NCBI RefSeq assembly: GCF_963675165.1
Contig: NC_087379.1
Coordinates: 4,853,442 to 4,917,441 of the forward strand
DNA from: Halichondria panicea
Taxonomy: Eukaryota > Porifera > Demospongiae > Suberitida > Halichondriidae
DNA length: 64,000 bases
Reading direction: 5' to 3'
The notes under the pieces are model-generated. The model was given only the letters and a program-made list of their open reading frames with translations. It searched no databases and was not told the origin of the DNA. Positions within the stretch are counted from its first letter, which is position 1, and each line of letters opens with the position of its first letter. Below, piece after piece: positions 1-64,000 of this stretch. The position numbers and the translations under genes are program-made.

Positions 1-65
1 AGAATTTCCACACCGTGTGTAGTGTTCCCCCCAGATGAGGTGCACGTACATTATTTTTCTTGCAG

Positions 66-1738
66 CACCTGGATCACGATGACCTTGAGTTAGAAGTGGA
101 CTATTCACTGTTTGACGAGTATGCGTGGCCTAGTATTGCACACAGGGTACCGGCATTTGAATCTTTGAAGGTGGCAGTCAACATACTTTGTGTGCTTGTA
201 CATTGTATGTAATACAGTGAGTTGAGCCCCTATCTTTGGGAGTAGACCTTCCTTGTCCATATCAGTAAAAAATTGTCCCCATTTATGAGGTTAAAAATGA
301 TGATCACCATTTATATGCAAAAGGGTTCGAGAAGCCTCTTTTGTATAGGATCAGCCTGTGCAGTTACTAATTAATTAGCAAGCGATCGTATTTGTATAAT
401 CAGGAGCACATTACAGTCTCGGGAATCGCATCTCATGCAAATTTGCAAAGCATGACCTCATATGCAAAACCGCTAAGTGGGTGATGATCATCAGCGTGCG
501 TGAGCTGACGGTGCACTTTTACCAAGCATAGGTCAATAAAAATGAAAATCTACAGCTAGCTAGTTAACTATAGGCCTGGTAGTAAGCTCTCTCTTCTAAG
601 AACCCCAGTAAGACTCCTAGTATGTGTTAGTCTAGGTCTAGCAAACTTTCTCTTTACATGGATATGCTCCTCTTTTAGAATTTTCTGTACCTCACCAATG
701 ACAGTCTCTTCCATGATGTATACCAACATCCATCAAAGACCTAGCTATTCCCTTTAGCTCTTTTTGGCTCAACCTAGCTCTCCTGCTGCTGCACTACACA
801 AAATCTGTTCATAATGATAATCACATGCAGGCTGACCGCGGTCTGATTTCCACACCCATGTAGAGTTAAAAGCTCCTTCTGTAATGTGCTCCTGGTATAA
901 TGAAAGCACCGTGGGTGCTGATGCCTCGGTGGAGTTACATAACATAAAGCTAATAGCTTTTATATACACATGATGAACATTTTTGCATTAATTTTGCTAC
1001 ATGCATTCTCAAAGAGTGGGTAATGATCAACCATGATTGTTGTTAAACGATCGATGCCAAAGTTTAAATCTAAAACTAATGGCTGCATCAGCAGGCCTTT
1101 CAGCTTTCTTCTCACTCTTGCAGTTATACCAATAGTTAGCTAGCGTTCTAATGCAGAGCTATAACTACTAAGTAGAGTAGCAACACTCGGTAAACAAGTT
1201 TGGCTACGTGCTCTTCTGAAAAGGCTGCAATAGCATTCCAAGTAAGCAAATAAAGAACGAAGCATTATTTTTCAAATCCACAAATTAAAACCCAAGAAAA
1301 TATATGACTAGAAGCCTATAGAAACTCTTACTTGCACTTCATTGATCCTTGAGCAGCTGTAGCAGTCTACACAAACACACACACAGACACAGACACAAAC
1401 ACACTACCGTATACCTCGCTTGCGCATGTACACTGAGGCATAATAATTGATAATTGATAGAGCCTCTCTTTGTCTGTTTGCAGTTGCAAAGTGCTTGGGC
1501 TGGTTACTATGATTACAACACTCTGGATCAAAACGCAATTATCGGGAGGCACCCTGTCATTAATAACTTGGTATTTGCCAATGGCTTTAGTGGCCATGGC
1601 ATACAACAGTCACCAGCTGTAGGTAGAGCAGTTAGCGAGATTGTTTTAGATGGTTGTTCGCACTCTATTGATCTCAGTAGATTTTCCTTTGAAAGAGTTG
1701 TGAATGGTCAGCCATACAAAGAAAAAAACATTGTGTAA
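66..1738 (+). CDS. FOXRED1: FOXRED1-like FAD-dependent oxidoreductase, last two exons (partial)
   Basis: Two exons are visible: 66..170 (35 codons, after a TTGCAG acceptor) and 1484..1738 with the stop at 1736..1738; the 1.3-kb intron is phase 0. The first exon encodes a stretch ending RVPAFESLK. The second encodes [18 protein letters not shown] and then [19 protein letters not shown]. These are hallmark C-terminal motifs of FOXRED1, a DAAO-fold mitochondrial flavoprotein needed for respiratory complex I assembly in animals; the GFSGHG segment is part of the FAD-binding fold. The 5' exons lie upstream of the window. In copy 1 both exons are open, unlike copy 2. Identification is from memory of the family and is strong for this segment. 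Confidence 0.85.
171..1483 (+). other. FOXRED1 terminal intron, no gene seen
   Basis: This intron begins GT and ends CAG. It has no convincing coding sequence. A CA-rich microsatellite lies near 1370..1405. The last ~120 bases before the acceptor resemble the sequence at 37700..37815, just before the preceding FOXRED1 exon of copy 2, so a small intronic duplication occurred within the gene. Confidence 0.6.
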
Positions 1739-2363
1739 GAGAGATTTTTTTTATACATATTCTTACGCCAAACTTCATTCAGATGTGTCTTTAATTTTTG
1801 TGTGTAATCTTCACCCTAACGGTTTGAATTGGGAATGGAAGTAGTTGAACAATGCTGAGTGGACATAATTAAAGGATTTCGAATGCGAGGCTCTCGAATT
1901 GTGACATGATTGTGACATCATTATAGATCGCAAACGAAACACACGCAAAGAGCTATAGTGATGATACACACTGTATCCTTGCTGTTTACGTGACGTGCTA
2001 TACATAATATATCCCTTTGATGATTTCACTTCCTAGCTAAGTTGCAATTTGCTGCACTAATTATAACAGAAACCTAATATTTGCTTCCATCCACTCATTC
2101 AGCTGCATGTGGGTTCCAACTTAGAGTCCTCGACCATAATGTTATAGAGCTTTGCTTGCATGTCTGTCTCCTGCATGCCTTATATATATTATGCATGTAC
2201 AAACCTTCTCACCCAAAAATTGACCTCCCAACTAGGTACATCTACGGCTTACATATTAGTACTATGACACTTTCAGCTTTTATGAATAGTATTTATAATC
2301 ATGCATGCTTCCAGTAATTGTTTGATCAACAAATGTGAATATTGCTACAGACTGAATAAAATG
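1739..2363. other. Tail-to-tail intergenic region FOXRED1/ast1
   Basis: This is the 625-base space between the FOXRED1 stop (+) and the ast1 stop (-). No gene is seen. Possible plus-strand polyadenylation signals are ATTAAA near 1868..1873 and AATAAA at 2355..2360. Confidence 0.5.
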
Positions 2364-5300
2364 TTAGTCCTCTAGCTTTTCAAATTGTGCATAAAATCCT
2401 CTGAACGATCCTGGGGAAGACACCTCCAGAATCACAGTCAAGATACTTCCTATCCCTGGGACTATGTGATCGGTACACTTCTCTCCACACATCTTCTCAA
2501 TCAATTGACCCTCACTTCTAAATCCATCGTACACCGCAACAGAATTAGACGAGCATTGCTCACTGTTGGGAATATCAAAATACTTGAAACGAACTTGGGC
2601 AGAACCGAAGGTAATCCAAGTGCATGAAATTGTACCAGTGATAGGGCCTGAGGGAAGATTAGCAGGTCCGAAACGTTGACCCATCGGCATGACTCCACCG
2701 CAAGCAAAGTTTTCTTGAGGGTTGGATAGTAAAACAGGGCAATTCGGAGTAGGTGGTGGTAGTGTAGTTGGGGCAATGGTGGTTGGAGGTGTAGGGGGTC
2801 TAGTAGTTGGCCTGGTGGTGGGTAGGGGAGTGGTTGGATCTGGTGATGTCGTGGCTACTGTAGTTGGCCTGGTGGTAGGTAGGGGAGTGGTTGGACCTGG
2901 TGATGTCGTGGCTACTGTAGTTGGCCTGGTGGTAGGCGGGGGAGTGCTTGGACAAACTATCGTGTACTCAATCCTGAATCCCGTACGTTTTGATCCATGA
3001 TATGGTCCAGCAAAGAAGTATAGTGTGGTATTGCCAGTTGCAGTGATGAGAGAAGGTCTACCAAGATCATAAATGGTGTGAATTAAGCCGGTAGTATCGT
3101 GGATCTTCAAATAATCTTTGGGACAGTTTTCAGTTGTTTTTCCAGCTATCCCAAAAGCTAAATCATCAAATGTGAGGCGAACATTGCATCCTGGAGAAGG
3201 AACTTGGATGTTCCATTCACAGTTAAAATTTAAGGGGTAGGTCGTGGGCCAGGCAGGTGTTTGGAAGCTTCCAGAGGCACCTGTGAAAAGACTTGGCCCA
3301 CATATAGTAGCAGGTGTGGGGGGCTGTGTGGTCGGTGTTGTTGTGGAAATTGTGGTGGTTCTGGTTGTGGGTGGAGGGACAGTAGTTGGAGTAGTAGGGG
3401 GAGCAACAGTTGGTGGGGCTGTATATGAAGTAATGTATTAGATCATAATTATAAAAGGATAGAAATGATTTTTCTAAGGCATCTGTATAGCTGGTCTTAT
3501 GTAATAATTTCTGCGAAATATGAACAAATGATCAAATGTGGGATCTCATGCATTTGTTTACCCAACATATGCTAAACAGATCATTGTATAACTTATGTGT
3601 TCCCTCTATCCCACACACACCCACACTCATATGCATGGGAAATTGTTTTAGTGCCCACACGATCTGAAAACATGTACATATTTAGTAATGTCCCTAGCTC
3701 ACATAGTATAATGAAAAATACTTGTGGTGACTTACCAGTAGGTGGTGTTGTTGTGCAGCTCAGACCATCTGCTTGTAGGTAGTAGCCAGGATTACATTTG
3801 CATATATAAGAGCCTCCAGTGTTGTCACAAATATGATCACATCCTCCATTATCGTATGCACACTCATTGAAATCTGCACGAAAACAAGTGTTTGTGTACA
3901 TGATCATGACAATCACAGTTAGTGCTTATGCATGTGTTGAGGTAGGCAATTCGAGTTAAATGCTATTATTATAGCCTCTGAAAACATTAGAGCTGCATTA
4001 TTCACTTACCAAAGCAAGTACTTGCTGCTGGAGAGTGATAGTATCCATTTTTACATTCACAGCGGTACGATCCGTCAAGATTTGTGCATGTGTGACATCT
4101 GTTTGATTGGCCACCACACTCATTGATGTCTGTAGTCAATTATGCACATGCATGGTAGGTTAAAATAATGTGTACATCATAACTATAGAGAGTATAATTA
4201 TGACCATGTAGGCCAGTCTAAATAATTATTGTAGTTTCGAATTCTGATTGATTCACTCCATGCTATAGGGATGGTAAATTTATGTTCTACATATCTACGT
4301 ACAGTCAAATTGTGTAAACCGCTAGCCAATTAAAGTGCCTACCAATTGTTGAGAAGTCCACCCGAAGTCCCCGCGGTGTACCAGGTCCTGTGTTGCTGCT
4401 ATCAGTGTGGTAGTAGACAGTTGCTGTGTTGTCATACACATAGTTTGAGGTGTATATCTGGCTAGAGCTGCAAAATTTGCCATCTCTAGCATTTCTTGAA
4501 AGATATTCACCATCCTCGGGGTTTATAGATCGTCCAGTAAATACTTGGACATAGTCTTTAATGCACCCAGCACTGTAATTGGAGAGTGTATCTGATAAGA
4601 GTCTGAGAACAACTCATACACTTGTACATGTTTTGACAAATATTTTGTGCTGCTACAAATCCGCCAAAATAACAGAGAAAAATCTGAAAACGTCAAAATT
4701 ACTCCCTGTCTATATATAATAGTAACATTAAGGTAACTATCCGTTCTAGAACTGAAACACTAGATTGTAGTAGCTTGCCAAACCACAAACATACATTAAG
4801 GTGTCTGCTATGTCAATCAAAAGTAAAGGGCGTACAGACAATGGAATCTATGAGTGTATAATTATTATACACAGTAACGATTAATAGTTTTCTGGCAGCG
4901 AAGTTACCTCTGCTCTAGGCTGAGTCCTGGAAAACTCAGGCGAACTCTGTATCCTTCAGGCACCCGAATCACCCATGCACACCTCTGATTCACAATATGG
5001 TTGGGATAACTCGGTGAGTAGAATGTTCCACTTTTACCTTCCATAACTCCACCGCATGTGATTCCGTCCGGAAGGGTCAGGGCTTTAGTACTTTGTGGGT
5101 AGGTGCTAATCGGGGGCCTTGTAGAACCTAATATTATAGTATAAAATATATTACACTTACACTTACTAGTACTATGCAGGCAGGACACTCACCACATCGA
5201 TAAAGGGCATTTGCTTTAAGGATATCCAAAGGGCTTAGTTCTTGTGCAGAGCCGAACACAATTCCTTCGTCTTTCGCTACAATAGTCGGATTGCTACGGG

Positions 5301-6290
5301 ACTTTGCAAACGAAGTACCAGTGTAGTGCATAATGCTGGCATAGTCATAGCCATAACCTAATGTAAGTGTTTGACCAGGTCTAGCTTTCACAAAATTGCC
5401 TGCTTGTCCATTACGGATGTTATTTGTGATTACGTTTACGTACTGGTCGCGGTCATGCCGAGTGTGCTCATGATAAAATCCTATTGCATGTCCTATCTCA
5501 TGAACAGCTGTTCTCAAATACACACATCCCGGACCCAGAGAGACACCTTGAGGTTGATAATTGCGATGCAGACGTCCAACATAAGAATAGCACCTAGATA
5601 CATGTAAATAAAATGGTGTTATGAACATGCAGTTTGTCTTTCAACATTCAAATTATCATAAACACAATTGACAAACTTACCCATCTCCTGAAAGGATATA
5701 GATGAAGTAGCGTTCTGTTGTGCGAGGAAAAAATCGAAGGCAAGTTCTGTCTTCCCAGTGCCTCATTGCCTGCAGGATTACTTCCCTATCATTTTCTGAA
5801 TGTTAAGAAAGAACAGCTGTGTGAGCTTTTGTTAGACACAAAGCAAACTAATCAAATTAATACATCTTTAGAGACACCACATTTGTAATCTAAGTCGCGT
5901 ATGGTAACTACCAGTCTATCACATATCATCTTGATCTTACTACTAAAGTCAGGAGAAATGGTGTATGGTACTCGTGCATTCGGCCATAGAGCGCTGGAAT
6001 GACGTATCGCATTTCTCCTAGTTCTTGTCTGATCTGTGGACTGATTCTTGCCCTGAGGAACTTCGATGAATGCCATGTCTCCAATGTGCTTTATCATGGC
6101 TGCAAATTAATTTTATAGGTACTGTACTATAACATTGATACAACAACAAACCTGCTTTGGCTGAAGGGTCTGAGAAATGTCCATTAAACTCATCTTTGAC
6201 CTCTTTTACATTCTTGTCTGTTGATTTCTCATGAGTGGAAGATGCCAGGTGAAATATGAGCAGAAGAGTTATGAAGATTTGCTGTAGCAT
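2364..6290 (-). CDS. Secreted astacin metalloprotease with CUB/EGF/Thr-rich tail (ast1, copy 1)
   Basis: There are nine exons: 6152..6290, 5941..6099, 5681..5795, 5193..5593, 4908..5127, 4343..4572, 4010..4129, 3736..3873 and 2364..3418. All have GT..AG borders, and the sum is 2577 nt (858 aa). Domains in order: signal peptide (1..~18); short propeptide ending RTRR at 72..75; astacin catalytic domain with HEIGHAIGFYHEH from residue 169 and the Met-turn SIMHY; CUB1 (exons 5 and 6); two EGF modules (exons 7 and 8); Thr/Pro linker; CUB2; Thr/Pro linker; divergent CUB3 ending at the stop. All zinc ligands are present. The order astacin-CUB-EGF-CUB resembles BMP1/tolloid, but the Thr-rich linkers do not. 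It is likely a secreted, furin-activated protease of matrix or signalling substrates. One conserved Cys in CUB2 is Tyr here (codon near 3067..3069). The substrate is unknown. Confidence 0.85.
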
Positions 6291-6354
6291 TCTGTTTGTC
6301 TGTAGTGAGTTAGTAGTTCAGCTTTCTGGTTATTGGTTGACTACTAACCTGAGT

Positions 6355-6363
6355 TATTTTATA
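6355..6363 (-). promoter_or_regulatory. TATA box of ast1 (copy 1)
   Basis: TATAAAATA reads on the minus strand about 65 nt upstream of the ast1 ATG. It is conserved in the second ast1 copy and similarly placed in ast2, ast3 and ast4. Confidence 0.55.
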
Positions 6364-6770
6364 GGATTGTAATCCGGCCTGGTATTGGAAGTTTGTGGTT
6401 TCTAAGTTTCCAGCTGCCCACACATTCTTGAGATCTGACACTGGTGACCTTAGACACAGGAAGAGTTGCTATGAAACCTACACTAACATGATAATAGCCA
6501 TCTCCTTTTTAAGTATCTATGCATGTTTTGTCATTATGCATTACCTAATTTGGAGAACACAGCAGTTTAGCATACCTATAGAACTATATAAATCTGAAAG
6601 GTGAACACTAATCCGATTTTAGCTGAGCATAGGTCTATTAGGTTTTTCTCGTCTCCTCCCCTGCCTGATGCCACCTCTTTCACGCAGTATTGCTGATCTT
6701 GCCAAAATGAAGCCATGTGTTAATTTGTGCATGTGTATAAATTATATGCTGTTTATGATGTCAAAACTAA

Positions 6771-6983
6771 TACCGTATAGCGCGAAATTTTCGAGGCACT
6801 TCCTCTACATTGCACACAATGTTCGTAGAATGACTGCTTACCGGAAGCCACGCCTTTAATCTCTTTGTACGTTATGCCAGTTTTAATTAAAGAATAATTT
6901 TATTTTCACGTAGGATTGCTACCCACAAAATCAGCGAAAATTAAGCGCCTCGAACATTTCGCGCTATATATAGCTATACGGTA
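6771..6983. mobile_element. MITE with TA ends (CCGTATAGC family)
   Basis: The inverted ends read TACCGTATAGCGCGAAA on the left and, as reverse complement, TTTCGCGC...GCTATACGGTA on the right, around ~200 bp with no ORF. The flanking TA suggests a Tc1/mariner-type target. A related copy sits near 44060..44280; in copy 2 (49911 onward) the right end has been deleted. Confidence 0.6.
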
Positions 6984-7034
6984 GTACATAGGGTCACCAA
7001 AATAATGAAATGACTTGCTACGTAACACTGTATC

Positions 7035-7088
7035 TAGCCTCGAATCCAGGCCGATTAAAATACATAATACGGCCTGGTTTCGAGGCTA
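7035..7088. mobile_element. Small foldback element (TAGCCTCG termini)
   Basis: This 54-bp imperfect palindrome starts TAGCCTCG and ends CGAGGCTA. It is the same terminus as the larger foldback elements at 29008, 43197 and 54806. It is absent from copy 2, where a deletion spans the site. Confidence 0.5.
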
Positions 7089-7316
7089 CACGTACATCCA
7101 GCATTGAATCAAAATAAGGATAATGACGCCCTCGACCCCTCATCCTGTTTTAACAGGAAGTGGATCAGTGTGCCGAAAACTATTGTGACCATTCATCAGT
7201 TGTCAATTGCAATTTCACACTTCCATGCTGCTCTGACAGATTTACTGCTGTGACGCGAATAAACTATTCCGGTCAATATCTTTTAGGCCAATTAGGAGAT
7301 TGGTATACCACTTTGG

Positions 7317-7590
7317 TTTGTACGTTACGGTTACTTGGAAGTGGAGGTGTAGTGAGAGGAAGGTACGGTAGTAGGACGAGAGGTGCATGGGTCTAGTGGT
7401 TTGATGTGGTGTTGTCGTGGCAACTGTAATTTGCCAGGTGATGGATGGGGGAGTTGGACGTGGTGTTGTCGTGGCTACTGTAGTTGGTATAGTTTTGGGT
7501 GAGGGAGTGTATGGTCAGACTGCATGTCATATGTACTCAATCCTGAATCTCTTACACAGAGGTCCACGAGTTGGTGTCTCGTATTAATCG
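7317..7590 (-). pseudogene. Relic of a CUB/Thr-linker terminal exon (copy 1)
   Basis: The minus strand shows decayed similarity to the terminal exons of the astacins: a piece like the CUB segment ending in RIEYT (near 7540..7570) followed by Thr/Pro-linker codons (7330..7520). No intact frame exists. It lies between ast1 and ast2 and is likely the remains of a lost astacin gene. Counterparts are at 44940..45230 and 50101..50370. Confidence 0.6.
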
Positions 7591-8229
7591 TATTGTTTCT
7601 GACAAATATTAATTTTCAATATAAAACACAGTCATAGTTACTGTGTTGAGCTCTTATCTAGGTGAAGAGGAATTCTAGACAGGCTAGACAAATTAGCTAA
7701 CAGGCTCCTAGCTATAGGCAAAAAAATAGCGGTTACAGCATAGTTGTTACAGACAAATTGACTTCACAGTGTAAACTTAACCAAATTCTTACAAAAATAT
7801 CAACTGACAGGCAAAGTGAAGTGAGGCAAAAAGGTGAATACATGCATGAACGGAGCCCCAGAGGCCCGCACAACAACAAATTAAATGGAGATGGAGCATT
7901 ACAATGAGAATTGTTAAAAGAAAAGAGTATGATATCAACATCATCACATCAAATTAATTATGGTTTAATTATACTTCGTCTACATAATTTATTAATACAC
8001 GTGCATTGAGCAAATGAACATATACTGTCTATAAAGCCCAGCCACACACATTGAACAAAAAACATGCTGTCTGGTTATGTTGGTGATTTAGTTTTTAACC
8101 AATGTAATAATAATAACGAACACGCTATGATTCACAGCAAAATATATGGCTTTCAGTGATTAGAATAAAGTGACGATCAAAATATATTATGTGAAATAAT
8201 TATGATTTATATAAATGTTGGTTTATCAC
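7591..8229. other. Intergenic region 3' of ast2, no gene seen
   Basis: This is AT-rich DNA downstream of ast2 and is conserved at 50371..51012. No coding region is seen. A minus-strand AATAAA lies at 7988..7993. Confidence 0.5.
7988..7993 (-). terminator. Candidate polyadenylation signal of ast2
   Basis: AATAAA on the minus strand, about 240 nt past the ast2 stop. It is conserved at 50772..50777 in copy 2. Confidence 0.35.
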
Positions 8230-11200
8230 TTAAATTTTTTGTGATTGTGCATAGAATCCTCTGAACGATCCTGGGGAAGACACCCGCAGAGTCACGGTCA
8301 TGATATTTCCTGTCCCTTTGACTGTGTACTCGCCACACTTCTCCCCACACATCTTCTCAATCAATGGAGAATTTGAACCAGTTCCAAATCCATCGTGCAC
8401 CGAAACAGAATTAGACGAACATTGCCTACTGCTGGGAATATCGAAATAATTGAACACGACTTGGAATGGTCCAACACCGAAAATTATCCAATTGCATTCA
8501 GGCTTTGTAGTGCCAAGGAAAGGCCCAAAGGGCAGATTAGTAGGTCCGAAACTTTGACCTATCTGGAAGAATCCACCACAACCGAACGTTCCTTGAGGGT
8601 TGGATGGTAAAACAGGGCAATTCGGAGTGGGTGGTGGTAGCGTAGTGGGAGCGAGGGTGGTTGGAGGTGTGGTGGGTCTAGTAGTTGGCCTGGTGGTGGG
8701 CAGGGGAGTGGTTGGATCTGGTGATGTCGTGGCTACTGTAGTTGGCCTGGTGATGGGCGAGGGAGTGGTTGGACAGACTATCGTATACTCAATCCTGAAT
8801 CCCGTACGTTTTGGTCCATGATATGGTCCAGCAAAGAAGTATAGTCTGGTATTGCCAGTTGTAGTGATGGGAAAAGGTCTACCAAGGTCACAAATGGTGC
8901 GAATCAAGCGGCCGTTATTATTGTAGATCTTCAAATAATCTTTGGGACAGTTTTGAGTTGTTTTTCCAGCTATTCCAAAGATTGAATGGAATGTGAGGCG
9001 AACATTGCAACCTGGAGAAGGCACTTGGATGTTCCATTCACAGTCAAAATTGAAAGGGTAAGTCGCAGGCCAAGAAGGAGTTTGTAAGCTTCCAAAATCA
9101 TCTGTTAAACTTCCACCGCATAAGGAAGGAGGAGATGTGGTAGGACGGGTGGTGGGTCTAGTAGTTGGCCTGGTGGTGGGTAGGGGAGTAGTTGTATCTG
9201 GTGATGTCGTGGCTACTGTAGTTGGCCTGGTGGTAGGTAGGGGAGTGGTTGGATCTGGTGATGTCGTGGCTACTGTAGTTGGCCTGGTGGTAGGTAGGGG
9301 AGTGGTTGGATCTGGTGATGTCGTGGCTACTGTAGTTGGCCTGGTGGTAGGCGGGGGAGTGGTTGGACAGACTATCATGTACTCAATCCTGAATCCCGTA
9401 CGTTTTGGTCCATGATATGGTCCAGCAAAGAAGTATAGTCTGGTATTGCCAGTTGTAGTGATCGGAAAAGGTCTACCAAGGTCACAAATGGTGCGAGTCA
9501 AGCGGCCGTTATTATTGTAGATCTTTAAATAATCTTTGGAACAGTTTTCAGTTGTTTTTCCAGCTATTCCAAAGATTGAATTGAATGTGAGGCGAACATT
9601 GCATCCTGGAGAAGGCACTTGGATGTTCCATTCACAGTCAAAATTGAAAGGGTAAGTCGCAGGCCAAGAAGGAGTTTGTAAGCTTCCAAAATCACCTGTT
9701 AAACTTCCACCGCATAGGGAAGGAGGAGATGTGGTAGGACGGGTGGTGGGGGGTGTAGTAGGACGGGGGGTAGGGCGTGTAGTAGGACGGGGGGTGGGAC
9801 GTGTAGTAGGACGGGGGGTGGGGCGTGTAGTAGGACGGGAGGTGGGGCGTGTAGTAGGACGTGGTGTAGTTATAGTGGGAGGGGGTGTCACAGGACATGA
9901 TGACGGCAATTGTGGTGCAATTGGCAATGAACGGTTAGCTGCAATAGAAAAAAATCAGGTAATTTATTGCTATACAGCTACGCTCTGCTAAAGCTGTTGA
10001 TGATATGGAACTTTACAGGCACAAAGCAACTTACATTGTCTAGGTCCACAGCTTTTGCCATCCGATTGTACGTACTGACCAAATGGACACTGACATCTGT
10101 AAGAGCCACCCATGTTGACACATTTGTATTCACACCCTCCATTCTGGTAGGCACATTCGTTTATATCTGAATACAAGTGTGGAAGACAAATTAATGATAA
10201 CGTGGTCTTTGTTGAATAGCACACTAACTGAAGATCATTTGTAAAACATATTTACACGTACCGTAGCAGGTTGTCGCAGCTTTTGAAAAATAGTAACCTT
10301 TTTTACAACTGCACTCAAATGAACCCTGAGTATTTCTACAGTTGTCACATCTGGCACTTTGACATTCATCCTCATCTGTGCACATAGAAAAATAATTACC
10401 ACACGTTTTACGTTAATTGATTGTAGGAGTCTAGCTAACTTATCAGTTTCTAAGCAAATTCAAGCCTGCCTGCATCCTAACTCTTACCTAAACAGGTGAT
10501 TTTAATTTGAAGTCCAGTGCTTCCCCCAAAACTGTCAGTTCGATAAAAGACGGTAATAGTGTTGGTACTTGCAAAGAATCTTGTTCGACTGTATCGATTT
10601 CCGCAGATCCTTCCATCGGTGAGACCACCATATCTAATAATATCCTGATTGTCCAAGCTCGAACCAAAATAGAGTTGAGCATAATCTTTAGTACAACCAG
10701 AGCTGGAAAAAAAACATATCAGCTCAGCTAGTACATAGTTTTCATAAATTATTCGATTTTCAATACCTTGATTCTAAGTTCATTGATGGAAATTCGATTT
10801 GAGGAAGGAAACCACTGGGACATTGAAACACAAAGGCACACGCTTGATTTGGGAGGTGAGATGGGTACCCACGGGATCGTACTGTTCTCATCTCACCACC
10901 ACTCAGAACCTCCACTGTTCCACAGCGGCTGAGGCTGGGGTTCACAGGAGGTAAGGCCGGTGGAACAACAGTGTTCGGAGGAGAAAGTGGGCAAGCTGGA
11001 AAATGACAATACAAAGAATAAGGTATAGGTCACTGTAATCTGTCCTGATTGACTTACGGCAGTTGTAGAGCTTGTTTGCCTTTAATATGTCCAGAGGACT
11101 CAGTTCCTCAGCCTCTCCAATTGGGATGTCAGGTTGGTTGGTTTGTATGGTTTCACTTCGTCCATCTCTTGAGAATGCTCTGCTAGAGTAGTGCATGATA

Positions 11201-12236
11201 CTGGCATAGTCATAGCCTAGTCCAAGGGTGTTTCCATAGCTTATTCCAAACGCTCCAGTGATGCCAGGAAAAACATTATTTTGCAGGATAGTCACATATT
11301 CATCCCTGTCACTACGACTATGTTCATGGTAGAATCCAATTGCATGGCCAAACTCGTGGACTGCAGTAGAAAATCGGACACAGTTGGGACCAAGAAACAA
11401 TGGTTGAGGTCGTATTCTTGTCCGTCCTAGGTAAGATCGACAGCTGCAAGTAGAGTGAGCTTTGTGATTTTAATGATTCATGCACGGGATAATACAATAG
11501 GAAATATTTATATGGCATGCACTTACTCTCCAGGTGAACTGGTCACTATTCGAATGGAGTAGGTATCAGAGCCTCTAGGGCGAAAACGAATGCAAGTGTT
11601 CTCTTCCCAATGACGCATTGCTTGCAGTATGATCCTCCTCTCCTGAGCTGCATGCACATTTCGAAAACAGATAAACGAATGCTCAAAGTATATTTATACT
11701 CACCATCAAACTCGGGTGCTATCTCGTAAGGGATAATCCCACCAGGCCATAGGTTTGACACGGCATTTCTTTTGTTCCGGTACTGTTCACTGTTTTCTTG
11801 CTCCATTGAAGAGTCTTCGAACATCATGTCTTCAATTTCTTCGGTGTTCTCTACAGTAAAACATACATGACAAACAAATTTGACAATAATATTTATGGGG
11901 CCAAATATAAGAGCCAGGAATACTGATTCATAATTCAGAAGCTCTATCCTGATTCTATAGCCTTGGTATAAGAATCAGGTTCATGGAATGCCGTGCACAT
12001 GCAGTGGAAATCTATACTATTGCCTCACCATAATGTTTTTCGATGACATGCTCCCCATTGGCATTGTATGAAAATCCAAAGACTCCTTTAGCTTGACTTC
12101 GAGGTTGGTTGAGGCTATGCAGCTCAGTAGGGGCATCATCTGTGAGCTGGCTGCTGTGGTCACTAATGGTAGGTAAAGCATTTGCTGCAAGCAAGAGTGC
12201 AGCTGTGAATGCAGTGAAAACTGCAAGTTGTTCCAT
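8230..12236 (-). CDS. Secreted astacin metalloprotease, four-CUB form (ast2, copy 1)
   Basis: The nine exons are 12029..12236, 11704..11850, 11527..11647, 11058..11443, 10767..10995, 10488..10702, 10262..10375, 10035..10166 and 8230..9938, totalling 3261 nt (1086 aa). The signal peptide is MEQLAVFTAFTAALLLAANA. The propeptide ends in RNKR before NAV. The zinc motif HEFGHAIGFYHEH starts at residue 188, followed by SRSDRDEY and the Met-turn SIMHY. Then come CUB1, two EGFs, a Thr/Pro/Arg linker, CUB2, linker, CUB3, linker and the divergent CUB4. CUB2 and CUB3 lie in one exon and are nearly identical, so they arose by a recent in-exon duplication. Linkers are built of repeats such as [19 protein letters not shown] and are probably heavily O-glycosylated. 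Intron positions match ast1. It is probably a secreted active protease; the substrate is unknown. Confidence 0.85.
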
Positions 12237-12323
12237 GGCAGGTTATGGCGGTTATTAGTAGAATTGCACAACTTGGTAAGTTTTCTTTTCTGATTTCTGA
12301 GAGTTATCACTGATTAGTGCAAG

Positions 12324-12331
12324 TTTTTATA
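12324..12331 (-). promoter_or_regulatory. TATA box of ast2 (copy 1)
   Basis: TATAAAAA on the minus strand, ~90 nt upstream of the ast2 ATG, conserved at 54343..54350. Confidence 0.5.
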
Positions 12332-13954
12332 GGGAGCAAGCTTCCGGAGTTACAGGGGTTGTAAATATTACACCCCCCAGATTGGCGACCCCCAGTATAG
12401 GAAGTGAAGAAAGTGTTTTAGGGCTTTGGGGGTGAAGCCATACTATAACAATTCGTGGATTGGGTGTCTTGCCAGAATATCTAGACCTACATTATAACTA
12501 GTCCAAACTCTACTACCCAGCATGAGACACTCGTTATTGTGCATGCCCTTAAACCGCTTATCAAGCCATGGTCTGTTAGGTGCACGTTTTGAAGAGCCTA
12601 TAGGTTGCAAGTAGTCTAGTACCACCGATTAAAAGTGGCAGGTTTGGAGCTATAATTATATACTATAGCTACACTGAAACGGATTTATTTACTGTGTTGA
12701 GGAGATGGAGGAGCAGCTTCATTCGTGCACCTTTATAATATCCCCCTCTCAGGACCATGCATAGTTGATCTTTGTCTGGTGCCTTGATCAGCTTTAGATG
12801 TACGAATTGGCATTCATAATAACAAGGAATCCACAATGCATGAAATCACGGTTGACAGCCTGAAATGTTACTGTTTGATCTCTCTCACTTCCATGTATGA
12901 GAAAATGATCAGACCATGAAGTTGCATCTACATGTATGGTTGTGCCATATTGATTGGGTTGCAATATAAATTATAAATGCACTAATAAGACGTTCTAAGA
13001 TTATGTAAATTATAGCTGTTGACATAATTATCGGATTTATTTGGACAAATTAAATCACATGCATGGTCAACAAAAGTAGCACTACAATAAAATGAGTCAT
13101 AATTTAGCTATTGCCCAATAAAGCAAACTTGTGCAATTGTTATTGTGGGAACACTATCACACTTCTTCAATGACCATTGAGAAGGCAATCAGGCATAACC
13201 TTATACAGACATCAATAGACTCTCGTTTTACAAAGTCGTAACTGATGTCAGCACACACCTATACAGACCCACTGCTTGAATATGTCAACTTGTATTCAGT
13301 TGTGACAAATACTTAACCTCCTACTTTGTTCTCGAATAAAACACAGTGCTATTGAGGTCACGTAGCATCACGTTGTGGGTAAGTTAAACCAATGTGTAGG
13401 TGGACACTACAGTACAAGTCCGTGTCTACAGTGACCATACTATAATTATTATAATTATACAGACACAAAAACATGGTCTGTATTTGTCTGGTTCACACTA
13501 TGGTTCGGAGGAGTGCCTATGGTCCATTAAAAATAATAATTAATACTAAATCAACAGTGAAACATAACATGCATACTGTGTGTGCATGTTCATTTCGAGA
13601 CACATGCATACATGCATGCAGAACACCATGGATGCTACATACTCATATAAAGGCTCATACCCTGCCAGTAAAAATTGCATGGAGGCTAAAACATGCAGCA
13701 CTGTATTATAGCTTCAACTGGATTCTGACAAAATTTCCATATTAAAAGGATCATGTGAAACTAAAGTCCCAAATGGAACACATAATAATTATGATTATAG
13801 CTAACATGCAGTCTGGTTATTGTTGGCACATTTAATTAGACAAGTATATGTACATGTAATTATACAGCAGTATAACGAATTCGAAAATGTTTCAATTCAC
13901 AGTAAAAGATTATGGATTAAAATACAATGTGAAGATCAATTATTTTTGAATCAG
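12332..13954. other. Intergenic region between ast2 promoter and ast3 3' end
   Basis: No coding sequence or RNA gene is recognised in these 1.6 kb. Copy 2 (54351..56384) aligns throughout but carries two extra transposons (54499..54766 and 54806..54907); copy 1 shows the empty sites, near 12481..12495 and 12510..12525. Confidence 0.5.
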
Positions 13955-16900
13955 TTAAATTTGTTTAAATTGTGCATAGAATCCTCTAAACGATCCTGGG
14001 GAAGACACCCGTAAAGTCACAGTCAAGATACTTCCTGTCCCTGTGACTGTGTACTCGCCACACTTCTCCCCACACATCTTCTCAATCAATGGAGCACTAG
14101 TTCCAAATCCATCATACACCGAAACAGAATTGGACGAACATTGCTCACTGCTGGGAATATCGAAATAAGTGAACATGACTTTGAATGTTCCAGCACCGAA
14201 AATTATCCAATTGCATTCAGGATTTATGGTGCCAGGGAGGATAGGGCCTAAGGGCAAATTAGTTGGTCCGAACATGTCATTAACGTTCATGAATCCACCA
14301 CAAGCAAACTTTCCCGGAGGGTTGGATGGTAAAACAGGGCAATTCGGAGTGGGTGGTGGTAGCGTAGTGGGGGCGAGGGTGGTTGGAGGTGTAGTCGTGG
14401 TAGGGCGAGTGGTAGGTCTAATAGTTGGACCTGGTGTTACCGTGGCTACTGTAGTTGGCCTGGTGGTGGGCGGGGAAGTGGTTGGATCTGGTGATGTTGT
14501 GGCTACTGTAGTTGGCCTGGTGGTGGGTATGGGAGTGGTTGGATATGGTGTTGTTGTGGATACTGTAGTTGGCCTGGTGGTGGGCGGGGGAGTGGTTGGA
14601 CAGACTATCGTATACTCAATCCTGAATCCCTTACGCTTAGGGCCGTGCTTTGGTCCAGCAAAGAAGTATAGTCTGGTATTGCCTGTTGTAGTGATGGGAG
14701 AAGGTCTAGCAAGGTCACAAATGGTGTAATTCAATTTCTCGTATATTTTCAGGTAATCTTTGGGGCAATTTTGAGAAGATTTTCCTGCTATTCCAAATGC
14801 ATTAATATCAAAGCTCAATTCAACATTGCAGTCTGTCGATGGCACCTGGATGTCCCATTGACACTCGAAATTTACAGGGTAGGTCTCGGGCCAGGATGGG
14901 GTTTGGATGCTACCAGCGGCAGCAGTTGACAATCCTCCACACAACAAGATAGTTTTAGGATCAATGATGTCTTCTATAGTAGTCTCAATTACGATCGTTT
15001 CAGGCTCAATTACAAACTCAATTTTATCGAGAGTACAAGAATGTCCGTCCGGTTGAAGAGTGGATCCGCTATCACAAAAGCATTGATATGATCCGTCAGA
15101 ATCTGTACAGTGACCAGAACATCCACCGTTGTTGTCTGCACACTCATCGATATCTGCAGACAAACAAAAAGAGTGAACACAAAGCATGTACACGTAGAAG
15201 ATCTGAAAGCTTGTATAGTATATTTTGGTAATGTGCTTTGCTACAACTACGTAGGAAAAAAACTAAACACACCTTCGCAAGTAAGTCCATTATCTGCCAA
15301 TTTGTATCCCTTGGAACAGTTGCATTCGTACGACCCTGGAACGTTTGTGCACAAATCTTGACAGCCTCCATTTCTTGTGAGGCACTCATTCACCTCATCA
15401 CAAGACACCCTGTTAGATGAGAGGTCGTACCCCTTAGGGCATAAACATCTCGCCGTATCAACGTCACCAGGGACAACCTCACAGGAATGCTCACAATTGG
15501 CAATCAAACAAGGGTCCACGGTATCATCTATGTGAGAAATAATTCTGTCATATAAATATATTGTATAGGTATAATGACTGTTCGACTAACAGCGTGTCTA
15601 TGAAAACTAAACGCACCTTCACAAGTAAGTCTATTATCTGCCAATTTGTATCCCTTGGAACAGCTGCATTCGTACGACCCTGGAACATTTGTGCACAAAT
15701 CTTGACAGCCTCCATTTCTTGTGAGGCACTCATTCACCTCATCACAAGACACCCTGTTAGATGAGAGGTCGTACCCCTTAGGGCATAAACATCTCGCCGT
15801 ATCAACGTCACCAGGGACAACCTCACAGGAATGCTCACAATTGGCAATCAAACAAGGGTCAACGATATCATCAGCATCTACGTGAGAAACAAGTTATTTC
15901 ATTATTTCTGCTATATAAATATTATAGGTATAACGACTGTTTGACTAAAAATTCTGTCAGTGTGTCTATGAAAATTAAAAGCACCTTCACAAGCAAATCC
16001 ATTATCTGCCAATTTGTACCCCTTGATACAGCTGCATTCGTACGACCCTGGAATATTTGTGCAGAAATGTTGACAGCCTCCATTTCTTGTGAGGCACTCG
16101 TTCTCCTCATCACAAGACACCCTGTCTGATGAGAGGTCGTACCCCTTAGGGCATAAACATCTGGCCGTAAGAACGTCACCAGGGACAACTACACAGGAAT
16201 GCTCGCATTTGGCAATCAAACAAGGGTCCATGGTTCCATCACCATCTGAGAAACAATTAATCTATATCACGACTGTTTGGTTTAGAATCCTAGCACTAAA
16301 GGAACATGTAGAGGAATAAGCTAGCCGTGTGCAAATAATTATGCATACATGTACATACCTACAACACATGTTTTCCCATCAGAGAGTAGCCTGTAGCCAT
16401 CCTCACACACACAGTGGAAAGAGCCGCCTTTATTTATACACTTGTGATCACAGCCCCCTTTGTCCAGGGCACATTCATTCACATCTACACGGAAGAGAAA
16501 AATAAATATAGGTATACATGTATGATTTTGTATCGACATACTTACCAAAACATTGCTTGTGGTCACTGGATAAGAAGAATCCTTTAGGGCAGTGACATTC
16601 ATATGATCCAGGAAAGTTTGTACAGTTGTGAGAACAGTATGCACCATACGCACACTCATCGAAATCTTCAGACTCAAATCTTAAATTGAATCCTTTCAAG
16701 CCAGCCCTCTGATTTGAGCTATCAGTGTGGAATCGAATGTACGCAATATTGGTAGTCGTATAGGTGTTGATAATTCGATCCGATGATTGACAATACTTTC
16801 CGATACCGTATCCATTTTGGTTAAAGTTCTCGTGAATATGTAAGTAGTCATTTACACAGCCTCGGCTGTAAAGGGTGAAAATGAATAATCATGAATCACT

Positions 16901-18538
16901 CTATGTCAATAGTACATAACATCAGCATGAGGGGATAAATACGTAAATGCTATACACCTATATACTAACATACATCAATTTATTATTCTTACTTGTAGTC
17001 CATATCCAGTTCTACTGTGAACCTTATTCGATACCCCTCTTCAACTCTGATTGTCCACTCGCAGTCGGTATCGTGTGAGTAGACGCCATAGTCTGGTGAG
17101 CTGAAGGAGCCATTCGAGACACCATCGAAGACACTGCCACATGCAAACTCGTGAGGTGGAAGGGTTGGCTCGGACACTATCTCATCTGGCACAAAGGTCG
17201 TTCTTGGGGGGTGGTCTTCAGTAGAATCTAAGATGGGAATAAGTAACATGATACGTCATTTTAATCGGTCTATGCATGCAGAAACTTAACTATCATAGCA
17301 CTAAAAGCATGCATAAAATAACATCTGCTGGCTGTGAAATGGCTTTTTAAACTGTCATTTTAAGATCCTTACTTGAGCATTTACAGAAGAGGTTGGCTCT
17401 AAGGATATCCAGAGAACTCAAAGTATGGGCTTCTCCAACTGGTATACTTGGATCAAGTGCAACTATCGTATCCAGATGAGAACTGTGTGCAAAAGAGTTT
17501 TTATCGTAATGCATAACACTGTTGTAGTCGTATCCAACTCCAAGTAAATCCACTTCATCATGACTGAGTTTTGTGAACTGTGAGAGTACACTCCTCCCCG
17601 GTTTAAGATTATTCTCGATTATATCAATGTACTCGTCTCTGTCAGGCCTGTTGTGTTCGTGGTAGAATCCGATAACATGTCCAAGCTCATGCACTGCACT
17701 ACTAAATGAAAAGCAAGACGGGCCAATCGAAACCCTCTGTTGATTGGATGTTCTGCCAACATATGATCCACACCTAGACAATACAGATAGAAGTGATAAG
17801 CAACCAAATTCATTGTAATTTTGCTGTATCACCATTCAAATACAATCATCTCGCTATTGTTGCTAATTCACAGTTATAACCAATGTTGAATAGAGATGGT
17901 ATACCAGTGCATCTATACTATATCTCACCCTGGACCAGGATAGATGAAGATGTAATTATCTTCAGTTGTCCTCTTCCTAAAGCGTACGCAGGTGTGCTCC
18001 TCCCAATGCGCCAATGCCTCGGTTACGACACGCTGTTGTTTCTCTGCAATAGGTTGTAATTGTAAAATATAATTAAGATTATTCATGGATGTTCGCGACT
18101 ATAAAAATGTCCACACAATACACAATACCAGGTACAAATACTCACCAGAATAGAATTCATCTATAATGTAAGGAATGACACAGTTGGGCCATTGCCAACT
18201 CTTGGGGTTGACAACGGCTCTCTTTTGTTTTCCCTGCGAGGACTCTTTATAACTCAGCTTCTCATTCAATAGCTCTCGGTAGTTCTTTGTGAAGTAAGTT
18301 ATATCTCCAACTTTTATTGTGAAATCTGCGCAGTGGACAGTAACATTGTTAGTGTGTGTGAAACTACTCATCCCAATTTCTTGAACTTACCAGTGTCTAC
18401 AGTTGGGTCATAAACAATTGTCCTTTCTTCAGCAATTTCATTATTTTCCCTTACATCTTCAATTTTAATTGGTAAGCACTCCACTGCATATGTAGTTGTC
18501 AAAGCAAGCAGACACATTAACAAAGCTTGATTCTTCAT
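13955..18538 (-). CDS. Secreted astacin metalloprotease with expanded EGF array (ast3, copy 1)
   Basis: Eleven exons: 18391..18538, 18146..18325, 17929..18043, 17373..17773, 16993..17227, 16546..16865, 16359..16484, 15985..16245, 15617..15877, 15273..15527 and 13955..15153, 3501 nt in all (1166 aa). Signal peptide [20 protein letters not shown]; propeptide ends KQKR before AVVNP; zinc motif [13 protein letters not shown] from residue 176; Met-turn SVMHY. Downstream are CUB1, EGF, EGF, three exons each coding a pair of EGF-like modules (DPCLIA...[13 protein letters not shown]...CEG), another EGF, CUB2, a Thr/Pro linker and the final CUB. Exon 6 joins the second half of CUB1 directly to the first EGF, where ast1 and ast2 have an intron. 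The EGF expansion is unlike ast1 and ast2 and probably lengthens the tail or adds binding sites. Confidence 0.85.
15273..16245 (-). repeat. Tandem triplication of an EGF-pair exon in ast3
   Basis: The three exons at 15985..16245, 15617..15877 and 15273..15527, with their introns, are tandem copies with starts about 350 to 370 bp apart. The last two encode nearly identical proteins and the first is more diverged. All are symmetrical phase 1-1 exons (261, 261, 255 nt), so copies can be added or lost without breaking the frame. Confidence 0.85.
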
Positions 18539-18610
18539 TCTTCTTTTGATCCTTTCTTACTCTTTTTATGATGTTGAAAGCACAGTTATACTGACTGCAT
18601 GAGCTTGCAG

Positions 18611-18620
18611 CTATTATATA
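18611..18620 (-). promoter_or_regulatory. TATA box of ast3 (copy 1)
   Basis: TATATAATAG on the minus strand, ~75 nt upstream of the ast3 ATG. Confidence 0.5.
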
Positions 18621-19303
18621 GGAGCAAGAGTTCAAATTCCTGATAGGAGATATCTAGTGTATTCTACTGTACACTATAAATAGATACATGTAGCTACTTC
18701 CTTAGTCTATACCAGAAATCCAAGAAATGCTTATTGTGTTCAGCTTGGCTTACTGGTTTTGTAACTTGAGGAGTTGGTTTCCTAGGAGATGTGGTGAAAG
18801 ATCAAGATGTTTACAAACCACTAATATTAATTTTGTGTCCTATTGTCTATGGCAATTTCATTGGACACCATTGTTCTCCATAGAAACCATAAAGTGGATG
18901 CTCAAAAACTTGTTTAATATCACTAAGTAGTTATCTCTGCTCTAAAAATTGCGAGCTTGCTTCTTAACTATTAATATGGTGGCGCTGTACGATTATAATT
19001 CAGGTGTCTATAGCTGGCTAAAGAGCAAGTCGGCCAACGGCACCATAAATTTAGTTTTGTAGTCAAAGTGGGAGTGTATCAGACAAAGTTACCACAGTTT
19101 CAACTGCCATGTACTGGATCTGGCTGGCTGCATGTCACTGCAGCAGACCTGCATGCTCACAGCTAGCTAGCTATACATACAGGGGACAGAGTAGAGTTGT
19201 TCTGACTTTGGGATACTGTCATTTACTGATCTTGATTTCCGGCTATGAAGCCATAGATACCACCTCACTAATTGAGGGAGAACAAAGAGGCAGCACTGTG
19301 TTC
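18621..19303. other. Divergent intergenic region ast3/ast4
   Basis: This is the region between two divergently transcribed astacin genes. It lies between the ast3 TATA box (18611..18620) and the ast4 TATA box (19304..19309) and probably holds both promoters. No gene is seen. Confidence 0.5.
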
Positions 19304-19309
19304 TATATA
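19304..19309 (+). promoter_or_regulatory. TATA-like element of ast4 (copy 1)
   Basis: TATATA lies ~55 nt upstream of the ast4 ATG at 19364, the same spacing class as in the other astacin genes. It is present before the copy 2 exon as well. Confidence 0.4.
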
Positions 19310-20176
19310 CGGCCGGACTGCAAGAGGTCTCCCTGACAGCAGAGAGAACCTGGCACATTAAGGATGTGTGGGGGATTAACTCTGACTCTTTTGTCCCTGG
19401 CTGTGGGTCTGCTTCTCTGTGGACAAAGGACTCTTTGTCAACTCCTTCCTGACCTTTCTGATCCTTGTGCTAGCTCAGGTATGTTGGAGGATTTGTACCG
19501 TGGTACATAAAAAAAATGTTCTCTGCCATGAATACTGAAACTGAACAAAAATGACAGGGTTCGTCAGGTATGCACATATTAAATCATAGTCTCATGCATC
19601 AGCCGCCCTGAGATAGTCCGTCTGAGCACTTTAGTCTGAACTTTTTTGGCCAGGTCGGAATTCCGACCTGACCAATCAGATCAAGGATTGATAAAATTAA
19701 AGGAAATAAAGAATGACAAAAAGCGTATGCGTTCTCTACAGTAGGATGCATTTATAGCTGGCGCTAGTCAGCCTAACTGTGGCTACTGTTAGCCAGTCAA
19801 GGAGCTATAGTAAGTTGAGTTGACTGCACTAGTGCCGTGCAATCTTTTTCTTGTTCTTTTAGCAACGTTCTTGGAGCAAGTCAAACAAAAATTCATAGCT
19901 GCTAGTCAAGCGTTTGCGGCTGACCTTTTGCATGGGTGGACGTAATTGAATTCTTCTGGTTTTGACACTGCGTAATTACAATTAACATTCCATTGTGGAA
20001 TGACCTTTAGACTAAAGTGGTCAGACTGACTCTCCCAAGGCAGACTGATTCATGAGACTAATTAAATCATTGCTGATTGATAGCGGAAATTAATTTCTGT
20101 GTATAGCCACGAGTTGGTTCGTTGAGTTTTAAAAGAAGAAACTTGGAATTTATTTGTGGGATTTAGATCTATTTCC

Positions 20177-20217
20177 TACACACGCACACACGCACACACA
20201 CACACACACACACACAT
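20177..20217. repeat. CA microsatellite
   Basis: A run of CA dinucleotides with a few CG interruptions in ast4 intron 1; contracted to a few units at about 58015..58030 in copy 2. Confidence 0.8.
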
Positions 20218-20321
20218 GCAACAGATCTGGGGTTGTGAAATGCAATAATTATAATGTGTCGATCAATTAAGCCATCAAGAGAACTATAATAATTATTCTC
20301 ATCATGCTACTATTACTGTGC

Positions 20322-20807
20322 TAGCCTCGTTCCTAGCCTCGTTGTCTCTAAAATAACGCTAGGTCGCCAACTACGCCTGGTATTGATTGTATCTGGGCGT
20401 GGTTAGGAACCAAAAAACAAAAGCAGAGAGATTTTGCAAGAACAACACACTTTTCGACAAGGGCCGGTAGTGTTGGCCCTACCTACTAGCTTGTATAGTC
20501 CATCACAAAGGGCAGCAATTGATAGCAAAGAGTCTTGCCATACCATGTTGAAACTAGACAAAGATGTTTCTTCATTCCGAGAGGAGCTTGAGAGCCTGGG
20601 CCTATCCTGCAATGAGAGTGAGGCCTTCTTGCTTCAGCAAGATAATTTATATGTTAGTCTGAACAACCTTAAACTTGTGTTGCATAGCGAAATTATGACA
20701 GGAAACAAAATGTGAAGAATCTCTGCTTTTGTTTCCGGTTCCTCAGATACAATCATTACCAGGCCGTATTTTTCAACTTCAGAAAAATTGGCCTGGGACT
20801 GAGGCTA
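20322..20807. mobile_element. Inverted-repeat element, copy 1 (TAGCCTCG termini)
   Basis: The left end begins TAGCCTCGTTCC; the right end, ending GACTGAGGCTA, is its approximate reverse complement, and the inner part (GATTGTATCTGGGCG) is also inverted. It is present at the equivalent place in copy 2 (58137..58731), so it predates the duplication. Short open frames inside differ between copies and look non-coding. Confidence 0.6.
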
Positions 20808-21946
20808 TAATTCCTGCGCTGGAAATCGTACAGGAAAACGGTGCTAGTAAGAGCAACTAGTAATTGCACGGTGCCAAGCCATAATTGGACTGGGTTTTCC
20901 GAATAACGCTGCAGCTAAGAATGCTGCAATGAAAACTGTATCATAAAAAATAATGATCGGCAATATATCCACATAGAGTATGGTCTCTCTCGTGCAATAA
21001 TAGGATTCAAAACAAGCACTGGCATGCATGATGCATGGTAAATAACACTAGCTTCCTTGTGCAATCTAGATAACATATGCCATTGCCCATAATTATGGTT
21101 ACACTCTTAACTTAATTATAAGATATTGACATAGCCTATTTTCCTCCCTCCCTACTCCCCCAAAATGAGTCGCCTAGCGACAGTGGAGGCGAAGACAGGA
21201 AGAAAAGGGGAGCTACCAGTGAGAATCGAAAGCTGTGGCCAAATGGAGTCGTATATTACACCTTTTCAAGCAGATTCAATGGTAACTGTGATCGTGTATT
21301 GCGTTATAACTATGCTTAGATCATGTTTGCCATTAATACTGCAATCTGATTGGCTAAAGGAAGTGTTCTATCTAACTTAGAAAATAGCAAAAATTAGATA
21401 AATCTGATTGGCTAAATACTCATGGTTGCTATGATCTAAAATGCTTAGACACTGTTTAGGAAGTTTCCACACGATTTAGAAGTCCTCAGGGCTAGTAGAA
21501 CCCTCACTGCGTTTGGGATACTACAACCAGCCCTTGGGCTTCTAAATAATGTAGAAACTTCCTAAACAGTGTCTAACTATTATTTGTACATTAACAAACC
21601 CTTGGGGCTTGTACAGTGTTGTAGTTGGGAGCATAATCTACTAAGACCATCTCAAGAACGAGTCCAAGGTTCAGTGTATGTATAGTACCTGCCAATGCTC
21701 AATTATTTGGGGCAAAGAGCCTCTCATCCCCTTGGAGTAAGAACTACAAACATGAAGCTCTAGTCTAGTGATTCCAAGAGTTGTTTGTGCCAAAAGCTCA
21801 GCTTACACACACATGCATGAACAGAAGGAAACATGTGTTGGCTCTATTCTGTGGTTTCTATAACCGCACTTTGTTGTGCTCTTCAAAACCTCCGCTATTT
21901 GTGGGTGTAGTAGTGGAAGGAGTAGAGGTAGTCAACTGGTGAACCA

Positions 21947-23025
21947 GGGGTGTTATCTGTGTCAAAATGACTATGACAATGTACACACGCGTGCATTCAT
22001 ATGCACGTTACAATATGCATGTCAATATGCATATGCACGTTACAATATGCATGTCGACATCCAATATGCACGTTACAATATGCATGCAACTTGCATGCAA
22101 CATGCATATGCACATTACAACATGCATGTCAACATGCATATACACATTTACAGTATTATGCTGCATGGGATGTCAATAATTATGACCTCCGGCAGCATAA
22201 TTATATACGCTTACACCCAATAATATGCATATACATGTCCATATAATAATGATTGGTATATAAACTGGTTGGCACACACAACATTAATTGTGGATGACTC
22301 CTCCACAAGACTCCAATTTAAGCTGGAAAAGACGCCGCAATAATTAGTTTGTTAGTAGGTGTGACATCAATTATGCATGCGGGGTAAAAATATAACCCCA
22401 CTCCACATGTACCGCCACATGTACTGACACGTGGAGAGTGGGCTTCTAAATATAATCTGCCCTCGTGGGCTACTCTCCAAATCTGGAGGCGAGAAAGATA
22501 AGGAAGAAGAAGTACCGACAGTGTATCAGACTCTAGCTAGCTAGTTATAGCTGTGATATAAATGGCTGACAAGATTACTCGCGCCAACGAGATAATATAA
22601 TTTATTGTGCTAGTCCTATTATATATAATGAGCACTTGCACTTTGACCCAATGACCACATAATCTAGACTCCACCCTTTCCGCCTACAAAATTACAGTGT
22701 AATTACTCTCAATAACCGGATACATGCATATTGTGATGTGTACGTAATGTGTAAGTATACATGCACATGCCATAATTATTATTGACTTGATAATTGTGTA
22801 ATGTGTAGATATATACATGTCAACGTGTATATGCATGTTGTAATGTATATACATATTATGTTGACATGCATGTTGCATGCATGTTGCATGCATGCATATT
22901 GTAAGGTGCTATGCATGTTGCATGTATATTGTAACGTGCATATGCATTTTGACATGTATATTGTATGTGCATATGAATGCACAGTGTGTGCATTGTCATA
23001 GTCATTTTGACACAGATAACACCCC
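21947..23025. mobile_element. Long inverted-repeat element rich in GCATGC/ATGCAT motifs
   Basis: The ends are GGGGTGTTATCTGTGTCAAA and its reverse complement. Just inside each end are ~230 bp arms of repeated CATGCATGT, ACGTTACAATATGCATG and similar units, which are themselves inverted relative to each other. The whole ~1.08 kb is missing from copy 2 near 61290..61310, so it inserted in copy 1 (or was excised from copy 2). It lies in ast4 intron 2. No transposase is seen. Confidence 0.7.
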
Positions 23026-23417
23026 ATAAACCACCACTATGCTGTCCATGATTTAATGCTGTTGGGTTGTGACATTTTGTATGATGTAAGTGCATTTTAT
23101 CTTAAAATAATGAATTTTAAGGATTTGAAGTCAATAAAGGCCTGACAGGAAGAATCCTTAAAATATGAACTAAGTGGAAAGATAACAACATTATGTCAGG
23201 ATAATTCGACCAACTGAGCTCATATGCTGCACCTCTTGCAATAATTATCTGCAGCTGCTGAGAGGAGACAGATACTGGAGGCAATGAAGCATTGGGAAGA
23301 CCACACCTGCATTAGATTCAAGCACCGCTCAAACCAGCCGCACTATGTCAACTTCTTCCCAGGAGCAGGGTAAGAGCTTTGTATGGTTCTCTATTGTGTA
23401 AGATTACCATTTATGTG

Positions 23418-25019
23418 TACTACAGTGGATTGCAGTGCACTTGCAACAGAAAATTGCCAAACAGCAAAACCAGATATGAATTTCATTACCAATAGTAATT
23501 CTAAGCTCAGCTTGCACAATTAGCAGAATCTCATTGAACATCTGCTTATTCCTAAACATAATTATACAGGTATGAGCAAATTGAATCTACAAACTGGGCC
23601 CAGGGGATTAAATTCTAAAAAGGTGCTCAGTCATACACCTCCATGCGATTATATAGATATTCTCAGGGCACTCCTATTAGTCTCACTCATAGATACCTAC
23701 AGAATGGATACTTTATGATAGCACTCTTGAAAAGCTTAAGTAGACTAGAAATGCATGAAATACATTTCAAGAATGCTTGACTGACTATACAGTGTACAAA
23801 TGTCATGCATGTAAATTACGTTCTTTGGGGGGGGAGGGGGCATGCCTAGAGAGGTTCAATGAGTGTCTGCTGAAAATTGGTTATTTTCAGTTGGCTCTAT
23901 GCTTTCTACCTGTAATAAAGTAGTACAGTACTCTTGGAAAAGTTCAAGTAAGCTCCAGAAAACTGATAATTGGGACGAGCGAAGCGAGTCCCTACCTAGT
24001 CTTCAACGTTGCAATTTTGTCTGTATGTATGTATGTATGTATGTATCCATACGTCATGGACCGGCACAATGATTTGCTTTTGGGACTCATGATCCTTACC
24101 GACTTCCACGTCGATGTTAATAAAAATTAATATTGCATCCATCTTGATGAAGTGTCGAACAAGGAACGGTATGATCGTGTCACAGTGAATGCCAAAGTAT
24201 TGATGGTTTCACCTAAGGCCCAGATATCAGATGGGCTCTGGAAACAAGATGTTCATATCGCAGATTCCATGACATCAACTAAGCTAATTCTTTTTGAGAA
24301 CAAGATTGATTCGCTTGTAAAAGGTGAAACATACAAATTTGAAAACATTCTTGTCAATGAGTTCCAGCACGAAAAATATCTTCAAGTACCTCGCAACGGG
24401 TCAACAGGGACAAAAATTGAGGAACTGCCAAATGTTGTGGCCCATGATGATGTCCCAGACACTTTCCCAACTGTACTATCAGCTGAAATTGTAGGTGTTT
24501 TATCACTCGACTCGTATATCTCATGTCTCAACTGCAAAAGTAAGATCACCATCTCAACTGACACTACAGGCAAATGCAACAAATGCTCATTGATTCAAAG
24601 TCTTCGTCACTCCACAAAGCAATTGAGAGCTAAAGTTATCATAAGCACACCAGGTGGAAACTATCTTACATTGGACGTATTTGGCCAAAATGTAGCAGCA
24701 ATTGCTGAAATAGATGAAGCCGAAGTCACTGCTGACAACCTAATCTCTGCACAGCCCTTCTCATGTTCTTATAATGGTACTGTCATGAACTCAGTTACGC
24801 GACCTTGATAACTACCAGTGCGAATGTAAAATGCTTCTACTACGTATACTAAATTAATAACCTTGAATTTAAATACAACATATTTCTTTTAATTCGTAAA
24901 ACAAGCATGTTTTCTTACGCTCGCCCCACAATGTTCAACATTCTCCTAGTAATAATTTATCTGATTGTGGTTTTGCTGTTGGCAATTCTCTGTTGCTAGT
25001 GCAGCAATCCACTGTAGTA
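23418..25019. mobile_element. DNA transposon carrying an RPA-like ORF
   Basis: The inverted termini CTACAGTGGATTGCAGTGCAC and their near-exact complement are each flanked by TA. Copy 2 lacks this 1.6-kb block in the same intron (near 61700). It holds one ORF (24152..24808) and a TATG microsatellite (24020..24045). No transposase is recognised, so it may be non-autonomous with a captured gene. Confidence 0.65.
24152..24808 (+). CDS. RPA-like single-stranded-DNA-binding protein fragment (transposon-borne)
   Basis: A 218-residue open frame whose first start is GTG; no ATG precedes it after the in-frame stop at 24128..24130, so it is either 5' truncated or an exon of something longer. Residues ~1..80 have an OB-fold-like pattern (VKGETYKFENILVNEF). 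Around residues 124..143 there is a four-cysteine zinc ribbon CLNCKS...GKCNKC, followed by a second beta-rich segment. This layout resembles the zinc-ribbon OB fold of replication protein A large subunits and RPA-like proteins carried by transposons. The function in the element is inferred: ssDNA binding during transposition. It sits inside ast4 intron 3 and has nothing to do with the astacins. Function confidence is moderate. Confidence 0.5.
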   Translation: MSNKERYDRVTVNAKVLMVSPKAQISDGLWKQDVHIADSMTSTKLILFENKIDSLVKGETYKFENILVNEFQHEKYLQVPRNGSTGTKIEELPNVVAHDDVPDTFPTVLSAEIVGVLSLDSYISCLNCKSKITISTDTTGKCNKCSLIQSLRHSTKQLRAKVIISTPGGNYLTLDVFGQNVAAIAEIDEAEVTADNLISAQPFSCSYNGTVMNSVTRP

Positions 25020-25049
25020 TGTAAGTATTGTCATTGACAAACCAACAAA

Positions 25050-25680
25050 TTAAGGTTATGGTCAACCGTTTGCTCATTAATTATTCATGAGCTAGATCTT
25101 TCATGAGCTAGATCTAGTGATCTTTTCCAGCTAGAATGAGCTGGAAGTCCAGCTGAAACGCAGTAGTCATTTCATGGCTCGAATAGACATTTTTACTATA
25201 AAGCTTAGGTACAGTCTACTGTAACTTCACTATATGCAGGGCGGGTAGAAGAGATATTTCGAAAAAAGGCTACTGAAAGCTCACAAGAGGCTGTTTCCTT
25301 GGCTCTGGCCGCCATTTTAAGTGGAGTTAGTCTACATATTATTATTTTGTGAGAGTTTGTTGGCCTGGAAAGAAAAAAACGCTTCTACACGCCCTCCAGA
25401 ATGATAAGAAGCATCATATAAGACCAAGAACACAGAGCTAGAAGTGTTTTTGGAAGTTTAAAATGACTACTAGTTTTGTGTTGTTTCTAGTAACTTGATG
25501 ATCGCTCAGAGCTTCCACTGGAAAATGTTTTGAAGACTGATACTTGTCATACAGGATGATACACCGATATATTTATCATGTGTGTGCTTCAAATTTTTAT
25601 CATGGCATTTATAGTTTCACAAAAATCATTATAAGAAAATCATGAATTATTCATGAGCAAACTGTTTACCACAACCTTAA
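25050..25680. mobile_element. piggyBac-like MITE with TTAA target duplication
   Basis: It starts TTAAGGTTATGGTCAACCG and ends in the near complement CGGT-like ...CCACAACCTTAA, with a longer shared inner motif (TTTGCTCAT...ATTCATGAG). Copy 2 has a single TTAA at the same place (CAAATTAACAAG, about 61731..61742), i.e. the empty site. It carries no ORF. Confidence 0.75.
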
Positions 25681-26110
25681 CAAGTCTTGGCTGTGTGTAT
25701 TGTTCAGTACCATATAATTGTGAGATTGTTTTACCCTCAGCTGGTGTGTCTATGAACCACTCTTAGTAGCAAACAGAAGATGTAATAGTGCACAAAGAGA
25801 ACAATAAAGGGCCTTCCTGGTGATATAGCTTGGCAACCCTACTAATTGCACAAGTTGTGTGGGCACTTCCATGTCAGGGGGTACTTTTAAGACTGGGGGG
25901 TTGCTGTTTGTCCAAATTCTAGTGGGCCATTTCCAGCCAACTTCCTGCCTTGTTGGGTTTCCATAATATAGCCAATAAACTTCTTGCGAAGGGAAATACA
26001 GCGATCACATTACCTTTCCTCTCACCCAGGATGCTTCCCATGCATCCGGGCTCTGTGTTTAAAGGTTTCTTTAATATACCTATCCATTTTTGTGGTGATT
26101 ATACCAGTGA
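25681..26110. other. ast4 intron 3, right part
   Basis: Non-coding sequence shared with copy 2 (61735..61980) up to ~25937. Copy 2 then skips 25937..27308, removing ast4 exons 4 and 5. Confidence 0.5.
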
Positions 26111-28155
26111 ATGATCGAGTTCTTGTTTCCTTTATCCTGCCAGTACAATGAACTCACTGGTATTAATTGTCATGTTCTCAGTTGCTGTTCCTATGTTGGG
26201 AGAATTGACTATGACCGTCAACCACAGGGAGTTTCGATTGGTCGTTTCTGTTTCAACTTTCACCCAATTGTGCACGAGATCAGCCATGTTGTTGGTTTCT
26301 GGCACGAGCAGAGCCGACCGGACCGTGACGAATACATCGATATCATCGAAGGCAACATAGTCCCTGGTTATGAGACAAATTTCCAAAAGATTCTGTCATG
26401 GCGGATTGATTCTCAAGGAGTCAGTTACGACTACAACAGTATCATGCACTACGATTCCAACTTTTTCTCCAGAAATCCCTTTGTAGACACCCTCAGGGCA
26501 AAGGACCCGTCCATCCCAGTGGGAAAGCTCGAGTACTGAGCAAGTTGGATATCGAACAAACAAATCTATTGTATACGTGTGGTGAGTTCTGTAGTGGGCT
26601 AGACGTTGGGTCTGGGTGTTTTAATGGTGGTTTAGTTTGTGCTGCTCAATTTTCAAAACTGTCACTGTCACTTGATATCCCTACTCTGCACTAACTACTG
26701 CCCATATGTATGTGTCTGTAATAGCAAATCCAGACCTTTCATTGAGCTGGTTTCCACCACTTGAAATATGTCTTAATTTAATTGGTGCGTACGTACTGCA
26801 CGTAATAATATTATGCTATTGTGTGTACGATACCCCATACAGATACGAAAAACATGCCCCCGCCCAGTGTGATCCTTCTTCCTCTGCCCACACCCCCTCC
26901 ATTCCCCACCGTTCCCTACTCCTGTGTCGAGCATTTGACGGCTCTGAAAGGATCATTCCAGTCTCCTGGCTACCCACTCTATGAGCACAATACGGACTGT
27001 GTCTGGATGATCAAGGTTGTCGATGGTTACACAATTCAGCTGATATTTGATCCAATTGAATTGGAAAACACGTACGTTGCACATGTTACAGTGTAAGCAC
27101 TTGTTTTGGCAATTTGGAGCCGGTAGGATCATTGCCAAATAGCATAAGAGGAATCTACTGTCCCACTAGAGAGAGAATTTCATATTTACATTATAATGTA
27201 CATGTACGTAGCAGTTTCCTACGTATGTCATGTACTTATAAAATTATGTGCTAGACAAAAGAACGTGTAGTAGTGCATAGCATCTTCTTCCTATAATATT
27301 ATAGTAATTATCTAATATGCAGTGGCATGCACTTATGAGGTTGTAGCTAGTGGGAGGAAATTTCTCTAATATGACCTTCAACTCTTTAATTTGTGATATC
27401 CTTACCAAGTATCAGTAATTTTCCACTGGCTTCAAGTCTCCTTTGAAATATAATTACACCACCTGTGTACACAAATTGTTTGCGTGTGTTTATTCAACCT
27501 CCCACTTTCCTTTCCGACAATTTGGTGAACCTTACCGCGTCCTTAGCCATTGCATGGCTTCACGAGTGCATGCACTGCTTATGGTAGATCGACATGTGAG
27601 GACATAGTTATTGCATGCTTTCCAATTATTAGCTGGGGATTTGTTTGGATGTTTTTGAATTCATTACTGCACTAAATATAGTGTAGATACATGTGTACTA
27701 GCTGTCATGACATGCGTGTCATTAAATTGGTTTGTGAGTTGGTTTAATGCATGCCTGTAATCCTATATGGACAATATTACCAACTCATTGACACCTTTAT
27801 ATATATATTAGAATTACGTAGCAGCTCACAATTTGTTCTGTATAATTATCTATACTCCTAATCTGATGACTTGAGCGCTGTAACCCTAACAATCTGTATG
27901 ACATCACACATCTTGCTTGCTTATCCTATAAACTAACCCTCTCATCCAGGCACCAGTGCGTCAAGGATTACATCAAAGTGTTTGATAATCTCCATGGAAG
28001 CGGGGACGGCCAAGTGATTTGTGCCTATTACAATGTCTACAATTACAGACTACAAACAAACACAGCACGGATACATTATCACAGTGACCATGACAACGAT
28101 CAATCACGCACACTCACACCACTCGCTGGATTCAGGGCCTCTTATAAAGTCGTAG

Positions 28156-29007
28156 GTAAGTCAGCAATATGACTTCGTCTACAAGTTAAATGTGCATGTT
28201 GTATGTGTACGAGATTGGTTTCGTGGATGCTCTACGTGTTTGTTTCTTGGTTAACTCCAGTCCTCCATTTTAATCTACATGACTTGTACCTTCGATAATT
28301 AAGCGCACACATAGTGTAGTAATTAGTGTTATGTGTTATAGGTATACTCCTCAGTCTGTCACACACCCCTTTGCTTGCGCTGAATCCCAGTAGGAGTTGT
28401 TTACAGTTAATACATTTGTACATGTGTTTAATTTGTAATGATGACTGGTATGTATTATGTACACTGTACGTGATCAATCAGCCAGTCCATTGGGACATCC
28501 CACTAGGACCTCCCTATATGGTAATGTATGCACACTCTGTTGCTAGGCTACGCACCCATTCAATTGAGTAGACTTTGAGTACTCAGGTAGGTTAAGGCAG
28601 CTTTTTAACATTAATGAAGTGTACTGTATACAACTCAGATTTATTACCCGAGGCGCGCGTGGGCGGCCACGGGTATAGTAGTCGTTTGGTTTGTCTGTTT
28701 GTCTGTTTGTAATCTCTGGGTCTGCTCACCTGGCTGCCACAGCACTGCGTTTATAGCATGGATAGCCTTCACACAGTAAGTTATTAGTTTTAACAATGGT
28801 AGATTTCGAAGTTAGAGCTTTGTTGTCGAATAAAAGCGAGCGAAAACTAAGAAGCTTGAACTTGCACATTAGCTAGCTAACTACACGCGGCGGCCTTTAT
28901 TCGAGGCACTCTCCATATTTACAGCTGAAGTGATCCCGTACCAAAAACAGTGGAAAAGGGTCACTACAATAGAAAGCTAGAATTTTGTTGTCTGTTAGCT
29001 AGCTAGC
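28156..29007. other. ast4 long intron 6, left part
   Basis: No exon recognised. In copy 2 the stretch from ~28027 to ~31428 is deleted. Confidence 0.5.
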
Positions 29008-30087
29008 TAGCCTCGATCCCAGGCCGAGTTTTCGCTTTTATAACGGTTAGGCGAACAACTAGGCCTGGTACTAGTTGTCTGCGCATGCGTCAGTCGTTCG
29101 TCAGATTCTGACGAATGGATATTCTCGTTCACTTTCTTCGTGTACTATCGTGTACTAGAAGTCAGTTCCCGTTTTATCATTATTGGAATCGATTGGAATG
29201 GCTCTTAGCTGAAGCTTCTCTCTTCTCTGAAGCTTAGAAAACATTATTCTGAAGACTGAACAACAAGGGAAGAGGTATAAAGCTTTGTCAAGCTTGTTAA
29301 GGTCAGATATTTTTGTGTGGGCCCTATGCTATCAAGTCTTGTTCATGTTTGGTAAGATCTAGGTATATAGACTATAGTATCGTCATTAATATGGTGGATC
29401 AAGTGGAGAGTGTGAGCTAGAGAACTTAGTGCTGCCATCATCAGCTCGTCGACAACGACACTATAACCTGTTTAATACGAGAAATTTAGATCTACACATA
29501 TTTAGAACGTCTACTTTTCTGTACAGGAGCAATGGCTACTATCCAGCTATCCCAAAATTGTTCCTCTTGGCTGTACTAACGGACGAGACTGGACAGTTTG
29601 AGGTAAGGGTTTAACCGTGTTTGGTTTCTTTTAATATTGTCCTATACTTACAGGACTGGAGTATGACCTGCTCGTTTGAGCGTTGCTGGGTAGCTCAGAG
29701 GCATCAAGAGAATCTACGTTTTTTCAAGCAAAGTTTAACTGAGTTACGAGTTGGGGCCTAGAATCAGAGAAGTCCAGCAGCCTGCTAAATCGTTTTGAAA
29801 CGTAATTTGAAGGCATTCAATCATCTTGAAGTTGCCCTGGGTCACTGTAATCGTGCTACAGCACAACTGGCAACTCCCCAGGCCCTTGTGAAGCAGCTCC
29901 CTATGTGCATCTTTTGTGTACTCACTCTGTGCATTTTCTGTGTACAAATTTCTATTATTGATTTATTAAATATTTTTGCCGACCACAAATACAATGAAAA
30001 TTTGACACATGCGCAGACAACTAGTACCAGGCCTAGTTGTTCGCCTAACCGTTATAAAAGCGAAAACTCGGCCTGGGATCGAGGCTA
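29008..30087. mobile_element. Foldback/Mutator-like element, 1.08 kb
   Basis: The ends are ~80-bp inverted repeats starting TAGCCTCGATCCCAGGCCGA and including AACGGTTAGGCGAACAAC. They belong to the same family as the perfect palindromes at 43197..43337 and 54806..54907. The interior has only short ORFs with no recognised domain. Flanks are TAGC-rich, so the 9-bp target duplication is imperfect. Confidence 0.7.
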
Positions 30088-30243
30088 TTAGCTAGCTAGC
30101 TGACTCTGGCATCCTCAGTCCTACTCTATCCAAGAGTCATACTTCTCTGAGATTCCAGGCTTCTTTGCTGTGATCCTAGACTAGGACCTAGTTCAACTCA
30201 TGTACCACTAAAACTCTGTTCTCAATGTTTCAGCATGCCTCCA

Positions 30244-30639
30244 CAGTGGCGGATCCAGGAAAAATGAAAGGGGGGGGTCCAAATTAACGAGCGCGCAGCG
30301 CGAGTAGTGAAAGTCGCGCGCAGCGCGATTTTTTTGGGTTACGCCCACTTTCGGTCACACATGGCTAGGGAAATCCCATACTCAGCCAGGGGAAGTCCCA
30401 TAATAGACTTGCGTAGAGCTAGCTAGCTGCTACGAACAGTCAACTAGCTAGCCTAGGCTAACCTGAACACTCCTTTGGCAGTTGATACATCAAAACAACA
30501 GGTACAATCATTGAATCAAATTACAATAGCTACAAAAACTGATAAATAGCTAGCTGGAGTCATTAATTAAGCCTTCTAAAGTTAACTTCAAAAGGGGGGG
30601 TCAAGGGACCCCATGGACCCTCCTCTGGATCCGCCACTG
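30244..30639. mobile_element. hAT-like MITE (CAGTGGCGG termini), TSD CTCCA
   Basis: Termini CAGTGGCGGATCCAG and CTGGATCCGCCACTG, with an exact 5-bp duplication CTCCA at 30239..30243 and 30640..30644. The interior has GC-rich palindromic GCGCGCAGCGCG and no transposase. Confidence 0.75.
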
Positions 30640-30842
30640 CTCCAGTCTGGTTTAGTTTTATTGCTCCTGCCTGAGTTGCAGTGCTAGACAGCTCAGTCAT
30701 ACATCACTACATTATATTTCTGGTTTCTTTATAATCATGTCACCAGCCGAGGGTTTGCACTTTAGTGCTCTAGTTGTATAATATCTTGACAAATAGTACC
30801 TTTTTTCACCCAAAATGTATTGTGGACTTAAATACCATTAAT

Positions 30843-31288
30843 TTGATAACACTATTACCATAGTTACTATCTTGTTGTGTGCGTTAGCTGTGACCAAAAA
30901 TGACTGACCTTAACTAACATTTTAGAAATGCAGCCTCCAATACTACTTTATACAAAGCAATATTACTACCAAAAGAAAGCTATTGGTGATATCTAATAGA
31001 AAAAAGGTAACTATTTGGTATGAGGTCATTCTAGCTCAGATTACAGTAACTAAATGCTGAAAATGGAGAAAATTAATCATTCATATGCATACTGTACAAA
31101 ATACACGAAAGCAGCCCTAAATACTAGCGTAGTTCCTACTGTATTATAGTAAGAGCTTTCTTTTGATACTAAGATGGGGTCATGAAATTGTGTATTGGAG
31201 GCTGCATTCTGAAAAGAGTTGTTTAAAATAAATGGTCACAGGTAACGCACACAACATGCCAGTAACCATGGCAACGATGTTATCATGC
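30843..31288. mobile_element. Inverted-repeat MITE
   Basis: Roughly 50-bp imperfect terminal inverted repeats that contain TGTGTGCGTTAGCTGTGACC at the left and GGTCACAGGTAACGCACACA at the right. No ORF. Boundaries approximate. Confidence 0.6.
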
Positions 31289-32824
31289 TGATCCTTTCTA
31301 CGTATAAGATATAATTCAAGAGCAAAAACATGTCTTGATGGTGCCATTTCACAATCTACCTGAGTACATGTTGGCCACTAAAAGCCAATAAAAAGTGCCT
31401 TAAAAGCGAAGCACCCACTTACGGTGCATCCTAGCTTGTGGTAAGGAAAACCTTTCTATATAATTATGGTCTGTCTTGTTTTTTATTGTGGACAAACCCA
31501 TTTGCACTCCCTCACAGTCTGCTCACAGTAATTAGTACCTCTTCATATAACGTAAACACAGCACTGATTCCCAGAAGTACATGTATATAGTCATAATATG
31601 GAAATAGAGCTGTAGGTTTTTCCCATTAATTTTCTCTGGTTCTTTCACATAGAAATGCCCAGCCGCTGCGTGTGTCCTACATCCCACCATTAGCACACTA
31701 GAGCCACGTACAGCCATAGCAATGATTGTCTAAGAACGCTCATTGAAGTATAATATTATACAGTCTATGTTTTGCTCTGTGCTGCATCCCTCTCACATCA
31801 AATAGTCATAGCAATTGTCACCACAAAATTGTGTGGAACTGCATTATCCGAGACCCATTTGCAATGTTTTCACAATTATGTTGAACTGGTTAATCGTCAG
31901 AACAAAAACCGAAGCGTGTAAATGTGGTGTGTTTATAGCTATTTTCTTTATGTGAACTTAGAAGTGCTCTGTCAGGTTCCCAATTTGCAATGCTATGAAA
32001 GCATGATCAAAGCTCTAAGTACGTATAGGCGGAGAGAAACCTGATCTCTTGCACAGATAAAAGTATTACTGCACAAGCAAACTATGACAGCCACAGCTAT
32101 AAAAGAGACTCAAAGTAGTCATATGTGGTTCTGCACGAAAGGTGAATACGTTTTGGCTTTGTTTGTGTAAGTGTTTGAAAACTTTCCTTTGATGATATTC
32201 GATATTCAATATTTCTCCCTTTAATGGTATCTATTGCATGCTGTAATTTTCAAAGGTGAATATGCTGTAATCAAATGATGTAGTCAGAGATATGTCAGAA
32301 TGTGACTTAATACCATTTTGTGTTTGCACAACAAAGTGTTCTTATGATCTTATGAAATTACATACCACCACGTTTCAAATATGATTATTGCTGTGGACAC
32401 GTCATATAGTCAAAGAGTTGCTGGGCACTTGCAGTTGCTATGAAATACCATATTAGTATCTTTAGTGATTTTAACGAGCAGCCAAAAAGTCATATTACCT
32501 TGGCTCATTTTCCTTGCACCAGGCAGAAGATCATTCAACACTTCCTTAGTTTCGTGGAAGTGAATACAGTTGTCATGTTTGGCTAATCTTATCATGTATA
32601 TTGTCACCCCACCTAAGAGTAACACGATAAGTACATGCTATAATTTGTTATCCTAACCAATAGTACATTAGTCAAATTTGTGAACATTTCTAATTTATAC
32701 TACCAACGGGTACGGGTTTCCCTGGAAGCTAACATGAATACCTTGAATGCACTAATACTGAACTCTCCATGCATTCGATACGTGTCATCGTTACATTCAC
32801 ACGTACTTGCATGCACTCTCTCAG
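31289..32824. other. ast4 intron 6, right part
   Basis: Non-coding; shared with copy 2 from ~31428 (62812 onward). No exon found before the EGF exon at 32825. Confidence 0.5.
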
Positions 32825-33188
32825 ATATCGACGAGTGTGTGTATACACACTGCTCTCACAGCTGTCGCAATCTTCCCGGCTCCTACGAGTGTCGATGCCC
32901 TCGGGGCTTCTTCTTGTCTGCAGATGGACACAACTGTTTTGGTGAGCTAGCCGATTCTGTTTTGAGAGCCCTTCTTGATGGCCACCCATATCTATAACTA
33001 TATGAATTTATAGACTTGTACTGGTTGTTTAGCAACATTGCTAAACTTGATGCATTTGAACTCAAAAGGTGCTTACGTAACTACTAAGTATTCTACCATG
33101 CACAACTAGACCCATATAATTTAAACAACTAGAATAGACCATCCATTTCTAGGAACCATGACTCATTAATTCTTGCTTACATACAGTA

Positions 33189-33716
33189 GTAGGTTGAATC
33201 ATTCAAAGTTGAATGTTGAAGTGAGTACTCACACCACTAAACCACAAAGCTGATACAACTGTAAGTGGCTGTCACAGCCTGTCAGTGTGATGATGCCCAT
33301 GCATGATAATACACAGCACTGACTACATGTGTGGGTGTTCATCTAGATACATATTCAAATGACTTGAGGTGCAGAGTGTTGCTACACTACTTAAGCAAAC
33401 CAAGTAAGAGAATTAATGTACATCAGCAAAAGTACTGTAAAAGAATAGAGCATTTGTTCTGGAGAAGTGGAGATGTCGAGCCAAAGTAGCAAAGGCATGC
33501 ATGGTCCTCATCCTATGTTAATTGAATCCGTAAACAGTGCTACAGATACTCTTTGAAAATCTAGGCACTTACTTAGGAGAAGTTCAAGCAAAGATACACA
33601 TACATTTGTACATAATTATGAAGCTTGTGGGTAGATCATAATCATGATCAGCTTTGTTTTGTGGTTTAGTGGTGTGAGTACTCACTTCAACATTCAACTT
33701 TGAATGATTCAACCTA
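33189..33716. mobile_element. MITE with ~65-bp terminal inverted repeats
   Basis: GTAGGTTGAATCATTCAAAG at the left end; its exact complement closes the element at 33716. The arm continues through AGTGAGTACTCACACCACTA. It lies in ast4 intron 7 and carries no ORF. Confidence 0.75.
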
Positions 33717-34141
33717 CTTGATGTATTGCCTGCATGCATGAATGCCATTGTGTTCCACTGAGGTAACTGGCATTGCCGCTACAAAGAATGTTGTGTCCCT
33801 TCCATACGTGAGGTGTGTGCATGGGATGTGGTAGCCAGTAGGCTCTATAAATAAGTGGGTTATTAGCCTCATTACAGAGATATTTTCCAAAAAGGAATAT
33901 CATGTAACAAAACAGTAACTATAATTATAATAATTAATTATGCATGTATACATAATTATTGTTGATACTATAATTATGATTAATTGTCACAGTACATGAG
34001 CTTATCTCTTTACACAGACATGAACGAGTGTGCTCTTGGCAATGGAGGATGCGATCATCAATGTGTCAACACGGGAGGTTCCTTTAGTTGTGGGTGTCGC
34101 CCTGGTCGCATCTAATTGGAGATAGGACGAGGTTACTCTGC

Positions 34142-34191
34142 TAGCCTCGATTACAGGCCTCTCAAAATACATTGTTTTGGAATCAAGGCTA
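34142..34191. mobile_element. Short foldback element just after the ast4 stop
   Basis: TAGCCTCGATTACAGGCC...GGAATCAAGGCTA, a degenerate small relative of the TAGCCTCG foldback family, 26 bp past the ast4 premature end. Insertion here could have removed the remainder of the EGF exon. Confidence 0.45.
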
Positions 34192-34499
34192 GGTGGCTAC
34201 ATTTTTACTAGGACACCACATAATAAAGTCAACGCAACAGTCCCTAATTTTAGAGGTTAGAAAATTGTCTAATTGGAGAATCACTAAAAATACGGTCTGT
34301 AACTCTTTCAAGAAGTAGTTCAAATTCAATCATGTATCAGCACTCTCTGGACAGTTTTTGCTAACTCTTAAAAGGTTGCAATGGTATTCCAATTAGTAAG
34401 CACAACTCTGTGACATAGCCAAGATTTTTGGTTGGGACGTGCTCTCTTAGATTGATGCTAGTGCAATCTGGAGAGTCCATTGTTATGTACAATGATAAG

Positions 34500-34920
34500 T
34501 ACTGTATTTACTTGATTAAACGCCTAGGCGTTTATTTCCTAGCAGCATCTGTAGAGGGGGCGTTTAAACGAGATGGGCGCTTATTCGAAACGGGCGTTTA
34601 TTGTTTTGTCTACTTCAAACTCTTGCTCATCAGCAGTTATTATGCTCTTTTTGGCTGCTGCCACAGCTCTCAGCTTCAATCTCAAGTCGTAGGAGTGGTG
34701 TTTCTCCCTCTGTGCCCTCTCTGCCATCATAAATAGTATCTATTTATTCTATGCTGCCCTTGTTTCAGCTGGTTCCACGTGCTCCACCCACAGTGCCACG
34801 CCCCATACATGGGCGATTATTTAAGAGGGGCGTTTATTGACAAAGACAGAGCTTTACTGTGGGCGTTTAAACGAGATGGGCGTTTAATCAAGGAGGGCAT
34901 TTAATCAAGTAAATACGGTA
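34500..34920. mobile_element. Tc1/mariner-like MITE with GGGCGTTTA repeats
   Basis: Ends TACTGTATTTACTTGATTAA and complement TTAATCAAGTAAATACGGTA with TA at the borders. The interior repeats GGGCGTTTAAACGAGATGGG in both orientations. No transposase. Confidence 0.7.
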
Positions 34921-35400
34921 TGTACTATGTTAATGAGCAATTACGTAATTATTGTACAAAAAATTAAACTAATAATACGACTGATCAGCAAAAATTAATT
35001 GTAGGCGACGAGGGTGATGGAGCAAACTCATGTGTAACTTTTTGCACAGGAATTTGAACTGTTGGCATCCCTCATGCATTCAGCACCAAGACTCCAAGCT
35101 ATGCAGCAATGTAACATAACTAGAATTCACATACATGATTAGTACAACCAGTAGGTTGTACATAGGATTGACAGTGCAGTAGTGTGTGTTTTCAATTATT
35201 GCAAAAATTTTGACTCGTGTTTAGACTGCTCTATTTCTGCAGGGAAGGGCCACAGCAAGAAACTGAGTTGACAGATAGCTTAGTTAGCCTTTTATCTGTC
35301 TAAATATGTGAAATTATAGTCAATGAATATTCTCATGCATTACTATTGATATTTGAAAAATTGCACTATTTTCATATTTCACCGTGTTTCGTCTGACTGA

Positions 35401-35441
35401 CTAAGTAAGTTAGTAAGTAAGTAAGTAAGTAAGTAAGTAAC
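35401..35441. repeat. TAAG/AAGT tetranucleotide microsatellite
   Basis: About ten units of AAGT-type repeat; the reverse-complement version (TTACTTAC) is at about 60330..60360 in the inverted copy. Confidence 0.8.
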
Positions 35442-35698
35442 TTTCTTGGAAAGCATTTCCTCCTTGTACAGACATGTTCAGAAGATTCTAGATACAGCCT
35501 CTAGTTGACTAGAACCCGGACCATGGGCGTTTTTCTCAGAATTGCGTCCGCTTCCAAGAGGCAGATGACCTCTCAGGCTCCACTTTTCTTACCTACGCAA
35601 TTCCGCCATCTTTAAATGAGTGCCACAGCAACGCACATGGCAACTTATGAGGTGGGCGTGGCTGTGACATCGATAAACACAAAACCATAGATAGTAGT

Positions 35699-35996
35699 AG
35701 TTGGGCGGAGCCCGACCGTCCCTGACGGGAGGTAGGGTTTCAAGCCTATGTCAGGATTTCAACTATAGTTGCAGCCCAATCAGATTGCAGCATTTCTACT
35801 GTGGTCTGTGTCACGTCCGGTGCGCAACCTCAAGCAAGGTAAAATTGGTTAACACCCACTTCAGAATAATAATATTCATAGAATAAAATGATTATTCATA
35901 GCTGCTTATCAGCGTGTTACATAATTCAGCAAGACAAACCCTGACATAGGCTTGAAACCCGACCTCCCGTCAGGGACGGTCGGGCTCCGCCCAACT
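35699..35996. mobile_element. Foldback MITE with ~57-bp perfect arms
   Basis: Left arm AGTTGGGCGGAGCCCGACCG; the right arm is its complement, continuing through GTCCCTGACGGGAGGT and CAAGCCTATGTCAGG. The arms flank ~180 bp without an ORF. It is nested in the dispersed repeat and is not present in the inverted copy near 60060, so it inserted there later. Confidence 0.75.
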
Positions 35997-36491
35997 AAGA
36001 TAGTAGAGGTATGACAAAACCTCCTTTTTTCAGCTCAGCTCTCCATTCTCTCACTTCAGGTATGCTATTTATGCTAGACGTATGCACTGACTGGATCTAC
36101 CATAGGCCTCCATGCTTTTGCACTTGGAAGTACATCTACAGTATAAACATGGCTGCCATTATTTTTATCATAGATAAATGACTGAATAAAATACTGAATA
36201 ATGTTTATTCCAGTCCTGTCTTCTCTTCTTGAACTTCTCTTGCTTCTTGATGTTCCTCATAGGTATTTCACTTTCATTATTGAGAAAAGAAGGCCGGTGA
36301 AGGAGGTTAACTCCTCAATTCCCTGAGTGAAGTGCGGCCTGGGATCGAGACTATTGAGGAGTATAATATAATTCTGTCCAACGACCACTTACACATTATC
36401 TTCAACAAGATTACAGGACGATGACAAATTAATCAACGTCACATTAATTTTATCTTATCATTAATGTACTACTGTATGAAAAAAGAAAGGG

Positions 36492-37045
36492 AATCAAAAC
36501 TAAAAAACATTTGCAATGTGAACGTTGCTAGGATTGCCAGGAAAAGAAAAGCGCGAAAAAGCGAAGAAACAAGAAATTCGGCGAGTGCATAACTCCAATC
36601 CGTTACAACGTCATGAACATGTACAGTCGAGTGGCCTACTGTTGATAAGGAATTTTAAAATCGAAATACAGGTTGGGTAAATACACAGTCATTGGTCTTT
36701 ATCTGCTGGTCATGAATAACTTGGAATACTTCCATGCACCCACACATCCAACACTTGCGTGTTTGCTCAACACTGTAAGGGAGTCATAAACACATAACTA
36801 TAGCCTGCAAAAAATGCACATAATTAACATCACTATAATTATTACTTGCAATGTGAAAGGATTGGCCAGGAAAAGTACCAAAACAAAAATAATAATTATA
36901 ACTTATTGAAACAGTACATGTGAATGACGTTGTAACGGATTGGAGTTATGCACTCGCCGAATTTCTTGTTTCTTCGCTTTTTCGCGCTTTTCTTTTCCTG
37001 GCAATCCTAGCAACGTTCACATTGCAAATGTTTTTTAGTTTTGAT
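36492..37045. mobile_element. MITE with ~120-bp terminal inverted repeats, copy 1
   Basis: Left arm from AATCAAAACTAAAAAACATT to CTCCAATCCGTTACAACGTC, repeated inverted at 36926..37045. A sister element is at 59210..59769. No ORF. Confidence 0.75.
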
Positions 37046-37827
37046 TGTATATAGTTATCAGCAGAGAGTAGTACCGTACACTCTCGCTATTCCTCGATAT
37101 ACCGGCCATTTGGTTTTTGGCACGGATTGCTAGCTAGATGTTTACTGCACACAAAATTTGTAATTAGATTCGAGGTAAGGTCGTTTTTTAGCCGCAGCTA
37201 TTTCTGAAATACAGCCACCTCGCTATTCCAGCCAAGCTGCACTGTCCCAAGGGTGACCGGATTAATTAACGAGAGTCTATACTGTAGCTGTAGTGTACCA
37301 TCTAGGCTCACCTTGTTTGTCTCTTGGTGCATAGTATAGTCTGACAAAAAGGTGTCTACAGATTGCAGAAGAGCGATTGGCTTAGTATTAAACTATCCAT
37401 AGAATTATCTTTTTAAATGTGAGGCTCTAGTCATGCACAACAGATCTTACGTGGTCCTATAAAGCCATATGATCCTCCAGATCATGGCAACAATATTTGG
37501 TCCACCCTTGCAATAAACGGTCCCCCCCCCCCCCCCGAGAAACTAGCCAATGAGGGTAGGCTGTAGCAGGCTATAGCACGCGCTATAGCTAGGCTGCTTG
37601 CATGCACATCAATAAATCTTACGTGGCCCCACCCACATTTCTTTGCAAACATTATATATGCCTACGCCACTGCAACTTGAGAACAAAGCACTACTTTGAA
37701 AGTCTTACTTGCACTTCAATACTCGATCATTGAGCAGCTATAGATAGCAGTCTAGACAGACACATACGCTACACAAACGCACCGTACCGTCTATCTCGCT
37801 TGCGCACGTCGAGGCATAACTACAAAT
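37046..37827. other. Region upstream of the visible FOXRED1 copy 2 exon
   Basis: No gene seen. It includes a run of about 18 C (37519..37536). The last ~120 bases resemble the end of the FOXRED1 terminal intron at 1330..1440. Confidence 0.5.
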
Positions 37828-40125
37828 ATGTTTCACAAGTGGATTGATACAGTAAAAAGGACTTCTATACAGGTCACTACTGAAAATGGCAACAAAGAAC
37901 ACATAGGATGTGATCATTTCGTCAATGCTGGTGGACCCTGGGCTTCTCAACTGGCTTTGATGGCTGAAATTGGAGACCCCACTCACTCTAACAGAGTCAT
38001 GCGTGCCCCCCTCCCAGTGAAACCACGGCGACGGTGTGTGTTTGTCATAAAATGCCCGGATCTCATCACTGAAATTCCCTATGCTTATTAATATTGATGG
38101 CACGTATTTACGAAAGGAAGGAGTACAAAACACTTTCATATGTGGAGTGAGGACCCCTGAGGTATGCACATGATAATAAAATAATTTCGTACTAGGAAAA
38201 GGGTCCAAATGCTAGAATTGTAGTTTGTTCTATCTTCTTTATAGCCCCAGAACATAATTATGCAGGAGCCATAAATTATATCTGAGACTCCAGGCTTCTT
38301 AGTAATTCGACTGACAGTACAGTTGGTTTATATCAGCTTTATGCACTTTATGTACATGCATGTAATTGCAAATAAAGATGTACACATACGTAGAATTTCC
38401 ACACCGTGTGTAGTGTTTCCCCCAGATGAGGTGCACGTACATTATTTTTCTTGCAGCACCTGGATCACGATGACCTTGAGTTAGAAGTGGACTATTCACT
38501 GTTTGACGAGTATGTGTGGCCTAGTATTGCACACAGGGTACCGGCATTTGAATCTTTGAAGGTGACAGTCAACATACTTTGTGTACTTGTACATTGTATG
38601 TAATACAGTGAGTTGAGTCCCTATCTTTGGGAGTAGACCTTCCTTGTCCATATCAGTAAAAAATTGTCCCCATTTATGAGGTTAAAAATGATGATCACCA
38701 TTTATATGCAAAAGGGTTCGAGAAGCCTCTTTTGTATAGGATCAGCCTGTGCAGTTACTAATTAATTAGCAAGCGATCGTATTTGTATAATCAGGAGCAC
38801 ATTACAGTCTCGGGAATCGCATCTCATGCAAATTTGCAAAGCATGACCTCATATGCAAAACCGCTAAGTGGGTGATGATCATCAGCGTGCGTGAGCTGAC
38901 GGTGCACTTTTACCAAGCATAGGTCAATAAAAATGAAAATCTACAGCTAGCTAGTTAACTATAGGCCTGGTAGTAAGCTCTCTCTTCTAAGAACCCCAGT
39001 AAGACTCCTAGTATGTGTTAGTCTAGGTCTAGCAAACTTTCTCTTTACATGGATATGCTCCTCTTTTAGAATTTTCTGTACCTCACCAATGACAGTCTCT
39101 TCCATGATGTATACCAACATCCATCAAAGACCTAGCTATTCCCTTTAGCTCTTTTTGGCTCAACCTAGCTCTCCTGCTGCTGCACTACACAAAATCCGTT
39201 CATAATGATAATCACATGCAGGCTGACCGCGGTCTGATTTCCACACCCATGTAGAGTTAAACGCTCCTTCTGTAATGTGCTCCTGGTATAATGAAAGCAC
39301 CGTGGGTGCTGATGCCTCGGTGGAGCTACATAACATAAAGCATAATTATAGCTTTTATATACACATGATGAACATTTTTGCATTAATTTTGCTACATGCA
39401 TTCTCAAAGAGTGGGTAATGATCAACCATGATTGTTGTTAAACAATCGATGCCAAAAGTTTAAATCTAAAACTAATGGCTGCATCAGCAGGCCTTTCAGC
39501 TTTCTTCTCACTCTTGCAGCTATACCAATAGCTAGCTAGCGTTCTAATGCAGAGCTATAACTACTAAGTAGAGTAGCAACACTCGGTAAACAAGTTTGGC
39601 TATGTGCTCTTCTGAAAAGGCTGCAATGGCATTCCAAGTAAGAACGAAGCATTATTTTTCAAATCCATGAATTAAAATCCAAGAAAATATATGACTAGAA
39701 GCCTATAGAAACTCTTACTTGCACTTCATTGATCCTTGAGCAGCTGTAGCAGTCTACACAAACACACACACAGACACAGACACAAACACACTACCGTATA
39801 CCTCGCTTGCGCATGTACACCGAGGCATAATAATTGATAATTGATAGAGCCTCTCTTTGTCTGTTTGCAGTTGCAAAGTGCTTGGGCTGGTTACTATGAT
39901 TACAACACTCTGGATCAAAACGCAATTATCGGGAGGCACCCTGTCATTAATAACTTGGTATTTGCCAATGGCTTTAGTGGCCATGGCATATAACAGTCAC
40001 CAGCTGTAGGTAGAGCAGTTAGTGAAATTGTTTTAGATGGTTGTTCGCACTCTATTGATCTCAGTAGATTTTCCTTTGAAAGAGTTGTGAATGGTCAGCC
40101 ATACAAAGAAAAAAACATTGTGTAA
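37828..40125 (+). pseudogene. FOXRED1: FOXRED1-like pseudogene, last three exons (copy 2)
   Basis: The exons are ~37853..38161 (start uncertain), 38457..38561 and 39871..40125. The first encodes DHFVNAGGPWASQLALMAEI and PVKPRRRCVFVIKCPDL, typical of the FOXRED1 FAD-dependent domain. Near 38077..38079 an extra C shifts the frame: the upstream frame meets TAA right after IPYAY, while the correct frame continues as LINIDGTYLRKEG. In the last exon, a Gln codon of the GHGIQQ motif is TAA (39991..39993; CAA at 1604..1606 in copy 1), which removes the final 44 residues. Two independent lesions argue against a single sequencing error. Confidence 0.8.
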
Positions 40126-40757
40126 GAGAGATTTTTTTTATACATATTCTTACGCCAAACTTCATTCAGATGTGTCTTAATTTTTGTGTGTAATCTTCAC
40201 CCTAACGGTTTGAATTGGGAATGGAAGTAGTTGAACAATGCTGAGTGGACATAATTAAAATATACAGGATTTCGAATGCGAGGCTCTCGAATTGTGACTT
40301 AATTGTCACATCATTATAGATCGCAAACGAAACACACGCAAAGAGCTATAGTGATGATACACACTGTATCCTTGCTGTTTACGTGATGTGCTATACACAA
40401 TATATCCCTTTGATGATTTCACTCCCTAGCTAAGTCGCAATTTGCTGTGCACTAATTATAACAGAAACCTAATATTTGCTTCCACTCATTCAGCTGCATG
40501 TGGGTTCCAACTTATAGAGTCCTCGACCATAATTTTATAGAGCTTTGCTCGCATGTCTGTCTCTTGCATGCCTTATATAATTATTATGCATGTACAAACC
40601 TTCTCACCCAAAATTGACCTCCCAACTAGGTACATCTACCGCTTACATATTAGTACTATGACACTTTCAGCTTTTACGAATAGTATTTGTAATCATGCAT
40701 GCTTCCAGTAATTGTTTGATCAACAAATGTGAATATTGCTACAGACTGAATAAAATG
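40126..40757. other. Intergenic, 3' of FOXRED1 copy 2
   Basis: Copy of 1739..2363 with a few small indels; no gene. Confidence 0.6.
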
Positions 40758-42822
40758 TTAGTCCTCTAGCTTTTCAAATTGTGCATAAAATCCTCTGAAC
40801 GATCCTGGGGAAGACACCTCCAGAATCACAGTCATGATACTTCCTATCCCTGGGACTATGTGATCGGTACACTTCTCTCCACACATCTTCTCAATCAATT
40901 GACCCTCACTTCCAAACCCATCGTACACTGCAACAGAATTAGACAAGCATTGCTCACTGTTGGGAATATCAAAATACTTAAAACGGACTTGGGCAGAACC
41001 GAGGGCAACCCAAGTGCATGAAATTGTACCAGTGACAGGGCCTGAGGGAAGATTAGCAGGTCCGAAACTTTGACCCATCGGCATAACTCCACCGCAAGCA
41101 AAGTTTCCTTGAGAGTTGGATAGTAAAACAGGACAATTCGGAGTGGGTGGTGGTAGCGTAGTTGGGGCAATGGTGGTTCGAGGTGTAGGGGCTCTAGTAG
41201 TTGGCCTGGTAGTGGGTAGGGGAGTGGTTGGATCTGGTGATGTCGTGGCTACTGTAGTTGGCCTAGTGGTAGGTAGGGGAGTGGTTGGACAGACTGTCGT
41301 GTACTCAATCCTAAATCCCGTACGTTTTGGTCCATGATATGGTCCAGCAAAGAAGTATAGTCTAGTATTGCCAGTTGCAGTGATGAGAGAAGGTCTACCA
41401 AGGTCACAAATGGTGTGAATCAAGCCGGTAGTATCGTGGATTTTCAAATAATCTTTGGGACAGTTTTCAGTTGTTTTTTCAGCTATCCCAAAAGCTAAAT
41501 CATCAAATGTGAGGCAAACATTGCATCCTGGAGAAGGAACTTGGATGTTCCATTCACAGTTAAAATTTAAGGGGTAGGTCGCGGGCCAGGAAGGTGTTTG
41601 GAAGCTTCCAGAGGCACCTGTGAAAAGACTTGGCCCATGCACATATAGTAGCAGGTGTGGGGGGCTGTGTGGTCGGTGTTGTCGTGGAAATTGTGGTCGT
41701 TCTGGTTGTGGGTGGAGGGACAGTAGTTGGAGTAGTAGGGGGAGCAACAGTTGGTCGATTAATGGCTCGGTAAGTGATTTTAAATCCCGTCCTCAGAGGC
41801 ACATGATCTGGTCCAGCGTGGAATACTAGTTGAACGTTATTAGAGGTAGTTCTGATAGGAGCAGATGGCGGTTCTAAATCACAAATAGTGTGTGTTAGTG
41901 CTCTACCATTGTAAATCTTCAGGTAGTCCTTAGGACAATTCTCAATGGTTTGTCCGGCAATTCCAAACACTGTATTAAATGTTAGTTCAATTACTTGGTT
42001 TGAATTTGGAATGCTGATTGTCTATTCACAGTCGAAATTGAACGGGTAAGTCTCGGGCCACTGTGGAGTTTGTAGAGTTCCTATGGCAGATGTTAGTGCA
42101 CCCCCACATGTCGGTGGAGTAACAGTTGGTGGGGCTGTATATAGTAAGGTATTAGATCATAATTATATGGAAATAATTTCTAAGGCATCTGTATATGGCC
42201 GGTCTTATGTGTATAAAATCATTTCTGCAAAACACGAATGATCAAATGTGGAATCTCACTTGTTTACCGCCAACATATGCTAAACAGATCATTGTATAAC
42301 TTATGTGTTCCCTCTATCCCACACACTCCCACACTCATATGCATGGGAAATTGTTTTAGTGCTACACTACTTAGCAGCCCACACGATTTGAAAACATGTA
42401 CATATTTAGTAATGTCCCTAGCTCACATAGTAATGAAAAATACTTGTGGTGACTTACCAGTAGGTGTTGTTGTGCAGCTCAGACCATCTGCTTGTAGATA
42501 GTAGCCAGGATTACATTTGCATATATAAGAGCCTCCAGTGTTGTCACAAATATGATCATTATCGTATGCACACTCATTGAAATCTGCACGAAAACAAGTG
42601 TTTGTGTACATGATCATGACACTCACATATGCATGTGTTGAGGTAGGAAATTCGAGTTAAATGCTATTATTATAGCATCTGAAAACATTGGAGCTGCATT
42701 ATTCACTTACCAAAGCAAGTACTTGCTGCTGGAGAGTGATAGTGTCCATTTTTACATTCACAGCGGTACGATCCATCAAGATTTGTGCATTCTGTTTGAT
42801 TTGCCACGACACTCATTGACGT
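40758..42822 (-). pseudogene. ast1-like relic without catalytic domain but with an extra CUB
   Basis: Three exons remain: 42711..42822 (EGF1, 8 bp shorter than ast1, shifting into a TGA), 42458..42583 (EGF2, 12 bp shorter in frame, losing one Cys and both Gly of NGGC) and 40758..42134 (1377 nt versus 1055 in ast1). The longer terminal exon contains an additional CUB (TCGGALTSAIGTLQTPQWPE onward) before the first Thr linker. That CUB has TAG in place of the Trp after CE (42022..42024), and a 4-bp insertion near 41637..41641 breaks the frame before the next CUB. No signal peptide, propeptide or astacin exons remain. The relic suggests the ancestor of ast1 had four CUBs. Confidence 0.8.
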
Positions 42823-42914
42823 CTGTAGTCAATGATGCACATGCATGGTAGGTTAATTATACATGCATAAGCATTATATAACTATAGAGAATTATGACTA
42901 CAGTGCATCCAATC

Positions 42915-43748
42915 TAGAGAGTAGAATACAAAAATAGGTGAGTAGTTGTACTTAAATGTATCTAAAGATTTAAACATTTCTAAGAAATTGTGCTGATACC
43001 ATTGTATAGGTAAAAGAATAAGCTACAACATGATTCAAAAATATTTCCCCAAAAGTTGTTGTAGTAGGAAATAATTTTAGGTGATAATGGGGGTGATCGT
43101 AAAAAAATTTGCGTAACATCAATTATCTCCGGAACTAAAGTATTTCTGGAAAAATTTTTCTTATCAAAAGCCAGACAATTTATTCAAGCTTACTCCTAGC
43201 CTCGATCCCAGGCCGAGTTTTCACTTTTATAACGGTTAGGCGAACAACCAGTTGTTCGCCTAACCGTTATAAAAGCGAAAACTCAGTTGTTCGCCTAACC
43301 GTTATAAAAGTGAAAACTCGGCCTGGGATCGAGGCTAGCTTACTCCGTGTAATTTTTAGACCTTAGCCGTAAGATTTTCTTCAAATCTCTCCCTAACCGA
43401 AACGGCACTAAAAACTAGCACGGAGGATGTGTAGATATTTAAGTAACATCGAATCTTTCTTAAGATAGCCAAACTATCTATAGATGGTGTGACAAAGTTT
43501 CAAACCTTAGCCGGAAACCGTTGGCCTTTTCTCTCCCTAACCGATTACCCACTATAACAATTGGGTACTGTTTTATTAATCACCACAAACCCACCACCTT
43601 ATGTTGTCATGAAAACAATTTTGGATATGTTGTAGCTTATTCATTCGCCTACACAATGGTATCAGCAGATTTTCTTTAAAATGTTCCAATTATAAGATAT
43701 TTACATTTAAGTACAACTACTCACACATTTTTAGTATTCTACTCTTTA
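42915..43748. mobile_element. Inverted-repeat element with a nested foldback element
   Basis: The ends TAGAGAGTAGAATAC and GTATTCTACTCTTTA start ~160-bp imperfect inverted arms (AGTAGTTGTACTTAAATGTA; GCTGATACCATTGT). The 43197..43337 palindrome is inserted inside. The element stands where the astacin exons of this ast1 relic should be. Confidence 0.7.
43197..43337. mobile_element. Nested palindromic foldback element, 9-bp TSD
   Basis: It starts TAGCCTCGATCCCAGGCCGA and ends in the complement, with three copies of the GTTCGCCTAACCGTTATAAA arm. The exact 9-bp duplication GCTTACTCC lies at 43188..43196 and 43338..43346. Confidence 0.85.
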
Positions 43749-45537
43749 GACTGGATGCCATCTCCTTTTTAAAGTATCTATGCATGTTTTTATAATACAG
43801 TCATTATGCATTACCTAATTTGGAGAACACAGCAGTTTAGCATACCTAGAACTATACTGAAATCTGAAAGGTGAACACCGCTCATCTGATATTAAATCTA
43901 TTTGCTGAGCATAGGTCTTCTCGTCTCCTCCATCCTCTGCCTGATCGATGCCACCTCTTTCACGTTCATTATTGCTGATCTTGCCAAAATGAAACCATGT
44001 GTTAATTTGTGCATGTGCTAATTATTGCAGTTTATAATTATGATGTCAAAACTAATTATATACTGTATAGCGCGAAATTTTCGTGGAATGGACTCTAAAA
44101 GCATTTCCTTAAGCACTAGAATGACTGCTTACTAGAAGCCACGCCTTTAAATCTTTACCGCGGCACGTTATAGTAGATAATTCTAATTAAAGAACAATTT
44201 TCGTGGACTTTATTTTCGTGTAGGATTGCTATCCCACGAAATCAGCGAAAATAAGCACCTCGAAAATTTCGCATTATACAGTACAGTAGTACATAGGGTC
44301 ACCAAATACTGAATCGAAATGACTTCAAGGCTAAGTAACTATATCCAGCATTGAATCAAAATAAAGATAATGACGTCCTCGATCCCTCATCCGGAAGTGA
44401 ATCAGTGTGCCGAGAACTATTATCTGATGTGTTTTGAGTCTGTTCAATTGCAATTTCACACTTCCATGTAGCCTCCTTCACAAATGAGCAGTTGTAAACA
44501 TTATACAAGGTGTTCGTACATGCAGTTCACAGACTCCTATACTGTGGAAATTGTACGTCAGTTTGAAACCAGTTCTGCTGCATGGATGGTAGTCTCATGA
44601 ATCAGCCTGCCTTGGAGAGTTGGAGAGACTCTCCAAGGTCGGCTGATTCATGAGATTACGCCTGCCTTGGAGAGTTAATTGGAGATACTCTCCAAGGCCG
44701 GCTGATTCATGAGACTACATGGATGGAAACTCACGGCAGTCGTGTGGAGGGACAAGACAAATGGCACGGTTTTTTTCCAGGTATGGTTTCCCTACACTAA
44801 ATCAATCGGACGTCCTTTGAGACTGTTGTCCTCCAAGCGAAAAATTAATTTGTGTTGCTCCACAAACATAGCTATGACAATGAATGCTGTGAAACGAATA
44901 AACCATTCCGGTCAATAGCCAGTTGGTAGATTGGCATTTACCACTTCGGTTTGTACGTTACTTAGAAGTGTAGGTATAGTGAGACTAGAGGAAGGTACGG
45001 TAGTAGGACGAGAGGTGCATGGGTCTAGTGATGTTGTTGTGGCAACTGTAGTTGGCCTGGTGATGGATGGGGGAGTAGTTGGACGTAGTGTTGTCATGGC
45101 TACTGCACATGAAGTTGGTCTAGTGTTGGGTGAAGGAGTGTATGATCAGACTGCATGTCATATGTACTCAAGTCCCTTATACACAGAGGTCCATGTCACA
45201 AGTTGGTGTCTCGTATTAATCCTTGTTTCTGACAACACAGTCATAATAGCTACTGTGTTGAGCTCTTATCTTGGTGAAGAGGGATTCTAGACAGGCTAGA
45301 CAAATTAGCTAGAGACAGGCTCCTAGCTATAGGCAACAAATAGTTACATAGTTGTTACAGACAAATTGACTTCAGGTGTATAACCAGATCGAGAAACAAA
45401 AACATCAACTGGCAGGCAAAGTGAAGTGAGGCAAAAAGGTGAATACATGCATGAACGGAGCCCCAGAGGCTCGCACAACAACAAATTAAAGGGAGATGGG
45501 GAGCATTGCAATGAAAGAATACAGACTGAATAAAATT
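43749..45537. other. Rearranged copy of the ast1 upstream region, with relic exon
   Basis: Corresponds to 6498..7910 of copy 1: a diverged CCGTATAGC MITE (44060..44280) and a decayed CUB/Thr-linker exon on the minus strand (~44940..45230). Two tandem CTCTCCAAGGC...GATTCATGAGA units lie near 44600..44720. No intact gene. Confidence 0.55.
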
Positions 45538-48500
45538 TTAGTCCTCTAGCTTTTCAAATTGTGCATAAAATCCTCTGAACGATCCTGGGGAAGACACCTC
45601 CAGAACCACAGTCAAGATACTTCCTATCCCTGGGACTATGTGATCGGTACACTTCTCTCCACACATCTTCTCAATCAATTGACCCTCACTTCCAAATCCA
45701 TCGTACACCGCAACAGAATTAGACGAGCATTGCTCACTGTTGGGAATATCAAAATACTTGAAACGAACTTGGGCAGAACCCAAGGTAATCCAAGTGCATG
45801 AAATTGTACCAGTGATAGGGCCTGAGGGAAGATTAGCAGGTCCAAAACTTTGACCCATCGGCATGAATCCACCGCAAGCAAAGTTTCCTTGAGGGTTGGA
45901 TAGTAAAACAGGGCAATTCGGAGTGGGTGGTGGTAGTGTAGTTGGGACAATGGTGGTTGGAGGTGTAGGGGCTCTAGTAGTTGGCCTGGTAGTGGGTAGG
46001 GGAGTGGTTGGATCTGGTGATGTCGTGGCTACTGTAGTTGGCCTGGTGGTAGGTAGGGGAGTGGTTGGACTTGGTGATGTCGTGGCTACTGTAGTTGGCC
46101 TGGTGGTAGGCGGGGGAGTGCTTGGACAGACTATCGTGTACTCAATCCTGAATCCCGTACGTTTTGGTCCATGATATGGTCCAGCAAAGAAGTATAGTGT
46201 GGTATTGCCAATTGCAGTGATGAGAGAAGGTCTACCAAGATCACAAATGGTGTGAATTAAGCCGGTAGTATCGTGGATCTTCAAATAATCTTTGGGACAG
46301 TTTTCAGTTGTTTTTCCAGCTATCCCAAAAGCTAAATCATCAAATGTGAGGCGAACATTGCATCCTGGAGAAGGAACTTGGATGTTCCATTCACAGTTAA
46401 AATTTAAGGGATAGGTCGTGGGCCAGGCAGGTGTTTGGAAGCTTCCAGAGGCACCTGTGAAAAGACTTGGCCCACATATAGTAGCAGGTGTGGGGGGCTG
46501 TGTGGTCGGTGTTGTCATGGAAATTGTGGTGGTTCTGGTTGTGGGTGGAGGGACAGTAGTTGGAGTAGTAGGGGGAGCAACAGTTGGTGGGGCTGTATAT
46601 GAAGTAATGTATTAGATCATAATTATAAAAGGCATCTGTATAGCTGGTCTTATGTGTATAAAAATAATTTCTGCGAAACATGAACGAATGATCAAATGTG
46701 GGATCTCATTTGTTTACCGCCAACATATGCTAAACAGATCATTGTATAACTTATGTGTTCACACACACCCACACTCATATGCATGGGAAATTGTTTTAGT
46801 GCCCACACGATCTGAAAACATGTACATATTTAGTAATGTCCCTAGCTTACATAGTAATGAAAAATACTTGTGGTGACTTACCAGTAGGTAGTGTTGTTGT
46901 GCAGCTCAGACCATCTGCTTGTAGGTAGTAGCCAGGATTACATTTGCATATATAAGAGCCTCCAGTGTTGTCACAAATATGATCACATCCTCCATTATCG
47001 TATGCACACTCATTAAAATCTGCACGAAAACAAGTGTTTGTGTACATGATCATGACAATCACAGTTAGTGCTTATGCATGTGTTGAGGTAGGCAATTCGA
47101 GTTAAATGCTATTATTATAGCCTCTGAAAACATTAGAGCTGCATTATTCACTTACCAAAGCAAGTACTTGCTGCTGGAGAGTGATAGTATCCATTTTTAC
47201 ATTCACAGCGGTACGATCCGTTAAGATTTGTGCATGTGTGACATCTGTTTGATTGGCCACCACACTCATTGATGTCTGTAGTCAATTATGCACATGCATG
47301 GTAGATTAAAATAATGTATACATCATAACTATAGAGAGTATAATTATGACCATGTAGGCCAGTCTAAATAATTATTGTAGTTTCGAATTCTGATTGTAGA
47401 ATGCACTTCACTCCGTGCTATAGGATGGTAAATTTATGTTCTACATATCTACGTATACAGTCAAATTGTGTAAACCGCTAGCCAATTAAAGTACCTACCA
47501 ATTGTTGAGAAGTCCACCCGAAGTCCCCGCGGTGTACCAGGTCCTGTGTTGCTACTATCAGTGTGGTAGTAGACAGTTGCTGTGTTGTCATACACATAGT
47601 TTGAGGTGTATATCTGGCTAGAGCTGCAAAATTTGCCATCTCTAGCATTTCTTGAAAGATATTCACCATCCTCAGGGTTTATAGATCGTCCAGTAAATAC
47701 TTGGACATAGTCTTTAATGCACCCAGCACTGTAATTGGAGAGTGTATCTGATAAGAGTCTGAGAACAACTCATACTTGTACAAATATTTTGTGCTGCTAC
47801 AAATCCGCCAAAATAACAGAGAAAATTCTGAAAACGCCAAAATTACTCCCCGTCTATAATAGTAACATTAAGGTAACTAGAACTGAAACACTAGATTGTA
47901 GTAGTTTGCCAAACCACAAACATACATTAAGGTGTCTGCTATGTCAATCAAAAGTAAAGGGCGTACAGACAATGGAATCTATGAGTGTATAATTATTATA
48001 ACACAGTAACGATTAATAGTTTTCTGGCAGCGAAGTTACCTCTGCTCTATGCTGAGTCCTGGAAAACTCAGGCGAACTCTGTATCCTTCAGGCACCCGAA
48101 TCACCCATGCACACCTCTGATTCACAATATGGTTGGGATAACTCGGCGAGTAGAATGTTCCACTTTTACCTTCCATAACTCCACCGCATGTGATTCCGTC
48201 CGGAAGGGTCAGGGCTTTAGTACTTTGTGGGTATAGGTGCTAATTGGGGGCCTTGTAGAACCTAATATTATAGTATAAAATATATTACACTTACACTTAC
48301 TAGTACTATGCAGGCAGGACACTCACCACATCGATAAAGGGCATTTGCTTTAAGGATATCCAAAGGGCTTAGTTCTTGTGCAGAGCCGAACACAATTCCT
48401 TCGTCTTTCGCTACAATAGTCGGATTGCTACGGGACTTTGCAAACGAAGTACCAGTGTAGTGCATAATGCTGGCATAGTCATAGCCATAACCTAATGTAA

Positions 48501-49427
48501 GTGTTTGACCAAGTCTAGCTTTCGCAAAATTTCCTGCTTGTCCATCACGGATGTTATTTGTGATTACGTTTACGTACTGGTCCCGGTCATGCCGAGTGTG
48601 CTCATGATAAAATCCTATTGCATGTCCTATCTCATGAACAGCTGTTCTCAAATACACACATCCCGGACCCAGAGAGACACCTTGAGGTTGATAATTGCGA
48701 TGCAGACGTCCAACATAAGAATAGCACCTAGATACATGTAAATAAAATGGTGTTATGAACATGCAGTTTGTCTTTCAACATTCAAATTATCAAAAACACA
48801 ATTCTATAATGAGACAAACTTACCCATCTCCTGAAAGGATATAGATGAAGTAGCGTTGTGTTGTGCGAGGAAAAAATCGAAGACAAGTTCTGTCTTCCCA
48901 GTGCCTCATTGCCTGCAGGATTACTTCCCTCTCATTGTCTGAATGTTAGGAAAGAACAGCTGTGTGAGCTTTTGTTAGATACAAAGCAAACTAATCAAAC
49001 TAATACATCTTTAGAGACACCACATTTGTAATCTAAGTCGCGTCTGGTAACTACCAGTCTATCACATATCATCTTACCACTAAAGTCAGAAGAAATAGTG
49101 TATGGTACTCGTGCATTCGGCCATAGAGCGCTGGAATAACGTATCGCATTTCTCCTAGTTCTTGTCTGATCTGTGGACTGATTCTTGCCGTGAGGAACTT
49201 CGATGAATGCCATGTCTCCAATGTGCTTTATCATGGCTGCAGATTAATTTTATAGATACTGTACTATGACATTGATACAACCACAAACCTGCTTTGGCTG
49301 AAGGGTCTGAGAAATGTCCATTAAACTCATCTTTGACCTCCTCTACATTCTTGTCTGTTGATTTCTCATGAGTGGAAGATGCCAGGTGAAATATGAGCAG
49401 AAGAGTTATGAAGATTTGCTGTAGCAT
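45538..49427 (-). pseudogene. Astacin metalloprotease ast1, copy 2, frameshifted after the catalytic domain
   Basis: Nine exons parallel ast1: 49289..49427, 49078..49236, 48824..48938, 48327..48727, 48040..48261, 47499..47728, 47156..47275, 46882..47019 and 45538..46592. Every length equals copy 1 except exon 5, which is 222 instead of 220 nt: two extra bases (TA) at about 48232..48235 shift the frame and give TGA at 48209..48211, before CUB1. The signal peptide, RTRR site, zinc motif HEIGHAIGFYHEH and Met-turn SIMHY are intact, so a secreted catalytic domain without its tail could still be made. All downstream CUB/EGF exons stay open in their own frame, so the break is recent. The CUB2 Cys lost in copy 1 is kept here (HTICDLG). 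Confidence 0.8.
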
Positions 49428-49492
49428 TCTGTTTGTCTGTAGTGAGTTAGTAGTTCAGCTTTCTGGTTATTGGTTGACTACTAACCTGAGTC

Positions 49493-49500
49493 ATTTTATA
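49493..49500 (-). promoter_or_regulatory. TATA box of ast1 (copy 2)
   Basis: TATAAAAT on the minus strand, ~65 nt upstream of the ATG, as in copy 1. Confidence 0.5.
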
Positions 49501-51012
49501 GGATGGTAGATCTAATCCTGGTATTGGAAGTTTGTGGTTTCTAAAGTTTCCAGCTGCCCACACATTCTTGAGATCTGACACTGGTGACCTTAGACACAGG
49601 AAGAGTTGCTATGAAACCTACACTAACATGATAATAGCCATCTCCTTTTTAAGTATCTATGCATGTTTTGTCATTATGCATTACCTAATTTGGAGAACAC
49701 AGCAGTTTAGCATACCTATAGAACTATATAAATCTGAAAGGTGAACACTAATCCGATTTTAGCTGAGCATAGGTCTATTAGGATTTTCTCGTCTCCTCCC
49801 CTGCCTGATGCCACCTCTTTCACGCAGTATTGCTGATCTTGCCAAAATGAAGCCATGTGTTAATTTGTGCATGTGTATAAATTATATGCTGTTTATGATG
49901 TCAAAACTAATACCGTATAGCGCGAAATTTTCGAGGCACTTCCTCTACATTGCACACAATGTTCGTAGAATGACTGCTTACCGGAAGCCACGCCTTTAAT
50001 CTCTTTATACGTTATGTCAGATAAAAGAATAATTTTCGTGGACTCTATTTTCATGTAGGATTGCTAACCTACAAAATCAGCAAAAATTAAGCGCTACGCT
50101 TGTACGTTACAGTTACTTGGAAGTGGAGGTGTAGTGAGAGGAAGGTACGGTAGTAGGACGAGAGGTGCATGGGTCTAGTGGTTGGATGTGGTGTTGTCGT
50201 GGCAACTGTAGTTTTCCAGGTGATGGATGGGGGAGTAGTTGGACGTGGTGTTGTCGTGGCTACTGTAGTTGGTATAGTTTTGGGTGAGGGAGTGTATGGT
50301 CAGACTGCATGTCATATGTACTCAATCCTGAATCCCTTACACAGAGGTCCACGAGTTGGTGTCTCGTATTAATCGCATTGTTTCTGACAAATATTAATTT
50401 TCAATATAAAACACAGTCATAGTTACTGTGTTGAGCTCTTATCTAGGTGAAGAGGAATTCTAGACAGGCTAGACAAATTAGCTAACAGGCTCCTAGCTAT
50501 AGGCAAAAAAATAGCGGTTACAGCATAGTTGTTACAGACAAATTGACTTCACAGTGTAAGCTTAACCAAATTCTTACAAAAACATCAACTGACAGGCAAA
50601 GTGAAGTGAGGAAAAAGGTGAATACATGCATGAACGGAGCCCCAGAGGCTCGCACAACAACAAATTAAATGGAGATGAAGCATTACAATGAGAATTGTTA
50701 AAAGAAAAGAGTATGATATCAACATCATCACATCAAATTAATTATGGTTTAATTATACTTCGTCTACATAATTTATTAATACACGTGCATTGAGCAAATG
50801 AACATATACTGTCTATAAAGCCCAGCCACACACATTGAACAACAAAACATGCTGTCTGGTTATGTTGGTGATTTAGTTTTTAACCAATGTAATAATAATA
50901 ACGAACACGCTATGATTCACAGCAAAATATGGCTTTCAGTGATTAGAATAAAGTGACGATCAAAATATATTATGTGAAATAATTATGATTTATATAAATG
51001 TTGGTTTATCAC
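49501..51012. other. Intergenic ast1/ast2, copy 2, with relic exon
   Basis: Matches 6364..8229 but lacks ~370 bases (copy 1 6950..7317), including the right half of the MITE and the small foldback. The decayed CUB/Thr-linker exon is at about 50101..50370, minus strand. No intact gene. Confidence 0.6.
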
Positions 51013-54000
51013 TTAAATTTGTTGAAATTGTGCATAGAATCCTCTGAACGATCCTGGGGAAGACACCCGCAGAGTCACGGTCATGATATTTCCTGTCCCT
51101 GTGACTGTGTACTCGCCACACTTCTCCCCACACATCTTCTCAATCAATGGAGAATTTGAACCAGTTCCAAATCCATCGTGCACCGAAACAGAATTAGACG
51201 AACATTGCCTACTGCTGGGAATATCGAAATAATTGAACACGACTTGGAATGGTCCAACACCGAAAATTATCCAATTGCATTCAGGCTTTGTGGTGCCAAG
51301 GAAAGGGCCAAAGGGCAGATTAGTAGGTCCGAAATTTTGTCCTATCTGGAAGAATCCACCACAACCGAACGTTCCTTGAGGGTTGAATGGTAAAACAGGG
51401 CAATTCGGAGTGGGTGGTGGTAGCGTAGTGGGGGCGAGGGTGGTTGTAGTTGTAGTCGTGGTAGGACGAGTGGTAGGTCTAATAGTTGGACCTGGTGTTA
51501 CCGTGGCTACTGTAGTTGGCCTGGTGGTGGGCGGGAGAGTGGTTGGACAGGCTATCGTGTACTCAATCCTGAATCCCGTACGTTTTGGTCCATGATATGG
51601 TCCAGCAAAGAAGTATAGTCTGGCATTGCCAGTTGTAGTGATGGGAAAAGGTCTACCAAGGTCACAAATGGTGCGAATCAAGTGGCCATTATTGTTGTAG
51701 ATCTTCAAATAATCTTTGGGACAGTTTTGAGTTGTTTTTCCACCTATTCCAAAGATGGAATGGAATGTGAGGCGAACATTGCAACCTGGAGAAGGCACTT
51801 GGATGTTCCATTCACAGTCAAAATTGAAAGGGTAAGTCGCAGGCCAAGAAGGAGTTTGTAAGCTTCCAAAATCACCTGTTAAATTTCCACCGCATAGGAA
51901 AGGAGGAGGGGGTGTCACAGGACATGATGACGGCAATTGTGGTGCAATTGGCAATGAAGGGAAAGCTGCAATAGAAAAAAATCAGGTAATTTATTGCTAT
52001 AAAGCTACGCTCTGCTAAAGCTGTTGATGATATGGAACTTTACCAGAAAGCTAATTTTAAGGCACAAACCAACTTACATTGTCTAGGTCCACAGCTTTTG
52101 CCATCCGATTGTACGTACTGACCAGGTGGACACTGACATCTGTAAGAGCCACCCATATTGACACATTTGTATTCACACCCTCCATTCTGGTAGGCACATT
52201 CGTTTATATCTGAATACAAGTGTGGAAGACATGATAACGTGGTCATTGTTGAATAGCACACTAACTGAATCATTTGTAAAACGTATTTACACATACCGTA
52301 GCAGGTTGTCGCAGCTTTTGAAAAATAGTAACCTTTATTACAGCTGCACTCAAATGATCCCTGAGTATTTCTACAGTTGTCACATCTGGCATTTCGACAT
52401 TCATCATCATCTGCGCACATAGAAAAATAATTACCACACGTTTTAATATTATGTTAAAATTGATTGTAGAAGTCTGCTAACTTATCAGTTTCTAAGCAAA
52501 TCCTAACTCTTACCTAAACAGGTGATTTTAATTTGAAGTCCAGTGCTTCCCCCAGAACTGTCAGTTCGATAATAGACGGTAATAGTGTTGGTACTTGCAA
52601 AGAATCTTGTTCGACTGTATCGATTTCCGCAGATCCTTCCATCGCTGAGACCACCATATCTAATAAGATCCTGACTGTCCAAGCTCGAACCAAAATAGAT
52701 TTGAGTATAATCTTTAGTACAACCAGAGCTGAAAAAAAAAAACAGATCAGCTCAGCTAGTACATAGTTTGCATAAATTATTCGATTTTCAATACCTTGAT
52801 TCTAAGTTCATTGATGGAAATTCGATTTGAGGAAGGAAACCACTGGGACATTGAAACACAAAGGCACACTCTTGATTTGGGAGGTGAGATGGGTACCCAG
52901 GGGATCGTACTGTTCTCATCTCACCACCACTCAGAACCTCCACTGTTCCACAGCGGCTGCGGCTGGGGTTCACAGGAGGTAAGGCCGGTGGAACAACAGT
53001 GTTCGGAGGAGAAAGTGGGCAAGCTGGAAAATGACAATACAAAAATAAGCTATAAGTCACTGTAATCTGTCCTGATTGACTTACGGCAGTTGTAGAGCCT
53101 GTTTGCCTTTAATATGTCCAGAGGACTCAGTTCCTCAGCCTCTCCAATTGGGATGTTAGGTTGGTTGGTTTGTATGGTTTCACTTCGTCCGTCTCTTGAG
53201 AATGCTCTGCTAGAGTAGTGCATGATACTGGCATAGTCATAGCCTAGTCCGAGGGTGTTTCCAGAGCTTATTCCAAACGCTCCAGTGATGCCAGGAAAAA
53301 CATTATTTTGCAGGATAGTCACATATTCATCCCTGTCACCACGACTATGTTCATGGTAGAATCCAATTGCATGGCCAAGCTCGTGGACTGCAGTAGAAAA
53401 TCGGACACAGTTGGGACCAAGAAACAATGGTTGAGGTCGTATTCTTGTTCGTCCTAGGTAAGATCGACAGCTGCAAGTAGAGTGAGCTTTGTGATTTTAA
53501 TGATTCATGCACGGGATAATACAATAGTTATATGGCATGCACTTACTCTCCAGGTAAACTGGTCACTATTCGAATGGAGTAGGTATCAGAGCCTCTAGGG
53601 CGAAAACGAATGCAAGTGTTCTCTTCCCAATGACGTATTGCTTGCAGTATGATCCTCCTCTCCTGAGCTGCATGCACAGTTCGAAACAGATAAACGAATG
53701 CTCAAAGTATAACTATACTCACCATCAAACTCGGGTGCTATCTCGTAAGGGATAATCCCACCAGGCCATAGGTATGACACTGCATTTCTTTTTTTCCGGT
53801 ACTGTTCACTGTTTTCTTGCTCCATTGAAGAGTCATCGACTTCGAACATCATGTCTTCAATTTCTTCGGTGTTTTCTACAGTAAAACATTCATGACAAAC
53901 AAATTTGACAATAATATTTATGGGGCCAAATATAAGAGCCAGGAATACTGATTCATAATTCAGAAGCTCTATCCTGATTCTATAGCCTTGGTATATAGTA

Positions 54001-54262
54001 TCAGGTTCATGCAATGCCATGCACATGCAGTGGAAATCTATACTATTGCCTCACCATAATGTTTTTCGATGACATGCTCCCCATTGGCATTGTATGAAAA
54101 TCCAAAGACTCCTTTAGCTTGACTTCGAGGTTGGTTGAGGCTATGCAGCTCAGTAGGGGCATCATCTGTGAGCTGGCTGCTGTGGTCACTAATGGTAGGT
54201 AAAGCATTTGCTGCAAGCAAGAGTGCAGCTGTGAATGCAGTGAAAACTGCAAGTTGTTCCAT
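51013..54262 (-). CDS. Secreted astacin metalloprotease, three-CUB form (ast2, copy 2)
   Basis: The exons are 54055..54262, 53723..53875, 53547..53667, 53085..53470, 52795..53023, 52514..52728, 52297..52410, 52078..52209 and 51013..51965, totalling 2511 nt (836 aa), all in frame. The signal peptide and catalytic domain match copy 1 (HELGHAIGFYHEH, SRGDRDEY, Met-turn SIMHY); exon 2 has two extra codons. The last exon is 756 nt (252 codons) shorter than in copy 1: one whole CUB and most Thr/Pro linker repeats are missing, leaving CUB1-EGF-EGF-CUB-linker-CUB. It is the only astacin open in both copies of the duplication. The two forms differ in tail length and glycosylation potential, not in the active site. 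Confidence 0.85.
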
Positions 54263-54342
54263 GGCAGGTTATGACGGTTATTAGTAGAATTGCACAACTT
54301 CGTAAGTTTTCTTTTCTGAGAGTTATCACTGCTTAGTGCAAG

Positions 54343-54350
54343 TTTTTATA
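54343..54350 (-). promoter_or_regulatory. TATA box of ast2 (copy 2)
   Basis: TATAAAAA on the minus strand at the same distance from the ATG as in copy 1. Confidence 0.5.
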
Positions 54351-54498
54351 GGGAGCAAGCTTCCCGAGTTAGAGGGGTTGTAAATATTACACCCCCCCCA
54401 GATTGGTGACCCCCCAGTATAGGAAGTGAGGAAAGTGTTTTAGGGCTTTGGGGGTGAAGCCATAGGCCTATAACAATTCTTGCCAGAATATCTAGACC

Positions 54499-54766
54499 CA
54501 GTGGCGTAGGCAGAGGGGGGCTGACGGGGCTAGAGCCCCCCCCCTTTTGTGCTTCATCAACTCGAACTCAGCTTGAATCACCTTGATCTGTCAATCTATT
54601 CTGCACTGTACTGCGCGTAGTTAATGTGGGCAGGGCTACTGCGCATGCTTACTGCTGATGAAAAGTGATGACCTTTTTTTTAGGTAAAATTCCAAGCTAT
54701 TCAGCGCCTGCTCTGGCCCTGCTCAACGGGAGCCCTGCCCTTCCCAAAATCCTGGCTACGCCACTG
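54499..54766. mobile_element. hAT-like MITE (CAGTGGCGTAG termini), TSD AGACC
   Basis: Termini CAGTGGCGTAGGC and GGCTACGCCACTG, with AGACC at 54494..54498 and 54767..54771. Copy 1 has one AGACC (ATATCTAGACCTACAT, ~12478..12493): the empty site. No ORF. Confidence 0.85.
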
Positions 54767-54805
54767 AGACCTATATTATAACTAGTCCAAACTCTACTAC
54801 CCAGC

Positions 54806-54907
54806 TAGCCTCGATCCCAGGCCGAGTTTTCGCTTTTATAACGGTTAGGCGAACAACTGTTCGCCTAACCGTTATAAAAGCGAAAACTCGGCCTGGGATC
54901 GAGGCTA
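54806..54907. mobile_element. Perfect palindromic foldback element, 9-bp TSD
   Basis: A 102-bp near-perfect palindrome, TAGCCTCGATCCCAGGCCGA...GGATCGAGGCTA, flanked by CTACCCAGC at 54797..54805 and 54908..54916. Copy 1 has one CTACCCAGC at the same place (~12515..12523). Confidence 0.9.
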
Positions 54908-56384
54908 CTACCCAGCATGAGACACTCGTTATTGTGCATGCCCTTAAACCGCTAATCAAGCCATGGTCTGTTGGGTGCACGTTTTGAAGAGCCTATAGGT
55001 TGCAAGTACCGGTAGTCTAGTACCGTCGATTAAAAGTGGCAGGTTTGGAGCTATAATTATATACTATAGCTACACTGAAACGGATTTATTTACTGTGTTG
55101 AGGAGATGGGGGAGCAGCTTCATTCGCCTTTATAATATCCCCCTCTCAGGACCATGCATGGTTGATCTTTGTCTGCCTTGCCGGATCAGCTTTAGATGTA
55201 CGAATTGGCATTCGATAATAACAAGGCATCCACAATGCATGAAATCAGGTTGACAGCCTGGAATGTTACTGTTTGATCTCTCTCACTTCCATGTATGAGA
55301 AAATGATCAGACCATGAAGTTGCATCTACATGTATGGTTGTGCCATTGATTGGATTGCAATATATAAAATTATAAATGCACTAATAAGACGTTCTAAGAT
55401 TATGTAAATTATAGCTGTTGACATATCGGATTTATTGGACAAATTAAATCACATGCATGGTCAACAAAAGTAGCACTACAATAATTTAAAATGAGTCATA
55501 ATTTAGTTATAGCTATTTCCCAATAAAGCAAACTTATGCAATTGTTATTGTGGGAACACGTATCACACTTCTTCAATTACCATTGAGAAGGCAATCAGGC
55601 ATAACCTTATACAGACATCAATAGACTCTTGTTTTACAAAGTCGTAACTGATGTCAGCACACACCTATACAGACCCACTGCTTGAATTTGTCAACTTGTA
55701 TTCAGTTGTGACAAATACTTAACCTCCTACTTTGTTCTCGAATAAAACACAGTGCTATTGAGGTCACGTAGCATCACGTTGTGGTAAGTTAATCTTTATA
55801 ATTATGACTTGTCAGTACCAATGTGTAGGTGGACACTACAGTACAAGTCCGTGTCTACAGTGACCATACTATTGAGGCTAACACATTAATAATTATTATA
55901 ATTATACAGACACAAAAACATGGTCTGTATTTGTCTGGTTCACACTATGGTTCGGAGGAGTGCCTATATAGTGGTCCATTAATTATCTAAATCAACAGTG
56001 AAACATAACATGCATACTGGGTGTGCATGTTCATTTCGAGACACATGCATGCATGCAGAACACGTACCATGGATGCTACATACTCACATGAAGGCTCATA
56101 CCCTGCCAGTAAAAATTGCATGGAGGCTAAAACATGCAGCAGTACTGTACAACTGGATTCTGAAAGGATCATGTGAAACTAAAGTCACAAATTAAATGGA
56201 ACACATAATAATTATGATTATAGCTAACATGCAGTCTGGTTATTGTTGGCACATTTAATTAGACAAGTATATGTACATGTAATTATACAGCAGTATATAT
56301 ATATAACGAATTCGAAAATGTTTCGATTCACAGTAAACAATTATGGATTAAAATACAATGTGAAGATCAATTAAATAGAATCAG
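54908..56384. other. Intergenic ast2/ast3, copy 2
   Basis: Aligns with 12510..13954; no gene found. Confidence 0.55.
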
Positions 56385-56854
56385 TTAAATTTGTTTAAAT
56401 TGTGCATAGAATCCTCTGAACGATCCTGGGGAAGACACCCGCAGAGTCATGGTCATGATATTTCCTGTCCCTGTGACTGTGTACTCGCCACACTTCTCCC
56501 CACACATCTTCTCAATCAATGGAGCACTAGTTCCAAATCCATCATACACCGAAACAGAATTAGACGAACATTGCTCACTGCTGTAGCTCTCGGTAGTTCT
56601 TTGTGAAGTAAGTTATATCTCCAACTTTTATTGTGAAATCTGTGCAGTGGACAGTAACATTTTTAGTGTGTGTGAAACTATACTCGTCCCAATTTCTTGA
56701 ACTTACCAGTGTCTACAGTTGGGTCATAAACAATTGTCCTTTCTTCAGCCATTTCATTACTTTCTCTCACATCTTCAGTTTCAATTGGTAAGCACTCCAC
56801 TACATATGTAGTTGTTAAAGCAAGCAGACACATTAACAAAGTTTGATTCTTCAC
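56385..56854 (-). pseudogene. ast3 remnant, first and last exon ends fused (copy 2)
   Basis: Exon 1 (56707..56854) and the start of exon 2 (56584..56639) are joined directly to the last ~200 nt of the terminal exon (56385..56583). About 4.1 kb (copy 1 ~14155..18270), including the catalytic domain, is gone; the junction is at ~56583. The initiator ATG is GTG here (56852..56854 versus 18536..18538). The gene is dead. Confidence 0.9.
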
Positions 56855-57674
56855 TCTTCTTTTGCCTTTCTTTTTATGATATTGAAAGCAACAGTTCAGT
56901 TATACTGACTGCACGAGCTTGCAGCTATTATATAGAGATATCTAGTGGATGATACTATACTGTACACTATAAATACCTTAGTCTAACCAGAAATCCAAGA
57001 AATGCCATTAATTATTAAGTGTAATATTGTGTCAGCTCAAGCTCTATACTATGTAACTTGAGGAGTTGGTTTCCTAGGAGATGTGGTGAAAGATCAAAAC
57101 CATGCACTATTAATTTTGTGTCCAGATAAACTTCCATTGTTCTCCATAGAAACCATAAAGTGGATGCTCAAAAAGGGCCAAGGACTAGATCTACATGTAG
57201 TTATCGTAATTTCAATGGCAAAAATTACTTTTAATTTGCGCATCTTCTAGAGCCCAAAAATTGCGTTCATTCCGAACTTGCTTCTTAACTTAAATTATGG
57301 TGACGCTGTACAATATACAGGTAGTCTAGGTACGTGGCGTGGTAATAAACAGCATGCAAGTCGGCCAATGGCACCATACATTTAGTCTAGTCAAAGTGGA
57401 GGTGTGTCAGACAAAGTTTACCATACTCAGTTGCAACTGCCATGTACTGGATCTGACTGGCTGTCATTAGCACTGTGGCAGCAGACCTGTCAGAGCTCTG
57501 GGGACAGTACAGAGTAGAGTTGTTCTGACCTTTGGGATACTGATTTCCGGCTATGAAGCCATAGACCACCTCACTAATTGAGGGAGAACTAAAGAGGTAG
57601 CACTGCACTGTGTTCTATATACAGGACTCCAATAGGTCTCCCTGACAGCAGAGAGAACCTGGTGCATTGTGAGG
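56855..57674. other. Divergent intergenic region, copy 2
   Basis: Counterpart of 18539..19363, with scattered indels. It retains a TATATA near 57615 before ast4 exon 1. No gene. Confidence 0.5.
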
Positions 57675-58136
57675 ATGTGTGGGGGATTAACTCTGACTCT
57701 TTTGTCCCTGGCTGTGGGTCTGCTTCTCTGTGGACAAAGGACTCTTTGTCAACTCCTTCCTGACCTTTCTGATCCTTGTGCTAGCTCAGGTATGTTGGAG
57801 GATTTGTACCATGGTACATAATAAAAAAAATACGTTCTCTGCCATGAATACTGAAACTGAACAAAAATGACAGGGTTCATCAGGTTTGCACATAATTATT
57901 AAATCATCACTGATTGATAGCGGAAATTAATTGATGTGTATAGCCACTGACTTGGTTCGTTGAGTTTTAAAAGAAGAAACTTGGAATTTATTTGTGGGAG
58001 TAGATCTATTTCCTATACACACACATGCAACAGCTCTGGGCTTGTGGAATGCATCCGTGTCCTTCATGGCTAATGGATCAATTAAGCCATCAAGATAACA
58101 ATAATAATTATTCTCATCATGTTACTAATACTGCGC

Positions 58137-58731
58137 TGGCCTCGTTCCCAGCCTCGTTGTCTCTAAAATAACGCTAGGTCGCCAACTAGGTCTGGTATAT
58201 TGATTGTATCTGGGCGTGGTTAGGAACCAAAAAACAAAAGCAGAGAGATTTTCCAAGAACAATACACTTGTCGACAAGGGCCGGCAGTGTTAGTCCTACC
58301 TACTAGCTTGTATAGTCCATCACAAAGGGCAGCAATTGATAGCAAAGAGTCTTGCCATACCATGTTGAAAGATGTTTCTTCATTCCGAGAGGAGCTTGAG
58401 AGCCAGTGCCTGTTCTGCAATGAGAGTGCTTCAGCAAGACAATGTTACGTTAGTCTGAAACTTAAACTTGCCGTAGCTATAGCTAGCTATAGACAATCTA
58501 TCGCTAGATTTTTACTTGAGAGTATACATACGGAGCTAAATTACGGTATTAAACTTATACGGGGAAATAATGGTAGACTCGTAAGCCATCACTGTTGCAC
58601 GGCGAAATTATTACAGGAAACAAAATGTGAAGAACCTCTGCTTTTGTTTCTGGTTCCCAACTACGCCCAGATACAATCATTACCAGGCCGTATTTTTCAA
58701 CTTCAGAAAAATCGGCCTGGGACTGAGGCTA
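58137..58731. mobile_element. Inverted-repeat element, copy 2 (counterpart of 20322..20807)
   Basis: TGGCCTCGTTCCC...CTGAGGCTA with inverted GATTGTATCTGGGCG inside. An ORF of 165 codons (58287..58784) overlaps it but is not conserved in copy 1. Confidence 0.6.
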
Positions 58732-58970
58732 TAATTACTGCGCTGGCAATCGTACTGGAAAACGGTGCTAGTAAGAGCAACTAGTAATTGCGCGGTGTCA
58801 AGCCATAATTGGACTGGGTTTTCCGAATAACGCTGCAGCTAAGAATGCTGCAATGAAAACTGTACCATAAAAATAATCCATATAGAGTATGGTCTCTCTC
58901 GTGCAATAATAGCACAAGCACTGCCATATATGGTAAATAGCACTAGCTTCCTTGTGCAATCTAGATAACA

Positions 58971-59181
58971 TACCGTATTACTAGAATGTTTTGCGAGAAT
59001 CAAACATTTGCGAATTTGGGAGGGTTGATCAATTTGCAACAATAAAATCCGCAGAACCTAAATTATTACTAGTAAATACACACGATCCTTGCCAGAATGC
59101 GATCGCAAAGGGTCAAATTTTCTGCTGATTTGGCTCATTCGCAAAGGTTTTTCACCCACAAAATATTCTAGTAATACAGTA
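58971..59181. mobile_element. Tc1/mariner-like MITE, TA target, copy 2 only
   Basis: Inverted ends TACCGTATTACTAGAAT and ATTCTAGTAATACAGTA. Copy 1 has a single TA at the site (AGATAACATATGCC, ~21069..21082). Confidence 0.8.
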
Positions 59182-59209
59182 TGCCATTACCTGGTTAAAC
59201 TCTTAACTT

Positions 59210-59769
59210 AATCCGACTAGAAAAACATTTGCAATGTGAAAAATTGCTAGGATTGGCCAGGGGAACCACAAAAAAGCGTGGGAACAAGAAATCAGACGAG
59301 AGCATAACTCCAATCCGTTACAACGTCAATCACATGTATATACTGGTAGTTTTCCCATGTTTTCCCAGCCAATATGCCACGCAATTTTTACTGGTGGAGT
59401 GATGACCAATCCCTATATATATTTATTATACATCCATTTTAGAATGTGGGGCACATAATCATGATGATTTGTGATGAATTGATGTTCCTAATACATGCAG
59501 TGTTGAGCACAGGTACACACAGTCCATCCATGCGTAGTAACATGCACGGACCGTACTGGTGACTGCATGGAATGATGTGGTGGATGGAAGCTGATAGGTG
59601 GATCTGGAACACAGTCTATTATTTAATATACTATGTATTGTACATGTTCATGACGTTGTAACGGATTGGAGTTATGCTCTCGTCTGATTTCTTGTTCCCA
59701 CGCTTTTTTGTGGTTCCCCTGGCCAATCCTAGCAATTTTTCACATTGCAAATGTTTTTCTAGTCGGATT
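59210..59769. mobile_element. MITE with ~120-bp terminal inverted repeats, copy 2
   Basis: Same family as 36492..37045: AATCCGACTAGAAAAACATT at the left, its complement at the right, and CTCCAATCCGTTACAACGTC inside both arms. Not at the position equivalent to the copy 1 element. Confidence 0.75.
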
Positions 59770-59799
59770 CCCTTTCTTTTTCAGTACAGTTTACGTATC

Positions 59800-60640
59800 A
59801 TGACATGCATAAGTGGAACGTCAAGAGGCAGTACAAGAAGAGAAGACAGGACTAATCAGATATCTTCTAGAATATCTAATATCTCTGGACTAATAATTAT
59901 AGTATAATGAGTAATAATTTATTGCTTGATAATTATGTTGAATTTGCGAATCAGTATTAAATGACAGCCATTTTAAGAGCATGATATCTAGCCAGTGCAT
60001 ATAGCATGCCTGTCAGAGAAAGGGAGCTAGAGCTGAACAGTGTGAAGAAAAGGAACACCTCAGGCTCTGGAAAAGCACTGCTGCACTGATTTTAGGCGCA
60101 CGGTTTATTAGCCACGCCTATCTATTATTATTGGCCACAACGCAATTGCTGAGTCATTAAAGATGGCGGAATTGTCTAGGTAAGAGAAATAGAGACTGAG
60201 AGGTCATCTGCCTCGTGGAAGCAATCGCAAATCTGAAGAAGCGCTTTGTAATCCAGGTTGTAGTCGTTTGGAAACCCTGTGCAGAATGTCCTGGAGATGG
60301 CTGTACTTGGAGTAAATGCTGGGCAAGAAACTTACTTACTTACTCACTTACTTACTTAGTCAGTCAGACAAAGAGCGGTGAAACGTCGAAATAGTGCAAT
60401 TTTTAAAATGAAAATATTCATTCATTAAAATGTTCATGGATTATGAAATGAGAGATACAAAGAGAGAAAAGGCTAAATAAACTATCTGTTCAGCCAGTTT
60501 CTTGATGTGGCCTTTCCCTGCAGAGATAGAACAGTTTGAACACGAGTCAAAATAATTGAAATATTGCTAAACACGGGCAAACCCACTGCCAATCCTATGT
60601 AAAACCTACTGGTTTTACTAATACAACTAACAAGCCGAAG
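59800..60640. repeat. Inverted copy of the 35130..36220 dispersed repeat
   Basis: Reverse complement of copy 1 35130..36220, lying immediately beside the MITE 59210..59769 as its relative does at 36492. It sits just before ast4 exon 2. Confidence 0.65.
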
Positions 60641-61670
60641 TGCATAAAGAAATTATATGTCTAGACAGCACTTTCACAGTACCATGACCATGTTCCTGTT
60701 TTCCTCAATGCAGCTACCCAGGTTCATGATAATGATATCGCCTATTTTCCTCCCTCCCTGCTCCCTCAAAACGAGTCGCCTAGCAACAGTGGAAGTGAAG
60801 ACAGGAAGAAAAGGGGAGCTACCATTGAGAATCGAAAGCTGTGGCCAAATGGAGTCGTATATTACACCTTTTCAAGCAGATTCAATGGTAACTATGATCA
60901 TATATTGCGTTATAACTATGCTTGTACATTAACAAACCCTAGGGGCTTGTACAGTGTTGTAGTTGGGAGCATAATCTACTAAGATCATCTCAAGAACGAG
61001 TCCAAGGTTCAGTGTATGTATAGTTCCCCTACCAACGCCTGCCAACTCAATTATTTGGTGCAAAGAGCCTCTCATCCCCTAGCTTGCAGTAAGAACTACA
61101 AACGTAAAGCTCTAGTCTAGTGACTCCAAGAGTTGTTTGTGCCAAAAGCTCGACTTACACACACATGAATGAACAGAAGGAAACATGTGTTGGCTCTATT
61201 CTGTGGTTTCTATAACAGCACTTTGTTGTGCTCTTCAAAACCTCCGCTATTTGTGGGTGTAGTAGTGGAAGGAGTAGAGGTAGTCAACTGGTGAATCACC
61301 ATAAATGATTATGCTGTCCATGATTTAATGCTGTTGGGTTGTGACATTTTGTATGATGTATATAAGTGCATTTTATCTTAAAATAATGAATTTTAAGGAT
61401 TTGAAGTCAATGAAGGCCTGATAGGAAGAATCCTTAAAATATGAACTAAGCGGAATAATAACAACATTATGTCAGGATAATTCGACCAACTGAGCTCACG
61501 ATGCTGCACCTCTTGCAATAATCAGTGGCATGTATATTCTCTTAATTACCTGCAGCTGCTGAAAGGAGACAGATACTGGAGGCAATGAAGCATTGGGAAG
61601 ACCACACCTGCATTAGATTCAAACAACGCTCAAACCAGCCGCACTATGTCAACTTCTTCCCAGGAGCAGG

Positions 61671-62733
61671 GTAAGAGCTTTCTATTGTAATATAGTACTA
61701 ATATGTAAGTATTGTCATTGACAAACCAACAAATTAACAAGTCTTGGCTGTGTGTATTGTTCAGTACCATATAATTGTGAGATTGTTTTACCCTCAGCTG
61801 GTGTGTCTAGGAATCACTCTTAGTAACAAACAGAAGATGTAATAGTGCACAAAGAGAACAATAAAAAGGCCTTCCTGGCGGTATAGCTTGGCAACCCTAA
61901 TTGCACAGTTGTGTGGGCACTTTCATGTCAGGGGGGTACTTTTAAGACTGGGGGGTTGCTGTTTGTGTCTAAATTCTAGTGGGCCATGATTTTGAACCTT
62001 TATATGCAGTGGCATGCACTTATGAGGTTGTAGCTAGTGGGAGGAAATTTCTCTAATATGACCTTCAACTCTTTAATTTGTGATATCCTTACCAAGTATC
62101 GGTAATTTTCCACTGGCTTCAAGTCTCCTTTGAAATATAATTACACCACCTGCATACACCACCTGCGTACACACATTGTTTGCGTGTGTTTATTCAACCT
62201 CCCACTTTCCTTTCCGATGATGTGGTGAACCTTACCGCGTCCTTAGCCATTGCATGGCTTTACGAGTGCATGCACTGCTTATGGTAGTGAGGACATAGTT
62301 ATTGCTTTCCAATTATTAGCTGGGGATTTGTTTGGATGTTTTTGAATTCATTACTGCACTAAATATAGTGTAGATACATGTGTACTAGCTGTCATGACCA
62401 TGCGTGTCATTATAGTTATTGCTTTCAATTATTAGCTGGGGATTTGTTTGAATTCATTCATTACTGCACTAAATATAGTGTAGGATACATGTGTACTAGC
62501 TGTCATGACATGCGTGTCAATAAATTTGGTTTGTGAGTTGATTTGCCTGTAATCCACATAATTATATGGACAATATTACCAACTCATTGACACCTTTATA
62601 TAGAATTACGTAGCAGCTCACAACTTGTTCTGTCTATACTCCTAATCTGATGACTTGAGCGCTGTAACCCTAACAATCTGTATGACATCACACATCTTGC
62701 TGGCTCATCCTATAAACTAACCATCTCATCCAG
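61671..62733. other. Deleted ast4 intron region, copy 2
   Basis: Joins copy 1 sequence near 25020, 25681 and 27308 after deletions; includes a ~100-bp direct duplication (TTATTGCTTTC...GTCATGACATGCGTGTCA) at 62297..62520. No exon. Confidence 0.5.
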
Positions 62734-62956
62734 GCACCAGTGCGTCAAGGATTACATCAAAGTGTTTAATAATCTCCATGGAAGCGGGGATGGCCAAGTG
62801 ATTTGCGCCTAGCTTGTGGTAAGGAAAACCTTTCTATATATAGTCTGTCTTGTTTTTATTGTGGACAAACCCATTTGCACTCCCTCACAGTCTGCTCACA
62901 GTAATTAGTACCTCTTCATATAACATAAACACAGCACTGATTCCCAGATGTATATA

Positions 62957-63259
62957 TACAGTAGAACCTCCATTATCCGGCCCTCCATTATCCGGAACCT
63001 CGATTATCCGGCTTGGCAGTTTTCTTGTTATCAGATCAGAAAATGGGGGTGTCCCTCAAACGCGCATGCGCGTTGCAGCTGTTACAATGGAGACATGCCT
63101 GCTTATCTTTTGCGCATGCGCAGACAACCATGTGGCACTGTTGTTTATCAATAAAGTGGGTGGATCAAGGCGTAGTTTATCTATTCGATTATCCGGCGTA
63201 TTCACTTATCCGGCCTGCTTCTGGAACCAAGGTGTCCGGATAATCGAGGTTCTACTGTA
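62957..63259. mobile_element. pogo/Tigger-like MITE, TA target, copy 2 only
   Basis: CAGTAGAACCTCCATTATCC at the left and GGATAATCGAGGTTCTACTG at the right, flanked by TA, with inner ATTATCCGG repeats. Copy 1 has the empty TA near 31584..31596. The ORFs that cross it are not related to a transposase. Confidence 0.8.
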
Positions 63260-64000
63260 GTCATATATGGAAATAGAGCTGTAGGTTTTTCCCATTAATT
63301 TTCTCTGGTTCTTTCACATAGAAATGCCCAGCCGCTGCGTTTGTCCTACATCCCAGCTAGTAACCATTAGCACACTAGAGCCACGTACAGCCATAGCAAT
63401 GATTGTCTAAGAACGCTCATTGAAGTATAATATGCAGTCTGTGTTTTGCTCTGTGCTGCATCCCTCTCACATCAAATAGTCATAGCAATTGTCACTACAA
63501 AATTGTGTGGAACTGCATTATCCGAGACCCATTTGCAATGTTTTCACAATTATGCTGAACTAGTTAACTGTCAGAACAAAAATCGAAGCATGTAAATGTG
63601 GTGTGTTTATAGCTATTTTCTTTATGTGAACTTAAAAGTGCTCTGTCAGGTTCCCAATTTGCAATGCTATGAAAGCATGATCAAAACTCTAAGTACGTAT
63701 AGCCGGAGAGAAACCTGATCTCTTGCACAGATAAAAGTATTGCTGCACAAGCAAACTATGACAGCCACAGCTATAAGAGAGACTCAAAGTAGTCATATAT
63801 GGTTCTGTACAAAAGGTGAATACGTTTTGGCTTCAGTTTGTTTGTGAAAGTGTTTGAAAACTTTCCTTTGATGATATTCGATGTTCAATATTTCAACTTT
63901 AATGGTATCTGTTGCATGCTGTATTTTCAAAGGTGAATATGCTGTAATCAATGATGTAGTCTGAGATATGTCAGGATGTGACTTAATACCATTTTGTGTT
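63260..64000. other. Copy 2 equivalent of ~31600..32330, no gene seen
   Basis: Intron-like sequence aligning with the right part of ast4 intron 6. No exon within the window. Confidence 0.6.

Follow-up and report, generated by a model that had tools for sequence, protein, structure and literature searches.

A whole-module difference in CUB number within one exon of a sponge astacin gene pair

Two copies of an astacin-type gene, ast2, lie in a 64,000-nt stretch of the Halichondria panicea genome (hereafter the window), and their terminal exons differ by one CUB module with the reading frame kept. We consider it probable that the build of the exon accounts for this: it holds a string of CUB modules joined by Thr/Pro minisatellite linkers, and misalignment of the linkers adds or drops a CUB in frame. 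The gene models and their terminal exons are:

8230..12236, minus strand: ast2 copy 1, whole gene, nine exons, 1086 aa
51013..54262, minus strand: ast2 copy 2, whole gene, nine exons, 836 aa
8230..9938, minus strand: terminal exon (exon 9) of ast2 copy 1, 1709 nt, three CUB modules
51013..51965, minus strand: terminal exon of ast2 copy 2, 953 nt, two CUB modules

The coordinates, lengths (1709 vs 953 nt) and frame given for the two terminal exons in the first-pass annotation proved correct. Each exon has an AG acceptor upstream, an open frame and a TAA stop at its end, and GT/AG junctions run throughout both nine-exon models. The gap between the exons (1709 − 953) is 756 nt, or 252 codons. The Pfam CUB profile (PF00431, cut-off 21.4) scored 142.8 bits over three stretches of the copy 1 exon and 91.2 bits over two stretches of the copy 2 exon, counts that bear out the claimed difference of one CUB. 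The label "polymorphism" attached to that difference is unsupported as stated: both copies stand on one sequence, and it is unproven because they share one collinear duplicated tract and could be either paralogues or joined haplotypes.

Astacin metallopeptidases carry an HExxHxxGxxH zinc motif and an SxMHY Met-turn as their signature, and the translations read HEFGHAIGFYHE in copy 1 and HELGHAIGFYHE in copy 2, with SIMHY in both. A structure search with copy 1 as query matched 75 distinct sequences; among the best 60 of these 75, the best solved-structure match, to residues 101-289, was 3edi_A, the catalytic domain of human Tolloid-like protein 1 (E 1.4e-46), and crayfish astacin 1ast_A matched the copy 1 catalytic domain at E 1e-35. 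The modules of ast2 run in the order astacin, CUB, EGF and EGF, followed by a Thr/Pro linker and, all within one exon, three or two CUBs. The predicted product is a secreted astacin-type zinc protease with a C-terminal arm of CUB modules. In transcript order, the copy 1 exon consists of a short head, a 24-nt array, CUB-a, 57-nt units, CUB-b, a linker and a terminal CUB, and the copy 2 exon of a head, one CUB, a short linker and a terminal CUB:

9760..9855, minus strand: 24-nt array of copy 1, four matched units (TTRPT[PS]RP), absent from copy 2
9364..9717, minus strand: CUB-a, first CUB of exon 9, copy 1
9178..9348, minus strand: 57-nt minisatellite linker of copy 1, three units of 19 residues, pattern ending [PT]TTPLP
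8770..9123, minus strand: CUB-b, second CUB of exon 9, copy 1, unlike CUB-a at 11 of 354 nt
8245..8622, minus strand: terminal CUB of copy 1
51544..51897, minus strand: single middle CUB of copy 2
51028..51405, minus strand: terminal CUB of copy 2

From CUB-a to CUB-b the repeat unit of copy 1 measures 594 nt (198 codons), and the lead-in TTRPTTSPPSLCGG precedes both CUBs. By pattern count, the number of 57-nt units ranges from one to three across the six terminal exons examined. Our analysis supports the earlier reading of repeated CUB/Thr-Pro units inside one exon, with whole modules gained or lost in frame, and confirms that CUB-a and CUB-b are nearly identical (96.9% identity).

Because the arm is encoded in one exon and the linker repeats are multiples of 3 nt (24 and 57), module number would change in frame. 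Misaligned recombination or slippage between linkers would gain or drop a CUB and leave the frame intact, the process probably being unequal crossing-over, slippage or conversion. The linkers of the arm are predicted to be stiff, and their Thr/Pro residues are probably O-glycosylated. An extra CUB may give a longer C-terminal binding arm with one more potential contact, and could alter contacts with substrate or matrix. Recombination between short repeats is a known route to length change in modular proteins and the most likely one here, and the unequal recombination between units first proposed for this exon is largely right in kind.

The 756 nt do not represent the single removal of one CUB plus linkers that had been described; we find instead two or more changes in length, together with a linker tract of the ast3 type. 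In blastn comparisons, the copy 2 exon matches copy 1 at the head (nt 5-61) and then from nt 805 to 1709, which resolves the 756 nt into a 747-nt block and, in the linker that follows it, a net 9 nt. The block contains the 24-nt Thr/Pro array, one CUB and the 57-nt minisatellite, and its 747 nt could reflect separate events of 594 nt (CUB and minisatellite) and 153 nt (array). The change preserves the frame, yet a direct-repeat test found only about 5 nt (CCTCC) shared between its breakpoints, too short to pin the crossover sites. When exon 9 was aligned automatically, copy 2 received gaps of 751, 3 and 6 nt, and copy 1 gaps of 1 and 3 nt; we take the 751/1 pair, not itself a multiple of 3, as misplacement in the repeats.

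By chance alone, one length difference in three would be divisible by 3. Of the changes that separate the two copies in exons 1-8, 25 are nonsynonymous and 8 synonymous, as expected without constraint (binomial p = 0.68 against neutrality), which weakens any claim of strong sequence selection on both copies. The ast2 frames are kept all the same: the lone indel in exons 1-8 is 6 nt long, whereas among the 11 intron indels that separate this pair, just one has a length divisible by 3.

In copy 2, the linker between the middle and terminal CUBs is not simply a shorter version of its copy 1 counterpart. It resembles that of ast3, a further gene in the window:

51406..51525, minus strand: ast3-like linker tract of copy 2 (exon nt 441-560), equal to ast3 at 26 columns and to copy 1 at none
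14358..14486, minus strand: corresponding linker of ast3

With gap columns counted as columns, copy 2 equals copy 1 at 51 columns and ast3 at 6 over exon nt 561-953, and equals copy 1 at 11 and ast3 at 3 over exon nt 404-440, a stretch in which ast3 aligns poorly. Locally, the copy 2 linker stretch matches ast3 at best at 185/196 without gaps and copy 1 at best at 194/227 with 11 gaps, and a 17-nt signature occurs at two sites in the window, in ast3 and in copy 2. The copy 2 exon is therefore a mosaic, its linker being ast3-like over about 120 nt. This linker can be explained by gene conversion from, or exchange with, ast3; replacement in copy 1 of an older linker once shared would explain it equally. 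Elsewhere in ast3 (15246-16257), a two-EGF stretch stands in three tandem copies that are 88-89% alike and spaced 344 and 368 nt apart.

A CUB is also present or absent among the copies of ast1, where the junction is bounded by repeats; this case is new here and cleaner than that of ast2:

2364..3437, minus strand: terminal ORF of ast1 copy A, two CUBs, one hybrid repeat whose 5′ end is at 3414
45538..46611, minus strand: terminal ORF of ast1 copy B2, junction as in copy A, repeat 5′ end at 46588
41755..42130, minus strand: extra CUB unit of ast1 copy B1 (a broken gene), 375 nt with a ACCAACTGTT repeat on either side

Copy B of the duplicated tract holds an additional ast1-like gene, B1 (40758-42130), which a nonsense codon and a 4-nt insertion disrupt. 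Its upstream CUB is matched by Pfam at E 1.2e-6 (profile positions 33-110), and this extra CUB is about 70% identical in DNA to the ast2 CUBs; it is old, and bears on the direction of change at ast2. Two copies of ACCAACTGTT, a 10-nt linker repeat, lie 375 nt (125 codons) apart in B1, and ast1 A and B2 each contain it once, with the left flank of the first copy and the right flank of the second. Judged from the sequence, this is the pattern that a deletion between direct repeats would leave, and the change at ast1 is both frame-preserving and bounded by direct repeats. Since the gene is broken, B1 is less informative on working proteins, and a three-CUB ast1 protein is putative. CUB number differs at two loci, because ast1 B1, too, has a CUB absent from its two sister copies. 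The window thus shows a change in module number at two neighbouring loci, one of which has a junction bounded by repeats.

The close similarity of CUB-a and CUB-b had been read as a sign of recent exchange, a reading that lacks support: CUB-b is as close to the middle CUB of copy 2 (11/354) as it is to CUB-a (11/354), with CUB-a and copy 2 differing at 16/354. Between copy 1 and copy 2, differences elsewhere amount to 33/1552 in exons 1-8, 22/712 in introns and 6/378 in the terminal CUB. The divergence of CUB-a from CUB-b (11/354) is no different from that of the remaining copy 1/copy 2 sites when pooled (61/2642, Fisher p = 0.35), from coding sites between the A and B copies (39/1930, p = 0.23) or from introns (22/712, p = 1.0), so recent exchange is unsupported. 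Dating by coding, intron or pooled sites does not separate the CUB-a/CUB-b event from the copy split, and the added CUB is accordingly about as old as that split.

Whether copy 2 lost a CUB that predates the copy split, as opposed to a later gain in copy 1, depends on evidence that points both ways, and we regard loss as plausible but somewhat short of probable. The equal distances (11/354) from CUB-b to CUB-a and to copy 2 favour it. Among the 19 sites that vary in the trio, 8 isolate CUB-a, 8 isolate copy 2 and 3 isolate CUB-b. At the 8 sites where CUB-b agrees with copy 2 against CUB-a, the ast1 copies match CUB-a at two (119 and 177), and where CUB-a agrees with CUB-b the outgroup matches copy 2 at 0 of 8 sites, both as loss would have it. 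Against loss, ast3 conflicts at site 177 and matches CUB-b at two of the three sites where CUB-a agrees with copy 2. Outgroup states unite CUB-b with copy 2 at one or two sites and CUB-a with copy 2 at up to two, the latter from ast3 only, and at no site do they unite CUB-a with CUB-b; in a tree of seven middle CUBs, CUB-a, CUB-b and copy 2 form a star, which leaves the trio open. A single middle CUB is present in each of the three other ast1-type exons and in ast3, in the frame examined, and by parsimony the one middle CUB of ast1 A, ast1 B2 and ast3 favours gain.

The two ast2 copies belong to a tract in which positions 1-2896 match 38392-41290 at 97.0%, with a collinear chain extending to 32324/64000; of its 22 one-kb bins, 16 have no more than 4% substitutions and six have 4.3-7.6%. 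About 4.1 kb of ast3 (14153-18270, vs 56583/56584), including the catalytic exon 17347-17835, is without counterpart in copy B, where the tail of the terminal CUB directly adjoins an early exon region. A further 1.4 kb (25930-27315, vs 61987/62002) is likewise missing from copy B; in copy A it contains the catalytic exon (26111-26539) of a plus-strand astacin. Pieces of a DAO (FAD-dependent oxidoreductase) gene occur at 1454-1735 (E 3.4e-10) and at 37756-38088 (E 2.9e-4, below the curated cut-off); seven short patterns for the DAO-like N-terminal FAD-binding part gave 0 matches upstream of 37756 on the plus strand of 32000-38400, a motif search that decides nothing on whether the duplication edge cuts the gene of copy B. 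Long inverted repeats at 36492-37046 and 59210-59769, with arms of 136 and 129 nt that are 98% complementary, both resemble insertions of small mobile elements.

True tandem paralogy with a segment period of about 38.4 kb, under which the CUB difference is divergence between paralogues and no allele, is in our judgement evenly balanced between right and wrong. The sequence is unbroken, with no N among its 64,000 bases, the period is 38,391 nt at the left end (position 1 matches 38392), and whole genes have been gained and lost between the copies; however, both outer boundaries of the duplication fall outside the window. Haplotypic false duplication, in which two haplotypes of one heterozygous animal were set in tandem and the CUB difference is allelic at one locus, is a serious contender, though we stop just short of giving it even weight. 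Collinearity across coding and non-coding DNA, with large insertions and deletions between the copies, would fit it, as would dN about equal to dS in exons 1-8, which segregating variation can resemble. Sponge assemblies can contain many false duplications: reports describe 472 removed from the Rhopaloeides odorabile assembly (PMC13224822) and 12.6% duplicated single-copy genes in E. muelleri (PMC10542158). Against haplotypes stand the extra ast1 gene of copy B and its want of most of ast3, and also the N-free window, as false duplications are described as gap-separated in most cases (PMC9516828). An assembly or consensus error inside the exon, producing the extra CUB of copy 1 or the absence from copy 2, is very unlikely: the exon does consist of near-repeats, which assemblers can collapse or expand, but CUB-a and CUB-b differ by 11 distinct substitutions and by their linkers, both exons are open, and the copy 2 linker is of another type, not expected from plain collapse. 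If the copies are alleles, they would offer a natural series for studying how one more CUB affects an extracellular protease; should they instead be an artefact of haplotype assembly, they warn against counting two genes.

In ast2, as in BMP1/tolloid (BTP) proteases, CUB and EGF-like modules come after the astacin catalytic domain. Two of the BTP forms, BMP-1 and mTLD, differ in CUB number. These are given as the two main splice variants of the BMP1 gene (PMC10696041). BTPs are described as having five CUB and two EGF-like domains (PMC9848320); ast2, with four or three CUBs and two EGF-like modules, has a different composition. Unlike BTPs, it also places three or two CUBs in one exon after a Thr/Pro linker. 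By description, it is like the echinoderm astacins BP10 and SPAN, whose layout is astacin, EGF, a Ser/Thr-rich stretch and CUBs. The presence of CUB in echinoderm astacins is noted in one source (PMC9848320). Titles and opening lines of abstracts on sponge and tandem astacins and on domain duplication held no mention of a CUB-number change within one astacin exon. Searches for relatives of the copy 1 exon gave 92 pattern matches in prokaryote contigs, 0 of them confirmed, an absence that is weak in such collections, and 3 in viral contigs, also with 0 confirmed, where absence says little.

The closest parallel in kind is DMBT1 (salivary agglutinin), which like ast2 is secreted and combines CUB domains and repeated modules with Ser/Thr-rich glycosylated linkers and a variable module number. 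DMBT1 alleles are reported to carry 7 to 21 SRCR domains, and module number to alter binding, a short allele failing to bind a strain of S. mutans (PMC9038570). In DMBT1, however, the varying module is SRCR (SRCR/SID copy number) and the variation is seen among people, whereas in ast2, a protease, it is CUB number that differs, between two copies on one sequence. That CUB number is standing allelic variation under selection, the counterpart of DMBT1 in a protease of an early-branching animal, with the linkers as a switch for arm length, strikes us as highly improbable, although such a reading may fit copies that are perhaps haplotypes, CUB number varying at two loci, and dN about equal to dS. 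The process itself is already known, and ast2 and ast1 are a new example of module-number variation as in DMBT1.
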